From Nissabacter sp. SGAir0207 (lineage in GTDB: Bacteria > Pseudomonadota > Gammaproteobacteria > Enterobacterales > Enterobacteriaceae), in assembly GCF_005491205.1 (NCBI RefSeq), contig NZ_CP028038.1:55785-119784 (forward strand): 64,000 nt of DNA, given 5' to 3'. The notes under the pieces were generated by a model. It was not told the origin of the DNA, ran no database searches, and was given only the letters and a program-made list of their open reading frames with translations. Positions 1 to 64,000 of the stretch are shown piece after piece (the stretch's first letter is position 1; each line of letters starts with the position of its first letter). The position numbers and the translations under genes are program-made.

Positions 1-2320
1 TCGTGTAAGCCTCGGCTCTGTACTCCTTTCAACTCCGGTCAAGCCTGGAGATACCGTCACTTCATCAGATATCCAGGAAACCGTTAGGTCCTTGTTCGCG
101 ACCGGAAACTTTGAGGACATCCAGATTCTTGAAGATAACTCAGATCTGATTATCAAGGTAAAAGAACGACCAACCGTGGCATCATTGAGTTTTAGCGGTA
201 ATAAAGCCATTAAAAATGACATGCTGGAGAAAAATCTCGACGCGCAGGGTGTCAGAGTCGGTGAGTCGCTGGATAATACTAACATCGTAAAAATTGAAAA
301 AGAGCTTGAGGACTTTTACTACAGCGTTGGTAAATACTCAGCAAGTGTAAAAGCAGTTGTTACTCCCCTTCCCCGGAATAGGGTTGATTTAAGATTTGAG
401 TTTCAGGAAGGCACTTCTGCCCTGATTAAACAGATCAACATAATAGGCAATAAAAGCTTCAAGAGTGATGAACTCATCTCACTTTTATCCCTACGTGATT
501 CTTTACCATGGTGGAACGTAGCTGGTGATAAAAAATACCAGAAACAAAAGTTAGCCGGAGATTTGGAGACACTAAGAAGCTTTTATCTTGATCAGGGATA
601 TGCAAAATTTGCCATAACTTCTACGCAGGTATCCCTGACGCCGGATAAAAAGAATATTTATATCACAGTAAATATCAATGAGGGTGGAAGATATAAGTTT
701 TCTCAGGTTAGCCTTGATGGCGATTTTGCAGGATACGAAAGTAATATTCGCAGGCTTAACACAATTAAATCTGGCGAGTATTATAGCCAGAAAAAAATTA
801 CAGACATGGAAAAACAGATTCGGGATGAACTCAGCAAGCATGGTTATGCCTATCCTCAGGTCGTAACCGAGCCTCGATTCGATAAAAGCGGAGACGCGGT
901 GGCATTGGCCGTTCACGTCTCCGCCGGTAAACGTTTCTATGTCCGTGGCGTCCGTTTTACTGGTAATGATATAACCAGCGATAGAGTGCTTAGACGTGAA
1001 ATGCGTCAGACCGAAGGGGGATGGCTTGAAAGTGATAAAGTTGAGCAGGGTCGCCAGCGTCTGAGCCGAACCGGTTATTTCGAGAACGTAGAAGTCGATA
1101 CGCAGCGCGTACCAGGTAGCAGCGATCAGGTTGATTTGGTCTACAAAGTAAAAGAACGCAACACGGGTTCGTTTAACTTTGGTCTGGGCTATGGCACTGA
1201 CAGTGGTATCAGTTATCAGGTCAGTGTCAGTCAGGATAACTGGCTTGGCACAGGTAATACCGTCAGCTTCTCAGGCGTAAAAAACAGCTATCAATCTTAT
1301 ATAGATATTGCTGGCACAGACCCTTATTTCACCGTTGATGGTGTTAGCCTCGGTGGCCGCCTGTTTTATAACAACTATAAAGCAGACAAAAATTACCTCT
1401 CTGAATATAAACAGACTTCTTACGGAACAGGTCTGACCCTTGGATTCCCTGTCAGCGAAAACAGCAGGCTAAACTCTGGTCTGGATTTTGTTCATAACTC
1501 CCTTTCTGATATGCGACCTCAGGTAGCCACATGGAACTATTTGAAAGGCCAGGGGGTACTGCCGTCCGTTTCACCTGGTGACGAGCACAATAAGGCCGAA
1601 ACTCAGGCCAATGATTTCCTGTTCACCTTGGGATGGAATTACAACACCCTTGATCGCGGATTTTTCCCTACTGCTGGCACTCTTTTTAATACCAGCGCAA
1701 AGGTTACGGTACCGGGGTCAGATAATGAATATTACAAGTTAAGTGCAGATTACAGCCGTTACAGTCCATTAACTGACGATCATGACTGGGTTCTTATGAC
1801 CAGAGCGCGCGTAGGCTACTCTGCTGGCCTGGGCGGTAAGCAAGTACCTTTCTATGATACTTTCCGTGCCGGTGGATCCAGTTCAGTCAGGGGATTTTCT
1901 TCAAACAGCATTGGTCCGAAGGCTGCATATTACGACTGCTCAGGAACAGAAACGGACTACAGTCAGTGTAGCGTTAAGAACTCTGACGATGCAGTTGGCG
2001 GAAATGTCATGACTACGGCGAGTGTGGAGCTTATTTTCCCGACACCATTTGTCGGAAATCGCTACGCAGACGCTCTAAGAACATCCGTTTTCATGGATGC
2101 AGGTACCGTATGGGATACTTCATGGAAAAACACTCCTGCTACCGAAATGGCAGGCATTCCTGATTACAGTAAACCCGGCGATTTCCGCTTGTCTGCAGGC
2201 ATATCGCTTCAGTGGCAGTCTCCACTTGGCCCACTGGTATTCTCTTACGCCTTGCCTCTTAAAAAGTTTAGCGGAGACCGCACCGAACAGTTCCAGTTCA
2301 ACATTGGTAAGACGTTCTAA
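1..2320 (+). CDS. bamA: BamA-family outer membrane assembly protein (5' partial, plasmid-type paralogue)
   Basis: The open frame runs in from the left edge (codons from base 2), so the signal peptide and start of POTRA1 are missing; the TTG at 92 is not a real start. BamA is the outer-membrane beta-barrel that folds and inserts other barrel proteins with the BamBCDE lipoproteins. Visible landmarks are the POTRA repeats, the PWWN and [16 protein letters not shown] stretches of POTRA2/3, the [12 protein letters not shown] linker into the barrel, the loop-6 VRGF motif with two cysteines just after it, and a C-terminal [10 protein letters not shown] ending in Phe. Length and order match chromosomal BamA, but barrel loops and POTRA4-5 differ clearly from E. 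coli BamA, so I infer a divergent extra copy rather than the housekeeping gene. It is followed by a stem-loop, so it is probably transcribed apart from the two-component genes. Confidence 0.9.
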
Positions 2321-2332
2321 TCTCGTTTGAGC

Positions 2333-2370
2333 CGCAGAGTATCTGGCATCAGCCTGTACTCTGCGATTTG
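2333..2370 (+). terminator. Possible terminator after bamA
   Basis: CGCAGAGTA (2333-2341) pairs perfectly with TACTCTGCG (2357-2365) and is followed by a short ATTTG, beginning 12 nt after the bamA stop. The U-run is weak, so this may be a poor terminator or an mRNA-stabilising hairpin. Confidence 0.4.
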
Positions 2371-2511
2371 CACTGTTTAGTGCCCAAGCAAGGGCCTGAA
2401 CTGGCATAATACGGCATACATTAAGCAGGCCTGCTGCAAAGAGGATACATGTCTCATTTTGCAGGCAAGTTCCTTTTCAAAGATAATTTCATAAACTCAT
2501 GGGAGTTTTAC

Positions 2512-3213
2512 ATGACTCATCAACAGCTCACTGTGCTGGTTGCCGAAGATGACCCGGCCATAACTAAAATCGTCACTGCCTATCTTGAAAAGGACGGCTT
2601 CAGTGTTTTGACGGCGGAGAATGGAGAACAGGCGTTAACAATGTTCAGTCAGCATCTGCCTGGGTTTGTGATTTTAGATATCAACATGCCTAAAAAAAAT
2701 GGCTGGGAAGTCCTTTCCGCAATTAAGAAAATCAGTGACGTGCCTGTACTGATGTTAACGGCGCTGGATACGGACATCGATAAGGTTTTTGCCTTGCGCA
2801 CGGGAGCTGACGATTATGTGGTGAAACCCTTTAATCCTTCAGAGCTTCTGGCGCGAGTACACGTTATTCTCAGGAGAATGAATCATTACCACCTAAATGA
2901 CAGCCTGATGGTTTATAAAACAAAAAATATTGAAGTGAATGTCAGTGAGCACCAGGTATTTATTGGTGAGTCCATGCATGACATCTCGGGTTATCTGACA
3001 ACAACTGAATTCCGGGTTCTTTTGCATCTTATTCGTTTTCCAAAACGGGTATTCACTCGCAGGGAACTTATGGAAGCTTGCCTTCCCGAGGGGGAGGTAA
3101 ATGATAGAACAGTGGATAGTCATATCAGCAAGCTAAGGAAAAAACTCGATGCGGCGGGTCTTAAGTTTGTTCCTGAGAGCATACGGGGCTTCGGCTACAG
3201 GCTTGGAGATTAA
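2512..3213 (+). CDS. OmpR/PhoB-type response regulator, AdeR-like
   Basis: Transcription factor of a two-component system. The receiver domain has the acidic pair E12/D13, the phospho-acceptor D56 in LDINMP, and the switch lysine in VVKPF; the C-terminal winged helix ends with TVDSHISKLRKKL and IRGFGYRLGD. The stretch MLTALDTDIDKVFALR followed by GADDYVVKPFNP is strikingly close to Acinetobacter AdeR and less like E. coli BaeR. The ATG at 2512 fits the family N-terminus and has GGGAG 6 nt upstream; an ATG at 2449 with GAGG is an alternative that adds 21 residues. It ends two bases before the histidine kinase, so the two form an operon. Targets are not visible; the neighbouring bamA copy and arn operon are candidates by position only. 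Confidence 0.85.
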   Translation: MTHQQLTVLVAEDDPAITKIVTAYLEKDGFSVLTAENGEQALTMFSQHLPGFVILDINMPKKNGWEVLSAIKKISDVPVLMLTALDTDIDKVFALRTGADDYVVKPFNPSELLARVHVILRRMNHYHLNDSLMVYKTKNIEVNVSEHQVFIGESMHDISGYLTTTEFRVLLHLIRFPKRVFTRRELMEACLPEGEVNDRTVDSHISKLRKKLDAAGLKFVPESIRGFGYRLGD

Positions 3214-3214
3214 T

Positions 3215-4270
3215 ATGAGAAAAATTTCCAGGAAGAGCCTGACGCGCAGGCTGTCTGATATGACAGCCTTTATTGCATTCATGGCCCTTATACTTTCCAC
3301 ACTGGTGTATTACGTTGCTGCACTAATATTTCCCTCTACGACCGACGGTGAATCACTAATACCCAGCCTGAACGATACGTTGCAGTTGATTTTTTCTACT
3401 CTTCTCGCTGTTGCATTTTCGATGTACTGCTCATGGCGATTTGCGCAAAACCTTATCAGGCCATTAAAAACAATTGCCTTCAGCGCAAGGGAGATTGCTG
3501 AGGGAAATCTAGCCTCACGCGCAGATCATTCAGGCATTTATTTTACTGAGCTTAATGATTTAATAGATGATTTTAATGTGATGGCTTCCAGACTGGAAGT
3601 TATGTCGAAAGACATGAAGCAGTGGAATGCGGCTATAGCGCATGAACTCAGGACTCCGGTCACGGTGTTAAAAGGTGGGGTACAGGCTATCTCTGAAGGA
3701 GTAATGCCTGCAGACACAGTAAATTTAGATGCATTAATGAAACAGATAGACGGGCTTTCCCTGCTTATTAACGATCTTCGTGTAGTGAGCCTCGCTGACT
3801 CTGGCCAGTTGATTTTGTACCGTGAAGAAGTTGATTTATATGAGGAAATTAAATCCGTTACTGCTCCGTTGATCCCCACATTCAGTCAAAAGAAAAAGAT
3901 CCTTGTAGTCAACGGATACCCTTTAACATGTTTCATTGACGCAGCGAGAATCAGGCAAGCCGTCCTTGCCTTGCTGAACAACTGCCTTGTTTATTCAAAT
4001 CCGGGAACTATATCCATCAGATGTGAACCAACATCTGATAAGCAACTTGTAATTTCGATTGAAGATGAAGGGCCTGGAATTCCAGCTAGTGAGCAGGAAA
4101 AAATCTTTGATATGTTTACGCGTGGCAGTAATGCCGCTGACGTAATCTCATCTTCAGGTCTCGGGCTATCGGTTGTCAGGGCCATAGTGCAGGCTCACGG
4201 TGGTAAGGTGACATGCCAGAATAATCGCTTAGGTGGTGCAAAGTTTACGATAACCCTCATCAACGCCTGA
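3215..4270 (+). CDS. Sensor histidine kinase, AdeS/BaeS-like
   Basis: Inner-membrane sensor kinase partner of the preceding regulator, 351 residues from the ATG at 3215, which lies one base after the regulator stop. Two membrane segments (about residues 17-42 and 55-80) flank a very short periplasmic part, then a HAMP segment (RPLKTIAFSAREIAEGNL), the H-box HELRTPVTVLKG, an N-box NNCLVYSNPG, the G1 box EDEGPGIP and the G2 box GLGLSVVRAIVQAHGG. All catalytic boxes look intact. The tiny periplasmic loop suggests sensing in or near the membrane, as for BaeS/AdeS-type kinases. Signal and regulon cannot be read from sequence. Confidence 0.85.
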   Translation: MRKISRKSLTRRLSDMTAFIAFMALILSTLVYYVAALIFPSTTDGESLIPSLNDTLQLIFSTLLAVAFSMYCSWRFAQNLIRPLKTIAFSAREIAEGNLASRADHSGIYFTELNDLIDDFNVMASRLEVMSKDMKQWNAAIAHELRTPVTVLKGGVQAISEGVMPADTVNLDALMKQIDGLSLLINDLRVVSLADSGQLILYREEVDLYEEIKSVTAPLIPTFSQKKKILVVNGYPLTCFIDAARIRQAVLALLNNCLVYSNPGTISIRCEPTSDKQLVISIEDEGPGIPASEQEKIFDMFTRGSNAADVISSSGLGLSVVRAIVQAHGGKVTCQNNRLGGAKFTITLINA

Positions 4271-4318
4271 GAATTTTCATTCCCCTCTTACTGAATTGCA
4301 GCTGAGGTTCCGAAACAG

Positions 4319-4342
4319 CGGTGGCGTAATAATATGCCACCG
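4319..4342. terminator. Hairpin between convergent kinase and arnF
   Basis: CGGTGGC and GCCACCG flank a 10-nt AT-rich loop in the gap between the converging kinase gene and arnF. No clear U-run on either side, so termination strength is uncertain. Confidence 0.35.
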
Positions 4343-4385
4343 TGAACCTTCCTTTAACTGCGCTGCAGGATTGTTCAACTTTATT

Positions 4386-4769
4386 TCAGCCATTCTGTTT
4401 TGCTTCATTTGGTGACTTCACGATCAGATAAACGCCTACAACGATCATCACTACACCAGGTAAACTGCCCCACTGAAAGCGTTCATGGTTTAAAGGCAGA
4501 ACCAGAGCAAATCCCCAAACCAGTATGTAACTCAGGCTCAGAACAGGATACGCACGGCTCAGAGGCAGGTGTCTCAGAGCTGTCATCCAGCAAATCATTG
4601 AAAGTAAGTACCCTGCCAAGCCGGTTACTAAAAGCAGCAATAGCGGTATCGACATTGCTGCCAGAGCCGACAAGGTAAATGCATGCAGCTGTGAGGCAGC
4701 ACCTCGCAACGCCAGTTGCGATGCGGTAACCAGTAATACGCTGCAAATAGCCCAGCAATACCCTCTCAT
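4386..4769 (-). CDS. arnF: Undecaprenyl-phosphate-L-Ara4N flippase subunit ArnF
   Basis: Last gene of the arn operon. ArnE and ArnF together are thought to flip undecaprenyl-phosphate-L-Ara4N across the inner membrane. The 127-residue protein has four predicted membrane helices and the EmrE/SMR-like pattern GYLLSMICWMTALRHLPLS-AYP-LSLSY-LVW that is diagnostic for ArnF. It starts two bases after the arnE stop, so it is translated from the same message. Length agrees with E. coli ArnF (128). Confidence 0.88.
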   Translation of the reverse strand: MRGYCWAICSVLLVTASQLALRGAASQLHAFTLSALAAMSIPLLLLLVTGLAGYLLSMICWMTALRHLPLSRAYPVLSLSYILVWGFALVLPLNHERFQWGSLPGVVMIVVGVYLIVKSPNEAKQNG

Positions 4770-4771
4770 TC

Positions 4772-5086
4772 TTAGCTCCCCATAACGATCACGCCTGAAA
4801 CAATCAGAAGCGTACCAATAATTTGCATACCGCTAAGTCGTTCACCCCATATCCAGCGCGCGCCCAGCGCAACAAAAATAAAGTTAAGGCTAAGCATTGG
4901 ATAAGCAACGCTAACAGGCATTTGTTGTAAAACGACCAGCCATAACAGCATGCCTATGCCAAGAATGATGACGCTGACAATCATCCAGAAAAGATAACCT
5001 CGCCTGTGAAGCTGAAGGGCAGCCTGTTTCTGGCACAGCTGCCCCATCGATGTGATTATGCATACCAGAATGACCAAACCCGTCAT
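4772..5086 (-). CDS. arnE: Undecaprenyl-phosphate-L-Ara4N flippase subunit ArnE
   Basis: Small SMR-like membrane protein of 104 residues with four helices and the conserved tail motif QMPVSVAYPMLSLNFIFVAL followed by GERLSG. It is the partner of ArnF. The ATG overlaps the arnT stop in an ATGA arrangement, which suggests translational coupling. Slightly shorter than E. coli ArnE (111) but without missing helices. Confidence 0.88.
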   Translation of the reverse strand: MTGLVILVCIITSMGQLCQKQAALQLHRRGYLFWMIVSVIILGIGMLLWLVVLQQMPVSVAYPMLSLNFIFVALGARWIWGERLSGMQIIGTLLIVSGVIVMGS

Positions 5087-6720
5087 GGCAGAGCACCATA
5101 GAATAAGTAGAGCATGCGTCCTTCGTGATAAGTTATTTCTGCCGGCGGCATATTCTTTGGCACTGACTCATCTTTGCCCAGCATTAACACTACGGAGATA
5201 TTACCATTCTTACGATGCTGCAAAATCCAATCAACGATCTGCGCATCGCTGATAAAGCGTTTTTTGTCATCGGGATAGCTGAGACCGTACTTTAGTTCGC
5301 CTTCCTGATGATAAAAATAGATATCGCTTCGCTCCATTCTCCAGGCGATAGCCGACCCCACGCCAGTGCTGTTGGTGGCGATATAGCGACTTTCTCCCAG
5401 ATTGCTTGCTATATGTTCAATAAACCTTCCAGGCCGTTTGGTGTTACTTATGCCGTCTGGTATCGCATAACCGAGCCCCAAGGCAAGAACCAGTGGACAG
5501 AAGGCTGCTCTAAGCCAGTTTCCGTTTAATGACAATAAACCTGCTAAAGCCCATCCCATAAATATCAGCGCTGCCATCAACACCTTACTTATCTCTTGAG
5601 GGGCATATATAGGCTTATGGGCTATTCCCCATGGTGCAATTATAAAAAGTACAGCCAGGGCAGCCATTGAGCCAAACCCAATATTAATCCAGGCATTGAT
5701 TTTCAGCGTGCGACTTTTGGTCCGGGCAAGCTCAACACCGTACTGAGCCATCAGCATAGCCATTGGAGCAAAACAGGGAAGGATGTACGTGGGCAACTTT
5801 CCTTTAGCAATGCTGAAAAATACTAAGGGAATTATTGCCCAGCTCAATAAATAGGTATTTGCAGAAGATTGACAGCCTTTCCTAATGGCGCCAGGGAGTA
5901 ATGCCAGCCATGGAAGCGATCCTGCCAGCAGTATAGGCAGGTAGTACCAGAAGGGAGCTTTATGCTGGGCATTATCTTCTGCGAAGCGTTGGATATGTTC
6001 AACCCAGAAAAAGTAATTCCAGAAATCAGGTTGCTCATGATGAATAGCGATAGCCCAAGGAGCACACGTTAGTCCGGCACTTATTACTGCAACAGGTCCG
6101 TATATCAGCAACTGCGTGAACCGTTTCTGCATAACCATCCAGGGGAAGATAACCAGAGCCGGAACGGCCAGCGCCAGAAATCCTTTGGTCATGAATCCGA
6201 GACCACAGAAAAAACCAAATAAAGCATATCGGCAGATGGCCTGGCGACGCCCCTGAGCTTCGGTTGCGAACCAATAGCTGCTCATTGCAGCTGTCATCCA
6301 CAATGTCAGCATCGGATCCAGCACAGCGTAAGTTCCTATGCCGTATACAAGCAAAGAGGTCAAATAGATGATAACTGCAGCAATTGCAGCATTCCGGGTC
6401 ATGCCGATGCGGGCAGAAAGCCAGTAGAGCATTAATGCACTGAGCATAGTGGAGAATACTGAGCCAAACCGCACCGCAAAGTTGCTGTGACCAAACAGCA
6501 ACTGACCTATATTATTGATCCAATATCCGCCAACAGGCTTCTCAAAATACCTCAGGTCAAAAAAATGAGGCGAAATCCAGCTGCCATGCTCTATCATCTC
6601 TCTGCTGATCTCGGCATAACGTGTTTCATCTGGCTGCCACAAGCCACGAAATTCAAGCGGCAGTAGATAGTAAAGAGCTAACAAACCAATCAGTAAGCAG
6701 GAGTTTTTCATCGCACTCAT
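5083..6720 (-). CDS. arnT: L-Ara4N lipid A transferase ArnT
   Basis: Inner-membrane glycosyltransferase (GT-C/PMT fold) that moves 4-amino-4-deoxy-L-arabinose from undecaprenyl phosphate to lipid A on the periplasmic side, lowering negative charge and polymyxin binding. Visible are the N-terminal [24 protein letters not shown] segment with its catalytic acidic residues, [15 protein letters not shown], and [18 protein letters not shown] in the later helices. The start at 6720 gives 545 residues (E. coli 550) and sits in an ATGA overlap with the arnD stop; an upstream in-frame ATG at 6753 would add 11 residues and is less likely. Confidence 0.93.
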
Positions 6721-7625
6721 CCCTGCGCCTCCTGACCTAACAGCTGCTGACATCCAAGCCAGCCTTCACGGCCTTCAATCTTTCCACGAACTATTTTACC
6801 TTTTGGCAGGGTATCCAGATTTTGAGGTAAAAGCTGGCTTAACGGTACAAACTGGATGCCATGCTGCTTAGCGCGCTGTAACAGTTGCCGAAACTGCTCC
6901 AGGCCTGAGATTCCCTCCACTTCAGCGTGAATCGTGTAAACAGGCACGCCCGGGTCATTGAGCATTCTTTCAAGAATGAAGCCGTTGTAGTCAGCAGCGC
7001 GAACCTTGCTGCCTACGACTTCATCCCATGTTGGAAGCGTAACGGGTATCTGCACAGTACCTGTCTGACCGTCTGGTAAAACGGGCAGGAAAGGCATCGT
7101 GCCGCGACAGTCACTGTTATAGTGAAAACCAAAGGATTGTTTGGCCTTAACGACACGGCCATCAGCACGCCAGCCTGCTACAGCTGAACAAGTTACAACT
7201 CTTTCAAGGATTTGGCTTAATGCATCAAATCCCTGCCATATTTGGTTATTAAGCTTGTCTGCCGACCACACGCCCGCCCAGGTTTGCCAGGCAAAGTGAT
7301 CCCAGGCGTGCAGACCGACTTCGTGATGGTCAGCGGTAGCACTAATGATCTCCCCAAGGCCGCGACCAATCTCGCGCCCTTGCCAGGCTGTACCTGCCAG
7401 TAAAATATCCCAGCCGTAGAGTGATGTTGCGCGTGAGCGCAGCATTTTCCACAAGAAGCGCGGTTTCATCAGGCGCCACAAGTGGCGCCCCATGTTATCC
7501 GGACCTACGCTAAAAAAATAACTGGCATGAATATCATATTCTTTCATGAGCTCAACCAGTGCAGGTACACCCCTAGAGGTTCCTCGCCAGGTATCGACAT
7601 CAACCCGAAGCCCTACGACTCTCAT
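6717..7625 (-). CDS. arnD: 4-deoxy-4-formamido-L-arabinose-phosphoundecaprenol deformylase ArnD
   Basis: NodB-type polysaccharide deacetylase fold that removes the formyl group from undecaprenyl-phosphate-L-Ara4FN, a step that drives the pathway forward. The N-terminal [10 protein letters not shown] carries the catalytic/metal aspartates and [14 protein letters not shown] the metal histidines; YTIHAEVEG near the end is also conserved. 302 residues, as in the family. It overlaps arnA by 4 nt upstream and arnT by 4 nt downstream. Confidence 0.92.
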
Positions 7626-9604
7626 TGTTCGGCATCCTGAAATTCAACCGAACGCAGGAAGAAATCCAGCGTGTTGTCGATCGTGGTATCCATCTCAATG
7701 GCCGGCGCCCAGTCCAGCAGGCGACGTGCATTTTTGATTGACGGTTTACGATGCTCAACGTCCTGGTACCCCTTTCCGTAATAGCTGCTGCTCTCTACTT
7801 CGCGGAAGCCTGCAAACGGCGGGAATTGGTCGCGCAGCGGATGACGTTCAAAGCTTGCCAGCAGGCGTTCAGCCAGCTCTTTGATGCTCGCCTCGTTTTC
7901 CGGGTTGCCGATGTTGACGATCTGGCCGTCACAGTTGCTGTTTTTGTTCTCAATGATGCGGAACAACGCTTCGATACCATCGCGAATGTCAGTGAAGCAA
8001 CGCTTCTGTGCACCACCGTCGATCAACTTGATCGGCGAACCTTCAACCAGATTGAGGATCAGTTGGGTGATTGCACGGGAGCTACCAATACGCGCAGCGT
8101 TCAGGTTATCGAGACGCGGGCCCATCCAGTTGAAGGGACGGAACAGCGTGAAGCGCAGACCTTCTTTTTCGCCGTACGCCCAGATCACGCGGTCCAGCAG
8201 TTGTTTGGAAACCGAATAGATCCAGCGCTGTTTGTTGATCGGCCCCACCACCAGATTGGAGTGATCTTCATCGAAGTGTGTATCAGTGCACATGCCGTAC
8301 ACTTCTGAAGTGGATGGGAAGATGATGCGCTTTTTGTATTTTACGCAATCGCGGATGATCTTGAGGTTCTCTTCAAAATCGAGTTCGAACACGCGAAGCG
8401 GGTTGCGGGTGTATTCAATTGGCGTAGCAATCGCCACCAGTGGCAACACCACGTCACATTTTTTGATGTGGTACTCGATCCACTCTGAGTGAATGCTGAT
8501 ATCACCTTCAACAAAGTGGAAGCGCGGCTGATCGAGGAAACGGCTGATGGCATCGGTGCCAATATCCAGGCCGTAAACTTCAAAGTTGTCATCCCGCAGC
8601 AAACGTTCGGTCAAGTGGTTACCGATAAATCCGTTTACACCCAGAATCAACACACGTGTGCGACGTTTAACGGCTGCAACCGGCTGAGAGTACAACAGTG
8701 CGCCCGGCACCATTCCCAGGCTCTGCGCCAGCTGGCTGCCGTTCATATAGACGCCATTTTCACTTTGTCCGGTCACCACTTCCAGCGCGCCTTCTCCGCA
8801 GGCAATCAGGAAAGGTTCAACGGAAATCACTGTGCCTGGCTTGGCTTTTGGCGCATCAGCATGTACGCGCCCTTTCCACACCACAAACTTCACGGTGCCG
8901 GCGAAGGCAAATGCGCCCGGCCATGGTTCGGTGACCGCACGGACCAGGTTGTTGATTGACTGTGCAGATTGCTCCCACAGAATGCGGCCGTCTTCTGGAG
9001 TACGGCGGCCGACCACGGTAGCCTGGCTGTGATCCTGAGGAACTGCCGCAATTTCACCACGTTTCATCGCTGGCAGTGCCTGCTCCAGCAGTTGTTTAGC
9101 ACAGGCTGTCAGTTTGCGATGCAGAGTTAAGGCGTTGTCTTGTTCATCAATGGCGACACGTTGCTGTGCCACGATATCGCCCGCATCTGCGCGTTTCACC
9201 ATGCGGTGCAGTGTCACACCGGTTTCGGTCTCACCATTCACCAGTGCCCAGTTCAACGGTGCGCGCCCACGGTATTTAGGCAGCAGTGAACCGTGCAGGT
9301 TGAAAGCACCCAGACGGGCGCTGCTCAGGATGCTGTCGTTGAGCAGGTTGCGATAATAGAAGGAGAAAATGTAATCCGGCGCCATGGTTTTAATGCGATC
9401 GACCCACAGCGGATGGTTGGCATCTTCAGGCGCATACACCGGGATACCCTGCTCAGCCGCCAGACGGGCGACTGAACCAAAGAAGTGATTTTCGTTAGCA
9501 GAATCAGCGTGAGTAAAGATCGCACTGATTTCAAAACCCGCATTTAACAGCGCAGTAATACCTGCACAGCCCATATCGTGATAGGCGAAGACGATAGTTT
9601 TCAT
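7622..9604 (-). CDS. arnA: Bifunctional UDP-L-Ara4N formyltransferase / UDP-GlcA decarboxylase ArnA
   Basis: 660-residue two-domain cytoplasmic enzyme. Residues 1-300 are the formyltransferase with N102, H104 ([18 protein letters not shown]) and D140, the known catalytic trio. Residues 316-660 are the NAD-dependent UDP-glucuronate decarboxylase, with the [10 protein letters not shown] nucleotide fold, the SEVYGM and [11 protein letters not shown] (Tyr-x3-Lys) active-site motifs. Together they make UDP-Ara4O and formylate UDP-L-Ara4N, with ArnB acting between the two. Full length (E. coli 660). The start ATG overlaps the arnC stop (ATGA). A second, single-domain formyltransferase lies at 13933-14874. 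Confidence 0.95.
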
Positions 9605-10587
9605 TGCTCAATTTCCTGTACAGAGGAGGTATCTTTCTGCGAGTTAATAACACGTTGAATGAAGTAGCGCGGACGAGCGCGTACGTCGTTGTAAATTCGG
9701 CCGATGTATTCGCCGAGTAAGCCCATACCGATAAACTGCGCGCCGACAAAAATAAACAGCACCGCAAACAGCATGAACACCCCGTCTCCGGCCCAGTCGG
9801 CGCCGAGGAACAGACGCAACACAATCAGCACCAGTGAGAAGGCAAAACCGGCCAGCGCGATCAGGCTGCCGACGATACTCAGCAGGCGCAGTGGCGTGGT
9901 GGTCAGGCATGTCACCAGGTCGTACATCAGGTTAATCAGCTTCATAAAGCTGTACTTCGAGTCACCAAATTCACGCTCGGCATGGGCGACAGGCAGCTCG
10001 ATAGTGCGGCGCGCGAAGGTGTTCGCAAGGATAGGAATAAAAGTACTGCGCTCGTGACAGTTGAGCATGGCATCGACAATGTGACGGCGATAAGCACGTA
10101 ACATGCAGCCATAGTCACCCATCGCTTTACCGGTGACGCGTTGAATCAGCTGGTTAATGGTGCGGGAAGCGCGGCGACGGAACCAACTGTCCTGACGATT
10201 TTGACGCACAGTACCGACCACGTCATACCCCTGCTGAGCTGCTTGCACCAGATTGGGGATCTCTTCGGGTGGATTCTGCAAATCCGCATCCAGTGTGATA
10301 ATCAGGTCGCCTGATACATGGCTAAAACCCGCCATGATTGCCGAGTGTTGTCCATAGTTGCGGTTCAGCAATACGCCGACCACATGGCTGCCCGGCATAT
10401 CAGCGGCATCGGCGATCATCTCACCTGAGCGGTCGCTACTGCCGTCATCCACCAGCAAAATCTCATAATCGAGGTTCAGCACAGCACATGCCGCATCGGT
10501 GCGACGCACCAACTCTGGCAGGCTCTCCTCTTCGTTGTAAACCGGGATCACCACGGAGACTTTACGAATATCTTTTTCTTCGAGCAT
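9601..10587 (-). CDS. arnC: Undecaprenyl-phosphate 4-deoxy-4-formamido-L-arabinose transferase ArnC
   Basis: GT2 glycosyltransferase that transfers Ara4FN from UDP to undecaprenyl phosphate on the cytoplasmic face. It shows the [19 protein letters not shown] start, DDGSSD and [14 protein letters not shown] nucleotide/metal motifs, the [14 protein letters not shown] region and two C-terminal membrane helices (about residues 230-255 and 265-290). The ATG at 10587 is preferred: GGAG lies 10 nt upstream, whereas the TTG at 10596 would have no room for a ribosome site. It follows arnB within a few bases. Confidence 0.93.
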
Positions 10588-10592
10588 GTCAA

Positions 10593-11729
10593 TCAAACTC
10601 CAGCGATATGACGTAATGCGCCGATCACGCGGCTGACGTCGTCATTGCTCATATCTGGGAAAAGCGGTATTGAGCAGATGCGATCGCTATTCCATTCCGT
10701 GTTGGGCAGGGAAAGTTGCGGATAACGTTCGCGGTAATATTTGTGGGTATGTGCCGCGCGGAAATGCAAACCGGTGCCGATGTCTTCTGCTTTCAGCGTT
10801 TCCATCAGCGCGTCACGACTTAAACCGCAGGAGGCTTCATCGACTCGGATGATAAACAGATGCCAGGCATGTTGATGAGACCATTCAGGCTGAGCGAGTG
10901 GTAAGAAGGGTGTATCCGCCAGCTCGGTCAGATAACGCTGTGCAATCTCAGCACGACGCGTATTAATGGCAGCCAGCTTGTTTAACTGCACCAGCGCAAT
11001 CGCTGCGCTGATATCTGGCAAGTTGTATTTGAAACCCGGCATTACCACTTCAGCCTGCGGTTTGCGCCCGTAGGTATGGCGGTCATAGGCGTCCACACCC
11101 AAACCATGGAATTTCAGGCTGCGCATACGATCGGCAAGTTCAGCGTCGTCGGTGACGATCAAACCGCCCTCTGCACAGGTCATATTCTTGATGGCATGGA
11201 AGGAGAAAATGGCCGTACCTTGCTGGCCAACGTGCTGACCTTTGTAGTAACAACCTGCGGCATGCGCAGCATCTTCTATGACTGCAATGCCGTGGCGCTC
11301 GCCGATAGCGCGAATCGCATCAATATCTGCAGGAGCGCCGGCATAATGCACCGGAATAATGGCGCGGGTGCGAGGGGTAATCGCTGCTTCAATGTGCTCA
11401 GGGGTGACCATCAGCGTATCGCGATCAATATCAATCATCACCGGAGTAGCACCGAGCAAAGTGATCATATTTATGGTCGAGACCCAGGTCAGCGAAGGTG
11501 TGATCACTTCATCACCCGGCTGAATATTCAGTGCCATAAGTGCAACGTGCATACCCGCTGTGGCAGAGCTGACGGCAATCGCGTGCTGATTACCGGTGAG
11601 TTTACAGAACGCGGTTTCAAGTTCTGCATTTTGAGCCCCAGTCGTTATCCATCCTGAAGCAAATACTCGCTCAACGGCAACAAGCTCCTCTTCACCCAAC
11701 GATGGGCGTGAAAAAGGCAAAAAAGTCAT
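10593..11729 (-). CDS. arnB: UDP-4-amino-4-deoxy-L-arabinose aminotransferase ArnB
   Basis: First gene of the arn operon. PLP-dependent DegT/DnrJ/EryC1 family enzyme that transaminates UDP-Ara4O to UDP-L-Ara4N with glutamate. Visible are the PFSRPS start, [16 protein letters not shown] (cofactor phosphate region), [14 protein letters not shown] and [14 protein letters not shown] with the lysine that binds PLP. 378 residues, matching E. coli. An AAGG ribosome site precedes the ATG. The 250-nt gap upstream must carry the operon promoter; I looked for a PmrA box there and did not find a convincing one. Confidence 0.94.
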
Positions 11730-11982
11730 GAAAATCCTTACCTAAAATAAACTGTTAAAGTCTTTATCCGAAGCAATTCTGTTTCGATAAATTCGATGGT
11801 TTTAATTTAATGATCCTGACATTGTCGCCATAAAACATAAACGATTCCTAAACGTCTTTTCCTGACCAACAGGAATCCATGTAACTCTGCGACTAATTTT
11901 CATTTTGAAACAATTATTGTTTTTTGTTCTTAACAACACCTTCACACTGTAAAATCACTCAAAATGAATAAATTTTTTAATT

Positions 11983-13641
11983 TCAATGCGTCTTAAAAAC
12001 TTCATAAAACTCATCTTCCTCACCTGGCCTGCTCCCACTCCAGATGAGGTCATGAAAACTCTTTTTCTCTGTAGTTGTCTTACCTTGTCTTAGTAGGTAG
12101 TGACAGCTTTCATTTAAAGAACCATTTTCGACCCTGCTTGTCTTTATGCCGGTGTAATAATGAAGCATTGCCCTTTGCGGCTCGCCAAGTCCCTGACTAA
12201 TTACGCACTCGCCTTTAGGCACAATCATATTAATCTGACTAAAAACATCAGAATAACGTTTAGAATAATCAATTAAAGGAAGACCAAGAGTCATAATGAT
12301 TGACCATATAATTGTCATTAAACACGAAAAATAGAACACAGTAGGTGTTTTTGATGAGTCGGTTTTCATTATTACAATCAACACAGCAAGGGGAGCCGCA
12401 AGTGAAATAATTACAAGAAGTGGGTTAATATCTGAATCGTATCCTGGTACAAAATAGTTAACAAACTCCCTTAAAGGCGAAAATGCGAATGGAAGGTTAA
12501 CCAACAAGCCAATAAAGATAAGGAATAATATTAATGAAAAAGAAAGCCCCTTCAGGAAAGAGGAGAACGAAGGAATTACAGAAATTGGCACGGCTGCTGC
12601 CGCAATAACTGACAGTGGAAGTAATAATGGAAGCGCATACAGTTCACGCGCATCGCTTGAAAGGGAGAGTGTAAAAAAAGTTACCATAAAGAAGATCAGG
12701 CTTACACTGATACCATCCCGGAGAACTTTTCGGTTTTTGGTTAAAAAGTAAAGTAAGCACATCGGCAGCGCCGGGAAAGCATACCAGGATAGTGTATAAA
12801 GATAGAATAAATGCCCCTTTTTGGGACCCAGATTATTCGTACCCAGGAAGCGCCCCAGGTTGTTGTCCCAGAACCAGAGGTGCAGAAGTTCTGGGGAACG
12901 ATGCCATAGCGCTAAAATCCAGGGGAAAGAAAGCAGCATTGTTACAGCCAAAGCGATCAGAATCGAATTTATAAAGCTTTTTTTTCTGTAACTGCCTAAT
13001 ATAAATAAACAAAGCGCAGCGCTGAGATACAACAGGCCGGGCCCCAGAAGCCCTTTTGACATCATGCCAAGTGCTGCCCCGATCCCCATCACAACTCCAC
13101 CAGCTATGAAACGCCTGCGCGATAAAATGAGCCCGTATAAACCGAACGAGCATCCTGCTACTAAAGCAGTGTCGGTTATCATCTGGTGCATTCGGACAGC
13201 CACACCTAAGCAGGAAATAAAAATAAGTATTCCCCAACGGCCGTAACCCTTGCCCAGAGTATCTCTGACTGAAAGGGCAATCATTGAACTAGTTATAACT
13301 ATAAAAAAACCCGACGTTAAGCGAGCCGCATCTGGAAGAGATAATAAAGGATGTAGCAGGCCCATAAATACGGCAGCAACAATGTAATAGATCGGAGGCT
13401 TTTCCATGAACGGTTCACCCGCAAGCATAGGTACAACCCAGTCGCCGGTTTCATAAATGTTCAATATTAACCCAAATGAATAAGCTTCATCTGGCTTCCA
13501 TGGCTCATGACCTATAAGTCCGGGAATGGTCCAAAAAAACAAAAGTAGTGCCATGTAACTGAAATGTATATTTCCAAAAGAAAACGTCTTATTTTTTTGT
13601 TTTTCTTCTAAGTCAGAAGTAGATCTATTCTTAAACTGCAT
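11983..13641 (-). CDS. ArnT-like GT-C (PMT family) membrane glycosyltransferase
   Basis: Multi-pass inner-membrane protein, 552 residues from the ATG at 13641. An in-frame start at 13758 adds a basic 39-residue tail not expected in the family. It keeps the ArnT-type N-terminal core EPWKPDEAYSFGLILNI (acidic residue of the first periplasmic loop), then PFMEKPPIYYIVAAVF, and a hydrophobic helical bundle, but differs from the operon's arnT throughout. By family it would use a polyprenyl-phosphate-sugar donor. Donor and acceptor are unknown. It sits just upstream of arnB on the same strand, 254 nt away, and diverges from the stand-alone formyltransferase gene, so I infer a related sugar decoration. 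Its base composition is more AT-rich than arnB-F, a sign of separate origin. Confidence 0.75.
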   Translation of the reverse strand: MQFKNRSTSDLEEKQKNKTFSFGNIHFSYMALLLFFWTIPGLIGHEPWKPDEAYSFGLILNIYETGDWVVPMLAGEPFMEKPPIYYIVAAVFMGLLHPLLSLPDAARLTSGFFIVITSSMIALSVRDTLGKGYGRWGILIFISCLGVAVRMHQMITDTALVAGCSFGLYGLILSRRRFIAGGVVMGIGAALGMMSKGLLGPGLLYLSAALCLFILGSYRKKSFINSILIALAVTMLLSFPWILALWHRSPELLHLWFWDNNLGRFLGTNNLGPKKGHLFYLYTLSWYAFPALPMCLLYFLTKNRKVLRDGISVSLIFFMVTFFTLSLSSDARELYALPLLLPLSVIAAAAVPISVIPSFSSFLKGLSFSLILFLIFIGLLVNLPFAFSPLREFVNYFVPGYDSDINPLLVIISLAAPLAVLIVIMKTDSSKTPTVFYFSCLMTIIWSIIMTLGLPLIDYSKRYSDVFSQINMIVPKGECVISQGLGEPQRAMLHYYTGIKTSRVENGSLNESCHYLLRQGKTTTEKKSFHDLIWSGSRPGEEDEFYEVFKTH

Positions 13642-13865
13642 TTTAAGCGTTTTACAGGCCAAGCATGCAACATAATAACTGACTCTTAAACTATCGTTGT
13701 AAAATGCTCGAATTTTTCGATACTGCAACTTTCTTCTCCTGCTTACGAAGATAAACAAAAGCTCAATAGTATATCGAACTCCGTTATGAGTTTAGAAAGG
13801 AGTGTAGCTACTGGTATCAAGTGTTGCGATTGGATGGAAACGCGGTCTAGGGATACGATTTTATA

Positions 13866-13910
13866 TTGACATGTTCTTGCCGACCAATAGTATCAAAAGA
13901 CTTTTATAAT
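13866..13910 (+). promoter_or_regulatory. Candidate promoter for the formyltransferase gene
   Basis: A perfect TTGACA (13866-13871) is followed after 19 nt by TATCAA, and a perfect TATAAT lies at 13905-13910, 33 nt after TTGACA. Neither pairing has ideal spacing, so the exact promoter is uncertain, but the AT-rich stretch is the only plausible one before 13933. Confidence 0.35.
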
Positions 13911-13932
13911 CTTTTACAACATGAAGGTTTCA

Positions 13933-14874
13933 ATGAAAGCACCTCAAAAAGTCAAACCCACTGTTATATTATTCGGATACCATGATATGGGTTATGCTGG
14001 ACTATCCGCATTAATTAAAAGCGGCTATAATGTTGTTTCGGTTTTCACTCATAAGGATAGTAACAATGAAAATGTGTTTTTTAAATCTGTCACAGATCTC
14101 GCTGACAAACATAAAATCCCGGTCTTTCGGCCCGAGGATGTTAATGAACCCTCCTGGGTAATTAAAATAAATGATCTTTCTCCTGATTATATAATAACCC
14201 TTTCTTACAGGCATTATCTTTCGAATGAGATAGTTAAGGCTGCTAAATTCGGTGCGTATAACGTCCATGCATCTTTGCTTCCTGCACACAGAGGGCGCTC
14301 TCATCTTAACTGGTCAATAATTAAAGGTGATGAAGAAAGTGGAATTACTTTGCATGAAATAAATAATATTCCCGATGCTGGGCCGATTTATGCACAGACG
14401 AAAGTGTCCATTAGCAATGATGATACGGCGCATACTCTTCACAGGAAAATTACGGAACTTGCCAGTACACTCCTTCCGGTGTGGTTCACCGAACTCTATG
14501 AAGGGAATCTTACCGGACTTGATCAGGATGAGAGTCAGGCGAGCAGTTATGGTTTGCGAAGACCCGAGGATGGACATATCGACTGGCGTTCAAACGCAAA
14601 CGACATACGCAATCTGGTACGTGCCCTGTCCTTCCCATGGCCAGGGGCATTCACTGACTCTGAGGGGAAAAAACTCATCATCTGGAAATGCAACGTACTA
14701 CCCAGTGAACAGTCATTTATACCAGGAACTGTAATTTCCATTGCACCACTAAGGGTTGCATGTGGTAAGGACATACTTGAGATAGACGATTTCTCACTGA
14801 CAAAATGTCCTGAACCCGGTTATTCAAGAAAAATCACCGGGTCAGACATAATCGTGGGCATGATATTACGTTGA
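13933..14874 (+). CDS. Stand-alone formyltransferase resembling the ArnA N-terminal domain
   Basis: 313-residue cytoplasmic enzyme of the methionyl-tRNA/UDP-amino-sugar formyltransferase fold. The motif NVHASLLPAHRGRSHLNW carries the catalytic Asn110 and His112 and PDAG carries Asp148, matching N102/H104/D140 of ArnA. The C-terminal FMT domain (about 205-310) is present, but the decarboxylase half of ArnA is absent. The opening (ILFGYHDMGYAGLSAL, then SVFTHKDSNNEN) follows ArnA closely, so the substrate is probably a UDP-4-amino sugar rather than Met-tRNA. The ATG at 13933 is chosen because GAAGG lies 5 nt before it; the ATG at 13921 has no ribosome site. It diverges from the ArnT-like gene. 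Confidence 0.8.
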   Translation: MKAPQKVKPTVILFGYHDMGYAGLSALIKSGYNVVSVFTHKDSNNENVFFKSVTDLADKHKIPVFRPEDVNEPSWVIKINDLSPDYIITLSYRHYLSNEIVKAAKFGAYNVHASLLPAHRGRSHLNWSIIKGDEESGITLHEINNIPDAGPIYAQTKVSISNDDTAHTLHRKITELASTLLPVWFTELYEGNLTGLDQDESQASSYGLRRPEDGHIDWRSNANDIRNLVRALSFPWPGAFTDSEGKKLIIWKCNVLPSEQSFIPGTVISIAPLRVACGKDILEIDDFSLTKCPEPGYSRKITGSDIIVGMILR

Positions 14875-14906
14875 GAAACATGAAACGCTTACCGTCAATT
14901 TTTTAC

Positions 14907-14992
14907 AGTGAATCGCCACGGATAATCTAGACACTTCCGAGCCATTGATAATAACGGTTTTCGTATTCTGCCGGTGGCAACTTGATGTACAA
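14907..14992 (-). mobile_element. Possible IS3-family end with transposase C-terminal remnant
   Basis: Read on the minus strand, the segment encodes a tail PPAEYENRYYQ ending at a TAG (14927-14929) and continues into a terminal-repeat-like end containing TGAATCGCCACGG on the plus strand. This is how IS3-type elements end (transposase tail abutting the inverted repeat). Only about 90 nt remain, with no other end in sight, so it is a scar. Confidence 0.45.
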
Positions 14993-15104
14993 CTATATGG
15001 GCACATCACGGAGCAGGCGTTAAACCGCCTGCTGGGCATACTATTTCCATGATTCTAATTGAAGCCTGCTTCTTTCTCAGCGCTGAGTTATGTACATCAA
15101 GCGC

Positions 15105-16127
15105 TCACACCCGGTGCGCCCGCAGAAGCGATTCCGGGACAAAGTAAATATTACCGCGCGCTCGCGAACAGGCCACATAAAGCTTGTTACGAGATGAAGG
15201 GGGAAGTGCGTTCAGGGTACCTTCATTAAGACGACGCCAGTGGTCAATACCCAGCACGATACAGACGTCCTGGTAATGATCGAGACCCTTGCTCAGACCC
15301 CAGTTTATTGAATGACAGCCGTATCGGTGGTGCTCGCGATAAAAGAGCTTGATGACGCCTTGATCTGCGTGCAAAGCGGTTGCCCGTGCCGCATCGGTTA
15401 CGGTTTCAATCAGGGTTTCCCGTCGGATCTGTGCTTCGATCGGAATATTCAGATGCGTGGTGATAAAATTACAGACCGTTTCCGAGCAACGCCACGTTTT
15501 GCTGAGCGTATAATGGTCGGGCAGCACCCCGGCAGCGCGGAAATGGCTCTCATATCTGCCAATATTATCGTGTAGGGTCGCGTTGGTGTTACCGTCCCGG
15601 CTGGTGTCGAAAGTATGCTGGTAAAAATCTCCCGCCATCAGAATGGAGACGTTAGCCGCGCATAGCTCCATCAAAAAGTTAAAATCGTGACCAGCAAAAT
15701 CCTGTACTTCATCAATCAGCAACTGATCATAAAACCTAGCAAGCCTTGTGCGGATAGCAGGAAGCATTTCTTTCTGCATAAGCATCAGAGCAAGGCGGCG
15801 ATGGTAAAGCCTGCCACCAGAATCCTGAAAATGTCGCGGGTTGCTCCGAGGAACTCTCTGGGGCGGGTCGGAGAAACTTAAGCCCCGCGTACTGAGCTGC
15901 TGTTGCAGAAAGGGCCGACAGCAGAAGCCGTGCAGGAATTCAAACCATGTCATCACCCGGATCCCTTCCGGTACATAGCCAAATTTTCTGACGATCTGCG
16001 TGAGTAGATGCCTTTCATTATTATTTGTGTGTGCCAGAATCAAAGCGCGGCTATCTATCTGAAGCTGCTCCTTTAGCAAGGTGGTTTTGCCTGAGCCGGC
16101 CACGGCAAATACTACGCGCTTATCCAT
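15105..16127 (-). CDS. Short UvrD/Rep-like helicase, GajB-like
   Basis: 340-residue superfamily-1 ATPase. Motif I is AVAGSGKTT (8-16), motif II LLIDEVQDF (137-144), motif III AGDFYQHTFD, motif IV TWRCSETVCNF and motif VI YVACSRARGN, so the ATPase core is intact, but it is shorter than typical GajB (about 490) or UvrD and must lack most of the 1B/2B insertions. It starts inside the end of the upstream OLD-type nuclease gene (16-nt overlap), which implies coupled translation and joint function. In Gabija, GajB senses nucleotides/DNA ends and assists the nuclease GajA in anti-phage defence. Assignment to Gabija proper versus another class 2 OLD system is open. Confidence 0.75.
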   Translation of the reverse strand: MDKRVVFAVAGSGKTTLLKEQLQIDSRALILAHTNNNERHLLTQIVRKFGYVPEGIRVMTWFEFLHGFCCRPFLQQQLSTRGLSFSDPPQRVPRSNPRHFQDSGGRLYHRRLALMLMQKEMLPAIRTRLARFYDQLLIDEVQDFAGHDFNFLMELCAANVSILMAGDFYQHTFDTSRDGNTNATLHDNIGRYESHFRAAGVLPDHYTLSKTWRCSETVCNFITTHLNIPIEAQIRRETLIETVTDAARATALHADQGVIKLFYREHHRYGCHSINWGLSKGLDHYQDVCIVLGIDHWRRLNEGTLNALPPSSRNKLYVACSRARGNIYFVPESLLRAHRV

Positions 16128-17674
16128 TCGATCGCCTCACAAACATAGGCGGGTACAGAAAGCTCATCACCATGCTCCTGCAGTAACCTGAAAGCCGCTT
16201 CCGTTTTATTGGACAGCATATATTTCTGCACAGTGAGCCGGCGCTGGGGGCTCCCAAAGATTGCATCACACAGTAATGTATTGTCTTCGTACAGGCTGAT
16301 TTCGAAAGTGTAACGACGGTTATCGGGGTCAGCAAACACCCTCGTATTCGCGCCGAGTACCTGTTCATAGCGTTCAACACAATTCTGCTGGTAATCACCG
16401 TCATTGTCACGAAGCGCTGCGACACGGTTTCCAAGGAATTGGGCCAGTTCAAGATAGCGCCTGAAACTCGTACCGCCAATGGCAATGACATGTACGTTGT
16501 CGTCTTCCGGCAATCTCCCAGTCAGAGACTGATAAAAAGCTTCTATCAGGATAAATTCAGCATCACCCTCAACCAACAATACCCGCCCCGCCAGCGCAAA
16601 CTCCAGCACATTATTATCCGGCGCCTTGATAAAAAACTGAGCCGTCTCTTCTGACAAATCCCGCAGCCACACCGGGCGGGTTTTTCCGAGCAGAATGGCG
16701 GTACGTAAATCCAGACGTGACGAAATGTGGCTGCTGTGCGTGGCCACGAACAGTTGAGTTTGCCTTTCTGCCGCGAGTTGACTGACCAGCTTTTTCATAC
16801 TCGTATGGCTGAGATGATTTTCAGGCTCCTCAAGCAGCAACGCATGCAACTCGCCCTGCTGCTCTCGCCTGCGCAATGCAAATTCGGTTTTGATAAAACA
16901 TTGCCTTCCCTTCCCGCGATTTCGTATCGATATGCCGTCCTCGGTGATATCCAGATTGGCTTCCAACCCCGTACGTATGCCGGACCTGACGCTGAACTGA
17001 TAGTCGTCCAGCCCTTCATTTACCCGGGAAAGATTCTGGTCTCGAAACTGATTTTTCTGCTGGCGCCACTGATTCTCCAGCCGGTACCGCTCCTCTACTG
17101 GAACGTTAACGCCATATACCGCGCGGGTGTATTCCTGAGCCGCGTGATCGCTATCTATACGGGCGCTGTCGAGCATGAGGTAGCGCATAAATCGCCTGAA
17201 CCCAGTGAAGTGGTTACCTGAAAAAGTTGTGAACTTGACGGAATAGTATTCGTAGGGGAAGTTTGAGGGATCCTGCTCCAGCACGTGCCGAATATCCTGG
17301 CCATATTCAACAAGCATCGGGGCAATGTGCATACGAAGCCCGTCAGCATCTCTTTCAGTAAGGTTCTGTCTGCCACGCAGCTCAGGGTCATTGCCGTCAG
17401 TGAGAAAAACGTCAGCTATGAGCTCAGGTAGCAGCTCGGCGCTTCGGATACCGTTCTGAAATGCCGTTACGGCACTCTGTGATAGCAGTGACTCTATTCC
17501 CAGGCTTTCTACACGGTGACGGCTATCACTTAACACCAGATCCAAAGCCAGCAAAATAGTGCTCTTTCCGGACTCATTATCACCAATCAGCACGTTTTTC
17601 CCTGGCTGAAAATCCAACGTTAATGAAGAAAACTTTCTAAAGTTTTTGAGCATTAGTCGCGTGATACTAGGCAT
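16112..17674 (-). CDS. OLD-family ATPase/TOPRIM nuclease, GajA-like
   Basis: 520 residues. An ABC-type ATPase domain opens with MLKNFRKFSSLTLDF and Walker A GDNESGKST (31-39). The signature-like GKGRQ, Walker B LLLEEPEN (280-287) and H-loop ATHSSH (His313) follow. A TOPRIM nuclease domain comes next with VEGDAE (Glu369) and the LRDNDGD aspartates (423-425). This order is that of OLD nucleases; pairing with a UvrD-like helicase places it in class 2 OLD/Gabija. Function by family: DNA nicking or cleavage regulated by nucleotide, giving phage resistance. It lies between the arn island and the replication region, both genes on the minus strand with no other partner. Confidence 0.8.
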   Translation of the reverse strand: MPSITRLMLKNFRKFSSLTLDFQPGKNVLIGDNESGKSTILLALDLVLSDSRHRVESLGIESLLSQSAVTAFQNGIRSAELLPELIADVFLTDGNDPELRGRQNLTERDADGLRMHIAPMLVEYGQDIRHVLEQDPSNFPYEYYSVKFTTFSGNHFTGFRRFMRYLMLDSARIDSDHAAQEYTRAVYGVNVPVEERYRLENQWRQQKNQFRDQNLSRVNEGLDDYQFSVRSGIRTGLEANLDITEDGISIRNRGKGRQCFIKTEFALRRREQQGELHALLLEEPENHLSHTSMKKLVSQLAAERQTQLFVATHSSHISSRLDLRTAILLGKTRPVWLRDLSEETAQFFIKAPDNNVLEFALAGRVLLVEGDAEFILIEAFYQSLTGRLPEDDNVHVIAIGGTSFRRYLELAQFLGNRVAALRDNDGDYQQNCVERYEQVLGANTRVFADPDNRRYTFEISLYEDNTLLCDAIFGSPQRRLTVQKYMLSNKTEAAFRLLQEHGDELSVPAYVCEAIEWISA

Positions 17675-18030
17675 ATCGTCTTCCTTTAATCACCTTAAAG
17701 TAGAGATGCTGGGCGAAAGGTGTCGTCTTGTTCCCGTTGCATGCATGACGAACCCCGGTGGCGCGTTGAGCAGAGCTGAAACCTGCATCTTGGTTGAAAA
17801 TTCAGATAAAGATAGAGCCACAGGATTCCCTCCAGTTAGATGACTAACAGCGCCATGCAACTTTAGCCGCAAGAGTTGTTTGGATTTCTGCAACACTATG
17901 GGTCAGTAAAGTGCACAAAAATGTTAAACATCACCTTTTGCCTGGTTGGGGATCCAAAGAGATCCTAAAAATGATCGTTAAGAACGTTTATTCATTATCG
18001 CCCTAGAAGGATCGGAATGTTCGCTTAAAT

Positions 18031-18442
18031 ACCCGGTACAGTGGATGGGTGAAAAGATTCAGCCCGGTATAGTGGAGCAGCTTGATGTGAATGCCCGGTA
18101 CAGTGGATCACAATGGACACAGGTTTACCCGTTACAATGGATCATTACTCAGGGCCAGGCTGGTTACTCAAAGCATTTCATGACGTTGTCACTTATTCAG
18201 GAATTACAAATCAGCATCAGTTATCTGCTCCACTGTGGCGGGTAGCTGCAAAATTTTATTGCCTGCTGATGAAGTTAGTCAGGTTAAGCTACCCGGTATA
18301 GTGGACATAAACGTTTTCCTGCAACACCCGGTACAGTGGATCAGGGTCATCTGAGGTTACCCGGCACAGTGTATTCAGAGTCACATAACATTACCCGCTA
18401 CAGTGGATGACGTTAATGGCAGACTACCCGGCACAGTGGATT
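18031..18442 (+). repeat. Iteron array downstream of repA (nine direct copies)
   Basis: Nine direct copies of a 17-bp unit close to ACCCGGTACAGTGGATC start at 18031, 18062, 18093, 18127, 18291, 18326, 18359, 18393 and 18426. Variation is concentrated at positions 6-8 (GGTA, GGCA, GCTA, GTTA) and after GTG. Spacing is about 31-35 nt in each run, three helical turns. These are almost certainly RepA binding sites, as in the RepFIB family, where repeats flank repA. Confidence 0.9.
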
Positions 18443-18630
18443 TTGTCGTGATGTTAGTTTAACTGAACGATAAAAAACTCAGAAAATAATGGGTGAAAAA
18501 TGATAGTAAGTGCAAACTTACAAATTATTAGAGAACAATGATATCGCCGGGATTACTGCATTTGGACTTCTAAGTATGCACATAACAAAGGCACTTAGTT
18601 CAGTCAGATCTCAACGCGAAATGCACCTAA

Positions 18631-18800
18631 TCCACTATAACGGGGAGTTGAACCCTTCTGACTGCGGCAATGGGCCTAGAAGTTGGAGGCAAAATGAGCG
18701 GATGGAGAAAAGAGATGGATATCCATTATACCGGGGGTGTCCTGAGCATCCACTGCATAGGGTAGCTAACCCGGTATAGTGGATATCCACTGCACCGGGC
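18631..18800 (-). repeat. Inverted iteron block next to the repA stop
   Basis: Iterons in the opposite orientation occur at 18631-18645 and 18721-18737, and a poorer one at 18748-18764. A face-to-face pair at 18769-18785 and 18785-18800 meets at GGATATCC. The orientation switch relative to 18031-18442 could allow RepA dimers or DNA pairing (handcuffing). Confidence 0.75.
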
Positions 18801-18803
18801 AGG

Positions 18804-19679
18804 TCACAACTTTGGATTACGTTTGAGGATGTTAAGGACGTAATCGCTACCTTCTTTTTCAATGGAATATTCGAGGAAGCCAATGTCATTGAGCTGTTGT
18901 AACGCTTTCTTAATCGTGGCGTTCTGATTCCCCAAGTGCGATGTCAGTTGCAGACGCTCACGCAAACGATCAAAACCAATTCGGTAGAAGTTAGGGGGTA
19001 GTTCAGCAAGGTATAGATACAATGCCTGTGCAGATTCCTTTCGTGACAGCACCTGTAATGCTTTCAAATAGAGACGTGTTTTGCCATCTACCCGGTACAG
19101 TGTATTGAGCTTCTGATTGGGCTTTATGAAAATTTTACCCGTGCTGCTATCGTAGTAGGTCGACTCAACAAGGTGCATGTTGATTGTGATACGATCGTCT
19201 GTGCCGGGTACAGCCTTCACAAAGCTGATGTTGGTACGCGCGATACGCGTCAGAGAGGCGTCGAATCGTTCTTTAAGCTGCCTATCGATGCGTTTAGTAT
19301 CAAAGCCGCAGTATTTGGCAAAGTCCGCGAAATTGAGCTCCAGATGATGATCCTTATCCATCTTCTTGGTGGAAAGGGCATAAACAATACCGACCCAGAC
19401 TTTGAAATCTGTGTCCATATCGAGTCTGGGGCCATAAATTTGAATCTGGTTATATCCCTCACCCTCTACAATGGATAATCTGGACAGGGAGTCAGTCGCA
19501 TCAACGCTGTGGTTCTTGCGTCCCCCCTTCCCGGTGGATTTGAGAGTGGGCACAAAGACGCCGAGCCGGAGTAAAACTTTTGGCTGGATCGTCTGACGAA
19601 GATTTGGGATCAGATGTATAACTTCACCTGAATCTTTCATTTCTTCGTTGATTACTAACCCTAAATTACTGTTATCCAT
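18804..19679 (-). CDS. repA: RepFIB-like plasmid replication initiator RepA
   Basis: 291-residue initiator of the Rep_3/RepFIB family. RLGVFVPTLKS near residue 40, GPRLDMDTDFKVWVGIVYAL, LNFADFAKYCG and RKESAQALYLYLAELPP match IncFIB RepA closely, and the protein comprises two winged-helix domains. It binds the surrounding iterons and opens the origin. The gene is shorter than IncFIB RepA because the variable C-terminal tail is absent. Iterons upstream (19724-19826) lie between the gene and its likely promoter, as expected for autorepression. One iteron-like match (19090-19106) lies inside the coding sequence. Confidence 0.92.
   Translation of the reverse strand: MDNSNLGLVINEEMKDSGEVIHLIPNLRQTIQPKVLLRLGVFVPTLKSTGKGGRKNHSVDATDSLSRLSIVEGEGYNQIQIYGPRLDMDTDFKVWVGIVYALSTKKMDKDHHLELNFADFAKYCGFDTKRIDRQLKERFDASLTRIARTNISFVKAVPGTDDRITINMHLVESTYYDSSTGKIFIKPNQKLNTLYRVDGKTRLYLKALQVLSRKESAQALYLYLAELPPNFYRIGFDRLRERLQLTSHLGNQNATIKKALQQLNDIGFLEYSIEKEGSDYVLNILKRNPKL
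19090..19106 (+). repeat. Iteron-like sequence inside repA
   Basis: ACCCGGTACAGTGTATT matches the iteron consensus at all but the last few positions yet encodes part of the RepA protein (residues NTLYRV on the minus strand). Confidence 0.6.
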
Positions 19680-19723
19680 AGATATTCATCATTTTTGACC
19701 AGTGGGGATAAGATCTTTATAGT

Positions 19724-19826
19724 ACCCGTCATAGTGGATCAATACTACCCGCTACAGTGTACTATTTCCCCGGTACAGTGGATCATTTACCCGGTATAGT
19801 GTATCGGCTACCCTTTACAGTGTATT
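19724..19826 (+). repeat. Iteron array upstream of repA (five direct copies)
   Basis: Five direct copies start at 19724, 19747, 19768, 19789 and 19810, spaced 21-23 nt (two helical turns), tighter than the downstream array. They sit 45-147 nt before the repA start, so RepA binding here would both load the origin and repress its own promoter. Confidence 0.88.
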
Positions 19827-19849
19827 CAGATCCTCTGAGAGCCGCGAAA

Positions 19850-19934
19850 TCAGTGGGTTAGCAAGGATCCTATTCTTTATTGATCTCAAATTGATCCTAT
19901 TATGATCTTATTATTTGATCTATCCGGTGGATAA
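19850..19934. other. Candidate origin AT-rich segment with DnaA-like box
   Basis: Directly beyond the upstream iterons lies an AT-rich stretch with repeated TTGATC/TGATCT words (about 19880-19921) and, on the minus strand at 19926-19934, TTATCCACC, one base from a DnaA box. This layout (iterons, AT-rich zone, DnaA box) fits a melting region. Confidence 0.45.
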
Positions 19935-21138
19935 GTTCAGCAGGAAGAGGGGTTCCCCTGGCAAAGCAGCTTGGCTGGCCAATGCAACATACGATAATCA
20001 AACATGTAATTAGCAGAACGCTGCTCTACGCTGTTAGAACTCAAGTAAGACACGCAAGCCATTACTAGCATAAGAGCGTTTTGGATCCACCCCACTTATC
20101 TATTTCAAAGGCCACAACACTTACATGTGGGTTATGATCGTGAGACTTTCTGCTTGTCCACGTTTCTGGTTATACGAGATAAAGCTTGAGAAACGATCCG
20201 TGCCGGATCTTCTTTAGATTGTTTTCGGTTAGCATACGGGAAGAGACGATCAATACCATCAAACGACGTAGCTCAAAAGTTTAAGGACTTATGCTTGCTG
20301 AATGACTCAGAATTCACACAGCGACGTTTGTCTAAGAATGCAACAGAATTGGGGCAGAAAGGGCCTTGCGTCACGTTAACTGATAGCCACATTTGGCATG
20401 TATGCCCCACATACACTCTTTCGCCTGACTTAACCTTGCTGAGTGATGTACAAGCTATCAGCGGCCATTATTTGATTATTGCGGGGATTCCCAAAATACT
20501 TCACAACGCATTGCCCAAGGTTTTCGTTAGGAGCTCTGACCGGCACAAGGGAGCATCGCTTTTTTCTGCTGTCCGTAGCATCCCCTTGTATTCTTTCACG
20601 TGATAATTGCATGATTAAGCAGACTGTCACTCCGCTCACTGGCTGGCAACACAAAACGTATCTGATCACCTCTCTGCTTAGCTCACGCTTATCAAGTTCT
20701 GCGAAAATGCACCGCTCAGCCTGGATCCGTTCTGCTGCTATCTGAGCTTTATTTCGAAACTTAATTGTGCACCCAAACACGTCATCGTGATGCATTGAGA
20801 TGATCTCATTTAACTAAGGGTTGATGACATTCATTCCCTGTAAATGTCAGCCGGCAGGTATCACGGAGATCTATGAATTTCACCTGAATGATACGTCCGA
20901 TTTCAGGGGGAACAGCGGTCACCTCACAAACAGCGAACCGGTTACGGGAATGCAAGATTTCTTATAGATAATTTAGGTAAATCAGTCTGTTGTTCTCATT
21001 TCTTTCTGAACCTAAGATGTAACTGCCGGATTGCCGGTAAGTGGAATGCGGGCAAGCACGCAGACCTATCCATCGTCCATATCCCACCAATGGTGCAATT
21101 ATGGTTAAAGAATCGATTCAGAAAGACAGGGGAATTAA
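19935..21138. other. Gene-poor stretch between origin and RES gene
   Basis: About 1.2 kb in which I support no gene. Open frames of 88-121 codons exist on both strands (for example 20430-20795 minus) but lack ribosome sites, recognisable motifs or neighbours, and overlap each other. It may contain antisense or copy-control RNA, but nothing specific is visible. Confidence 0.4.
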
Positions 21139-21837
21139 ATGGTCAACAAGAAGAAAGAAAATGGAGACTCCATTGATGATCAGCTGAATAAGCTTGAAGC
21201 AAACAACCGCATTCCGTTTGACCTGCGCGCGGCTAAAACTCCGCAGCGCCGCTGGCAGAAGAAGGCTTACCCATCAGGTGTGAACTATGCCTGCCCGGAA
21301 GATCCTAAAGAGATGGGCCGCTACAACGACCCTACCAGCCGTACGGGAGTCTGCTACACGGCAGACTTTGCAGCCGCTGCAATTGCGGAATCGCTTGGTC
21401 GCATCTACCAGCGTAACCCGGATGAGTTTATCCTGGGGATGGGTGATATTGAGAAAGCCCGTATTCACTCGCTTGAAACGACACGGGAAACCAAAGTCGT
21501 CAATATAGTCAGGCTACAGGCACTGCTCCATTTCACGGCCGATCAGGTTATGGGTGGAGACTACAGTATCACTCAGGGTATAACGAACTGGGCAGCGAAC
21601 ACTCCCGGGCTCGATTATGATGGTATCGCTTATCCTTCCAGGCACTTTGGTGCGGGGATGTGCACGGCTTACTGGATACGTGAGGGAGAGTCTGATCCCT
21701 TAGCCGATGTGGCGAATAGCCCAGCGGACAAATATCTGGACACGGCAAAAGAAAACTTTCCTCAGAACTGGGAGGAAGAAGACATTACCGGGTTTGAAAT
21801 CGTGACGGAAACGTTGAATTACAGCGTGAGTAGTTAA
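21139..21837 (+). CDS. RES-domain NAD+ phosphorylase toxin-like protein
   Basis: 232-residue protein with the three residues that name the RES family in order: Arg in GRYNDPTSRTGVCYTA, Glu in AAAAIAESLGR and Ser in YPSRHFG. RES toxins degrade NAD+ by phosphorolysis and are neutralised by Xre/ParS/MbcA antitoxins. A good GGGG ribosome site precedes the ATG by 6-7 nt. The N-terminal 45 residues are polar and extra relative to the minimal domain. Unusually, the putative antitoxin partner is encoded convergently rather than upstream in the same operon. Confidence 0.75.
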   Translation: MVNKKKENGDSIDDQLNKLEANNRIPFDLRAAKTPQRRWQKKAYPSGVNYACPEDPKEMGRYNDPTSRTGVCYTADFAAAAIAESLGRIYQRNPDEFILGMGDIEKARIHSLETTRETKVVNIVRLQALLHFTADQVMGGDYSITQGITNWAANTPGLDYDGIAYPSRHFGAGMCTAYWIREGESDPLADVANSPADKYLDTAKENFPQNWEEEDITGFEIVTETLNYSVSS

Positions 21838-21852
21838 GCAGGATACGTTGCA

Positions 21853-21880
21853 AAGGCCCCTGAACGGGGCCTTTTTTATT
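21853..21880 (+). terminator. Rho-independent terminator between RES and HTH genes
   Basis: GGCCCC and GGGGCC around a TGAAC loop, preceded by CAAA and followed by TTTTTTATT. Strong on the plus strand; it lies within the 48-nt gap of the convergent pair. Confidence 0.85.
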
Positions 21881-21885
21881 AGTGA

Positions 21886-22515
21886 TTAGTGTGCAGTCTG
21901 GCTGCCAAAAAGTTTTGCCTGGCGCCTTATCTCGGTCATATGCTCTTCTGATGTCCCGTACTTCCTCAGGGCATCAGTGACGCTGAGCTGGGGCTCATTG
22001 TCAAAAAAGAAAATTGCCGTCAGGAATGACGTCTTGGTAACCGGGCTGATGTCTCCGAGCAGTTCCAGAATCTCATCAAATCCAGCTATAAGCTTGTTTC
22101 CGTCGAACTGAAACAGTGGAAACTTAAACTCCCCGCCTGCTTTAACGGCAAGCAGTTTGTTAGCCTTTAACCTGTTATTAATGGTCTGCCTGCTGACACC
22201 AAGAATTTCGGCCGCCTTACTGGCCCGGCAGGTGCCACCCAGATCGTTCAGCCGCTCTGCAAACCGGACAGCGCTGTCATTCAGATGACTGATACGGCGC
22301 TTATCTCGCGCAGACATCTCTGAAACGCGATCCAGCTGGGTTTCAAACATCAGTTTGACCAGCTCGCTGTCGGTCATTTTCAGCGCACGCGTCAGACTCT
22401 TCTTTTGGGTCAGTGCGGCAACCAGCTCGGCCGATAGCATATTCATACGCTCGATAATTGCAGCCTGATCATCTGAAAGTGGTTTGCGCGGCTCAGTGAT
22501 AGTCATTGTGTTCAT
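21886..22515 (-). CDS. HTH protein, probable RES-associated antitoxin-like
   Basis: 209 residues from the ATG at 22515 (AGAGG 5 nt upstream; a GTG at 22521 is an alternative). A helix-turn-helix is clear at ASKAAEILGVSRQTINNRLKANKLL, preceded by a helical N-terminal region. The C-terminal part (FDGNKLIAGFDEILELLGDISP... SVTDALRKYG) looks like the MbcA/ParS/Xre antitoxin domain that binds RES or similar toxins. It ends 48 nt from the RES gene, facing it. Role as antitoxin is inferred from domain type and adjacency. Confidence 0.6.
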   Translation of the reverse strand: MNTMTITEPRKPLSDDQAAIIERMNMLSAELVAALTQKKSLTRALKMTDSELVKLMFETQLDRVSEMSARDKRRISHLNDSAVRFAERLNDLGGTCRASKAAEILGVSRQTINNRLKANKLLAVKAGGEFKFPLFQFDGNKLIAGFDEILELLGDISPVTKTSFLTAIFFFDNEPQLSVTDALRKYGTSEEHMTEIRRQAKLFGSQTAH

Positions 22516-22656
22516 AAGCACCTCTCTTTGACACTTAATTTATTACACCATAGGTAAAGTGTCAAATTAGAGTATGAAATTACTCGTCTTTTCACTTGCA
22601 TAACTTACTGCCACATTTATATGTGAATGACTTGCATCAAAGTAGCGAATCATTTC

Positions 22657-23280
22657 TCACGCAGCTGTGTCAGATATACGCTCACCAATCGCAATGACAT
22701 CACCCTGAGTATACTTTTCAGGCAACTCGATGAAGGATATACCAGCGCTCTGACATGCTTCACGTTTCACTGCGTCACGAACCCTGGCATCCCTCTGAAA
22801 ATGCCCGCTTCCATGGTATTCAACAACTACAACAGGATGACCAAAGCGATCAATGATGACAAAGTCAGCACGCTTGCTGTTAATTGCCAGGTATGCCGCC
22901 TTATTGTCTGACCCCAGTATTTCTCCGAGAGACACCTGAGCAAAAACACGAAACGCGGGAAAGGTCATTGAAAGAAGAGCTTCAAGCTGGCAATAAACGG
23001 CATACTCACTTTTATTCATCAAAGTTCGCTTGCGAAACTCGCTGCTTCTAACCGTAGCCAGCTGCCGCTTTGCCGTATTATCTTCCTTAACTGCAACAGT
23101 GTCTGGACGGTATCCGTTTCCTCCAGGTTGTGACCTGCTTTTCTCAAATCTGTATCCCGTGCGCTTTCGTTGGTTCTTTCCACCAGAAAAGAGATATCCC
23201 ACAACGCACGCGACCACTACTAGCCAGAAAAAAACATCTATTGATCTGCATCCTTCAGAATAAAAAACGCAGATTAACAT
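22657..23280 (-). CDS. DUF2726-domain protein with N-terminal membrane anchor
   Basis: 207 residues: a hydrophobic segment at about residues 14-32, a basic linker, then a DUF2726 domain with KSEYAVYCQLEALL, NSKRADFVIIDRFGHPVVVVEYHG and AVKREACQSAGI. The D...E-x-H pattern in RADFVI...VVEYHG is reminiscent of PD-(D/E)xK nuclease-like folds such as those of many DUF2726 proteins. No function is established; such proteins are common on enterobacterial plasmids near replication and partition genes. Transcribed alone, away from parA. Confidence 0.65.
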   Translation of the reverse strand: MLICVFYSEGCRSIDVFFWLVVVACVVGYLFSGGKNQRKRTGYRFEKSRSQPGGNGYRPDTVAVKEDNTAKRQLATVRSSEFRKRTLMNKSEYAVYCQLEALLSMTFPAFRVFAQVSLGEILGSDNKAAYLAINSKRADFVIIDRFGHPVVVVEYHGSGHFQRDARVRDAVKREACQSAGISFIELPEKYTQGDVIAIGERISDTAA

Positions 23281-23488
23281 GTTGTAAACTCTCGTCAGGC
23301 TAAATCAGAATTAGCCCACACACACTTTATGTGCAGGTATCTGCCCTCCCCCGCCCTGCCCTCTGACATTACAGAAAAGTGGCGCAAATAATAGAGGTTA
23401 AGTTATTGCTGGTGGATGAAGGATTTTCAGACTCACATCAAAGCCCTTACCCTTTCGCCAGAATCACTTCCATTTGTTTATTCTTCTC

Positions 23489-23504
23489 ATTTCGCATGCG
23501 AAAT
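23489..23504. promoter_or_regulatory. parS-like palindrome 1
   Basis: ATTTCGCATGCGAAAT, a 16-bp perfect palindrome upstream of parA. Same core TTTCGCATGCGAAA as five other sites between 23.4 and 26.1 kb. Confidence 0.75.
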
Positions 23505-23562
23505 CCCCTGCTGTGGTTTCTCGTCAAAGAAGTGTTGATTATTGCGATTGCGCCTCAGCTTG

Positions 23563-23588
23563 TTGAGATTTCGCATGCGAAATCTCAA
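23563..23588. promoter_or_regulatory. parS-like palindrome 2 (26-bp extended)
   Basis: The TTTCGCATGCGAAA core is extended to a 26-bp perfect palindrome (arms TTGAGA / TCTCAA). The longest copy, hence the best candidate for the primary centromere site or an operator for the par operon. Confidence 0.75.
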
Positions 23589-23686
23589 TATATAGAGAAT
23601 CAAAGTTGATTCTCTATGGCAGGCCAGGCATACTGCTCGAAACGAACGACAGTACAGTCAAAATAAGGCTGAAGATGTCATCATCA

Positions 23687-23702
23687 ATTTCGCATGCGAA
23701 AT
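23687..23702. promoter_or_regulatory. parS-like palindrome 3, abutting parA
   Basis: ATTTCGCATGCGAAAT ends 15 nt before the parA ATG, in the position of an operator that would block translation start or transcription when bound. Confidence 0.75.
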
Positions 23703-23717
23703 ATCAGAGGCTTTCAG

Positions 23718-24590
23718 ATGGTTGATAAACACGCAGGAAAGGTCATCATCATTGGCAATCAAAAAGGCGGCGTGGTCAAGACGCAGTCAACTAATGAGAT
23801 ATCCTACAACATGCAGCAAATGGGCAAAAAAACGCTCATGATTGATTTTGACAGTACGTCCGGATTAACAGAGCGTACCTTCCCGGGGGAATTACCTCTG
23901 ACGATTGACCGCGATCCCATGGGAAACAGCTTCTCGCCGGGGAGTGCACATGCATTTCAGCTTTTCTTTACGGATACCGAAATCAAGCCAGAAGTCCTGC
24001 CGGACGGACGTCATATCTTTGGCTCAACGAATGAAATCGGTGAAATAAACTATCGCCCGCAGGACTGCGTTTTTGACTTCAAAGAGCGTATTGATGCGCT
24101 TCGCGAACAATATGATTTCATCTTTATTGACTCAGCCCCGGATTACAACAACCTGCTGATTGCCTCTCATGTGGTTGGCGATTACCTGTTGATCCCGACA
24201 CTCCTTGAAAAAGGGTCGCGAATTGGCGTTGGAAAACAACTGAACTACATGCAGCGCATAAAGAAGAACTATAATCCCGGACTGCAATTCCTCGGAACCT
24301 ACATCACGCAGGCTGGCGTTCAGAGTTACAGCCAGCCACTTCTGGATGGTTACCTCTCACCTGTTGAAACAGAAAACCTGAGGCGGCTTTACGAGATCCT
24401 CCAGGAGCGTAACTATTCCGAGGATAAGGTACTGACCCTTATTTCCTGGGTCAAAAATCTGGCCAAGGAAGCAATAGAGCTTGCCATGACTATCCGCGAA
24501 TACTCTCCAGCAAGTAAACCTGCAGTTCAGTATCAGGAACTGACATCAAAAATTCTTCGTTTGATTGAGGAGGATACGCATGGCAAGTAA
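23718..24590 (+). CDS. parA: ParA-family partition ATPase
   Basis: 290 residues from the ATG at 23718 (GAGG 7 nt upstream; an in-frame ATG at 23694 lies within palindrome 3). The deviant Walker A reads KGGVVKT (16-22), with Val where most ParA have Gly, similar to the SopA variant KGGVYKT. The switch aspartate is in MIDFDSTSGLT and Walker B in FIFIDSAPDYNN. No N-terminal helix-turn-helix domain is present, so this is a small type Ib-like ParA by length and repression would have to come from ParB or the third gene. It overlaps parB by 11 nt. Confidence 0.88.
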   Translation: MVDKHAGKVIIIGNQKGGVVKTQSTNEISYNMQQMGKKTLMIDFDSTSGLTERTFPGELPLTIDRDPMGNSFSPGSAHAFQLFFTDTEIKPEVLPDGRHIFGSTNEIGEINYRPQDCVFDFKERIDALREQYDFIFIDSAPDYNNLLIASHVVGDYLLIPTLLEKGSRIGVGKQLNYMQRIKKNYNPGLQFLGTYITQAGVQSYSQPLLDGYLSPVETENLRRLYEILQERNYSEDKVLTLISWVKNLAKEAIELAMTIREYSPASKPAVQYQELTSKILRLIEEDTHGK

Positions 24591-25662
24591 ATTTCAGCGT
24601 CGTCTTGATGAGCAGAAAAAGTCTGCATCCGCGCCGGCTTCCATGCCTGAAGTTGCCACAGTGGTAGCAAGGCGCGAAGCTCCTGCCCCCGCCGGAAATG
24701 AGGAAGCCTTCCGGCTTCGCAATGAGCTGGCTCGCCCATCCATGGAGCCATCGGGTCAGATCGTAAGGGTAAAAGCGGAAGAGATATATGAGGTAGAACA
24801 GGTACGCCCTGAAGAAGACTTCGATGAAGAGGTGCTGGTAGGCATGGTGGACTCACTGTCTGAGCTGGGCAACCTTACGCCGCCTCGTTGCTTCCCTAAG
24901 GATCGTCAGGGTTATCGCGTCTGGTTTGGAGCCACCCGCGTCAGATCGATGAAGCGTCGTGGTGACGAGTACATTGATATCTATGTTGGCACGCCGCCGC
25001 GCGATGACCGTCAGCGCATTATGGGGCAGCTGATTGAGAACCTGCAGCAGTCAGGACTGAAACCACTCGCCACAGCCTTAGCGTTTGAAAAACTCAAAAA
25101 TGAGCATGGTATGAGTGGCGAGGATATTGCCAGAGCGCTTGGTAAACCCACGGCCTTCGTCAGCAAGCATATGCGCATTGGCTCTGCGCCTGAAAAAATT
25201 CGCTTTCTTGTTCGGAGTAAAAAATTGTCTGACGTTGAGCTGATTTATAATCTGATACAGCTCAATGAAGCCAGCACTCAGTCTGCTGATGAAATTATTT
25301 CAAAAATCCAGAACGGTAAGACTGTCACCCGTGCACAGGTAAAAAAGGAACTCTCCCTTTTAAAGGGCACCGGTAAGAACAAGGGGTCTTTAACCGAATC
25401 CCTGCAGGAGAAGATTTCGCATGCGAAATCTCATGGCAGTGAGTCAGCCGCTTCAGGTTCTGATTTAAGCAACAGAGAATCCTTTGTTTCTCAGCCTGAC
25501 GGCCTTAAAGGTGTGCTGAAGGCAGTAATTTCTTATCGGGGTCAGGACGGTATTCTTCTGCTGGACATCATGCCTGATAAATACGGTATGGTCTGGATTG
25601 AGAGTTTTGAAGGCAAGAAGTGCGTCCCAGCCAGTGAGATTACATTGCTGGGATTACGCTGA
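24580..25662 (+). CDS. parB: ParB-family partition protein
   Basis: 360 residues from the ATG at 24580, which follows GGAGG and lies inside the end of parA. The ParB/Srx-like nuclease-fold domain includes VRPEEDFDEEVLVGMVDSLSELGNL and GATRVRSMKRRG; the central helix-turn-helix region is MSGEDIARALGKPTAFVSKHMRIG. The C-terminal 80 residues probably dimerise. It should bind the TTTCGCATGCGAAA palindromes. One copy of that palindrome (25412-25431) is embedded in the parB coding sequence itself. Confidence 0.88.
   Translation: MASKFQRRLDEQKKSASAPASMPEVATVVARREAPAPAGNEEAFRLRNELARPSMEPSGQIVRVKAEEIYEVEQVRPEEDFDEEVLVGMVDSLSELGNLTPPRCFPKDRQGYRVWFGATRVRSMKRRGDEYIDIYVGTPPRDDRQRIMGQLIENLQQSGLKPLATALAFEKLKNEHGMSGEDIARALGKPTAFVSKHMRIGSAPEKIRFLVRSKKLSDVELIYNLIQLNEASTQSADEIISKIQNGKTVTRAQVKKELSLLKGTGKNKGSLTESLQEKISHAKSHGSESAASGSDLSNRESFVSQPDGLKGVLKAVISYRGQDGILLLDIMPDKYGMVWIESFEGKKCVPASEITLLGLR
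25412..25431. promoter_or_regulatory. parS-like palindrome 4, inside parB
   Basis: AGATTTCGCATGCGAAATCT, a 20-bp perfect palindrome within the parB reading frame (encoding KISHAKS). Confidence 0.72.
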
Positions 25663-25711
25663 AAACCTCTGAGCATTGAATGTCAGTGAGTTTTTACCAG
25701 TTTTAAAGTGG

Positions 25712-26050
25712 ATGCAATTAATGACCTTTACTGAACTGGATGTCCACATCGCCGAAACAGGCAGGCGTTCGCTGGCTACACGTTTAGTCTTTGCGTTGGC
25801 GGATTGTCTTGATGCCAGAATACAGGGTATTGATCTCGACGATTTTGAACAGCTCAGCGGATATACGCGTACCAATATCCGAGCTGCAGCGTCTTCACTT
25901 AAAGACGCTGGCGTCATTGATATTATTTACTATCGAGAATCAGACGATGGTAGTGGCCGCAGTGTCCTGGCTGAGAGCGTTGGCAACCGATGGGTAAAAC
26001 AGCACTACAGGCTTAGCCGAAGCATTGTTGAGTTATTCAAGCGAAGCTGA
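25712..26050 (+). CDS. Small protein, third gene of the par locus
   Basis: 112 residues from ATG 25712 (ATG 25721 is equally possible; neither has a strong ribosome site). Predicted all-helical with a winged-helix look: LATRLVFALADCL, then DDFEQLSGYTRTNIRAAASSLKDAGVIDIIYYRE resembles an HTH followed by a beta wing. It starts 49 nt after parB and is immediately followed by two palindromes. I do not recognise a family; a DNA-binding accessory or regulator of the partition locus is the natural guess. Confidence 0.6.
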   Translation: MQLMTFTELDVHIAETGRRSLATRLVFALADCLDARIQGIDLDDFEQLSGYTRTNIRAAASSLKDAGVIDIIYYRESDDGSGRSVLAESVGNRWVKQHYRLSRSIVELFKRS

Positions 26051-26094
26051 AATTTCGCATGCGAAATTACCACTGGCACATTTCGCATGCGAAA
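26051..26094. promoter_or_regulatory. parS-like palindromes 5 and 6
   Basis: An 18-bp palindrome AATTTCGCATGCGAAATT (26051-26068) and a 14-bp core copy (26081-26094) lie 30 nt apart (centre to centre about 28 nt) directly after the third par gene and before the umuC pseudogene. Confidence 0.75.
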
Positions 26095-26109
26095 CCTTGT
26101 ACCGGCAAG

Positions 26110-27291
26110 TCAGCATACACGTGCCACAGGAATTTCCTTCCAGTTTGTTGTCCACGCTTTACTGAGCATTTGACGTTTCATCCGCCATTCAGGCTGAATG
26201 CCCTTTCCCGCAAAACCAATACTGTACCGTCCTGATCGGTTCATTGAGTCCATCAGGCTCATCATAGCCTCACTTCCGGGGCGCGGAACTTCATCATCAA
26301 AAAGGTTCAGCTGTACTACGGTGTTCGGCCGCAGCTCATTGAGCATGATTCCAGCTTTAGCGTAGCGGAACCCCGGGCACCACATAGTATCCAGAGACTT
26401 CACCGCCGTATCAATAATGCTGCGCGTGTCTTGCGTACCTACGCGTAATCTCACAAATGCCGTGTTGCCGTAACCGGGCTGCCCGGAATCAAATGGCGAG
26501 GTACGTATAAAGACCGACATGTGATGACAATACTGGCGGTCCTCACGCAGTTTTTCCCCCACGCGCTCGGCATAAGCACAGATTGCCTGCCGCATAGCGT
26601 CATACTTTGTGACCCGTTCTCCAAAGCTGCTACTCACAACTATTTGCTGTTTTGGCGGAGGCGCATCTGCCATCAGTATGCAGGACTCGCCATTCAGTTC
26701 CCGCTTCGTTCGCTCCAGTACCACGTCAAAGTTTTTGCGGATGAAGACTGAAGAAGAGCGAGCCAGGTCCAGTGCTGTTTTAATGCCAAGCAGTTGTAGG
26801 TTCCTCTCAATCCTTGAACCTACGCCCCAGATCTCCCCTACGGGTTGTCGCGAGAGAAGCGCTCTAGTGCGATCATGATTATTCGGTGTCAGTGCCAGCA
26901 CGCCGCCGAACTGTTGATATTCCTTGCCAGCCCACTGTGGAGACTTCGCCAGCGTCTAGGTGGGTCCAAGTCCGACCCCAACGGTCAGGCCGGTGCAGGC
27001 TTTTACGTGTGCGCGGATCATGCGGCCAAAATCTTCATAAGGTATGGTCATCTCCATACCTGAGCAGTCACAAAACCCTTCGTCTACTGAATATACTTCA
27101 AGACGCGGCACCATCTCTTCAATACATGACATCACCCTTGTGCTCATGGAGTGACACAACGCGTAATTGCTCGAGAAGAAACGTATAACTTCCGGAAAGC
27201 GCTGATTTTTGATCCTGAACCAAGGTTCGCCCATTTCACATATTTTTTGGCCTCTTTACTGCGGGCAATCACACACCCGTCATTATATCTG
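26110..27291 (-). pseudogene. umuC: umuC pseudogene (Y-family DNA polymerase V catalytic subunit)
   Basis: Continuous UmuC similarity with three lesions. The 5' end is lost beyond about 27291, where a decayed LLVAFRYNDGCVIARSKEAKKYV can be read. A one-base deletion near 27235 shifts frame into MGEPWFRIKNQRFPEVIRFFSS. An in-frame TAG (26956-26958) replaces the Lys codon of the conserved GPTKTLAK. The catalytic VEVYSVDEGF region (here LEVYSVDEGF) and the C-terminal little-finger and tail (QLNLFDDEVPRPGSE) are well preserved. Translesion polymerase activity is therefore very unlikely. The matching umuD remnant lies at 29915-30354, separated by an unrelated module. Confidence 0.88.
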
Positions 27292-27450
27292 AATGCCACT
27301 AACAGTTAGTTATATTTAAAACAATGATTTAAATAGATGTTTAACCGCTAACTTTTTCTATGTGTTAGTTCTCGGTGGGATGATTTAGTTAGTAACTTTT
27401 AGAATGAATCCGGCGAGAAGCACTTTCAAATAGGTGAATGCTCAGTCAAC

Positions 27451-27510
27451 GTCCGTTGTGTGCCAAAAGCGGAAGTTAGCATTGGAGTGAGGTTCGTACA
27501 CGAGCAGGAC
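27451..27510 (+). repeat. GTCCGC-type dispersed repeat, copy E
   Basis: GTCCGTTGTGTGCCAAAAGCGGA followed by a GAGTGAGG...GCAGGAC tail; a degenerate relative of the copies at 44996, 49380 and 57973. Confidence 0.45.
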
Positions 27511-27594
27511 ACGCTAATGTGATATTTCCGATTCAACTGCGAGACACATTAATTAGCCGGGAACAATAACAGCCTGCCAGCTTCATATTATAAA

Positions 27595-27616
27595 CCCGCC
27601 TATAAAGCGGGCTTTT
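27595..27616 (+). terminator. Orphan terminator-like hairpin
   Basis: CCCGC / GCGGG stem with CTTTTACTG after it on the plus strand, beyond the end of the decayed MFS gene; no plus-strand gene precedes it. Confidence 0.4.
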
Positions 27617-27637
27617 ACTGCAAGTCAGTCACAGAGT

Positions 27638-28846
27638 TCATCTGCCTATCGCATTTGCCTTTTTACCTTCCGCAGCCCGGTTTCGGATGGCAAGCCAGAG
27701 CAGCGCTAAGGCAGCGACTGCAAGCCACGGAATAAGCATCTCGTTAAGCTTTTACCATCCAAGTAGTTCAAGCAACGCGCCTGCGCTGAGCGAACAGGCC
27801 AGACCTACCGCAAAAATGGTCATATCATTGATGGCCTGAGCAGCGCCTTTTTCCGAGGGGCGAAACGTTGTTGTAACCAGTGCAGTGCCGCCTATATAGA
27901 GGAAGTTCCAGCCCAGACCAACGAAAACGAGCGCACCGGCAAAAGAGTAAAATCCGGTGCCGGTCAGGGCCAGACCTATATGGCATATGTAGAGGAAAAT
28001 GCCCGTCAGCATTATCCGGATACTGCCAAAGCGTCCAATGAGTTTGCCCGTAAAGAAAGACGGCAGGAACATCCCCAGAACGTGCAGCTGAATAACGGTA
28101 GACGTCTCTGAAAGAGAGTGAGCATGATGGGACATTGCAAGTGGCGTAGCTGTCATGGCGAGGATCATAATGCCGTAGCCAGTGGCAGCGCCAAAGAGGG
28201 CGGTCAGGTAAGCAGGCTGAGTGATGACCTTTTACCAGGGGCGGGCAGGAACCTGTTCGACAGCTTTTTCTACACTGACCGGCACGTGAAGCCGGGAGAG
28301 AATGAATACGGCAACTGCTGATATTGCAGCAAGTATGATGAACGAACCCAGGTACTGAGGCGTCAGTATGTTACTGCCCATCCGGGCCAGTAACGGGCCG
28401 GCAAGTGCAGCGACTATACCGCCCGCCATGACAAGCGAGATGGCCCGGGGCCGGAATGTATCGCTGGAAACCTCGCTGGCCGCAAAGCGGTAAAACTGCG
28501 CAAAAGACTGGTAGACCCCGACCATGTAAGTCCCGATACAGAGCAGAACAAATGAAGAGGTGATAATCCCTGCGCCGGCAATAGCACCGCCTGCTATGCC
28601 AGCCGCAGCTCCGGCACAAAATCCCGTTTTACGCCCTACTCTGGTCATCCACATTGAAGCCGGAAACGTGGCTGAAGCCGTTCCGAGAAACATGGCAGCT
28701 ATGGGCGCTGTCGCTAACCCCGGGGACGGAGCAAGAAGTCCGCCCGCAAGGCCGCCGATGGTCATTACAAGTACAGAAACGGTCTGAAAGATGGCCTGGG
28801 CACTTGCCAGTATGAGCACCTGCCAGTACATATTTTTATTCGACAT
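27638..28846 (-). pseudogene. MFS transporter gene with two in-frame TAA codons
   Basis: A single uninterrupted frame of 402 codons reads as a full-length 12-helix major facilitator protein except for TAA at 28232-28234 and TAA at 27752-27754. The pieces join smoothly: ...VEQVPARPW-stop-KVITQPAYLTALFGAATGYGIMILAMTATPLAM... and ...ALLELLGW-stop-KLNEMLIPWLAVAALALLWLAIRN.... There is no frameshift. Both stops sit in the identical context TGG TAA AAG. It diverges from the ArsR-rhodanese gene, so it was probably its regulated efflux partner. Reported as a pseudogene; readthrough is a minor alternative. Confidence 0.8.
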
Positions 28847-28935
28847 CGAGTTTCCTGTATAACGGTGAGTTAATCCGGTCGGCAGGCCACAACTTTTTCC
28901 CTGGTTGTGCCACTGCCGAAAAGCAGTATCATTAA

Positions 28936-28961
28936 AACATTCAATTGAATGATTGAATGTT
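28936..28961. promoter_or_regulatory. ArsR-type operator between MFS and regulator genes
   Basis: AACATTCAAT and ATTGAATGTT form a perfect 10-bp inverted repeat with a 6-bp spacer, 24 nt before the ArsR-rhodanese start and 90 nt from the MFS start. ATTCAA-type dyads are typical ArsR/SmtB family sites. Confidence 0.7.
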
Positions 28962-28984
28962 CCCGTTAACCGGTCATAGAGTCA

Positions 28985-29635
28985 ATGAATCAGCCTGAAA
29001 AATTTTTGTATACGCACCTGGGTGAGCTGGCAAAACTGCTGGGACACGCTTCAAGGATTGAAATACTTGACCACCTTGCCGGGGGTGAACTGTCGGTTGA
29101 GATGCTGTCTGCGCTGACGGGCATGTCGGCTGCTAGCACCTCGCAGCATCTGCAAAACCTCCGCAGGGGTAACTTTGTCATGTCCCGTCGGGAAGGTAAG
29201 CACATTATCTACCGTCTGGGTGACGGCCCGGTAAGAAGCGTTATTGCCAGCCTGCGCTGCTTTGCTGAGTTCAATAATGACGTCATTCGCAATATCACTG
29301 CGGACTACCAGAGTAACCATAACTGTCTGGAAGCCGTCAGCCGGGAAGAATTGCTGAGCCGTCTTGAGGCCGGTAGCGTGACTCTCCTGGATGTACGCCC
29401 GGAAGATGAATATATTGGTGGACACCTTCCCGGGGCATTGAATATCCCGCTTAAAGAACTTGAGTCCAGGCTGGCTGAGCTGCCAAGTGACAGTGAGATA
29501 GTCGCTTACTGTCGCGGCCCCCACTGTATTTTGTCCGTTGAAGCTGTGGAATATCTTCGCCGGCAGGGCTATCGCATTCGTCGTTTTGATGAAGGTTATC
29601 CGGAATGGGTCGCATCAGGTCTGCATACCGAATAG
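28985..29635 (+). CDS. ArsR-family repressor fused to a rhodanese domain
   Basis: 216 residues, intact. Residues 1-95 form an ArsR winged helix (LGHASRIEILDHLAGGELSVEMLSALTGMSAASTSQHLQNLRRGNFV, then RREGKHIIYRLGD). Residues 115-215 form a rhodanese domain (LLDVRPEDEYIGGHLPGALNIPL, EIVAYCRGPHCILS) with the catalytic loop C-R-G-P-H-C, so the persulfide cysteine is present. Such fusions act as sulfur- or redox-responsive regulators of a neighbouring transporter. The divergent MFS gene and the dyad between them fit that. Since the transporter is broken, the regulator may now be without its target. Confidence 0.85.
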   Translation: MNQPEKFLYTHLGELAKLLGHASRIEILDHLAGGELSVEMLSALTGMSAASTSQHLQNLRRGNFVMSRREGKHIIYRLGDGPVRSVIASLRCFAEFNNDVIRNITADYQSNHNCLEAVSREELLSRLEAGSVTLLDVRPEDEYIGGHLPGALNIPLKELESRLAELPSDSEIVAYCRGPHCILSVEAVEYLRRQGYRIRRFDEGYPEWVASGLHTE

Positions 29636-29723
29636 CTTAGATAATACCTTTCCCGGCAGGCCCCGCTGGGGGTTTTGCTACAGAGCTATCCTGACGTAGT
29701 ATCCTTGACCGCGCTTTTATGGG

Positions 29724-29748
29724 TGTCCGCTGATCGCTCATAGCGGAC
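29724..29748. repeat. GTCCGC-type dispersed repeat, copy D (short)
   Basis: TGTCCGCT...AGCGGAC, a compact hairpin version of the repeat family, 89 nt after the ArsR-rhodanese stop. With copy E it brackets the MFS/ArsR-rhodanese insertion in umuDC. Confidence 0.45.
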
Positions 29749-29914
29749 TATTTAATTCTTAAAACCTGAAGAATTGAACGTACTAAACTAACTAACACTT
29801 CTCACCATTCAGATCATTGTTCGAAAGAATGGCTACAGGTGCGTTTTTCAGATCAGGCCGGAAACTTTTTCCGCGCTGGCATAAAAGCTGTTTACATCGA
29901 TGAGCCCGAACATG

Positions 29915-30354
29915 TCAGTTTCTTCCACGTGGGGTATGCACGAAGTGTGCCACAACGCCAAAAATTTCCAGCGTGTCGTGATCGGGAATAATAACGGGAT
30001 AGGCAGGATTCATCGGCTGAAGTACCGGCCCTTTGGGCGTCAGCATAAGGCGCTTAACCGTAAACTCGCCGTAAAGTTCTGCAATAACGACATCACCGTG
30101 CTGTGGCTTAAGCGAGCGGTCCACAATCAGCAGATAACCATTATAAAGTCCAATGTCCTGCATGCTGTTGCCCTGCGCGCGCAGGAAGAAGGTGCTTGCC
30201 ATGTGAGCGATAAGATGCTCGTTGAGGTCCAGCTCCTGCTAAGCATAGTCCTGGCAGGGTGAAGGGAACCCGCAGGGAACGCGCTCCAGAAAAATGGGCC
30301 TGAAGCTGAGTGGCGGGTTGCCGCCGGGTTAATCAAGTTAAAAGCGTTAAACAT
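29915..30354 (-). pseudogene. umuD: umuD pseudogene
   Basis: LexA-like peptidase subunit of polymerase V. Translation from ATG 30354 (MFNAFNLINPAATRHSASGPF) loses frame near 30290 in a run of T, where the family sequence resumes as RPIFLERVPCGFPSPCQDYA. An in-frame TAG (30239-30241) then replaces what is usually Glu, followed by QELDLNEHLIAHMASTFFLRAQGNSM and an intact C-terminal half with Ser in GNSM and Lys in EFTVKRL (catalytic dyad). A shortened product starting at Met 30202 could be made but would lack the N-terminal cleavage site. Confidence 0.85.
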
Positions 30355-30375
30355 GAGCAATAGTCTCTTCAATAA

Positions 30376-30395
30376 TACTGTATTTATTTGCAGTG
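30376..30395. promoter_or_regulatory. LexA (SOS) box upstream of umuD
   Basis: TACTGTATTTATTTGCAGTG matches the LexA consensus (CTG-N10-CAG with AT-rich centre) and ends 22 nt before the umuD start. The damage-inducible control region is preserved although the gene is broken. Confidence 0.8.
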
Positions 30396-31383
30396 GTATT
30401 AACTGGCTTTGAACGCGACGCAAGATGCCGCGGGCAGGGGAGGGCGGTCAAAACTGTCGGTTCGTAGATTTTTCAGGCGAAATAGTAAAGTGGCTGTTCA
30501 TAAAACAATCACACGTCTATGAACGCCTGGCCACGCGGGCTGACGCAATCTATCCACAGCTTTAGCTACCAAGTGTGCAGTGCTGATGTGGATAACGGAA
30601 TACCGCAGGCGCAGTGGGCGGGAAGTCTGAACAACCCCGTTAAACGGTTTATCAAGGAGCTCCCGGGAAATACTGATTAACCTGCCGTCCCGCCGACCGG
30701 TAACTGATAGCAGAATTTCAGACATCTGGCTTGCTGGCGCTTCTCCGAAAAAGCCCCTGGAGGGTTTTTAACCTTATTTGCTTCTGTATGATTAGCGTTC
30801 GTTTTCAGGAAGCTTTTGCATAAGGAGCATGAATTGAAGTCTACTCGCCTGACTCATCCCGCTTTATTGCCCCGGTTGTTGCCCTTTCTAATGCAGATGC
30901 GCCTGAACCCGGACGGCTGAGCCGCACAACTAAATACGTTGAAGATCCACTGCAGAACAGCAGCCTTCTAAATGCAGGTGCAAACCACGATGTCCTGAAT
31001 CCGTCATCGCTCTGAGGCGCAACGTCGTTTCGCTGCCGCTCAGTCGGCGTTGCAGATGCATCGTGCTCTGGCTTTCCATCTGATATCTCCCTTTAAGCCC
31101 TGTCGCCGGGGCTGAGACAAGCACAGTTGACGTGGACGTCCAGGGTGAAATAAACGCCGGTGAAATTTATTTCCGGCCACTGCGTTAGACCTTAAAAATT
31201 TCCCCTCCGCCCCGGACGACGGCCGTCATCCGCACTGGTTTACGCCCTGCGGCGAAGTATCTCAAACGGGTGATGTAAAAACCGGTGGAAAGTTCCAGCC
31301 GAATTCCACAAAACGTCAACACCGCGGCTCCCGAAACTCAACAGGTGATGGGGTGAAAAACAAACCCATACAGGAGAACGATT
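30396..31383. other. Gene-poor, structured leader region before ssb
   Basis: Nearly 1 kb without a supported gene. It contains a perfect DnaA box on the minus strand (30587-30595, TTATCCACA) facing an 8-of-9 match (30550-30558). A hairpin AAAAAGCCC...AGGGTTTTT lies at 30748-30770, and an inverted GAAATAAA/TTTATTTC lies at 31147-31173. In F-like plasmids the stretch before ssb/psiB holds single-strand promoters active on incoming DNA; that is a possible role here, not a demonstrated one. Confidence 0.4.
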
Positions 31384-31947
31384 ATGGCTTCACGAGGCGT
31401 AAACAAAGTCATTCTGGTAGGCAATCTTGGACAGGGCCCTGAAGTTCACTACATGCCAAACGGTGGCGCGGTCACGAACATTACCTTGGCCACGTCGGAA
31501 ACCTGGCGCGACAAGCAGACCGGTGAAAACAAAGAAATCACGGAGTGGCACCGCGTGGTGCTGTTCGGAAAGCTTGCCGAAGTGGCGGGAGAATATCTGC
31601 GTAAGGGTTCGCAGGTCTATATTGAGGGCCAGTTGCGCACGCGAAAATGGCAGGGTACGGATGGCCAGGATAAATACACAACGGAAGTGGTGGTAAACGT
31701 CGGAGGCACAATGCAGATGCTGGGCGGGCGCGGCGGCGGCGCAAGTGATGCGCAGGACGTAAATCAGTCTGGTGAACAGTCCGGGCAGCCCGCAGCGACT
31801 CAGCAGAGCTCAGGCAGAAAGGGGAGGGGAGGCAAAGGCGGCAGAGCACATACTTCACCGTCCCAGTCAGATCCTTCCGGGCAAACACCTTCGCAGGGAG
31901 GTTATCCACCTCCGCCCGATTATTTTGATGATCCTATACCGTTCTGA
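31384..31947 (+). CDS. ssb: Single-stranded DNA-binding protein (leading-region type)
   Basis: 187 residues: OB fold at 1-110 ([50 protein letters not shown]), a Gly/Gln/Ser-rich flexible linker, and the terminal acidic tip FDDPIPF that recruits repair proteins. GGAG lies 9 nt before the ATG. Together with psiB downstream it forms the typical leading-region pair that protects and calms newly entered plasmid DNA. A second ssb lies at 36085. Confidence 0.93.
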
Positions 31948-32123
31948 CCCGATGGGTCTGACAAGGCAAAGCCCTTAAATGCCCGGTCTTTCAGGTCAGC
32001 AAATTAACCGCAGCTTGAGCCAGATAAGCAAGTGTGAGGCGCGCGGAACCCATAAATGAGTGCTCTGTGCAGGGCTGCAATCCCGCACAGAGCGAGACAA
32101 ACAAACCCGGTGAGGGATGAGAT

Positions 32124-32663
32124 ATGTCTGTTTTGAAGTTTAAAGAACTGCCATCCGACATTAAGCGCTCAGCCTACTTTGGCCGTCAGGCAGGCGGAAA
32201 CATGAGCCAACGCAGTGGCGAAATGACCCGTGATGAATCCTTCACGCTGGCACGGCTGCAGCAGTTTTCACTCTTTGATTATGAGTCCTATTGCGCGCGA
32301 GGCGAGGAATTCCGGCATCGCCTGTCCGGAGCCGTGCTGCACGCGTTGAAGCTTCCTGACGTCTGGCGAACGGATTGCGAGAGCAGGGCAGAATGGGGAG
32401 GTGTTTTTCCGGTCCATCTTCGGCTGATACATCGTAAAAATAAGCATGTAGTGATTGACATTCTAAGCCCAGGCGGCGAATCACCTTTCTGGCATGGGCT
32501 GATGTGGCTAAATCCGGATCATACAGGTCTGTATTTCTGGAATAGTGAGTTGCTGGAAATCGAAACTATTGGTCAATTACTAAAGCGTATTGATGCAATG
32601 GTTCGTGCGGGCTACGCGGTCGGTGATATCTCTGGAGCTCTGCGTCAAGAAGGAATTAACTAA
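32124..32663 (+). CDS. psiB: SOS inhibition protein PsiB
   Basis: 179 residues, longer than F PsiB (144) by an N-terminal extension of about 40. From FDYESYCARGEEFRHRLSGAV onward it parallels PsiB: LPDVW, EWGGVFPVHLRL (EFGGFFPVQVRF in F), the ILSPGG segment and a C-terminal AMVRAGYAVGDISGALRQEG. PsiB binds RecA and prevents SOS induction during conjugative entry. ATG 32124 has GAGATAT upstream, a weak site; an internal Met at residue 27 is an alternative start. Position after ssb matches F-type order. Confidence 0.8.
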   Translation: MSVLKFKELPSDIKRSAYFGRQAGGNMSQRSGEMTRDESFTLARLQQFSLFDYESYCARGEEFRHRLSGAVLHALKLPDVWRTDCESRAEWGGVFPVHLRLIHRKNKHVVIDILSPGGESPFWHGLMWLNPDHTGLYFWNSELLEIETIGQLLKRIDAMVRAGYAVGDISGALRQEGIN

Positions 32664-32800
32664 TGCAAGATACCCTCATCTCGCCTTTAGCCGAATCCAA
32701 AAAATGCCGGAATAAGGCAGGTGTGGCTTCTCATGTACTGCTGGTTCATACAGACCGTGCAGCTGGTATTAAGCGGACTTGCTACCCGTTGCGGACTTAA
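32663..32800 (+). pseudogene. Possible psiA remnant
   Basis: A 45-codon frame starts in a TAATG overlap with the psiB stop, the position where psiA begins in F-like plasmids (MQDTLISPLAESKK...). PsiA is normally about 240 residues; here the frame stops early and I see no continuation. Assignment rests on position only. Confidence 0.35.
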
Positions 32801-34345
32801 CGTGTATATTCTGTAGTAATTTTTTCTTAAATATCGCTCAAATCATACAGACAGTTGATTAAGTCAGATATCTATCTAACCGATGATGCCTTTTGAAATT
32901 CCAGAATAAACACTGATCTCATTCTTAGGCCGGCTTGCTGGTAAAAGAAACGTTTTGCCAGCAAGCGGCCATATGTGAAGCTGAAACAACTCGCGCATGG
33001 CAGACCCCGGCAACCTATCGCCGATGGTTTTCAGGATGGCAGGAAGGGCGAACGCTGTGAATGACTTGCTAAAAATGATTTGGGTTTCGAATATGAGAGC
33101 TTCTGAATAGCCAACGGTGATTAGTTAAATTCTGGTTAGTATATATACACTGGTCTACTAATTTATATTTATCTGAATTTATACAAGATAATTGTTTCTC
33201 CTGTATATCAGTCAATATAACGAGGGGCAGGTAACTTATCATAGCTGAAGCGACCCGGCTTATTCTTTAGCTAATGAAGATACAGCTATGATGCCCTTAA
33301 GGTACGGTTTTTCCTGGTTTTTTATTAGAAGATTACTTGAATGATGATCCAATCGAGGTAATTGTTGATCTATGGTTTGATAACTAAAGTTCAAAACTTC
33401 CTTGCAGACATCTAAGCAGGATTTATATTGATAAATGTGTGTATAAAATCATTGACACCAAAATATTAAATTTCATAACTTTGAGATCGAAAATACTTTT
33501 TAATATAAAGCTTTTCCTTATTGCTCTATATCTTTAGCAGTTCGTACTGTTTGTCCAATACATTGCCGTGTGGCAACAATTCCAGTCATATCATCGGTTC
33601 AGTAAGCACCTTCATTGCTTCCAAGATTCGCTCAATTGTGCTGTCAAATCCCCATCAGGTTTAATTACTGCCGGATAGAAAATGCATGCTCCTATCAATT
33701 AAATAATCTTGAACACAACCACTCGCCGCATTTTTGGATCTAACCTATGACCTAAGGCACTTACCAGCAAGATGGCGCCACTGTAAAGTTATTATGCGGT
33801 TACGTAAATTATGGGTTTTTTAATAATTTTAGTTGGTTAGCACCTTTTGCACAACGCGAAAAATCATGTCTAGTATTTTCTAATCGTCAAGCAATGATGT
33901 TTGATAGAGTGAAACTTGAATTTTTTCCGCTTACTATCGCTTCCCCGATGGTATGCGGTTTTTTTTGGCTATGGCGGGCGAAAATGCCTACGCTTTTGAT
34001 AGTATTTTTCTAAAGCTGCATCAGCATTTGCCGTTTGGAAATAACCTTCTATTATGTGAACTATCTCATACTTTATATGGGATTCTACACAGCACGTTAG
34101 GTACGAGAGAACCTATTATTTCTCTCAACTTGCCCACTTTCAGTGGGCCTTTTTAAGCGAATGTGCAACAAGGATAAAAACCTAAGGACTAAGTGATTTG
34201 CGTTAGTCTTTCTCCTACACTCACCCCAAATTTAAATTACAGACCTTAAAATCCTGTCGCCTGCAGTTTTGACTAATGATTTAAACATTTTGCAGTGTGC
34301 TGCTACATTTTGTTATGTTATTACATATCTTAATGCGCATTGACG
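32801..34345. other. Gene-poor AT-rich stretch
   Basis: About 1.5 kb with no supported gene. Notable items are a bulged inverted repeat GGCCGGCTTGCTGG (32929-32942) / CCAGCAAGCGGCC (32958-32970) and a terminator-like hairpin near 34140. Base composition is more AT-rich than the transfer genes. I found no relaxase, oriT nick motif or insertion sequence that I could defend. Confidence 0.4.
34132..34154 (+). terminator. Rho-independent terminator-like hairpin
   Basis: GCCCAC / GTGGGC stem followed by CTTTTTAAG. No clear gene precedes it; it may end a lost transcript. Confidence 0.55.
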
Positions 34346-35152
34346 ATGTTGAACCCCATGTTGAAAGCCGCACCTGTTCTTGAAGTCGAGAATCTGACCT
34401 TGACGCTCAATGGTAAAACAATCATCCGCGATCTCTCGTTCTCACTGCTGCATGGTGAGCGTGTTTGCTTGCTTGGCGCGTCCGGCTGCGGCAAATCCTT
34501 TACCGCTCGTGCCATCACTGGTACGTTACCGGCGCAAACAATTATAGACGGCGTGATTCGCGTTAACGGCGTGAACGTAACACGAAAAAATGCACTGGTG
34601 CGTGCGCCTAAGAGTAGAGTTGCAGCGGTATTCCAGGATTCATCCGTGGCGCTTAATCCACTGGTGCGCATTGGAAAACAGCTGGCGCTGGTTAATCGCG
34701 TCTTGCCAGCAGATACCCGTGACCGCCTGCTGCACGGCGTTGGCTTATCCGATATCCCCGACCTAATGCAACGCTTTCCCGCCGAGATTTCTGGTGGCCA
34801 GCTCCAGCGTTTGTGCATGGTGCTGGCTACCCTGACGAAAAGCAATGTGCTGGTAGCGGATGAACCCACCACCGCGCTGGATGTCCTCGCCCAGCAGCAG
34901 GTTATCAATCTGTTGCTGCAACGTAGCGTGCAGCCAGATGCACCCGCGCTGCTGTTTATTACCCACGATATCGGCGTCGCCGCGCAAATTTGTCAGCGCG
35001 CGATAGTCATGGCAGACGGTGAATTAGTGGAATCTGCGCCACTGCGGCAGCTATTACGCACGCCCGTGCATCCTTACACGCGTCAGCTGATTGCTGCCGC
35101 AACAGAAAATGGCAACCTGATGTCACCGGATAACACGCGGATGGCCGTCTAA
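34346..35152 (+). CDS. Peptide/nickel-type ABC transporter ATPase (DppD/NikD-like)
   Basis: 268 residues from ATG 34346 (TTG 34340 and ATG 34358 are alternatives; none has a good ribosome site). Walker A GASGCGKS, the Q-loop FQDSSVALNP, signature ISGGQLQRL, Walker B VLVADEPTTALD and the switch histidine in FITHDIG are all present, as is the C-terminal HPYTRQL motif of oligopeptide/nickel importer ATPases. Length fits NikD. No permease or binding-protein gene is nearby, so the ATPase is an orphan carried in by recombination. It overlaps the next gene by one base (TAATG). Confidence 0.75.
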   Translation: MLNPMLKAAPVLEVENLTLTLNGKTIIRDLSFSLLHGERVCLLGASGCGKSFTARAITGTLPAQTIIDGVIRVNGVNVTRKNALVRAPKSRVAAVFQDSSVALNPLVRIGKQLALVNRVLPADTRDRLLHGVGLSDIPDLMQRFPAEISGGQLQRLCMVLATLTKSNVLVADEPTTALDVLAQQQVINLLLQRSVQPDAPALLFITHDIGVAAQICQRAIVMADGELVESAPLRQLLRTPVHPYTRQLIAAATENGNLMSPDNTRMAV

Positions 35153-36027
35153 TGATGCGCTTAGATACTGATGCAGCCGAGTTTATTCGTGCCGGAAATC
35201 TCAGTCGGCGTTACGTGCAGTCCGCGCGTCTCTGGCAAAAACCGCGACCTGGTTCGCTGGCTTTAAATCAGGTGAGTTTCTCCTGCCAGCGTCATGAACG
35301 CATTGGCCTGATTGGCGCGTCCGGTAGCGGCAAGTCAACTCTACTGCGCATTCTTCTGGGACTGGATGCTGCGGATAGCGGCGAAGTGTTCTGCGAAGGA
35401 CACAGCGTGCAACCGGCTTCCGTGCGCGCGCTGCGCTGGTATCGTCGACGCGTGCAGTACATTCCGCAAGATCCCGCTGCATCGCTGGCACCGCATCAAA
35501 CAGTCGCACAGATAATTGCTGAGCCGCTGCTGCAGTTAACAACACAATCGGCCAGCGATGCTTTGCTGCGTGATGCGTTGGAACAGGTGGAACTGAGCGC
35601 GAAGTTGTTGCATCAGCCAGCGGGCTTCCTTTCCGGCGGTCAAGCGCAGCGTGTCGCCATCGCCCGTGCCCTGGCGCTGAAACCCGCCTTTCTACTCGCA
35701 GATGAACCGGTTAGCGGCCTTGATCTTCCTCTGAAGGCACAAATCGGCAAAGAAGCCAGCAGCCTCATTAACCGTTGCCAGAAAGCGGTAGATGAGGATA
35801 AGAAAGTGCTGATTGGCTTTGTTCTGAGCAACCCATCAACGGACATTTTTCAGCTGAAAAATGGTGAGCACGCAGGTGAAAGCCGCGTCAGTCTGAAAGC
35901 CCGCCTAATCAAAGTGGACTGGATCAAGATAGGCCAGGACATGGTCTTCAAGACTGAACGCGCCGAACCGCAGCAAGCACAGAGCGCCGCTTCCCAGCAG
36001 CAATCCTACGCAGAAAACTCATTCTGA
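35152..36027 (+). CDS. Chimeric ORF: truncated ABC ATPase fused to DUF3577 tail
   Basis: 291 residues. Residues 1-195 are a DppF/NikE-like ABC ATPase with Walker A GASGSGKST, signature LSGGQAQRV and Walker B FLLADEPVSGLD, but the H-loop and C-terminal third are missing. From about residue 199 the sequence switches to a DUF3577 (STY4534-type) protein of integrative conjugative elements: GKEASSLINRC, KKVLIGFVLS, VSLKARLIKVDWIKIGQDMV and a Gln/Ala-rich tail ending in ENSF. The junction is near 35743-35752 and stays in frame. ABC function is lost without the switch histidine; the DUF3577 half lacks its N-terminal portion. Confidence 0.8.
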   Translation: MMRLDTDAAEFIRAGNLSRRYVQSARLWQKPRPGSLALNQVSFSCQRHERIGLIGASGSGKSTLLRILLGLDAADSGEVFCEGHSVQPASVRALRWYRRRVQYIPQDPAASLAPHQTVAQIIAEPLLQLTTQSASDALLRDALEQVELSAKLLHQPAGFLSGGQAQRVAIARALALKPAFLLADEPVSGLDLPLKAQIGKEASSLINRCQKAVDEDKKVLIGFVLSNPSTDIFQLKNGEHAGESRVSLKARLIKVDWIKIGQDMVFKTERAEPQQAQSAASQQQSYAENSF

Positions 36028-36038
36028 TTGTTCACCAC

Positions 36039-36066
36039 AGCCTGCTCTCTTCTGAGCAGGCTTTCA
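36039..36066 (+). terminator. Hairpin between the chimeric ORF and ssb2
   Basis: AGCCTGCTC pairs with GAGCAGGCT, followed by TTCACTC. A moderately good terminator separating the DUF3577 tail from ssb2. Confidence 0.5.
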
Positions 36067-36084
36067 CTCATAAGGAGCATTCTT

Positions 36085-36684
36085 ATGTCCTCACGTGGCG
36101 TAAACAAAGTCATTCTCGTTGGCAATCTCGGTCAGGATCCGGAAATCCGCTACATGCTTGGCGGCGGCGCTGTCGCTAACATTTCACTGGCAACGTCGGA
36201 GTCATGGCGTGATAAGCAGACCGGCGAAAATCGTGAAATTACCGAATGGCATCGCGTTGTGCTGTTTGGCAAGCTGGCAGAAGTCGCCGGCGAATACCTT
36301 CGCAAAGGTTCTCAGGTCTATATTGAGGGTCAGCTGCGCACCCGCAAGTGGCAGGATCAGAGCGGACAGGACAAATACTCGACGGAAATCGTCGTGAACG
36401 TTGGCGGCACCCTGCAGATGCTGGGTGGCCGCACACAAAACAGCGACCAGCAGCAATACAGTGGTAACCGGGGGCAGCCACCTTCACAGCCAGATCCCGC
36501 TCCACAACAGAAACACAGTGGAAATAACGGGAAAGGTAATCGTGGTTCGCAGCGTAACAATGGCGCTCAGCCCGCGCCTCAGCAACCAGCGGCACAGTCG
36601 CAACCTGCCGGAGAATGGGATGATGACATACCGTTCCTGGGACACGGTTACGGCATGGCAAAACACGCGTCATCCTCTCTCTGA
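36085..36684 (+). CDS. ssb: Single-stranded DNA-binding protein, ICE type
   Basis: 199 residues from ATG 36085 (AAGGAG 7 nt upstream). The OB fold is very close to that of the first SSB ([44 protein letters not shown]), then a Gln/Pro/Asn-rich linker. The acidic tip WDDDIPF is not terminal: 15 more residues ([15 protein letters not shown]) follow. Internal tips with short extensions occur in some ICE-borne SSBs. Position beside DUF3577 and before the transfer operon is as in PFGI-1/SPI-7-class elements. Confidence 0.9.
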
Positions 36685-36746
36685 CTCTTCGCTGCGTTTT
36701 GACCGCTGCACTAAATTTCACCATAATCTTTTAAAGGTTACTGACG

Positions 36747-36989
36747 ATGCCTGCCATACTATGGCTGAACGGTTTTCGGTTCTTTTTCTACTCTAACGAA
36801 GGTAATCCGCGCGAACCTGCTCACATTCATGTGATAAAGGCCGTTACAGAAGCAAAATTCTGGCGGGAGCCGGTTGTAAAACTGGCAAGTAACGATGGAT
36901 TTGACTCACGGACGGTAAAAGAGCTGATGACAGTGATAAGGCAACACCAAACCATGCTTCTGGAGACCTGGAATGATTATTTCAGCTAA
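36747..36989 (+). CDS. DUF4160 protein
   Basis: 80 residues with the DUF4160 hallmarks: GFRFFFYSNEGNPREPAHIHV near the start, then AKFWREPVVKLASN and the helical end TVIRQHQTMLLETWNDYF. DUF4160/DUF2442 pairs are widespread on mobile DNA and look like small toxin-antitoxin-like modules, but their activity is not well established. It overlaps the DUF2442 gene by 17 nt. Confidence 0.8.
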   Translation: MPAILWLNGFRFFFYSNEGNPREPAHIHVIKAVTEAKFWREPVVKLASNDGFDSRTVKELMTVIRQHQTMLLETWNDYFS

Positions 36990-37221
36990 GAACGTTCGGT
37001 TCGATCATCATATTATGTGGGTCGAACTCTCAGACGAGCGGATAATCGGCGTACCGCTTTCATGGTTTCCCCGGCTTCGCAATGCGTCCGCCGAACAGCT
37101 GAAAGATTACGAACTGTACCCCCGTGGTATCCACTGGGACGCACTGGACGAAGATATCTCAATCGATGGCCTGCTACAGGGACGCGGTGATGTAACGCAC
37201 CCGCCTCATCAGGTCGCCTGA
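36973..37221 (+). CDS. DUF2442 protein
   Basis: 82 residues; the pattern MWVELSDERIIGVPLSWFPRL, then YELYPRGIHWDALDEDISIDGLL is the typical DUF2442 signature. It is the partner of the overlapping DUF4160 gene and is followed directly by a strong terminator, so the two form a closed unit placed between ssb2 and the transfer operon. Confidence 0.82.
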   Translation: MIISAKNVRFDHHIMWVELSDERIIGVPLSWFPRLRNASAEQLKDYELYPRGIHWDALDEDISIDGLLQGRGDVTHPPHQVA

Positions 37222-37232
37222 AGGTGCTGATT

Positions 37233-37265
37233 AAAAAACGCTGACTCCGGTCGGCGTTTTTTTTT
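37233..37265 (+). terminator. Rho-independent terminator after DUF2442
   Basis: AAAAAACGCTGAC and GTCGGCGTTTTTTTTT around TCCG; a long U-run makes this a strong terminator. Confidence 0.88.
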
Positions 37266-37351
37266 GAAAACGCAAAAAGAGTTGTTGATAGAAGCACGCT
37301 GAAGAGTTGCGCACAGTGAAGCCTGTTCTCACTGTACAGGAACTTTTTCAT

Positions 37352-37999
37352 ATGAAATTTAACGCCGTCTTTGCCGCTTTACCGCTTGCACTGCTGGCGG
37401 GGTGCATTCAGCAGCCCCAGAAGCTGCAGGAGCGTGCTCCCTCCGAACCGGTTCCGCCGGTCAGCGTTTCCCGCAATATTCAGACACCTGCTGATGATGT
37501 ATACGCGCGTACGCCTGAAGTGGTTCGCTACGATCGTTACCTGCTGGTCAGCACGGATCCGCAGGCCGTGCAGCGCGACCCCCTCTCACAGATTATTGAC
37601 GTCCGCATCCCCTCTTCAGTGCAGCCAACCGTGGCTGACGCCATGCGCTATGCCCTGAAGCAGTCCGGCTACTCGCTTTGTCAGACCGGTCCGGCTAACG
37701 GCGTGTTGTACCGTCAGCCGCTGCCGGCCGTCCAGTTTCAGCTCGGCCCGATGCGCCTTCGCACCGCGCTGCAGGTGCTGGCGGGCCCGGCATGGGAGCT
37801 TGAAGTGGATGACGTACAGCGAGTGGTCTGCCACAGCCTGCGTGCCGGTTATCAGCTGCCCGTGACACAGCTGCCGCCGCGTCCTGCCAGCGCCTACGCA
37901 CCGGCTGCTGGCACTCCATCTTCTGCCAGTTCCTCTCAGGTGATCGCGCCTCGTCCCATTCAGGCCCAGCCTGGTCACGGAGGGTGGCTGACAAAGTGA
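37352..37999 (+). CDS. PilL N-terminal-type lipoprotein of ICE transfer system
   Basis: 215 residues from ATG 37352. Signal peptide with lipobox LLAGC (Cys16), so it is an outer-envelope lipoprotein. The region RYDRYLLVSTDPQAVQRDPLSQIIDVRIP, VADAMRYALKQSGYSL and LRTALQVLAGPAWEL is the TIGR03748 (conj_PilL) domain, related to secretin-associated pilus proteins; the tail is low-complexity. First gene of the transfer operon in PFGI-1/SPI-7-class elements. Confidence 0.8.
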   Translation: MKFNAVFAALPLALLAGCIQQPQKLQERAPSEPVPPVSVSRNIQTPADDVYARTPEVVRYDRYLLVSTDPQAVQRDPLSQIIDVRIPSSVQPTVADAMRYALKQSGYSLCQTGPANGVLYRQPLPAVQFQLGPMRLRTALQVLAGPAWELEVDDVQRVVCHSLRAGYQLPVTQLPPRPASAYAPAAGTPSSASSSQVIAPRPIQAQPGHGGWLTK

Positions 38000-38763
38000 C
38001 CACAGAAACATCCTTCCTTCACGAAAACGGTGATGACGTTGCTCCGTTATCAGGCGGCAGGTTCAGCGCCGTAAAACGTCGGCTGTCGGCTATAGGACTG
38101 ACCACGCTTTCGGTTGCCGCACTGGGTCTCGCATTCATATCGCTTCGCGCCGGTGTGTCGCAGGAAAAACGTCTCAGCTACGTCGAGAAGCAGCAAAACG
38201 TGGTTTACACCCAGGCACTGGCTAAAACCGATCTTGAACCACTCCAGGCCAACATCAGCACGCAGGCCGAGGCGATTAAAAGGCAGCAGGTTCAGCTCGA
38301 TGCGGTCCGTAAATCGCTCGAAGCCTGGTCTGCCAAAGGCTTATCTGAAGCAGTCGAACAGGTTCGCCATTCGATCGATGAGCTGAATGATTCGCAGACT
38401 GCACTGCAGAGCCGTCAGGCTGCAATGGAACAGTCAGTTACCGCACTGCAGCACCCGCTACAGAAAGCGCAGCAGGCCACAGCTGAACCCAAAGCGGCAA
38501 CACCTGTAAAAAAGCCAGCACCCGCTAAGCAGCACCCGGCAGTCAAAACCGTGGCCCGCAAAGCACCATTCGTACTGACCGGCGTTGAAAAGCGGGGCAC
38601 GGAGTCGTTTGCGGCCATTGCGCCGACGGGATTCAGCTCGCTGGCTGAAATCCGCCTGATCGGCGAAGGCCAGACCGTTAATGGCTGGACACTTGTTCAC
38701 GCCGGCTACGGCCAGGCGCAATTTCGCGTGAACGGTCGCTTAACGACTCTCAACGTTCGCTAA
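37996..38763 (+). CDS. Transfer-region inner-membrane protein with coiled coil
   Basis: 255 residues from the GTG at 37996, which overlaps the PilL stop (GTGA); GTG 37984 is an alternative with no space for a ribosome site. One membrane helix at about residues 32-50, a long coiled coil (55-150, many Gln/Ala heptads), an Ala/Lys/Pro linker, and a compact C-terminal domain (VLTGVEKRGTESFAAIAPTG... GWTLVHAGYGQAQFRVNGR). The layout resembles PilO/PilP-like or toxin co-regulated periplasmic scaffolds. I do not recognise a named family; position makes it part of the transfer apparatus. Confidence 0.65.
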   Translation: MTTETSFLHENGDDVAPLSGGRFSAVKRRLSAIGLTTLSVAALGLAFISLRAGVSQEKRLSYVEKQQNVVYTQALAKTDLEPLQANISTQAEAIKRQQVQLDAVRKSLEAWSAKGLSEAVEQVRHSIDELNDSQTALQSRQAAMEQSVTALQHPLQKAQQATAEPKAATPVKKPAPAKQHPAVKTVARKAPFVLTGVEKRGTESFAAIAPTGFSSLAEIRLIGEGQTVNGWTLVHAGYGQAQFRVNGRLTTLNVR

Positions 38764-38773
38764 CGGAGGCGAT

Positions 38774-39499
38774 ATGAAGCTAAAAATAGCCAATCTTGCA
38801 GTGATTATGCTTTGCTGCTCCGCGCAGGCCAGCGTTCAGGTTCAGAATTCCAGAGGCGAACCGGTGGATGCGCCGGCGCAGAGCGTGCAGCAAAGCAGCG
38901 TGCAGGATCTGAAGCAACAAGCCGGTCAGTGGGGGCTGAGCCAGGACGATTATCAGCGCTATCAGTCCCTGATGAACGGTCCGCGCGGTATTCAGTCACC
39001 GGGTCTGGATCCGCTGTCAACGCTGGGTATTGAGGCGCGTAGCCAGGCCGAGCGTCGTCAGTATGCTGAGAAGTGGGTAAAGGAAGAGTTTGCGCGTACG
39101 CAAAAAGAGCTGGATTTCCAGCGCGAAGTCACCGCCGCATGGAAGCGGCTCTATCCGGAAACGCTTGCGGTCAATATGGGCAACGCAGCCGGCATTGCGC
39201 ACGACACCGGCGGGCGGCTGGCGCTGTTCGTTAAATCAGCGGGCTGCGGGCAGTGTGACGCCCGGCTGGCAGCGGTATTAGCTGATAACAGGCCGGTTGA
39301 TATCTACCTTGTAGACAGCCAGGGCGATGACGGGAAGCTTCGCGGCTGGGCAAAAGACCATCACATTCCGCTGGACAGGGTGCGCAGCCGTCAGATCACG
39401 CTGAATCACGACGGCGGTCGCTGGATGCGGTTCGGTAACGGCATCATGCCGGTGGTTCTGCAGCAGGGGGAAGACGGATGGCAACTCGCCGCATTCTGA
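38774..39499 (+). CDS. TIGR03759-type integrating conjugative element protein
   Basis: 241 residues with a signal peptide (MKLKIANLAVIMLCCSAQA). LKQQAGQWGLSQDDYQRYQSLMNGPRG and SPGLDPLSTLGIEARS match the TIGR03759 family. The C-terminal part (LALFVKSAGCGQCDARLAAVLAD) has a thioredoxin-like CxxC, so a periplasmic redox role in assembling disulfide-bonded transfer proteins is plausible. GGAGG lies 5 nt before the ATG. Overlaps the transglycosylase gene by 22 nt. Confidence 0.82.
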   Translation: MKLKIANLAVIMLCCSAQASVQVQNSRGEPVDAPAQSVQQSSVQDLKQQAGQWGLSQDDYQRYQSLMNGPRGIQSPGLDPLSTLGIEARSQAERRQYAEKWVKEEFARTQKELDFQREVTAAWKRLYPETLAVNMGNAAGIAHDTGGRLALFVKSAGCGQCDARLAAVLADNRPVDIYLVDSQGDDGKLRGWAKDHHIPLDRVRSRQITLNHDGGRWMRFGNGIMPVVLQQGEDGWQLAAF

Positions 39500-40107
39500 C
39501 CGGAGCGGCGTTACTGCTGCTTTCACATACCACGTTTGCCGGGGGCAAACAGACCGTTCCGGAGGGTTACGTGCGCGTGGCGCACGCGCACAGCGTGCCG
39601 CCGGAATCGCTCTACTCCGTCAGCCTGCAGGAATCATCGCGCAGGCTGCCGCAGGGCGAACGCCCGTGGCCGTGGACCCTCAACGTCGCGGGTAAGGGCT
39701 ATCGCTATAAAACCCGTCTTGAAGCCTGGCAGGCGCTGCAGGTGTTCATGAAAACGAACTCACTGAAGCGCATCGATGTCGGTATTGCTCAGGTCAATCT
39801 CGGCTGGAACGGCCAGCGCTTCACGTCAACCTGGGAGGCGCTGGATCCTTACGTGAATCTGAACGCCGCTGCCGCCATCCTGCGCGAGTGCTGGGACCGG
39901 AAACCCGGCAGCTGGCTCGATGCAGCCGGTTGTTATCACCATCCCGCAGGCGGCGCACCCGCTGCCCGCTATCGCGCTTTCGTTAAAAGCAAGCTCGCCA
40001 TGCTCCAGTCCTCGCCGCATTTGCCGGCGGCTACCGCAGTTGAACAGACAGCGTCCGCATCGGTGCCGGATAACGGCCTCGTCTGGATAGATCCACGGAG
40101 TCAGTGA
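39478..40107 (+). CDS. Lytic transglycosylase-like protein of the transfer system
   Basis: 209 residues with signal peptide (cleavage after TTFAGG). The SLT-like core has SVSLQESSRR (catalytic Glu in QES), NVAGKGYRYKTR, VGIAQVNLGWN and the NLNAAAAILRECW helix, equivalent to motifs of VirB1-type enzymes. It would open peptidoglycan for the type IV secretion channel. Tight overlaps with both neighbours show it belongs to the same operon. Confidence 0.82.
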   Translation: MATRRILTGAALLLLSHTTFAGGKQTVPEGYVRVAHAHSVPPESLYSVSLQESSRRLPQGERPWPWTLNVAGKGYRYKTRLEAWQALQVFMKTNSLKRIDVGIAQVNLGWNGQRFTSTWEALDPYVNLNAAAAILRECWDRKPGSWLDAAGCYHHPAGGAPAARYRAFVKSKLAMLQSSPHLPAATAVEQTASASVPDNGLVWIDPRSQ

Positions 40108-40109
40108 TC

Positions 40110-40616
40110 ATGAATCTGAAAAAACTCATCGTTACCGCATTTATCGCCTTTTCGCCTGCCGCACTGGCGGAGCTCAACGTCATTGCAGACCTGGGCGGGC
40201 AGAACACGCAGGCTATTTTCGAGGCCGTAAACCGCCAGAATACCCCGCCTGCGCCTGCTGCGGCTCCTGAACAGGGCGAAGCGGCCATGCTGCCCGTTAT
40301 TACGCTAAAACTTTCCCCCGGTAACGTGACTCCCCGGGCGCTGCAGCTGCCGGGTATCGGCGCGCTGTTTATCATGGGTGATGACAGCTATTCACGGCAG
40401 TGGCTGCAGCAGAACGCACAGCAGCTTTCGGCCAGAAATGCAGCCGGCCTCGTTGTGAACGTTGAAAGTCTGGAATCGCTGAAATCTCTGCGCGGTCTCG
40501 CACCCGGTCTTCAGCTGGCGCCCTCATCGGGATCTGAACTTGCCCGCCGCCTGCAGCTGACGCATTACCCCGTACTTATCACGGACAGCGGCCTGTCTCA
40601 GGAGGTAGGGCCGTGA
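40110..40616 (+). CDS. TIGR03765-type (PFL_4695) integrating conjugative element protein
   Basis: 168 residues from ATG 40110 with a signal peptide (FSPAALA). ELNVIADLGGQNTQAIFEAVN, LQLPGIGALFIMGDD and SRQWLQQNAQQL are characteristic of the PFL_4695 family, and the tail YPVLITDSGLSQ also fits. Periplasmic; exact role unknown. It may resemble TrbC/TraW-like proteins in fold. Confidence 0.8.
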   Translation: MNLKKLIVTAFIAFSPAALAELNVIADLGGQNTQAIFEAVNRQNTPPAPAAAPEQGEAAMLPVITLKLSPGNVTPRALQLPGIGALFIMGDDSYSRQWLQQNAQQLSARNAAGLVVNVESLESLKSLRGLAPGLQLAPSSGSELARRLQLTHYPVLITDSGLSQEVGP

Positions 40617-41170
40617 TATCCGCTCCTTACGTCGCTGAACTGCTGATGGCAAACCCGGTCCTGCTGGCCGTGATTATCTTTCTGATCTGGCGCTTTCGTC
40701 GTGAGTCGGTCAGCGAGCGGCGGCACCGCCGGTATCGCGCAACGGCAGAGCGCGTCTATACCCGCCTTCGCCAGCTCAGCGGAGACGGGCAGCGCATGAG
40801 CTATCTGCGCAAGATTAATCCCTACGTCTTTGAGGAGTTACTGCTGCTGGCATTTGTGCGTCAGGGCTATGCCGTACAGCGCAATGCGTCATACAGCGGC
40901 GACGGCGGCCTGGACGGACGGGTACACATAAACGGCGAGTGCTGGCTGATTCAGGCTAAGCGCTACAGCCGGGCGATAACGCCGTCGCACGTTCAGGACT
41001 TTGACGCGCTGCTGACGCGCATGGGGCAGCGTGGCCTGTTTATTCATACCGGCCGGACGGGCCAGAAAAGCAGGACTGTCAGCAGCGGTTCACAGCAACT
41101 GATGATTATCAGCGGACAACGCCTTCTGGCTCTGCTGGCAGGTAAACCCTTTAAGGAGTTTTCTTTGTGA
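40613..41170 (+). CDS. Membrane-anchored Mrr-like restriction endonuclease fold protein
   Basis: 185 residues, GTG start overlapping the previous stop (GTGA). One membrane helix at about residues 13-28, then an Mrr-type PD-(D/E)xK domain: NPYVFEELLLLAFVRQGY, SGDGGLDGRV (Asp) and CWLIQAKRYS (Gln-x-Lys). The catalytic pattern D...QxK is present. Its invariable place before TraD in this class of elements suggests a transfer role or DNA discrimination rather than a stand-alone restriction system. Confidence 0.8.
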   Translation: MISAPYVAELLMANPVLLAVIIFLIWRFRRESVSERRHRRYRATAERVYTRLRQLSGDGQRMSYLRKINPYVFEELLLLAFVRQGYAVQRNASYSGDGGLDGRVHINGECWLIQAKRYSRAITPSHVQDFDALLTRMGQRGLFIHTGRTGQKSRTVSSGSQQLMIISGQRLLALLAGKPFKEFSL

Positions 41171-43266
41171 GTGATAAATACGTAATTGAAGCCCTTCTGC
41201 GCCCGGCTGTGGAGCTGAATACTGCGGTCGCAGCGGGCACTGCCGCCATCGTCTGCGTGACAGCGCCCTGGGCAGTAGCCCTGGCACCCTCCGTCAGCTA
41301 CGTTACCGCCGGCGGATTCGCCGTGCTTTCTGCCATACGCGCGCGTCAGGGAATGCAGGTCATTCGCTATCGCCGCAACCTTCGCCGTTTACCGCGCTAT
41401 GTGATGACGTCAAAACAGATCCCCGTCAGTAAACGCCGGCTTTTTCTGGGCCGTGGGTTTCGCTGGACCCAGAAACACACCCAGCGCCTGCGCGATACGC
41501 TGCGCCCGGAAGTGGCCCACTACCTGAAGCCGTCGAGGCTGTATCAGCTTGCCCGCCAGTTAGAGGAAGCGACGGAAAACAGTTTACCGGCGATCGGCAG
41601 GCTGCTCAGTGCCGATACGCCCGTCAATCCGGTTCGCCCGCTTCCCCCGGTTGGCGGAAATCCAGCCGTACACGGCATTGAACCGGATGAAACTGACGTC
41701 ACGCTCGATCTACGTGAGCGTGTCGGCCACACGGTTGTTTACGGTACAACCCGCGTGGGCAAAACCCGCCTCGCTGAGCTGTTAATCACTCAGGATATAC
41801 GCCGTGGAGACGTCACCATTGTGTTTGATCCGAAAGGCGATGCGGACCTGCTGAAAAGGGTCTGGGCGGAAGCCCACCGGGCAGGCCGGGGCGATGAGCT
41901 GACCGTTTTCCATCTTGGCTGGCCTGATATTTCCGCGCGGTATAACGCCGTAGGGCGCTTTGGGCGCGTATCGGAAGTCGCAACCCGCGTTGCCGGCCAG
42001 CTCAGCGGTGAAGGTAACAGCGCAGCGTTTCGTGAGTTTGCCTGGCGGTTCGTGAATATCGTTGCGCGTGCGCTGGTTGCTCTCGGGGAACGCCCGGATT
42101 ACACGCTCATCACCCGCTACGTGAACAACATCGCCGATCTGTATCTGCGTTATGCCGAAAAAATTATTACCGAGAAGCTGCCCGAACTGCGCGGTCAGAT
42201 CGAGAATAACGCCAACGCATTCAGTGAAGACGACGTGCCGCGCAACATGCAGGGGCAGCCTGAAGCTATCCGTATCTGGGCCGTTGAAGTGGCGCTGAGT
42301 TCTGACGCAGGAAACGCGCTGTATGACCCGATACTTGACGGACTGCGCTCTGCCGTACGCTATGACCGCACCTACTTTGACAAAATCGTGGCGTCACTGC
42401 TGCCGCTGCTGGAAAAACTGACCACCGGTAAAACGGCGGAGCTGCTGTCTCCCGATTATCTGAATATGGAAGATCCGCGCCCTATTTTTGACTGGGAGCA
42501 GGTTATCCGTAAAAAAGGCATCGTTTACGTGGGGCTTGATGCGCTCAGCGACAGCGAGGTTGCCAGCGCCGTAGGTAACAGCATGTTTGCCGATCTGGTG
42601 AGCGTGGCCGGTCACATCTACAAGCACGGTATCAACGGCGGCCTGCCGGGTTCAAAAGAGGGCAAAGACCCTATTAACCTGCACTGCGATGAATTCAACG
42701 AACTGATGGGAAATGAGTTTATCCCACTTATCAATAAAGGCGGCGGGGCAGGCATGCAGGTGACGGCCTACACGCAGACCTCATCTGATATTGAAGCCCG
42801 TATCGGGAGCGCGGCAAAAACCTCTCAGGTTCAGGGTAACTTTAACAACCTGATCATGCTGCGCGTGCGAGAAAACCGGACGGCAGAGCTGCTGACCTCA
42901 CAGCTGCCGCAGGTTGAAATCTACAGCAAAACGCTGGTCTCAGGTCATCAGGATTCAGCTGACGTCACCGTCAATCACGATTTTACCTCCAGCACTCAGG
43001 ATCGCGTCGGCACCATTAAAGTGCCACTGCTTGAGCCTGCCGACATTGTCACACTGCCTAAAGGTCAGGCGTTTGCGTTGCTTGAGGGCGGCCAGCTCTG
43101 GAAAATTCGTATGCCGCTGCCAGCGGGCGATGCAGGTGACGTGCATATGCCTGAGAACATCGCGCGTCTTGCAGAAGAGATGCGCCGGAATTACCACAGC
43201 AGTGAAGGGTGGTGGGACAGCCGCAGTTCAGCAGCAGCGCCAGTGAAGGGAGGTAACAATGGCTGA
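41167..43266 (+). CDS. traD: Type IV coupling protein TraD (ICE/SXT class)
   Basis: 699 residues with GTG start (GTGA overlap). Two N-terminal membrane helices (about 15-60), Walker A GTTRVGKTR near residue 195, VFDPKGD, and Walker B INLHCDEFNELMG near 505 followed by the GGGAGMQVTAYTQT motif. It is the hexameric inner-membrane ATPase that delivers the relaxase-DNA complex to the secretion channel. Belongs to the TIGR03743-type coupling factors. The relaxase itself is not in the window. Confidence 0.93.
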   Translation: MSDKYVIEALLRPAVELNTAVAAGTAAIVCVTAPWAVALAPSVSYVTAGGFAVLSAIRARQGMQVIRYRRNLRRLPRYVMTSKQIPVSKRRLFLGRGFRWTQKHTQRLRDTLRPEVAHYLKPSRLYQLARQLEEATENSLPAIGRLLSADTPVNPVRPLPPVGGNPAVHGIEPDETDVTLDLRERVGHTVVYGTTRVGKTRLAELLITQDIRRGDVTIVFDPKGDADLLKRVWAEAHRAGRGDELTVFHLGWPDISARYNAVGRFGRVSEVATRVAGQLSGEGNSAAFREFAWRFVNIVARALVALGERPDYTLITRYVNNIADLYLRYAEKIITEKLPELRGQIENNANAFSEDDVPRNMQGQPEAIRIWAVEVALSSDAGNALYDPILDGLRSAVRYDRTYFDKIVASLLPLLEKLTTGKTAELLSPDYLNMEDPRPIFDWEQVIRKKGIVYVGLDALSDSEVASAVGNSMFADLVSVAGHIYKHGINGGLPGSKEGKDPINLHCDEFNELMGNEFIPLINKGGGAGMQVTAYTQTSSDIEARIGSAAKTSQVQGNFNNLIMLRVRENRTAELLTSQLPQVEIYSKTLVSGHQDSADVTVNHDFTSSTQDRVGTIKVPLLEPADIVTLPKGQAFALLEGGQLWKIRMPLPAGDAGDVHMPENIARLAEEMRRNYHSSEGWWDSRSSAAAPVKGGNNG

Positions 43267-44032
43267 GGCACGTCGTACCGCACCGCAGCAATATCCGCAG
43301 CAGAACCCCGCGCAACCGCGGGAGCACGGCCTGCTCTACAACCTGGTCTGGGGCTGGCCGTGGAAACTAGTTGGCGTGATCCTGGCTTCACTGATGGTGA
43401 GCCTTGTCATTGAATATGTCGGGATTGCGTTCTTCTGGCCTGAAATGGGGGCAGCGCACAGCCAGGCGGTGATGAATACCGAGTTTGGCTATCTGTCTTC
43501 TGATTTTACCCAAAGCCTGCTGCTTTCCGAGCCGGCTGCAACAGTGACGCGCTGGATAACGGATGCCTGGCAGTGGGCGTTTGTGGACAGTGGGATCATC
43601 GGCTGGATACAGCAGACATATCAGGCAGAGATGAACAGCGGCAATGAGGTATCGCGCAATCTTAAAGGTGCCAGCAGTTGGATGGGGAATTATCTGCAGC
43701 AGTACATGCTGGCAACGGTATATGTCTCTATCGTGACGCTGATCCGCGTCACGATCATTGCACTTTCCGTACCGCTGTTCGTACTGGTTATATGCGTTGC
43801 CGTGGTTGAAGGGCTTGGCCGACGTGATTTACGACGGTTTGGTGCTGGTTATGAGTCGTCTTTTCTGTATCACCGCGCGAAAAGGCTGATTAAGCCGGCT
43901 GTATATCTTCCGGTGATGGCCTACCTCTCCTGGCCTTCAGCAGTCTATCCAAACCTTCTGCTGCTGCCCGCAGCGTTAATGCTGGGACTTACCATTACGG
44001 TTACAACAGCATCGTTCAAAAAATATCTTTAG
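43259..44032 (+). CDS. TIGR03747-type integrating conjugative element membrane protein
   Basis: 257 residues, start inside the end of traD. Helices at about 38-62, 158-185 and 220-250; conserved LVWGWPWKLVGVILASLMVSL, the FGAGYESSFLYHRAKRLIKP loop and AVYPNLLLLPAALMLGL. Family co-occurs with TraD; function unknown. It is the last gene before a terminator and the cargo insertion. In related elements the RAQPRD gene follows directly; here that gene lies 15 kb away. Confidence 0.85.
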   Translation: MAEARRTAPQQYPQQNPAQPREHGLLYNLVWGWPWKLVGVILASLMVSLVIEYVGIAFFWPEMGAAHSQAVMNTEFGYLSSDFTQSLLLSEPAATVTRWITDAWQWAFVDSGIIGWIQQTYQAEMNSGNEVSRNLKGASSWMGNYLQQYMLATVYVSIVTLIRVTIIALSVPLFVLVICVAVVEGLGRRDLRRFGAGYESSFLYHRAKRLIKPAVYLPVMAYLSWPSAVYPNLLLLPAALMLGLTITVTTASFKKYL

Positions 44033-44044
44033 TCGCCTATGACC

Positions 44045-44074
44045 AAAGCCTGTGTAATGCAGGCTTTAGTTATT
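44045..44074 (+). terminator. Terminator ending the first transfer operon half
   Basis: AAAGCCTG / CAGGCTTT stem, followed by AGTTATTT, 13 nt after the TIGR03747 stop. Separates the transfer genes from the cargo. Confidence 0.7.
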
Positions 44075-44214
44075 TACGCCGCCGCAGTCGATTAAATCTG
44101 GATCGGATTGGACGCCTGCTATGAGCGAGGAGCTGCCGTTATGCGATTAGTCGTTGAGCTGCTTGCCTAAAGACATGTATGCTTTCTGTACACTCTAAAT
44201 TTAAAGGGACACAT

Positions 44215-44970
44215 ATGCCATCTACGTTAGGCTCACCTCAGTTGTCATATATTGCTGAAGGAAAAGGCTCACTGATTATAATGCTTCATGGCCTTCTAAT
44301 GGACGGAAAATCTTGGCGAAATAATGGATTGATCTCCTTATTTAGTCCATTTTTTTACGTTGTTTGTCCGGACCTTTTAGGCCACGGCGAAAGCGTAAAA
44401 CCGTCAGTGCCAGAATTATATACACAACAAAATCAGGCTTTATCCATTGTGAAAATTATGGATGAGCTGGGCTATGAGAAAGCGCATGTTATTGGATATT
44501 CCTCTGGCGCATGGGCAGCATTAGGGCTGCTAAACCACTATCCGGAACGGCTGCATTCTGTCGTTTTAGGCGGATGGGATTTAAAGAATGGCCTTCCGGA
44601 AACGCCTGAAGGCAAACTTAGTTTTGATATGTTTATGTCTTATGCAAGAAGCACAGCACCAGAACTTGTCTCTGGGCTTTCGCTAGATGATCAAGAAAGT
44701 GTCAGATGCTTTTTCAATGAATTAAGAAAGTATTCTGAAAAAAAAGAAGCTTTATTTCCTTATAAGACACCAATTTTACTTTGGGCCGGAGCCAACGACC
44801 CTTATAACTCTCCTATGGCTGAAATAGCGCAACAATATGGTTTATTGATGACCCTTGGAAAAGGAGATCATTTGAGTGAATTTAACAAGCCTGACAAAGC
44901 ATCAATAAATGAAATTTTTAAATTTATTGAAACGCATGAGGGTTCAATATCACCTTTCACTTGTTCTTAA
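44215..44970 (+). CDS. Alpha/beta hydrolase
   Basis: 251 residues from ATG 44215 (AAAGGG upstream; ATG 44179 would add 12). Fold markers: the oxyanion region IMLHGLLMDGKSW, CPDLLGHGES, the nucleophile elbow GYSSGAWA (Ser), LLWAGANDPYN (acid) and GDHLSEF (His). Cytoplasmic, substrate unknown. The gene is more AT-rich than the flanking transfer genes, an indication of separate acquisition. Confidence 0.8.
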   Translation: MPSTLGSPQLSYIAEGKGSLIIMLHGLLMDGKSWRNNGLISLFSPFFYVVCPDLLGHGESVKPSVPELYTQQNQALSIVKIMDELGYEKAHVIGYSSGAWAALGLLNHYPERLHSVVLGGWDLKNGLPETPEGKLSFDMFMSYARSTAPELVSGLSLDDQESVRCFFNELRKYSEKKEALFPYKTPILLWAGANDPYNSPMAEIAQQYGLLMTLGKGDHLSEFNKPDKASINEIFKFIETHEGSISPFTCS

Positions 44971-44995
44971 AAATATAAATTATGATAGCTGGCGT

Positions 44996-45060
44996 GATGT
45001 CCACTTTTGGCACAAAGCAGACTGGAACCGGGCTTTTTCAGTCCCCTGTGAGCGAGGAGG
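44996..45060 (+). repeat. GTCCGC-type dispersed repeat, copy A
   Basis: GATGTCCACTTTTGGCACAA...GCAGACTGG...CCTGTGAGCGAGGAGG. Shares the frame TGTCC-CTTTTGGCACAAAGC-GACTG and TGTGAGCGA with copy B at 57973. Lies at the left end of the cargo block. Confidence 0.6.
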
Positions 45061-45187
45061 GGACTGAATGAATCTGTACGACATACTGATTTCCTCGCCT
45101 TAGCAGGCAGGTTGCTGACAAGGGATACCCGCTCTGACGCCTGTCAAAACTTAATCCTTACAAACCGCATATCACTTGCCGGAAAAA

Positions 45188-45580
45188 TTTTAGCGGGCGG
45201 AAAGCCAGACGGTGCGTTCATTACTCTGTTTACCTTCAACGCTTTGCCGGATTAGTTTGAATCCGTATTCTTTCATCAATGAAACAGACTCAGCGGCAAA
45301 CAGACCGTCGTGAGCAAGGGGTTCGTCCTGAAATGCGCGCGCCGCACTGCTTACATTGTCTGGTTTTTACCTGATGACGCTCAAACAAACTGCGGCTGAC
45401 TCTTATCATCCGGATGACCATTCCGGTTACCAGGCAAGCAAAGCCCGTGAGCAACAGGGTGATCATCGCGGGTGAGCGTAAGCTCTCTTCCAGATGAAAC
45501 AGGAAGTAAGCATAAATACATAGCGACAGAATAAAGGCGCACGTATCCAGGCCGGCATGCACTGACCTGTTTTCCCTCAT
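45188..45580 (-). pseudogene. Small membrane protein with Cys-rich tail, possibly frameshifted
   Basis: From Met 45580 a frame gives a two-helix protein (FILSLCIYAYFLFHLEE; ITLLLTGFACLVTGMVIRM) ending in a CKQCG motif and stopping at 45290. Another frame continues smoothly to 45188 as FQDEPLAHDGLFAAESVSLM, then KEYGFKLIRQ and a WLSAR tail. This suggests two fragments or a frameshift near 45330. No family recognised. It follows the DUF2938 gene closely. Confidence 0.35.
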
Positions 45581-45597
45581 AAAAGCCCCCATCATCC

Positions 45598-46086
45598 TCA
45601 GTCCAGCGAAACCAGAATGCATGCCGTGAGATAAAGCCCGGCACTATAAACCAGATGCGTGATAACACTTAGCTGGCGCGCCAGCCATGGCCTCGGTGTG
45701 TTTGACGCCGCAATGCCAAATCCGAAAGCCGGCTGTAAAATCAGCCAGGGCGCTGACAGCGTAAGCAAACCCGTCAGCAGCGCCGTTGAAAAGGAGGGCG
45801 TTTGCAGCCAGTCTGTTGCGTCAAGCGTAAACGGTAGTAAAGCAAAAAGCATTCCTGTCAGATAATGAAACGCCCATCCTGTAAACGTCTCTCCGGCTCT
45901 TGCTTTTGTTGAGGCGATCGTCTGATGCCGGAACTTTCCGTAAGGAAACCATAAAATCCAGCGCCCTACCAAAGCATAATTGAGCGTTGGTAAATTCAGT
46001 ACGCGTTTCAGAAAGAGTGACCACAGGTCCATTAACAGGGTAGCGCCAGTCCCTGTTATCGCCATAAAAACAGCAATTTCCCTCAT
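45598..46086 (-). CDS. DUF2938 membrane protein
   Basis: 162 residues, four predicted helices. MDLWSLFLKRVLNLPTLNYALVGRWILW and TGWAFHYLTGMLFALLPF, then PAFGFGIAASNTPRPW are typical DUF2938 patterns. Function unknown. It diverges from a MerR-family regulator with a 73-nt gap, a pairing common in enterobacteria, so it is probably regulated by it. Confidence 0.8.
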   Translation of the reverse strand: MREIAVFMAITGTGATLLMDLWSLFLKRVLNLPTLNYALVGRWILWFPYGKFRHQTIASTKARAGETFTGWAFHYLTGMLFALLPFTLDATDWLQTPSFSTALLTGLLTLSAPWLILQPAFGFGIAASNTPRPWLARQLSVITHLVYSAGLYLTACILVSLD

Positions 46087-46159
46087 GTTTTTCGTTTTCC
46101 TTTTGCAGTCATGTTAAGCTGATACCAGTATGCAACTTAAAGTCTGGTTTAAGTCAACA

Positions 46160-46558
46160 ATGAAAGAACTCGATATTGGTGAAGTCGCAAAGCGTTCTGG
46201 CATTCAGCCATCAACGTTACGTTTTTACGAAAAGAAAGGTCTCATCCGCCCGGTTGGTCGTAATGGGCTGAGAAGGCAGTATCATGAAAGCGTACTGGAC
46301 AGGCTGCAGTTAATCGTACTGGGACAGGCCGCTGGATTCTCATTGCAGGAAATCGCAGAGATATTAACGCCGGGAAGCGTTGGCGATGCCAGTCACGACC
46401 GGTTCAGTCGCAGGGCAAAGGAGATTGACGCAACCATCCGCAAGCTCCGAATTCTGAGCCAGGGGCTGAAACATATTGCCTACTGCACGGCGCCGCAGCA
46501 TACCGAATGTGCTGAGTTCAAAAAGATTGTCGGGCGGGGGCTGAGGCTTATTAAATAA
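46160..46558 (+). CDS. MerR-family transcriptional regulator (SoxR-like)
   Basis: 132 residues from ATG 46160 (ATG 46130 adds 10). The MerR winged helix LDIGEVAKRSGIQPSTLRFYEKKGLIRP is clear, followed by QYHESVLDRLQLIVLGQAAGFSLQEIAEIL and a helix DRFSRRAKEIDATIRKL. There are two cysteines near the C-terminus (YCTAPQHTEC), spaced unlike the SoxR cluster, which may bind metal or an organic signal. Likely controls the divergent DUF2938 gene. Confidence 0.82.
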   Translation: MKELDIGEVAKRSGIQPSTLRFYEKKGLIRPVGRNGLRRQYHESVLDRLQLIVLGQAAGFSLQEIAEILTPGSVGDASHDRFSRRAKEIDATIRKLRILSQGLKHIAYCTAPQHTECAEFKKIVGRGLRLIK

Positions 46559-46579
46559 ACCTCATGCTTTATGTTTTCA

Positions 46580-47110
46580 TCAGGTAAATTCTGCGCTCAG
46601 AAGCCCGAATACCCAGTCATCCTGCCAGGCGCCCCCCAGAAAATAATTCTCCCGTAGCGTTCCTTCCTGCTGAAAGCCGACTTTCAGTAAGGTTCTGCGC
46701 GAGGCTTCATTCCCGGCCGTAACCGTAGCGGTTAATTTGCGATAACCCTGGCCATTAAAAGCAAAACGAGCAATGTCGCGCAGAGATTCGCTGCCAATGC
46801 CTTTACCGTGAAAACCGGCATCAAGGATAAAACCAGTTTCAGCGATGTCATTACCGCGGTCCACAAATCCGGTTACGCCAACCGGCGTAAGGGTGTTTTT
46901 CAGGCAGATAATCAGGCACAGCCAGTGCGGACAGCCTTTTTGCCACGGTTGCAGACGCGGCTCAAACGACTGGGCGCGGATATCTTCTTCGGTTCGCGCA
47001 TCGTTAATAAAATGCATTACATTCCGATCCTGATTAAGGGTGCGGAAAAAATGCCAGTCAGATTGCAGAAGATAACGGTAAGCCAGCCTGTCCGAATGAA
47101 TATTAAGCAT
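46580..47110 (-). CDS. GNAT N-acetyltransferase (RimJ/RimL-like)
   Basis: 176 residues. SDRLAYRYLLQSDW, the core strand AETGFILDAGFHGKGIGSESLRDIARFAF with the acetyl-CoA loop (Q/RxxGxG/A as HGKGIG), then NEASRRTLLKVGFQQEGTLRENYF are typical of RimJ-like acetyltransferases. Substrate unknown; could be a protein N-terminus or a small amine. Convergent with the MerR gene. Confidence 0.82.
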   Translation of the reverse strand: MLNIHSDRLAYRYLLQSDWHFFRTLNQDRNVMHFINDARTEEDIRAQSFEPRLQPWQKGCPHWLCLIICLKNTLTPVGVTGFVDRGNDIAETGFILDAGFHGKGIGSESLRDIARFAFNGQGYRKLTATVTAGNEASRRTLLKVGFQQEGTLRENYFLGGAWQDDWVFGLLSAEFT

Positions 47111-47701
47111 TAGTTAAAAGAGAATATTTTCAGAATATAGTTAAGATGCTGATTCATCTTGTGTTTGTCAATCGTGCTCTTTTCTCTGCTCAGAGAGTAA
47201 TAATTAATCGCTTTTGTATTAACGGCACTATGCATGAGCAACCAGGCAAAAAATTCGTTCCCCGGTACGCAGGATTAATAGCTGGTCATGCAGGATCCTT
47301 GCCGGTGTGCATTATATGAGCTAGTCTGCGTGAAATCAGGCCGGTTTTATTTCAGGCTGGGATATATCAGCTGTTCTGCCTTCATCACCAGTAAACCCAG
47401 ACATGGCGGGTATACCGGTAAGTCTGTTCTGCAGAATAAGGTGGGGCTATCGAAATGATGGGGTCTGGGCGGACTTCAGCCCGATGCAGAAATGATAGCG
47501 ATACGGTTTGCCCCACAGCCAGATTAAAAGACAAAGCGACATCTGAAACGCGCTGGCTGAGCCTCTCTGTCAATTTCTGGTTTTATCAGGCACATTATAT
47601 GCTGTAAGCGAAAAGAGGACGTAACACTGGCTGCTCGCGCTTCTTCTCTGAAATTTAAGGCAACCTGTCTGACTTCCCGCCATACTGGCATAATCAGGGT
47701 A
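47111..47701. other. Intergenic stretch before the AraC gene
   Basis: About 590 nt with no supported gene. A short minus-strand frame (47385-47573) lacks motifs and a ribosome site. It must contain the AraC-gene promoter. Confidence 0.4.
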
Positions 47702-48592
47702 ATGGGTATCAGGACAGATAAAGATATGCTTAAAGGGACCTCTCACCTCATAACGGATTTGCTGAAGCACGATAGCAAAACTATACCTGCTCAATTCTGG
47801 CGAGATCCGGCGATCAGTTATGCAGAAAGCCGCCGCGCCTGCTGCAGCCGCACCTGCTATAAGCCGCACAGTCATCCCACATTTTCCATTGGCGCAGTCG
47901 ATGCAGGCGGAAGTATTTTTACAGGAGCAGCAGCCGGTCCTTGTTATTTGCGACCTGGAATGATGGTTTTTATTCCGGCCAGCTCTGTCCATGCGTGTAA
48001 TCCCCTGCCCGATCAGAGCTGGAGCTATCAGATGCTGCATCTGGATGCCAGATGGCTGAAGGCTTTAATTGCTGAAGTAAATAATATACCCGGTGATTTC
48101 ATCAGTGACAGAGAGATCCGGCTGATTGATGATAAAGAGATTTATGCCCGCTTTTGTACGCTGAATACCGTCCTGTTTTCAGATGCCGGCACAGAAGATA
48201 AAAGTGCTGCCCTGATCGAGTTCATTGGCGACTGTTACTGCGAGAACAACAAGGTCAGAACATTTCAGGCGCTATCGTCTTGCGACAGTCCGGCAATAAA
48301 AAAACTAACTGATGCACTGCTGCAAACGGAACGGCAGCCATGGGCATTAGCAGAATTAGCGGACATTTCTGGCATGAGTCGGTATCAACTAATCAGACTG
48401 TTTCGCGCTGAAACCGGTATGACGCCACATGCCTGGCAGCTTAATGCTCGCGTTAATCAGGCGCGCCGCTGGCTTCAGTCAGGCTATGAAATAACGGACA
48501 TCGCTTACCGGCTGGGTTTCGCTGACCAAAGTCATTTCCAGCGCGTATTTAAGGCCCATACAGGTGTAACGCCTGGCTCCTATCGGGCGTGA
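47702..48592 (+). CDS. AraC-family transcriptional regulator
   Basis: 296 residues. The N-terminal cupin sensor has HSHPTFSIGAV, GPCYLRPGMMVFIPASSVHACNP and YQMLHLDARWL. The C-terminal double HTH has LAELADISGMSRYQLIRLFRAETGMTPHAW and DIAYRLGFADQSHFQRVFKAHTGVTPGSYR. It belongs to the cupin-type AraC group often encoded next to a LysE/RhtB exporter, which is exactly the next gene (80 nt downstream). Confidence 0.88.
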   Translation: MGIRTDKDMLKGTSHLITDLLKHDSKTIPAQFWRDPAISYAESRRACCSRTCYKPHSHPTFSIGAVDAGGSIFTGAAAGPCYLRPGMMVFIPASSVHACNPLPDQSWSYQMLHLDARWLKALIAEVNNIPGDFISDREIRLIDDKEIYARFCTLNTVLFSDAGTEDKSAALIEFIGDCYCENNKVRTFQALSSCDSPAIKKLTDALLQTERQPWALAELADISGMSRYQLIRLFRAETGMTPHAWQLNARVNQARRWLQSGYEITDIAYRLGFADQSHFQRVFKAHTGVTPGSYRA

Positions 48593-48672
48593 GTAAACTG
48601 CAATTTTATTCAATACAATCTTTTGCCGGGCCTGCACTCTGTTAAGAAATTTATTAACAGGGTAATAGCGTA

Positions 48673-49323
48673 ATGGAACAGTTTTTATTCGTGGCAGCGG
48701 CACATTTTCTGGCACTGTTGTCCCCAGGACCGGATTTTTTTCTGGTTGCACGTACCTCTGTCAAATCCGGCTGGCATCATGCAGCAAAGGTTTGTCTGGG
48801 AATAGCGATGGCAAACGGGCTGTTCATCTTTGCTGCTTTTAGCGGCATAACTCTTTTCCGCGCTGGCAGTATCAGTTTTACAGTTATACAACTGGCTGGC
48901 TGTCTCTATTTACTTTATGTCGGCCAGCTTTTTATCCGCTTTGCGGGTAGAGGTACCATAACTGAAAATCAGGTTAGTGAAAACAGCTGCCCTGCAGAGC
49001 CTTCCGCTATATCACATTCTTATCGTGGATTCAGCATGGGTTTTTTGTCAGGGATCCTTAATCCTAAAAATGCGCTTTTCTATGCCAGTCTGGCGACATT
49101 AATAAACGGGCCCCAGGTTGTAGCAAGTGTCAAAGTCTTATATGGCGCATGGATGTTCAGTATCGTGTTACTGTGGGATTTACTTATCGCTATGTTCGTT
49201 GGCAACCAGCGGGTACTGCGTCACTTTTCGCATATTTTACCCTGGGTGGAGCGCATTTCAGGTGTAATTCTGATCGGGCTGGCTCTCAGTGTCATATCGA
49301 TGAATGTTATCGCGCTGAGTTAA
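48673..49323 (+). CDS. LysE/RhtB-family amino-acid exporter
   Basis: 216 residues, about six membrane helices. LLSPGPDFFLVARTSVKSGW is the family signature, followed by GCLYLLYVGQLFIR and FLSGILNPKNALFYASL. Likely exports an amino acid or homoserine-lactone-like metabolite, controlled by the AraC protein just upstream. No truncation seen. Confidence 0.88.
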   Translation: MEQFLFVAAAHFLALLSPGPDFFLVARTSVKSGWHHAAKVCLGIAMANGLFIFAAFSGITLFRAGSISFTVIQLAGCLYLLYVGQLFIRFAGRGTITENQVSENSCPAEPSAISHSYRGFSMGFLSGILNPKNALFYASLATLINGPQVVASVKVLYGAWMFSIVLLWDLLIAMFVGNQRVLRHFSHILPWVERISGVILIGLALSVISMNVIALS

Positions 49324-49379
49324 AACCATTCTGCTGTCTTATGTACTGGCTGAATAACAGAAAACAGGATTGGTGTCTG

Positions 49380-49440
49380 GGTCCGTTTCTGGCACGACTC
49401 GGACGCTTGTTTAAGGTCCTCTATGAGCGAACAGCGGACA
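49380..49440 (+). repeat. GTCCGC-type dispersed repeat, copy C
   Basis: GGTCCGTTTCTGGCACGACTCGGAC... CTATGAGCGAACAGCGGAC; internal copy in the cargo block, 56 nt after the exporter stop. Confidence 0.5.
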
Positions 49441-49521
49441 TTAATAGGTACAGGAATTGTGGGCTAAGAAGTATCCGGCATGTCAGCCCCGGATTTTAAA
49501 TTTCCACAAGCCTGACTCAGA

Positions 49522-50376
49522 CTATATGACCGAAAAACGAATTGTGTAATCCGCCATTACTGACCAGTCTCTGTTGCCGCCTCCTGCATCTACCGCTTTA
49601 TGCATTTGCTGATGAACTGCCTGAAGCATCGGCAACTCTGCACGAGACGCTTCTGCAGCCTGCTTAGCCAGACGCAGGTCCTTGAGGCCGAGAGACGCTT
49701 TGAAGCCGGGTTCATACACATTGGCGGCTATGTTGCGCGAATAAATCTGATAGCTACGACTGCCAAACAGCGTATTGAGAATAAGATCAAAGAATCGTTC
49801 GCGATCCAGTCCATTGGCTTCGGTGAGTACAACAGCTTCAGCCATAGCCTCAATGGCCATGGTGATCATCATGTTGCATGCGATTTTTGCAGCATGCGCC
49901 GCGGCAGGTGTTGTACCTATATTCCAGATACGTTTACTGATAACGTTAAGCACCTGTTCTGATTTTTTCAGCGCCTCAGTCGAGCCGGCAGCCAGCACGT
50001 TAAGCCCTCCCTGAGCAGCGACATCCGGTCTGCCGAGCACCGGTGCCGCAATCCAGCTAATATTGGCTTTGCGATGATGTTCATCTAATTCATGTGAGAA
50101 GCTGACGGAAATAGTCGAAACAACAATATGGATCAGAGTTGGATTTGCCTGACGTAGCAGATCGCGTTCGAGCAATACGTCCCGTATTGCCGCGTCGTCA
50201 GAAAGTAGCGTTAACGTGATATCGCCCTGCATTGCCTGCTGTGGTGAAGCTACTGCTGTAACGCCCTCAACATTTCGACCAGAGCGGCTCCATGAAATAA
50301 CCGTATGACCCGCGGCTATTAAATTTCCGGCAATAGCGCTACCCATGGCACCCAGCCCGATAATACCAATATTCAT
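49522..50376 (-). CDS. NAD(P)-dependent oxidoreductase, 3-hydroxyisobutyrate dehydrogenase-like
   Basis: 284 residues from ATG 50376 (GGAG 8 nt upstream; the 50418 frame start is a shadow). Rossmann motif MNIGIIGLGAMGSAIAGNL (GxGxxG), SRSGRN, and the second helical domain AAHAAKIACNMMITMAIEAMAEAV with the family's catalytic lysine. The substrate-binding end FKASLGLKDLRLAKQAAE is conserved. Substrate unknown; related proteins reduce imines or oxidise beta-hydroxyacids. Likely in an operon with the hydrolase and EthD genes upstream on the same strand. Confidence 0.85.
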   Translation of the reverse strand: MNIGIIGLGAMGSAIAGNLIAAGHTVISWSRSGRNVEGVTAVASPQQAMQGDITLTLLSDDAAIRDVLLERDLLRQANPTLIHIVVSTISVSFSHELDEHHRKANISWIAAPVLGRPDVAAQGGLNVLAAGSTEALKKSEQVLNVISKRIWNIGTTPAAAHAAKIACNMMITMAIEAMAEAVVLTEANGLDRERFFDLILNTLFGSRSYQIYSRNIAANVYEPGFKASLGLKDLRLAKQAAEASRAELPMLQAVHQQMHKAVDAGGGNRDWSVMADYTIRFSVI

Positions 50377-50454
50377 AGCTTTACTCCTGCAGGGCGCCGA
50401 CGTTAAATCAGCGCACAAATATTTTTTCTGAATCCGATTTTAATAACTCTAAAA

Positions 50455-51465
50455 TCAGTCTGTTACTGGCATATTCATGTTGATCCATTCCAGAATAGGA
50501 GCAAGTGCCTCATCGGAGTTCTTTTCATAAATGAGCCCATGACCATTTCCAAAAACGCCATGGTCAGGCAAATGAAGCAGCTCGGCTGAAGCCCCGGCAG
50601 CATTAAGAAATTCAGCGGTTGGAGGACTTGCGACTGCGAAATCAGAGGCTTCTGCCGTGACAATCAGAATCGGCTTTTCTGCCAGTGAAGGCAGGCGGTA
50701 ACTGCCCGGTTCAGCCTGTTGTAGGTCGCTGGCATGTTTAAACGGTGGATCAAATTTTAATGGCGCCGCTGCAGGCCCCCAGCTCATTATTCCGATGTTC
50801 GGTATACTGGCAAAGGGAGGGCCCATAGGTTCAACAGCCACGATCATTTTTACCTGGTCCGGACAACGATCTGCGGTCAGCCAGCCATCCGGGCCGGAAG
50901 CTGAGTGCGTGACCAGAATAGCGGGCCCGATACGGTTCAGAAGGGCTGCCATCCTGTCTGCGTCCATGGTCTGAGAAAGTGCCAAATCAGCAGGCAGAGG
51001 GCCATAGCCTGCAATAAACTCATCCATTGAATCTGCATCATCTTCAGCGAAAGGCCACTGAGTATGTCGCTCATTTGTGCCGGGAAAGTAAATCTGCTGA
51101 CCACCTTCATAGGAGAAAGCGGGGCCCATCTTGCCCGTCGTTTCGACGTGGAAGGGTGAGCGCCCGTGACCGGGTCTATCTATGACCAGTACCGCGAAGC
51201 CATCCTCAACAAATCGCTGCGCCCAGCCGGGTCTCCCATCTGGCGTATCAAACCATTCGGTGCCCTGGAAGCCACCGCCATGCATAAGCACTACCGGATA
51301 AGGACGAGTGATTTCTTTTGGTGCTTCCCATTCAACGTACATCGGCCCTCGCTGATAGGTCAGTCCGTTTTGTTCAATGCGCTCGCCGGGGATCCAGAAA
51401 TGCCCCCGACGAACCGAGCGTACCGGTGCATTAACCCACGGAGTAAAGTCAGTCTTTTGCTGCAC
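50455..51465 (-). CDS. Alpha/beta hydrolase (esterase-like)
   Basis: 336 residues. VVLMHGGGFQGTEWFD gives an oxyanion HGGG region, DRPGHGRSPF and LVTHSASGPDGW (nucleophile Ser in S-A-S), and the tail PDHGVFGNGHGL supplies the histidine. Cytoplasmic, no signal peptide. With the EthD-like and dehydrogenase genes it makes a short catabolic or detoxification operon on the minus strand under the TetR-site region. Confidence 0.82.
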   Translation of the reverse strand: MQQKTDFTPWVNAPVRSVRRGHFWIPGERIEQNGLTYQRGPMYVEWEAPKEITRPYPVVLMHGGGFQGTEWFDTPDGRPGWAQRFVEDGFAVLVIDRPGHGRSPFHVETTGKMGPAFSYEGGQQIYFPGTNERHTQWPFAEDDADSMDEFIAGYGPLPADLALSQTMDADRMAALLNRIGPAILVTHSASGPDGWLTADRCPDQVKMIVAVEPMGPPFASIPNIGIMSWGPAAAPLKFDPPFKHASDLQQAEPGSYRLPSLAEKPILIVTAEASDFAVASPPTAEFLNAAGASAELLHLPDHGVFGNGHGLIYEKNSDEALAPILEWINMNMPVTD

Positions 51466-51481
51466 AAAGTGTTCCTTGTTT

Positions 51482-51796
51482 TTATAGCGGAATGCCGCGT
51501 AAACGAACCGGGTTGATATCAGTAAAATGAGCTAAGTCATTCATTACTTCTGCCGCCTCTGATGAGGAAAATGCAGTATGAATAGCCGCTTCATCGCGAA
51601 ATATGCACTCGCAGATAACCAAAGTGCCGGGTTGTGAGATTTCCGGATAGAAGACTGAAACGCTTGTTAAGCCATACTGAGTAAAGGACTTTGTTACCAG
51701 GGGCAGATGACGGTTTGCGTAGTAGGCGCGATCAAAATAAGAGTTCAGGTTGCCCTGATAGGTAACATAGAGGATTACCGGTTCCATCGGTTTCAT
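51482..51796 (-). CDS. EthD-domain protein
   Basis: 104 residues. ILYVTYQGNLNSYFDRAYYANRHLPLVTKSF is a typical EthD/ferredoxin-like dimeric alpha-beta barrel start, and the ERA-like end AEVMNDLAHFTDINPVRL fits. Such proteins accompany degradation of ethers, quinones or aromatic intermediates. First gene of the minus-strand set, with three operator-like sites directly upstream. Confidence 0.8.
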   Translation of the reverse strand: MKPMEPVILYVTYQGNLNSYFDRAYYANRHLPLVTKSFTQYGLTSVSVFYPEISQPGTLVICECIFRDEAAIHTAFSSSEAAEVMNDLAHFTDINPVRLRGIPL

Positions 51797-51845
51797 CTTT
51801 TAAGCCTGTCGGTTAGTGTTTGTTCCTGATTACAGAATTAATATG

Positions 51846-51992
51846 TATCGATTGGTATTTAATTAGGCGTGATTAGGCTCGGCGCAAAATCACAAGCGGT
51901 TTAATGCGTAAAAATGCAATGATAGTTAATGTACCGATCGGTATGTTATTGGCTCGAATTGGCTTTGTCAACTGGATATGTATCGATTAGTA
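51846..51992. promoter_or_regulatory. Three TetR-type operator sites between EthD and tetR genes
   Basis: TATCGATTGGTA (51846-51857), TACCGATCGGTA (51932-51943, a perfect palindrome) and TATCGATTAGTA (51981-51992), each preceded by ATG/ATGT-like flanks. They share one motif with two sites at 55087-55150 upstream of the MFS gene. Confidence 0.75.
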
Positions 51993-52028
51993 TGTAATAT
52001 AAATTAAGCATGAATAAGGGGGGACGTT

Positions 52029-52640
52029 ATGAAAGCTGCGGGAAGGCCAAGAACTTTCGACAGAGATGAGGCTGTCGAAAAGGCAATGTACTTGTTCTGG
52101 CAATACGGTTATGAGTCGACATCACTCGCCGTGTTAAAAGCAGGAATAAGTACCGGAATTTCCTCACCCAGCTTCTATGCAGCCTTCGGTTCAAAAGAGG
52201 AACTGTACCGGGAATGCATACAGCGCTACCTCTCAACCTTTGGGCAGGTCACTCAACCTCTCTGGGATAACACCATCCCCGCACGGGAATCTCTGGAATC
52301 TACGTTGAGACTATCGGCAAGAATGCAATGCGAGCCCGGGCATCCTTCGGGTTGTATGATAGGTTTGGGTGCAATGAGTGCAACCTCCACAGAAAATGCA
52401 GTCGTTGCTGAACCTCTTGCCCGCTCCCGTGAGCGTACCCGGGAAGGCATCTTTGCAACGGTTCAGCGTGGAGTCAATACGGGAGAGCTCAGGGCAGACA
52501 CCGATATCGACGCTCTGGCATCGACTTTCAGTACATTTCTCTTCGGCTTGTCCATTCAGGCGCGGGACGGCGCAACGTCAGAGCAACTGAATGGCGCAGT
52601 CTCGTTGATGATGCACCTGTGGAGCCAGCATTCGGCTTAA
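52029..52640 (+). CDS. TetR/AcrR-family repressor
   Basis: 203 residues. N-terminal HTH: AAGRPRTFDRDEAVEKAMYLFWQYGYESTSLAVLKAG, SPSFYAAFGSKEELYRECIQRYL. The ligand-binding domain contains HPSGCMIGLGAMS, which occurs in the TetR_C group linked to organic-compound responses. It sits divergent to the EthD operon with three operator-like palindromes in the 232-nt gap, so it very likely represses both itself and that operon. A terminator hairpin follows. Confidence 0.9.
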   Translation: MKAAGRPRTFDRDEAVEKAMYLFWQYGYESTSLAVLKAGISTGISSPSFYAAFGSKEELYRECIQRYLSTFGQVTQPLWDNTIPARESLESTLRLSARMQCEPGHPSGCMIGLGAMSATSTENAVVAEPLARSRERTREGIFATVQRGVNTGELRADTDIDALASTFSTFLFGLSIQARDGATSEQLNGAVSLMMHLWSQHSA

Positions 52641-52703
52641 ACTTTGTGTCGTTGGCAGCCCACGCGGTTAATTATCAACGTTGGCGTACTTTCAATTCAG
52701 CAA

Positions 52704-52730
52704 AAAAGCCATGAGTTCATGGCTTTTACA
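52704..52730. terminator. Bidirectional terminator between tetR and hydrolase
   Basis: AAAAGCCATGA and TCATGGCTTTT form an 11-bp stem with a 2-nt loop; A-run before and T-run after allow use from either direction. Confidence 0.85.
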
Positions 52731-52782
52731 TGATGTTCAGGCATGTGTTAACAGCAACACTTCATCCTGGCTGTTAATCTAA

Positions 52783-53745
52783 TTATCTATTAATAAAACT
52801 GAGTACCAGCGGGTTAAGTTGTTGCGGACACTCTTCCGGTAGCCAGTGTCCGCAATCAGGCAAGACATGTCCTTCAACTCGTGTCGCGTAATTTTTCATC
52901 TGGTCTGCCTGAAACTGGCCCATACCACCATGTCCGCCACCACCAATCGCCATGACCGGCATAGTAAGTTTTGTTTCTGACAGCTTTTTGTTTTGTCCAA
53001 TGGATGTATTCAGTGCACGGTAATATTCAAAGGAGGCGGTCAGCGTATGCGGCTTTGCATAAGACGTTGCATACATATCCAGCAGCGCTGGCGTAAAAAC
53101 CGCCTTATGAGTCGCGTGCTCCATGATAAAATGGGTCAGAAAAAGTTTTTCATGCCCTTTTATCAGTGTTTCCGCCAGCTTATTTTTGGCGGCAAAAAAG
53201 CTGAAATGCCAAACCAGAGACTCGCCCTCCAGTGAGAAGGCCGGGAAATCATACATGCGCTTATCCGGGATTGGCGCTTCCATATAGACAAGTTTACTGA
53301 TCCTGTCCTGATGGCTGGCGGCCATTGGGTATGTGCTCCAGATACCGATATCGTGAGCTACCAGCGTGAACTTTTCTCCCGGGCTCAAAGAGTCAGCCAG
53401 TTTATAAAAATACTGCGAAACATCTTCTCCACTGTAAGAGGTGGCAGGAGGCTGTGACAGTCCCAGACCGGGCAGATCGACTGCAACAACAGTGTGATTT
53501 TTAGCCAGCTCAGGCATCAGCTGGTGCCATTCGTACCATGACTGTCCGAATCCATGTACCAGATAAACCAAAGGACCTTTTCCGCCCTGCACATAATGCA
53601 GCTTAATGCCGTCCACCGTTTTAACTTCGCTGCTGAACCCCTGAGGGATCGGAAACTCATCGGTCGTTGCCGCTGCCTGAGACAGGCCAGAAATCATCGC
53701 TGAACTAAGCAGGGCTCCGGTCAGCATCTTTTCTAAAAACGTCAT
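52783..53745 (-). CDS. Secreted alpha/beta hydrolase, epoxide hydrolase-like
   Basis: 320 residues with a signal peptide ([19 protein letters not shown]), so periplasmic. Core: [31 protein letters not shown], nucleophile Asp in [12 protein letters not shown], and a C-terminal His in [14 protein letters not shown]. Asp as nucleophile and the HGxxxxWYEW region point to epoxide hydrolase or haloalkane dehalogenase relatives. Stands between the TetR and MFS genes on the same strand as the latter. Confidence 0.85.
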
Positions 53746-53803
53746 GTTTAACTCTAGTCAGAGAGATTGAAAACAGGAAGAAATGCCCTGTTTATAATTA
53801 TTT

Positions 53804-55008
53804 TCAGTTGTTAACAGGTGTGCCGGTACGGACATCTGCACGCGGGAATCCATACTCAGCGTGTACAGCAATCGTGAGGGCGACCAGCAGCAAGACCACG
53901 AGAACCCAGGGAAAGGAGCCGGCGCCAAATTGCTTCAGAAGAACCCCGCCCGTGAGCCCGCCCAGGGCAATCGCGGTGTTCCACGTCACCACATTCATTG
54001 ACAGGGCCACATCTGCCTGTTCGCCTGCAGCATTTGCCAGAGCGGTCTGCAGGAGCGTTGCAGCACCGCCAAACGTCAGCCCCCAAACGGCCACGCCGCA
54101 GAAGATAACGGCAGGGCCGGGGGTGACGAGACCAAAAGTAAGCGAGACAACTGTAAAGACTGACAGAGACAACACCACCGCCTTACGCAGGTGTGTATCA
54201 ATTACCCTGCCCGTAAAGAATATTCCGCACAGGGCAGCGATACCGAATGTCAGCAGCACCACATCAGTGCTGCCCGCAAGGCCTGCAGGGGTTATAAAAG
54301 GAGCGATGTAGGTGTAGAGGATATTGTGTGCCAGCATCCAGGTCAGGACGACACCCAGTACAGATGACACTCCCGGGATACGTAGCACTGAACTGAGCGG
54401 CACCTTTTTCCCGGAAGGCTGGCCCGGATAATCCGGTACTGCCAGAAGTATCCAGACCAGAAGAATGACTGACATTACTGACATGACTATAAAAGTGAGT
54501 CGCCATCCCAGTAATGCCCCCATCCAGGTGCCGGCAGGTACGCCAAGAGACAACGCCAGGGAGTGCCCACCATGGCAATGGCCAGAGCCCGCCCGTGCAG
54601 AGAAGAAATGACCATTCTTCGTGCATATCCTGCGATCAGGCTCCAGGCCAGTCCCGCTGAGGCGCCGGCAAGAAACCGTGCAACCATCGTCACTAAAAGA
54701 TGGGAGGAAAGGGCCGTGAGCGTATTGAAAAGCAAAAAACCGCAGACCGTGCTCAGGAGAACGACCCGCCGTGGCCAGGTTCTGGTGATGATGGTCAGGG
54801 GGCTCGCTGCCAGCAGAGACCCGGCCGCATAAGCTGTGACAAGCTGCCCGGCCATGGATGAAGAAATTTCGAGGCCTGCACTGATTTCAGTCAGCAAGCC
54901 AGCAGGTATTGTTTCTGTCAGGATGCAGATAAATCCTGTCATAGCCAACGCCAGCAGCGCCAGCACGGGTAATTGTTGAGCTTCAGTTTCTCGATGCCGT
55001 ACTTTCAT
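53804..55008 (-). pseudogene. MFS transporter gene with one-base frameshift
   Basis: Two overlapping frames together encode a normal 12-helix major facilitator of about 400 residues. From Met 55008 the first reads MKVRHRETEAQQLPVLALLAL... ALAIAMVGTP; the second resumes as LALSLGVPAGTWMGALLGWR and runs to 53804. The break is at about 54557, in a run of C that looks one base short (CCCTGG for CCCCTGG). Sugar-efflux/AraJ-like similarity (TETIPAGLL, YAAGSLLAASP). Two TetR-type operator sites lie 80-140 nt upstream. It may be a real mutation or a homopolymer sequencing error. Confidence 0.82.
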
Positions 55009-55086
55009 ATTCCAGCCTGGTAGTAAGTTCAGAGCTTGCCTTGCCGCCACTGCGGGGCAATGACACGTACAGCACACTCTATTATG

Positions 55087-55150
55087 TACCGATTGATATA
55101 TATTGTGGTGTCAGCTAACGCCTTGTCAAACTAATATGTATCAGTTGGTA
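55087..55150. promoter_or_regulatory. Two TetR-type operator sites upstream of the MFS gene
   Basis: TACCGATTGATA (55087-55098) and TATCAGTTGGTA (55139-55150), each with the same ATGTA flank as the three sites at 51846-51992. Confidence 0.65.
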
Positions 55151-55452
55151 TGAATCAGTGTTTTTGAGGATGTGAGGATATCTCTGAAGAAATCTGGAGC
55201 GGGATGAAGCGGTGACGAGACTACTCGTTCTTTCTGATAAAAAGGCTATGACTCGATTTCGTTGGCTGAGCTAAACGCAGCTATTGAAGAATGCGCTAAT
55301 GCTTTTCGGGCATTCAGGGCGCTTCGGTTTCTAAAAGTCCCGTTTAATGAAACGGTGAATGGGTTAATAAAAACTCATGTTCAGGAAATACGCTCGCTGT
55401 GGAATACGCAGTGGCACTCACCATCACGCTTATCAGCTTTGATCAAAACAGA

Positions 55453-55485
55453 CGTAAACCGTCGGAAGCTTTCCGACGGTTTACG
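55453..55485. repeat. 33-bp near-perfect hairpin
   Basis: A 15-bp perfect inverted repeat (CGTAAACCGTCGGAA / TTCCGACGGTTTACG) around a GCT loop. No U-run on either strand, so not a simple terminator. It lies in a 600-nt gap in which I support no gene; the 75-codon plus-strand frame that ends here (55262-55489) has no recognisable family. Confidence 0.6.
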
Positions 55486-55626
55486 CTGAAAGTCACAGTC
55501 AACTGACTAAAAAGGGATTGCTGTCGACGATATAGACAGCATGCCGAAGTCGGTACAAAACTACCCCACATTCTCTTCTGCGTAATGTGCAATCATAATC
55601 CCTTTCGTCAGGTAGCTGCTCCTCTT

Positions 55627-56715
55627 TCAGGATTGTGGCCATGCCTTAACTGCCTGATTTGTCTTTTGCACAGGACTGGCGAGAATGTCTTCTGTAAGTT
55701 GAGTAAGGCGCACCGCATGATCGAAATCCGGAACCGTCGATGTTCCCCTGAGAATGTCATCACGCAGCGCAAGATAGGTGCCCGCGACGTTTATACCACC
55801 TTCGGATATCTCATTCAGGCTATATTCACCCGCACAATGAGGCTCTCCATTGTAAAGCAAGCGGAGACGTGAAGACTGCACTCCCCTGGGAGCCCCCCCT
55901 TCGAGGCGCAGCGTGCCGTTTTCTCCGATCATTTCCAGGTAAAATGGCGTCGAATGTTTGTGGCCGCCTCCCACTTCCAGATTAAAAGACACACCAGATG
56001 CCAGCAGGCCCTGCATCAGAAGATGATCGAATGTGCGCCGGGCTGAAGGTTGTCGCGGGTCGCCCATCTGAATCTCCGGATATTGCCGCGAGGGCAGCGC
56101 AGCCATAGATGCCAGAGGGCCACCCAGCGCCAGTACCAGGTCAAGGGTATGTGCTCCCTGAATTGTGACAAGGTTGGCAAAGTGAGCCGGCTCTTCCAGG
56201 TAAGCAAACTGAACAGGCACGTCCGGCCCGAAGCCTGCGGTAGTGGAATAAGTTCTTATGCTCAACAGGCGTCCAATGGCACCATCAGCCAGGAGATGCT
56301 GTGCCAGTCGAACGGCCGGGCTGCCCCGAAGTTGCAAGCCTATCGCATGCCTGATGCCTGCCTTGCGAGCGGCATTGGCAATTTCCCGGGCATCATGGAT
56401 ATTTACTGCTAAAGGCCATTCGGAATAAACATGCTTACCCGCAGCAATGGCGGCCAGCAAAAGCTCACGATGGTCAGGCACACGCGTGGCGACGGTTACA
56501 ATGTCAATCTCAGGGTCCTGTATCAGTTCGGCACCACTGCCGTAACCTTTTGTAAGGCCAAAAGCACGTGCGGCCTCACCTGCAGTTTCCTGACGAGAGG
56601 TCGCTACCGCGATGAGTTGCATACCCTGAATCGCCTGAATGGCTGGAATGTGCGCCTCGGCTGCCCAGCCACCTGTTAAATTAACCCCGATGATCCCGAC
56701 TTTGAGTTCTGCCAT
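55627..56715 (-). CDS. Gfo/Idh/MocA-family protein, Gal80-like variant
   Basis: 362 residues. N-terminal NAD(P)-binding fold: LKVGIIGVNLTGGWAAEAHIPAIQ, DIVTVATRVPDHRELLLAAI, and GKHVYSEWPLAVN. In active oxidoreductases the last motif is EKP; here it is EWP, so the catalytic lysine is replaced by Trp, as in Gal80-like members, and enzymatic activity is doubtful. The C-terminal alpha/beta domain (IQGAHTLDLVLALGGP) is complete. Divergent from a LysR regulator 98 nt away, which probably controls it. Confidence 0.82.
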   Translation of the reverse strand: MAELKVGIIGVNLTGGWAAEAHIPAIQAIQGMQLIAVATSRQETAGEAARAFGLTKGYGSGAELIQDPEIDIVTVATRVPDHRELLLAAIAAGKHVYSEWPLAVNIHDAREIANAARKAGIRHAIGLQLRGSPAVRLAQHLLADGAIGRLLSIRTYSTTAGFGPDVPVQFAYLEEPAHFANLVTIQGAHTLDLVLALGGPLASMAALPSRQYPEIQMGDPRQPSARRTFDHLLMQGLLASGVSFNLEVGGGHKHSTPFYLEMIGENGTLRLEGGAPRGVQSSRLRLLYNGEPHCAGEYSLNEISEGGINVAGTYLALRDDILRGTSTVPDFDHAVRLTQLTEDILASPVQKTNQAVKAWPQS

Positions 56716-56813
56716 AAGTAACTCCTTTAACGTTGTCTTAAAAACAGCTTACTTCAACCAACTGGTTTCATTAAGATGCAGAAAATTCAAATAGCTGAAA
56801 CCAGGAGTTTCAA

Positions 56814-57719
56814 ATGATTGATCGGTTCACCAGCATGTCGGTATTCGTTAAAGTCTGTGAACTCGGCACTTTCAGCGCGGCTGGAACGGTACTGGGCCTT
56901 TCTTCTCAAATGGTGGGTAAGCATGTGAAGGCCCTTGAAGCGCGGCTGGGGGCTCAACTAATCAGGCGCTCAACGCGGCGCCAGAGCCTTACGGAAGTGG
57001 GGCAGATGTTTTACGACCAATGCCTGATCGTTCTGGCTGACTTAAAAGATGCCGAAACGGTGACAGAGAAGATGAACGCAGCACCTCAGGGACACCTGCG
57101 TATCAGCGCACCGGTAGGTTTTGGCAGTTGCTTGCTCGCGCCCGCGTTAATGCAGTTCATGGAAATCTATAACAAGATTGAAATCGAGCTGGTGATAACC
57201 GATCGCTTCGTCGACCTGTTGCATGAAGGATTCGATGCAGTGCTTCGCCTCGGGCCATTTGCCGACAGCTCGCTGGCCGTCCGTTACATCAGTCAGCATC
57301 GGCAGGTGCTGTGCGCTTCTCCCGACTACCTGGCACGCTTCGGTACTCCTGAAAAGCCAGGTGATTTAAAGGACCACGATTGCCTGAGCTATTTAAATGC
57401 GTCGGGTCTGCCCTATACACAGTGGCTGTTCAGTAAAGATGGTCAGGAAGAGGCCATTCGGGTACAAAGCCGCTTCCGGGTTAATGACGGGCGTGTGCTT
57501 GCGGAAGCCGCCGTGGCAGGGCGCGGTATTATTCTCCAGCCTGAAGCGGTGCTACGTAAATATTTGGATAGTGGAGAACTGGTGTCGCTGTTAGAGGAAT
57601 ATACGGCCCCCATACGCGATATGGCACTTATCTTTTCCGCGGCACATCCCCAGACACCCAAGATGCGGGCACTAATCGATTTCATCGTCGCGAGATTTCC
57701 GATAACGCTTCAGGCATAG
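56814..57719 (+). CDS. LysR-family transcriptional regulator
   Basis: 301 residues. HTH: MSVFVKVCELGTFSAAGTVLGLSSQMVGKHVKALEARLGAQLIRRSTRRQSLTEVG. Effector domain: GHLRISAPVGFGSCLLAPAL, LHEGFDAVLRLG and EAAVAGRGIILQPEAV, close to the AaeR/DmlR-type group. The gap to the divergent Gfo/Idh/MocA gene contains the pair GAAACCAGGAGTTTC and CCAACTGGTTTC, plausible LysR contact sites. Confidence 0.88.
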   Translation: MIDRFTSMSVFVKVCELGTFSAAGTVLGLSSQMVGKHVKALEARLGAQLIRRSTRRQSLTEVGQMFYDQCLIVLADLKDAETVTEKMNAAPQGHLRISAPVGFGSCLLAPALMQFMEIYNKIEIELVITDRFVDLLHEGFDAVLRLGPFADSSLAVRYISQHRQVLCASPDYLARFGTPEKPGDLKDHDCLSYLNASGLPYTQWLFSKDGQEEAIRVQSRFRVNDGRVLAEAAVAGRGIILQPEAVLRKYLDSGELVSLLEEYTAPIRDMALIFSAAHPQTPKMRALIDFIVARFPITLQA

Positions 57720-57972
57720 CGAACAAGATTAGTAGACCATCTGTCGCACGTGGTGGTGTCATTTGCATAGACACCCAAATGAAATTCGCCGCAGTAGAGT
57801 AAAACCCTGTTCAAGCGTATCGCGCTGACGGGCGAACAACTTGAATCTTTGCTGCTCATTAATTGGACAAAAAGTGTAAAGCTCCGGCTGTGATAACATT
57901 TCTCAAATGAGCGATCCATCAATTCATTTAGATGCACCTTAAATCCCGATATTAATGAATCGGGGCAGTATT

Positions 57973-58034
57973 GATGTCCGCTTTTGGCACAAAGCTGACT
58001 GATTTTCAGCCTGATTTCTGCTGTGAGCGAAAAC
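57973..58034 (+). repeat. GTCCGC-type dispersed repeat, copy B
   Basis: GATGTCCGCTTTTGGCACAA...GCTGACTG... GCTGTGAGCGAAAAC. Best-preserved relative of copy A (44996), in the same orientation, marking the right end of the cargo block just before the SRAP gene. Confidence 0.6.
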
Positions 58035-58041
58035 ATGTGAG

Positions 58042-58707
58042 TTATATCTTTTCAATCAGCTCTTCGCCCTGATGACGTGGCATATTTACCTTCGTTGATA
58101 CGGGGTGCCATTTGAATGTGCTTTCTGGTAAGGCTGCGTCATGCGCGATTTCACCTGCGCGTTCGAGTGTGGTATCACCACTGAGCCACTCCCTCACTGC
58201 TGACGCCTTCAGCACCAGCGGCCTACGGTCATGAATGTCCACCATGCCCTTGTTACTGGCTGAGGTGACAATCAGAAAACCTTCATGCCCGTGCGGATCG
58301 TTATAGGGCGCTTTGCCGATGGCGGCAAAAAACAGCGGGTCATGCGTTTTATGATAGATGAAGTAGGGCTGTTTCCTTTCTTCTTCCTTCACCCACTCAA
58401 ACCATCCATCGGCAAACACCACGGCGCGGCCGTGGTTCCATAGCGGCTTAAACATACGGCTCGAAGCGGCGGTTTCTCCGCGCGCATTGATGAGCGGTGG
58501 CTTGTCCCACCATTCAGGTCCGTAACCCCAGTACACCGGATCTATTTTCAGTTCGCCGTCGCGTTCGCTCAGCAGTAGCACGTGGGTGCCGGGCGCTACG
58601 TTGTAACGGCCGATGGGTTCCGGATCATGCACGTAATCACTGTCGGCTGCGCCAAGGGCGTCAAAGTAAACGTCCCGGCTCTGATACTGCGCAAACCTTC
58701 CGCACAT
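58042..58707 (-). CDS. SRAP-domain protein (YedK/HMCES-like)
   Basis: 221 residues starting MCGRF, so the catalytic Cys2 is exposed after Met removal. NVAPGTHVLLL, PPLINARGETAASSRMFKPLW (Asn, Arg), FADGWFEWVKE (Glu) and IHDRRPLVL (His) complete the active site. SRAP proteins form a thiazolidine cross-link with abasic sites in single-stranded DNA and protect it. On a conjugative plasmid this would suit ssDNA transfer. Lies at the cargo/transfer border and is transcribed away from the transfer genes. Confidence 0.92.
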   Translation of the reverse strand: MCGRFAQYQSRDVYFDALGAADSDYVHDPEPIGRYNVAPGTHVLLLSERDGELKIDPVYWGYGPEWWDKPPLINARGETAASSRMFKPLWNHGRAVVFADGWFEWVKEEERKQPYFIYHKTHDPLFFAAIGKAPYNDPHGHEGFLIVTSASNKGMVDIHDRRPLVLKASAVREWLSGDTTLERAGEIAHDAALPESTFKWHPVSTKVNMPRHQGEELIEKI

Positions 58708-59086
58708 AGTGTCTCCCTCCCTTTTTACAGGATACCTGTTAACGCACGCTGTGCCTGGTTTTACTCATCTATCAATATTAGTCGGCCAAACCGCTGATTA
58801 AATTCTTCGTTCAAGGATTTAATTTAATATCTTACGCTGCTTTCCCGCTATCAGAGCTGGACGAAGGCAACTGAAACTTGTTTTCAGATGCCGGTCGTCA
58901 GCAGGCAAGGCGCACAGCGCCGCGTCAGAGCAATTTAATAGTTACAACAAACAATACCATTTGAACCAACTTACTTCGGCATTAGCGCTGCTCTCTAAAT
59001 TTTTATTTTCCCAAAAAGAGTTAACGGCTGAACCCGGCCGCCAGATTTCGCATGCTTACCGCACTCAACAACCACTGGAGGTGCAT
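58708..59086. other. Leader before the second transfer operon half
   Basis: About 380 nt without a gene; it probably contains the promoter that drives the re-started transfer operon after the cargo. No convincing -35/-10 pair could be fixed by eye. Confidence 0.35.
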
Positions 59087-59422
59087 ATGAAATCTCTTCG
59101 TCTGGCAACACAACTTCTGTTATGCGGCGGTGTGCTGGGCCTGACCTTTCTCGCGTCCTCTCCGGCGTCTGCATCTGAGAAAGACGAGCTGGCATCCGCG
59201 CAGCGAATGATCGTTCAGGTTCAGGCTTCGCTGGAACGGGCGCGGGTTGCCGCAGCACAGGCTGATCCGTCGGAGCGTGGCCGCTATTTCTTCGATTACC
59301 AGCGTGCTAATGCCGATTTGAAAACCATCAGCGCCGGCATTGATCGTTATCTGGAACCAACGCGTGCCCAGCCGCGCGATTTGTCTGGCGTGGCAGGAAA
59401 TTATCGCCGGGAGCGTCCCTGA
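59087..59422 (+). CDS. RAQPRD-family integrative conjugative element protein
   Basis: 111 residues from ATG 59087 (GGAGG 5 nt upstream; the longer frame from 58961 is not needed). Signal peptide (LLLCGGVLGLTFLASSPASA), helical body, and the eponymous tail RAQPRDLSGVAGNYRRE. Periplasmic, function unknown, but a fixed member of ICE (TIGR01690) transfer operons. First gene after the cargo. Confidence 0.92.
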   Translation: MKSLRLATQLLLCGGVLGLTFLASSPASASEKDELASAQRMIVQVQASLERARVAAAQADPSERGRYFFDYQRANADLKTISAGIDRYLEPTRAQPRDLSGVAGNYRRERP

Positions 59423-59664
59423 TGGCGATGACCGCTGCACAGGAAGCTGCCTTTAAAGCGGGTTCCGGAAACGTGGAACCCAATCTGCTGCACCTGCTCT
59501 GTCTCGGGCTGCTGATCGGCTTCCTCTTCTTCTGGGCAGCATGGGCAATCGTGGATGTCTACTCAGGCTGGACAAATCAGCGTCTGAAGGAGGGCGCGAT
59601 GGGCAGAGCCGTAGTTCGCTCAGTTTTATTGTTAGTCATAAGTATCTGGATGTTTTGTAGTTAA
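59422..59664 (+). CDS. TIGR03758-type small membrane protein
   Basis: 80 residues, ATG overlapping the RAQPRD stop (TGATG). Two helices (LLHLLCLGLLIGFLFFWAAWAIVDVYSGW, VVRSVLLLVISIWMF). Small VirB3/TrbC-like size; conserved position between the RAQPRD and TIGR03745 genes. Confidence 0.85.
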   Translation: MAMTAAQEAAFKAGSGNVEPNLLHLLCLGLLIGFLFFWAAWAIVDVYSGWTNQRLKEGAMGRAVVRSVLLLVISIWMFCS

Positions 59665-59695
59665 CCCTAAACCAACTCTTTTTACAGGTGAAATC

Positions 59696-60097
59696 ATGTC
59701 TAAATTCGTATCTGCAGTAACCCGCGTGGCCGCTAAAGCTCAGACTAAAGCTAAATCAGCCTGGGCCCGTATCCTGACGGCTGGCCTGCTGAGTACTCTG
59801 GCTGCTAAGCCAGCACTTGCCGATTTGCCGACGGTTGAAGGCCCGTCGTCCAGCGGCACCGGAACTGGCCTGATGGGAACACTAAGCGGACATTTACAGG
59901 ATGGTCTGGTTCTCGGTGGTCTGGTCGTGTGTGGGTTCGCATTTTTCAAAGTCGCAGAAGCCAGCCTGGTGACATTTGGCGAAGTCCGCAACGATCGCGC
60001 CACCTGGACAAAGTTCGGTTCCATCGTTGTTGTTGGTGTTGTCATGCTGGTAGCGGTTATCTGGCTGCTGGGTAAATCTGCAGAAATCATCGCATAA
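59696..60097 (+). CDS. TIGR03745-type pilin-like membrane protein
   Basis: 133 residues with a long signal region ending AKPALA, then a mature part with two helices (GLVLGGLVVCGFAFFKVAEASLV, SIVVVGVVMLVAVIWLL). Size and two-helix layout are those of VirB2/TrbC-type pilins, so it is a good candidate for the conjugative pilus subunit; this is inference. GGTGAAA precedes the ATG. Confidence 0.85.
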   Translation: MSKFVSAVTRVAAKAQTKAKSAWARILTAGLLSTLAAKPALADLPTVEGPSSSGTGTGLMGTLSGHLQDGLVLGGLVVCGFAFFKVAEASLVTFGEVRNDRATWTKFGSIVVVGVVMLVAVIWLLGKSAEIIA

Positions 60098-60109
60098 GGA
60101 AACATTCCT

Positions 60110-60475
60110 ATGGCGACCATCAGATTTTTACCGGATCGCCTGAACGCTGAGCCTGTTGTATTCCGGGGGTTTAACACCCCCGAGTTAGGGCTGGCGGCAC
60201 TGATAGGCGCTGTATCCGGTTTCGTGCTTTCTCTGCCCTTCGCGTTACTTTTTGGCTGGCTTGCCATTCCAACCGGCACTCTGCTTTTCCCGCTTGTATT
60301 AATTGCATTTGGCGGCAAATGGCTTGCCAGCAAAAAACGGGGAAAACCAGAAAATTATCTCTGGCAGCAATTTGAGTTAAAAAAACGCCGTATGGGATTG
60401 GGGGATTTCAGATTGATTATTGACTCGCGGGGCTGGTCCCTGCGACGCAGCAAAAACCTCGGGAGTACCAGATGA
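60110..60475 (+). CDS. TIGR03750-type conjugal transfer protein
   Basis: 121 residues. RFLPDRLNAEPVVFRGFNTPELGLAALIGAV starts the family; two membrane helices (33-80), then KPENYLWQQFELKKRRMGLGD and the tail SRGWSLRRS. Resembles VirB3/TraL-type small inner-membrane proteins in size. Overlaps the next gene by 4 nt (ATGA). Confidence 0.87.
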   Translation: MATIRFLPDRLNAEPVVFRGFNTPELGLAALIGAVSGFVLSLPFALLFGWLAIPTGTLLFPLVLIAFGGKWLASKKRGKPENYLWQQFELKKRRMGLGDFRLIIDSRGWSLRRSKNLGSTR

Positions 60476-61128
60476 GTCGTTTTCGCCACGCGGTTAAGGG
60501 CCGCGATCAGCACATTTTTACCCTGCGGGCGGCCTGCGTAGTATTGCTGCTTTTACTGATTACCGCTATGGGCGGCTGGATGCGAGCGCCTGAAAAGCTG
60601 ACCATCCACAATCCACCTGATTTGCGCAAGGGCAGCACGCGTCCGTGGTGGGAAATTCCGCCTCCGACCGTGTACGGCTTTACTTATTACATTTTCCAGC
60701 AGCTAAATGCCTGGCCGAAAAACGGTAAAGTGGACTACCCCGCTCGCATTCAGTCGCTTTCAGCTTACCTGACGCCACAATGCAAGGCATTTCTTGAAGA
60801 GGATGCAAAGGTACGCGGTGAAAAAAATGAGCTTACTGACCGCGTGCGCGTTGTTTATGAAATTCCCGGGCGTGGTTATTCAAGCGACAGCGTTAAAGTC
60901 ATCGATCGCGATAACTGGGTGGTAAAACTGGACCTCGTTGCCGACGAATACTACCTCACCGAACCGGTTAAACGCGCCATGGTGCGATATCCGCTAAAAG
61001 TGGTGCGCTGGGACGGCGATTCTGAATCTAATACATTTGGCATGGCGCTGGACTGCTATGAAGGCATCCCACAGCGTCTCTCTGCTGCCCCCGAACAGTC
61101 GAAAAAAGAAAGAAAGGGGATGTTCTGA
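60472..61128 (+). CDS. TIGR03746-type (PFL_4703, DUF2895) transfer protein
   Basis: 218 residues. One N-terminal membrane helix (VVLLLLLITAMGGWM), then a periplasmic domain with RPWWEIPPPTVYGFTYYIFQQLNAWPKNG, YPARIQSLSAYLTPQC and LDLVADEYY. VirB8/TraE-like architecture. ATG overlaps the previous stop; the TGATG at 61126 joins it to the next gene. Confidence 0.88.
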   Translation: MSRFRHAVKGRDQHIFTLRAACVVLLLLLITAMGGWMRAPEKLTIHNPPDLRKGSTRPWWEIPPPTVYGFTYYIFQQLNAWPKNGKVDYPARIQSLSAYLTPQCKAFLEEDAKVRGEKNELTDRVRVVYEIPGRGYSSDSVKVIDRDNWVVKLDLVADEYYLTEPVKRAMVRYPLKVVRWDGDSESNTFGMALDCYEGIPQRLSAAPEQSKKERKGMF

Positions 61129-62048
61129 TGTTGAATCCATCTTTTACCTCAGGATCACGAGCATGCCTTGTAGCGCTGTCACTGTCACTGCTGCCGGTCA
61201 CAGCGATGCTTTCCGCGCCGGCGCATGCGGACGAACTGATGAAATGGGAGCGCGTGCCGCTGCAGATTCCCCTCAAAACGGGGCAGGAACGCGTGATTTT
61301 CGTTGATAAAAATGTGCGCGTGGGTTTTCCGCCGGCACTTAACGGCAAGCTTCGCGTGCAGAGCACCGGCGGCGCGGTTTATCTCAAAGCCGACAGTGAT
61401 TTCCCTCAGTCACGCCTGCAGTTGCAGGACATGGAAAGCGGTGAGGTTATTCTGCTGGACGTCCGTACGACGGCCACAGCGTCAGCCGAGCCGGTTAAAA
61501 TCGTTTACAGCGGTGACGTCAGCACCCTCAGCAGTGCAGCCGCCGGCACCGGCGAGAAAGCCGCCACTGACGGCAACAGCACGCAGGCGAAGCGTAAAAA
61601 AGTGAGCTATAAGGCTCCTATTCCGGTACTGCTTACGCGTTACGCAGCTCAGAATCTGTATGCACCGGTGCGCACCGTTGAAGCCGTGCCGGGCATTCAT
61701 CCCGTTAATCCGCACCTGCCAACACGCATTACGACATTATATCCTTCGGCTCCCGTGACTGTGTCACCGGTAGCCGGCTGGGGAGTGGACGGTCGTACCG
61801 TGATCGCGCTGAGGATCCGCAACAGCTCATCACAGAAGGTTGTGCTCGATCCGCGTGAACTGCAGGGCCAGTTTGTCACGGCCACCTTTCAGCACCGCTG
61901 GCTGGGTGCCGCCGGCACGCCGGAAGATACCACCACGCTGTACCTGGTTACCGCCGGTCGTCCTGATGACGCTTTTATACGTGAGCCATCCATCGCGCAT
62001 AAGGCTGCTACCCGCCCAGCCCAGAAGGTGATCCGCTATGAAAATTAA
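61128..62048 (+). CDS. TIGR03749-type transfer protein (VirB9/TraK-like)
   Basis: 306 residues with signal peptide (SLLPVTAMLSAPAHA). Beta-rich periplasmic protein with WERVPLQIPLKTGQERVIFVDKNV, YLKADSDFPQSRLQLQDMESGEVILLDV and ELQGQFVTATFQHRWLG. Such TraK/VirB9-like proteins form the outer-membrane core. Overlaps the next gene by 11 nt. Confidence 0.87.
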   Translation: MLNPSFTSGSRACLVALSLSLLPVTAMLSAPAHADELMKWERVPLQIPLKTGQERVIFVDKNVRVGFPPALNGKLRVQSTGGAVYLKADSDFPQSRLQLQDMESGEVILLDVRTTATASAEPVKIVYSGDVSTLSSAAAGTGEKAATDGNSTQAKRKKVSYKAPIPVLLTRYAAQNLYAPVRTVEAVPGIHPVNPHLPTRITTLYPSAPVTVSPVAGWGVDGRTVIALRIRNSSSQKVVLDPRELQGQFVTATFQHRWLGAAGTPEDTTTLYLVTAGRPDDAFIREPSIAHKAATRPAQKVIRYEN

Positions 62049-63573
62049 GTCAAACGGACTGGTTAAAGTGCTGGTTCCGGCCATTCTGGTCGGTGGCGGA
62101 TTTATTGCGGTAAAAAGTTATAACAGCAAGCCGCAGGAGCCCGCCGCGCAGGCAGCACACGCACAGACAGACGACGCGCTTAAAAACCTGTCTCCGCAGG
62201 AGCTTAAGGCGCTCGGCATCGAGGGCGATACGCCGCAGGACACGCTGAAAACGATCGTGGGCTCGCTTAATGCCGTGCGTCAGCAGCAGGATTCTCTCAA
62301 CAGGCAGAATGCACAGCTACTGGACGAAAATAAAAAGCTGCGCGAGCGCAATACCAACGTTTCCGGCCAGGTCAATGAAGCGGTTCAGGGCGTGGAGAAA
62401 AGCTATCACGAGCGTGAAAACCAGATGCGCCAGCAGCAGAACGTCCTGACGTCAAAAATCAACGAACTGACGAATAAGCTGCAGAATGCCGGTAAAGGTA
62501 TTGCAGATAAGGCAAAAAATACTGACAGCGATATCCCGCTGGGTCTGGGTCTCGACGGCATGGGTGCCGGTGGTGGCAATGCCCCTGCCTCCGGCAGTGA
62601 TGGCCTGATGTGGATCACGCCCCAGGACAGCCCCTCCGCGTCCTCAGCGCAGAAAAATGGCGCGTCGGGCAGCAGCGCCGGTGGTTCACAGTTCCCGACG
62701 TCGTTTCTCAGTGAAAATGCACTGACGAAGCAAAAAGGCAGCTATGAACAGCAGGTAAAGGGTTCAACCGCTGAAAAAGGCTCGGAAGAGGATGCCGAAC
62801 CGGTGTATACGCTTCCGGAGAACTCCACGCTGATTGGCAGCCGCGCCATGACGGCACTGCTCGGTCGCGTGCCGATCAACGGCACCGTAACCGACCCTTA
62901 TCCCTTTAAGGTACTTATCGGAAAAGACAACCTGACGGCCAACGGCATTGAGCTGCCGGACGTTGAGGGTGCGATCGTCTCCGGCACCGCCTCCGGCGAC
63001 TGGACCCTGTCCTGCGTGCGTGGTCAGGTCAACAGCGTCACCTTTGTGTTTACCGACGGCACCGTGCGTACTCTGCCGAAGCCGGACCGCAGCGGTAAGG
63101 GCGGCAATAACAGCAACCAGAGCGGCGGTAAAGAGACCGGCACCAGTGGCGGTATCGGCTGGATTTCTGATGAAAACGGGATCCCATGCATCTCCGGCAC
63201 GCGCAAGTCTAATGCCTCAAGCTATCTGCCAACGATCGGACTGCTGGGTGCAGCCGGCGCGGCGGGAGACGCTATCGGCCAGAACCAGACGACAAGCCAG
63301 ACCAACGCGTACGGCGGCGTGACCTCCGCGCTTACCGGCGACGCCGGACAGGCCGTTCTGGGCAAGGCGATTTCAGGCAGTTCTGACGAAATCACCGAGT
63401 GGGTCAAACAGCGTTACGGGCAGACTTTTGACGCTATCTACGTACAGCCGGGGGCAAAACTTGCCGTACACATTACTCGCGAGCTGGCGATCGACTATGA
63501 AGACAAGGGCCGCCGGGTGCGTTACGACTTTACCGTGCCTGGCGAAGACGGCAGCACCGGCGGACTGGACTGA
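62038..63573 (+). CDS. TIGR03752-type transfer protein (VirB10/TraB-like)
   Basis: 511 residues. N-terminal membrane helix (VLVPAILVGGGFIAV), a coiled coil (about 70-155: VRQQQDSLNRQNAQLLDENKK), a Gly/Ser-rich linker, and a C-terminal beta barrel domain with YTLPENSTLIGSRAMTALLGRVPI, FKVLIGKDNLTANGI and QPGAKLAVHITRELAIDYE. It spans from the inner to the outer membrane and is the core scaffold of the secretion channel. Confidence 0.9.
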   Translation: MKIKSNGLVKVLVPAILVGGGFIAVKSYNSKPQEPAAQAAHAQTDDALKNLSPQELKALGIEGDTPQDTLKTIVGSLNAVRQQQDSLNRQNAQLLDENKKLRERNTNVSGQVNEAVQGVEKSYHERENQMRQQQNVLTSKINELTNKLQNAGKGIADKAKNTDSDIPLGLGLDGMGAGGGNAPASGSDGLMWITPQDSPSASSAQKNGASGSSAGGSQFPTSFLSENALTKQKGSYEQQVKGSTAEKGSEEDAEPVYTLPENSTLIGSRAMTALLGRVPINGTVTDPYPFKVLIGKDNLTANGIELPDVEGAIVSGTASGDWTLSCVRGQVNSVTFVFTDGTVRTLPKPDRSGKGGNNSNQSGGKETGTSGGIGWISDENGIPCISGTRKSNASSYLPTIGLLGAAGAAGDAIGQNQTTSQTNAYGGVTSALTGDAGQAVLGKAISGSSDEITEWVKQRYGQTFDAIYVQPGAKLAVHITRELAIDYEDKGRRVRYDFTVPGEDGSTGGLD

Positions 63574-63584
63574 GGAGAATAACC

Positions 63585-64000
63585 ATGGGTATTACTGTAA
63601 AATTCGGGGTTTTCATGATTATTGCAGCCAGCACGCTTGCCGGCTGCTCCACAAACAAAGATGAAATGCTGCCGCCGGGCAACAGCAACATGCTGGAGCT
63701 GTGGAAAGGCACCGACGGTGAATCAGGCGTCTCGCGAGGCAGTGAAGCCCGCAGCACGCTGCGCCGTGGCCTTTCTGACAGCGAGCAACAGGCCGCACTT
63801 CGCGACGATCGCAGCTATAGCCGCACGCAGGAGTCCGAAATCAGCCAGCAGTTCCCGCGCCTGCCTAATCCTGACATGGTGATGTACGTGTTCCCTCATC
63901 TCGCACACGGAAACACCCCCGTGCCAGCTTACAGCACCGTTTTCCCCTTCTATGACCAGACGCAGTACGCCATGCCTGGCGAACGTACGGAGGCACTGTA
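63585..64000 (+). CDS. TIGR03751-type conjugative transfer lipoprotein (3' partial)
   Basis: Starts at ATG 63585 after GAGGAG and runs off the window in frame (139 codons seen). Signal peptide with lipobox LAGC (about residue 19), then CSTNKDEMLPPGNSNMLELWK, RLPNPDMVMYVFPHLAHGNTPVP and YTTFPFY-like FPFYDQTQYAMPGE. VirB7-like outer-membrane lipoprotein position. A VirB4-type ATPase should follow beyond the edge. Confidence 0.88.
   Translation, partial: MGITVKFGVFMIIAASTLAGCSTNKDEMLPPGNSNMLELWKGTDGESGVSRGSEARSTLRRGLSDSEQQAALRDDRSYSRTQESEISQQFPRLPNPDMVMYVFPHLAHGNTPVPAYSTVFPFYDQTQYAMPGERTEAL

What the first reader, a model, noticed from the sequence alone, without database searches (positions are those of the whole stretch)
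2512..14874. Envelope-modification island: AdeRS-like system, full arn operon, extra ArnT-like and formyltransferase genes
A complete, intact, tightly coupled arnBCADTEF operon next to a dedicated two-component system and two extra sugar-modification genes makes a self-contained lipid A remodelling cassette on a mobile-looking replicon. Plasmid spread of full arn operons is unusual; transferable polymyxin resistance is normally mcr-type.
Basis: partly seen in the sequence, partly recalled or inferred. Interest (0 to 1): 0.72.

Follow-up and report, generated by a model that had tools for sequence, protein, structure and literature searches.

The report
Plasmid island with spare outer-membrane builder
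A plasmid in a bacterium that is most likely a Chimaeribacter shares a 34-kilobase stretch with a Pantoea soli plasmid and carries there a complete arn operon, predicted to modify lipid A, beside a sensor-regulator gene pair and a second gene for the outer-membrane protein assembler BamA, which together would likely help the cell rebuild its surface under antibiotic-like attack.

Summary
In detail: a regulator/kinase pair, a complete arnBCADTEF operon, a second ArnT-like gene and a standalone formyltransferase gene lie at 2512-14874. Three things change its reading. (1) They belong to a ~34 kb block on a plasmid-like contig; the block recurs at 93-96% identity on a closed plasmid of Pantoea soli, another family. 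(2) arn genes on plasmids are ordinary in Pantoea, but the three other genomes held for this genus lack ArnA; here the plasmid supplies it. (3) The gene next to the regulator is a full-length second BamA (62-64% identical to the chromosomal one), with an RND pump, porin, LpxL/LpxP-type acyltransferase and RamA-like regulator beyond it. In a rooted tree the 13 copies known to be plasmid-borne, second copies or Klebsiella BamK fall in one clade (100/100), so BamK is unlikely to be a Klebsiella-only duplicate. In Klebsiella, mutations in the BaeSR two-component system switch bamK on, and BamK then replaces BamA. Most likely this island is a mobile, self-regulated counterpart: a spare BamA plus predicted Ara4N lipid A modification and efflux. 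Regulation and function are inferred; promoter evidence is weak.

The parts
1..2320 (+). bamA2, full-length second BamA (808 aa); its first 106 bp lie upstream of the window (contig C4 55678-58104)
   Evidence: NCBIfam BamA models PRK11067 1192.7 (cut-off 1181) and OM_YaeT 856.6 (297.15); full ORF; chromosomal copy at C1:775724
2512..3213 (+). response regulator, OmpR family, AdeR-like
   Evidence: P. soli annotates the corresponding start
3215..4270 (+). sensor histidine kinase, AdeS/BaeS-like, very short periplasmic loop as read from the sequence
4386..4769 (-). arnF
   Evidence: 103.6 vs cut-off 99
4772..5086 (-). arnE
   Evidence: 94.9 vs cut-off 92
5083..6753 (-). arnT
   Evidence: 767.8 vs cut-off 567
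6717..7625 (-). arnD
   Evidence: 515 vs cut-off 382
7622..9604 (-). arnA, the only full-length arnA found in this genome
   Evidence: 1260 vs cut-off 777
9601..10596 (-). arnC
   Evidence: 636.3 vs cut-off 529
10593..11729 (-). arnB, first gene of the operon
   Evidence: 727.7 vs cut-off 631
11898..11913 (-). candidate operator upstream of arnB (TTGTTTCAAAATGAAA); a similar element lies about 207 bp upstream of bamA2, outside the window
   Evidence: weak
11983..13758 (-). arnT2, second ArnT-like transferase; named relatives mostly betaproteobacterial
13921..14874 (+). standalone formyltransferase, homologous to the N-terminal domain of ArnA
14909..14982 (.). right edge of the shared block: 74-bp piece matching (88-89%) the end of P. 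soli IS3-family elements

Best explanation
This is a plasmid island, found in two bacterial families, in which a second full-length bamA and a complete arn operon lie on either side of a two-component system, and it likely works as an inducible outer-membrane rescue kit. Proposed mechanism: the short-loop kinase would sense membrane damage (cationic peptides or a similar envelope attack) and phosphorylate the adjacent OmpR-type regulator, which would raise bamA2 and arnB transcription, perhaps with the divergent RND pump. Arn proteins would cap lipid A phosphates with Ara4N and repel cationic peptides. BamA2 would take over or add to outer-membrane protein folding with a barrel and loops that differ from the chromosomal BamA. 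Shown here: gene content, presence in two families, purifying selection on the genes computed, and membership of BamA2 in the clade that holds Klebsiella BamK. Inferred: signal, regulon, BamA2 activity and resistance.
For: Gene content and order. Block of ~33.9 kb shared with P. soli at 93-96%. dN/dS between the two copies is low for the 14 genes computed, e.g. bamA2 0.065, RR 0.015, HK 0.052 (dS 0.41), arnA 0.071; highest FT2 0.331 on 13 differences. BamA2 keeps the BamA barrel, POTRA domains and VRGF motif. Plasmid-borne and second BamAs and Klebsiella BamK form one clade, 100/100. In Klebsiella, baeS mutations raise bamK expression >250-fold, and BamK then replaces BamA and gives resistance to a BamA-targeting macrocycle (PMC13059784). 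AdeRS-like pairs on the two Pantoea plasmids inspected sit next to an RND pump; here a pump lies on the other side of bamA2. No ArnA in the three other genomes of the genus. No strict PmrA or PhoP box in the island, which leaves room for another regulator.
Against: No expression data. The shared promoter element is weak: as a triple with the porin, 7 of 300 (k=20) and 3 of 300 (k=22) shuffles reach it; at k=18 the best triple is a different one (lpxP, bamA2, RR); as a bamA2/arnB pair 20-30 of 300 shuffles reach it; the porin site is not conserved in P. soli; it is not found upstream of two related pump/TCS loci. Accessory bamAs on eight other plasmid loci inspected are not next to a TCS or arn, so the linkage is seen in one island lineage only. 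The TCS fails the AdeRS and BaeSR cut-offs. dS between the two copies ranges from 0.029 (FT2) to 0.41 (HK), so a single undisturbed transfer of the whole block is not shown. P. soli reads arnT2 as two ORFs.
Confidence: 0.48

Rival explanations
1. Polymyxin/cationic-peptide resistance cassette only: arn plus the TCS is the unit, and bamA2 and the pump are neighbours by chance.
For: Complete arn operon, all seven genes above cut-off; the three other genomes of the genus lack ArnA; TCS adjacent to arn.
Against: bamA2, not arn, is co-directional with and immediately upstream of the TCS; arn is convergent with it. bamA2, pump and arn genes lie in one block shared with P. soli and the 14 genes computed are under purifying selection.
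Confidence: 0.2
2. Surface-disguise island: a different BamA, porin and lipid A head group mainly change receptors for phages, lectin-like bacteriocins or contact-dependent inhibition.
For: BamA extracellular loop L4 is 45% and L3 43% identical to the chromosomal copy; BamK does not support infection by a phage that uses E. coli BamA (PMC13059784 section 8); phage-defence genes (Gabija-like, CBASS-like) are on the same plasmid.
Against: L6 (71%) and L7 (62%) are hardly more diverged than the barrel (67%), and the own chromosomal BamA against E. coli BamA diverges as much in L4 (42%) and L7 (46%); K. pneumoniae BamA also failed as receptor in that phage test; it does not explain the pump and TCS.
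Confidence: 0.12
3. Composite cargo: unrelated envelope and sugar-acid genes collected by plasmid recombination, with no common control.
For: The block also holds sugar-acid catabolism genes and an IS piece lies at its edge; dS differs more than tenfold between genes; promoter evidence is weak; other accessory bamAs have unrelated neighbours.
Against: Envelope functions are concentrated: acyltransferase, porin, pump, bamA2, TCS, arn and arnT2 within about 24 kb.
Confidence: 0.2

Closest known systems
Klebsiella BamK with BaeSR (PMC13059784; abstract, introduction, discussion and result sections 7 and 8 read)
   Same: A BamA paralogue about 63% identical to BamA, tied to an envelope-stress two-component system; the copy I took as BamK is in the same accessory clade.
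   Different: BamK is reported as a core-genome gene of Klebsiella; here bamA2 is on a plasmid directly upstream of an AdeRS-like TCS, beside a pump and arn. My BamK row comes from a 550-kb linear record labelled plasmid and was identified by its annotation and distance from BamA, not by name.
arnBCADTEF of the P. soli megaplasmid NZ_CP032703
   Same: Same seven genes and order, plasmid-borne.
   Different: No TCS, bamA, arnT2 or formyltransferase in the 25 kb inspected.
AdeRS-like TCS with RND pump on Pantoea plasmids (two loci inspected)
   Same: RND adaptor and permease next to an AdeR/AdeS-like pair, kinase 39.6 and 39.8% identical.
   Different: There the pump and TCS are co-directional with no bamA; here bamA2 lies between them and the pump is divergent.
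Accessory bamA on Rahnella and Pantoea plasmids (eight loci inspected)
   Same: Same accessory BamA clade; in the three Rahnella loci also next to an RND pump.
   Different: No TCS or arn next to them in the stretches inspected (up to 8-12 kb on each side).

Membership tests
arnBCADTEF operon | seven arn genes in the order B-C-A-D-T-E-F, each above its NCBIfam cut-off | tested here: met
arnBCADTEF operon | adds Ara4N to lipid A | not testable with these tools
   needs lipid A mass spectrometry
BamA | POTRA repeats plus Omp85 barrel, NCBIfam BamA cut-offs | tested here: met
   PRK11067 1192.7 vs 1181; OM_YaeT 856.6 vs 297.15; Pfam POTRA and Omp85
BamA | folds outer-membrane proteins and can sustain growth | not testable with these tools
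   needs complementation of a BamA-depleted strain
BamK | falls in the same clade as Klebsiella BamK, apart from chromosomal BamAs | tested here: met
   23-row clade 100/100 in a 50-row rooted tree; AU tests, on groups named after seeing the tree, reject BamK with Klebsiella/E. coli BamA (p 1e-93) and the window copy with its genus's BamA (p 0.016)
BamK | Klebsiella core-genome gene | tested here: not met
   plasmid locus in another genus with different neighbours; so BamK-like, not BamK
AdeRS | AdeR and AdeS equivalog cut-offs | tested here: not met
   254.7 vs 340 and 249.3 vs 500; best matches nevertheless
BaeSR | BaeR and BaeS equivalog cut-offs | tested here: not met
   153.8 vs 380; 170.2 vs 500
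ArnT (for the gene at 11983-13758) | ArnT equivalog cut-off | tested here: not met
   63.6 vs 567; ArnT-like only
ArnA (for the gene at 13921-14874) | formyltransferase plus dehydrogenase domains | tested here: not met
   N-terminal domain only, 331.4 vs 777; N-x-H and DAG motifs align with ArnA (their catalytic role is recalled)

The most novel reading that the evidence does not exclude
There is an old, mobile lineage of spare BamA genes in the Enterobacterales, moving mainly on plasmids; Klebsiella BamK is a chromosomal settler of it, and this island is a self-regulated form that pairs the spare BamA with its own stress sensor, lipid A armour and efflux, so that an essential outer-membrane machine can be swapped by conjugation.
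Probability: 0.35. Interest if true: 0.8.

Novelty: new variant of a known kind. Interest (0 to 1): 0.57.

Why it matters
BamA is essential and a target of new antibacterial compounds (darobactin, dynobactin, macrocycles). The one described replacement, BamK, was reported as not described outside a restricted Klebsiella clade, and its biological relevance as an open question (PMC13059784, introduction). Plasmid-borne relatives, one of them next to a two-component system, mean that spare BamAs are wider spread, occur in several families and come with a candidate regulator, which gives a direct way to ask what signal they serve. It also shows a plasmid supplying the whole predicted Ara4N pathway in a genus whose three other sampled genomes lack ArnA.

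Tried and rejected
Misassembly of chromosome and plasmid: rejected, same block on a closed plasmid and rep/par/tra genes on the contig. Recent duplication of the own bamA: rejected, 62-64% identity and separate clade. PmrA, PhoP, CpxR, BaeR and mar boxes (consensus recalled): no strict PmrA, PhoP or BaeR match in the island; a loose PmrA half-pair lies 264 bp upstream of arnB inside the end of arnT2, one CpxR-like match lies inside the pump gene, and one of three mar-like matches lies inside the adaptor gene about 50 bp from its start; none was pursued. A common operator: only weak support. ArnT2 against solved structures: no match at 1e-3. The search for related loci with ArnT2 gave only 2 distant loci. 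AlphaFold2 model of BamA2: mean pLDDT 64.6, too poor for a fold search; used only for rough strand limits in the domain comparison. Darobactin sites: of the eight E. coli positions mutated in the three resistant sets named in PMC10476194 (passages read), BamA2 differs from its own chromosomal BamA at three (435, 443, 445) and matches at five; position 443 is changed only in this lineage (2 of 23 accessory, 0 of 25 chromosomal rows). This is an observation, not evidence of resistance. Literature: BamA+second copy+plasmid+Pantoea (0 papers), 'BamA paralog' (4), BamK+Klebsiella (4), arn operon+plasmid+Pantoea (1), darobactin+G443D (2), arnBCADTEF+plasmid-borne (57, 20 listed), Chimaeribacter+plasmid (7, 6 listed), bamA+megaplasmid+duplicate (4). 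In these listings (titles and starts of abstracts) I saw no plasmid-borne bamA island; apart from PMC13059784 and passages of PMC10476194 no paper was opened.
Full report
What is there. All seven Arn proteins pass their curated NCBIfam cut-offs. The regulator and kinase match AdeR and AdeS best, but below the cut-offs, so they are AdeRS-like, not AdeRS. The window is bases 55785-119784 of a 119,784-bp contig (C4) in a 5.03 Mb genome of 8 contigs. The contig encodes a Rep3 initiator, ParA- and ParB-like proteins, a TraD-like protein and a weak TrbI-like match below cut-off, so it is a plasmid, probably conjugative. No terminal overlap was found, so circularity is not shown.

Which organism. Of the three other genomes held for the genus, one has a BamA identical to that of Chimaeribacter californicus, and the BamAs of the other two are 98.8-99.9% identical to named Chimaeribacter BamAs; the own chromosomal BamA is 95.3% identical. 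The genus is therefore most likely Chimaeribacter (Yersiniaceae), and the species is not settled.

The island is larger and shared. Contig bases 36846-70730 align with bases 170741-204594 of the closed 275,665-bp plasmid of Pantoea soli DSM 32899 (Erwiniaceae): a 31-kb alignment at 95.7% and, overlapping its left end, a 4.3-kb one at 93.2%. Elsewhere, in the stretches compared, the two share only short pieces (an integrase region at 81-83%; five-hundred-base-scale pieces at 66-84%, mostly around SSB and PsiB-like genes). P. soli plasmid bases 1-129,999 and the last 3.8 kb were not fetched. At the right edge P. soli has an IS3-family element, and C4 keeps a 74-bp piece matching an IS end. Left of the window the block holds a lipid A acyltransferase of the LpxL/LpxP family (above cut-off), an OmpC/OmpF-like porin, an SMR transporter and a RamA-like regulator (these three below cut-offs), and an RND permease and adaptor (above subfamily cut-offs).

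A second BamA. The gene just upstream of the regulator, in the same direction, encodes an 808-residue BamA with POTRA repeats and barrel, above both BamA cut-offs. It is 62-64% identical to the chromosomal BamA of the same genome. The three other genomes of the genus have one BamA each. In a search of 5.8 billion proteins (120 best of 7269 listed) its nearest relative is the P. soli copy (99%), and the other 119 listed are 62-66% identical. In 392 genomes of the family, 314 had a match at E <= 1e-200, and 11 of these had two (at most two candidates per genome were scored). Four of those 11 were placed in the tree, and one copy of each is in the accessory clade.

Plasmid-borne bamA elsewhere. 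A protein search of 72,556 plasmid records gave 49 with a match at 1e-100. Several of these are chromosome-sized records filed as plasmids; Pantoea (10 records, P. soli included) and Rahnella (12) make up the large-plasmid cases. I inspected eight of these besides P. soli. None has arn or a TCS next to bamA; the three Rahnella loci have an RND pump next to it, and pPAT9B05 has lptE and glycosyltransferase family 9 genes nearby.

One accessory clade. In a tree of 50 BamAs that I chose, one clade of 23 rows has 100/100 support and is nested among 25 other ingroup rows, with 2 outgroup rows. It holds all 13 rows known beforehand as plasmid-borne (10, with the window and P. soli copies), as second copies in their genome (2) or as Klebsiella BamK (1), and 10 further proteins whose replicon I did not examine. 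The BamK row is identified by annotation next to iraM and its distance from BamA. AU tests, on groups named after seeing the tree, reject BamK grouping with Klebsiella/E. coli BamA (p 1e-93) and, less strongly, the window copy grouping with the BamA of its genus (p 0.016). Three columns separate all 23 from all 25 rows: E435D, F494Y and S at 664 (E. coli numbering checked); the split was taken from the tree. The window branch is long (about 1 change per column), so its place within the clade is unsure, and long-branch attraction is not fully excluded. This goes against the view given in PMC13059784 that BamK occurs only in a restricted clade and probably arose by duplication of an ancestral bamA there.

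Selection. Between the two island copies, dN/dS is 0.015-0.22 for 13 of the 14 genes computed and 0.33 for the formyltransferase (13 differences in all); arnE, arnF, arnT2 and the SMR gene were not computed. The kinase has dN/dS 0.052 at dS 0.41, so it is kept under constraint. dS ranges from 0.029 to 0.41 between genes, which points to recombination within the block and speaks against one undisturbed transfer. P. soli reads arnT2 as two ORFs.

Regulation. No strict PmrA, PhoP or BaeR box was found in the island. The best 20-22-bp element shared by three of eight upstream regions lies upstream of porin, bamA2 and arnB, at -189 to -209 from each start. Shuffles reach its score in 7 of 300 (k=20) or 3 of 300 (k=22); at k=18 another triple (lpxP, bamA2, RR) is best. 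A 16-base version occurs with at most one mismatch at two places in the genome, upstream of arnB and of the porin (reversed control: one), but the pattern was taken from these sites. P. soli keeps the bamA2 site inside a 33-bp fully conserved run (-210 to -178) in a diverging stretch, and keeps the arnB site, but not the porin site. As a bamA2/arnB pair the match is not significant (20-30 of 300 shuffles), and it is absent upstream of two related pump loci. I regard it as a lead only.

How it most likely works. In Klebsiella, baeS mutations raise bamK expression >250-fold, make bamA dispensable and give resistance to a BamA-targeting macrocycle (PMC13059784; abstract, introduction, discussion and result sections 7-8 read). 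The island has the same kinds of part in one place: a BamA paralogue, a TCS of the envelope type and an RND pump; AdeRS-like pairs on the two other Pantoea plasmids inspected sit beside an RND pump. Arn would add Ara4N; the three other genomes of the genus lack ArnA (best matches 26-28% to its formyltransferase half, presumably tRNA formyltransferases). My reading is an inducible rescue kit for the outer membrane. The signal, the regulon, BamA2 foldase activity and any resistance are inferred.

The extra sugar genes. Apart from itself, the second ArnT-like protein is nearest to a Pantoea sp. FN0307 protein (52%), then to unnamed and, among named sources, mostly betaproteobacterial ones (120 of 889 listed). 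Nine Mycetohabitans plasmid relatives (30.8-31.9%) are annotated as Ara4N-lipid A transferases. The standalone formyltransferase aligns with the ArnA N-terminal domain including the N-x-H and DAG motifs; after P. soli (98%) its nearest named relative is from Erwinia aphidicola (51%). They may place Ara4N or a formylated sugar on another acceptor; this is a guess.

Verdict. The surprise lies less in plasmid arn genes, common in Pantoea, than in a mobile spare BamA next to a two-component system. In checking, I corrected the description of the accessory clade and added the uneven dS; best-explanation confidence was lowered from 0.50 to 0.48 for that.

Noticed in passing
window 15105-17674 (-): Gabija-like pair next to the island: GajA-like (340 bits) and GajB-like (142 bits, short at 340 aa).
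   Followed up: partly
L047 12325-17054 (contig C4, left of the window): CBASS-like operon: SAVED-HNH effector, oligonucleotide cyclase, E1-E2 and JAB proteins, all with strong PADLOC matches.
   Followed up: partly
L067 and L068 (P. soli plasmid 130000-175000 and 222000-271900): The P. soli plasmid also carries genes usually chromosomal (thrS, cysS, hemB, dksA, folE2 near the zinc metallochaperone gene zigA; eno and a phosphoglycerate mutase beside the fluoride exporter crcB), so spare core genes may be a theme there.
   Followed up: no
L002 3267-5698: PQQ-dependent glucose dehydrogenase gene is read as two ORFs in this plasmid but as one in P. soli.
   Followed up: no
bamA2 5' leader, C4 55587-55677 (upstream of the window): The 91 bp before the bamA2 start are fully identical between the two island copies; possibly a regulatory leader, though the coding sequence is itself 98.7% identical.
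   Followed up: no
window 1-2320 (BamA2): BamA2 ends in F instead of the W seen in 25 of 25 chromosomal-clade rows; POTRA4 (39%) and POTRA1 (50%) are its most diverged POTRA domains against the own chromosomal BamA.
   Followed up: partly
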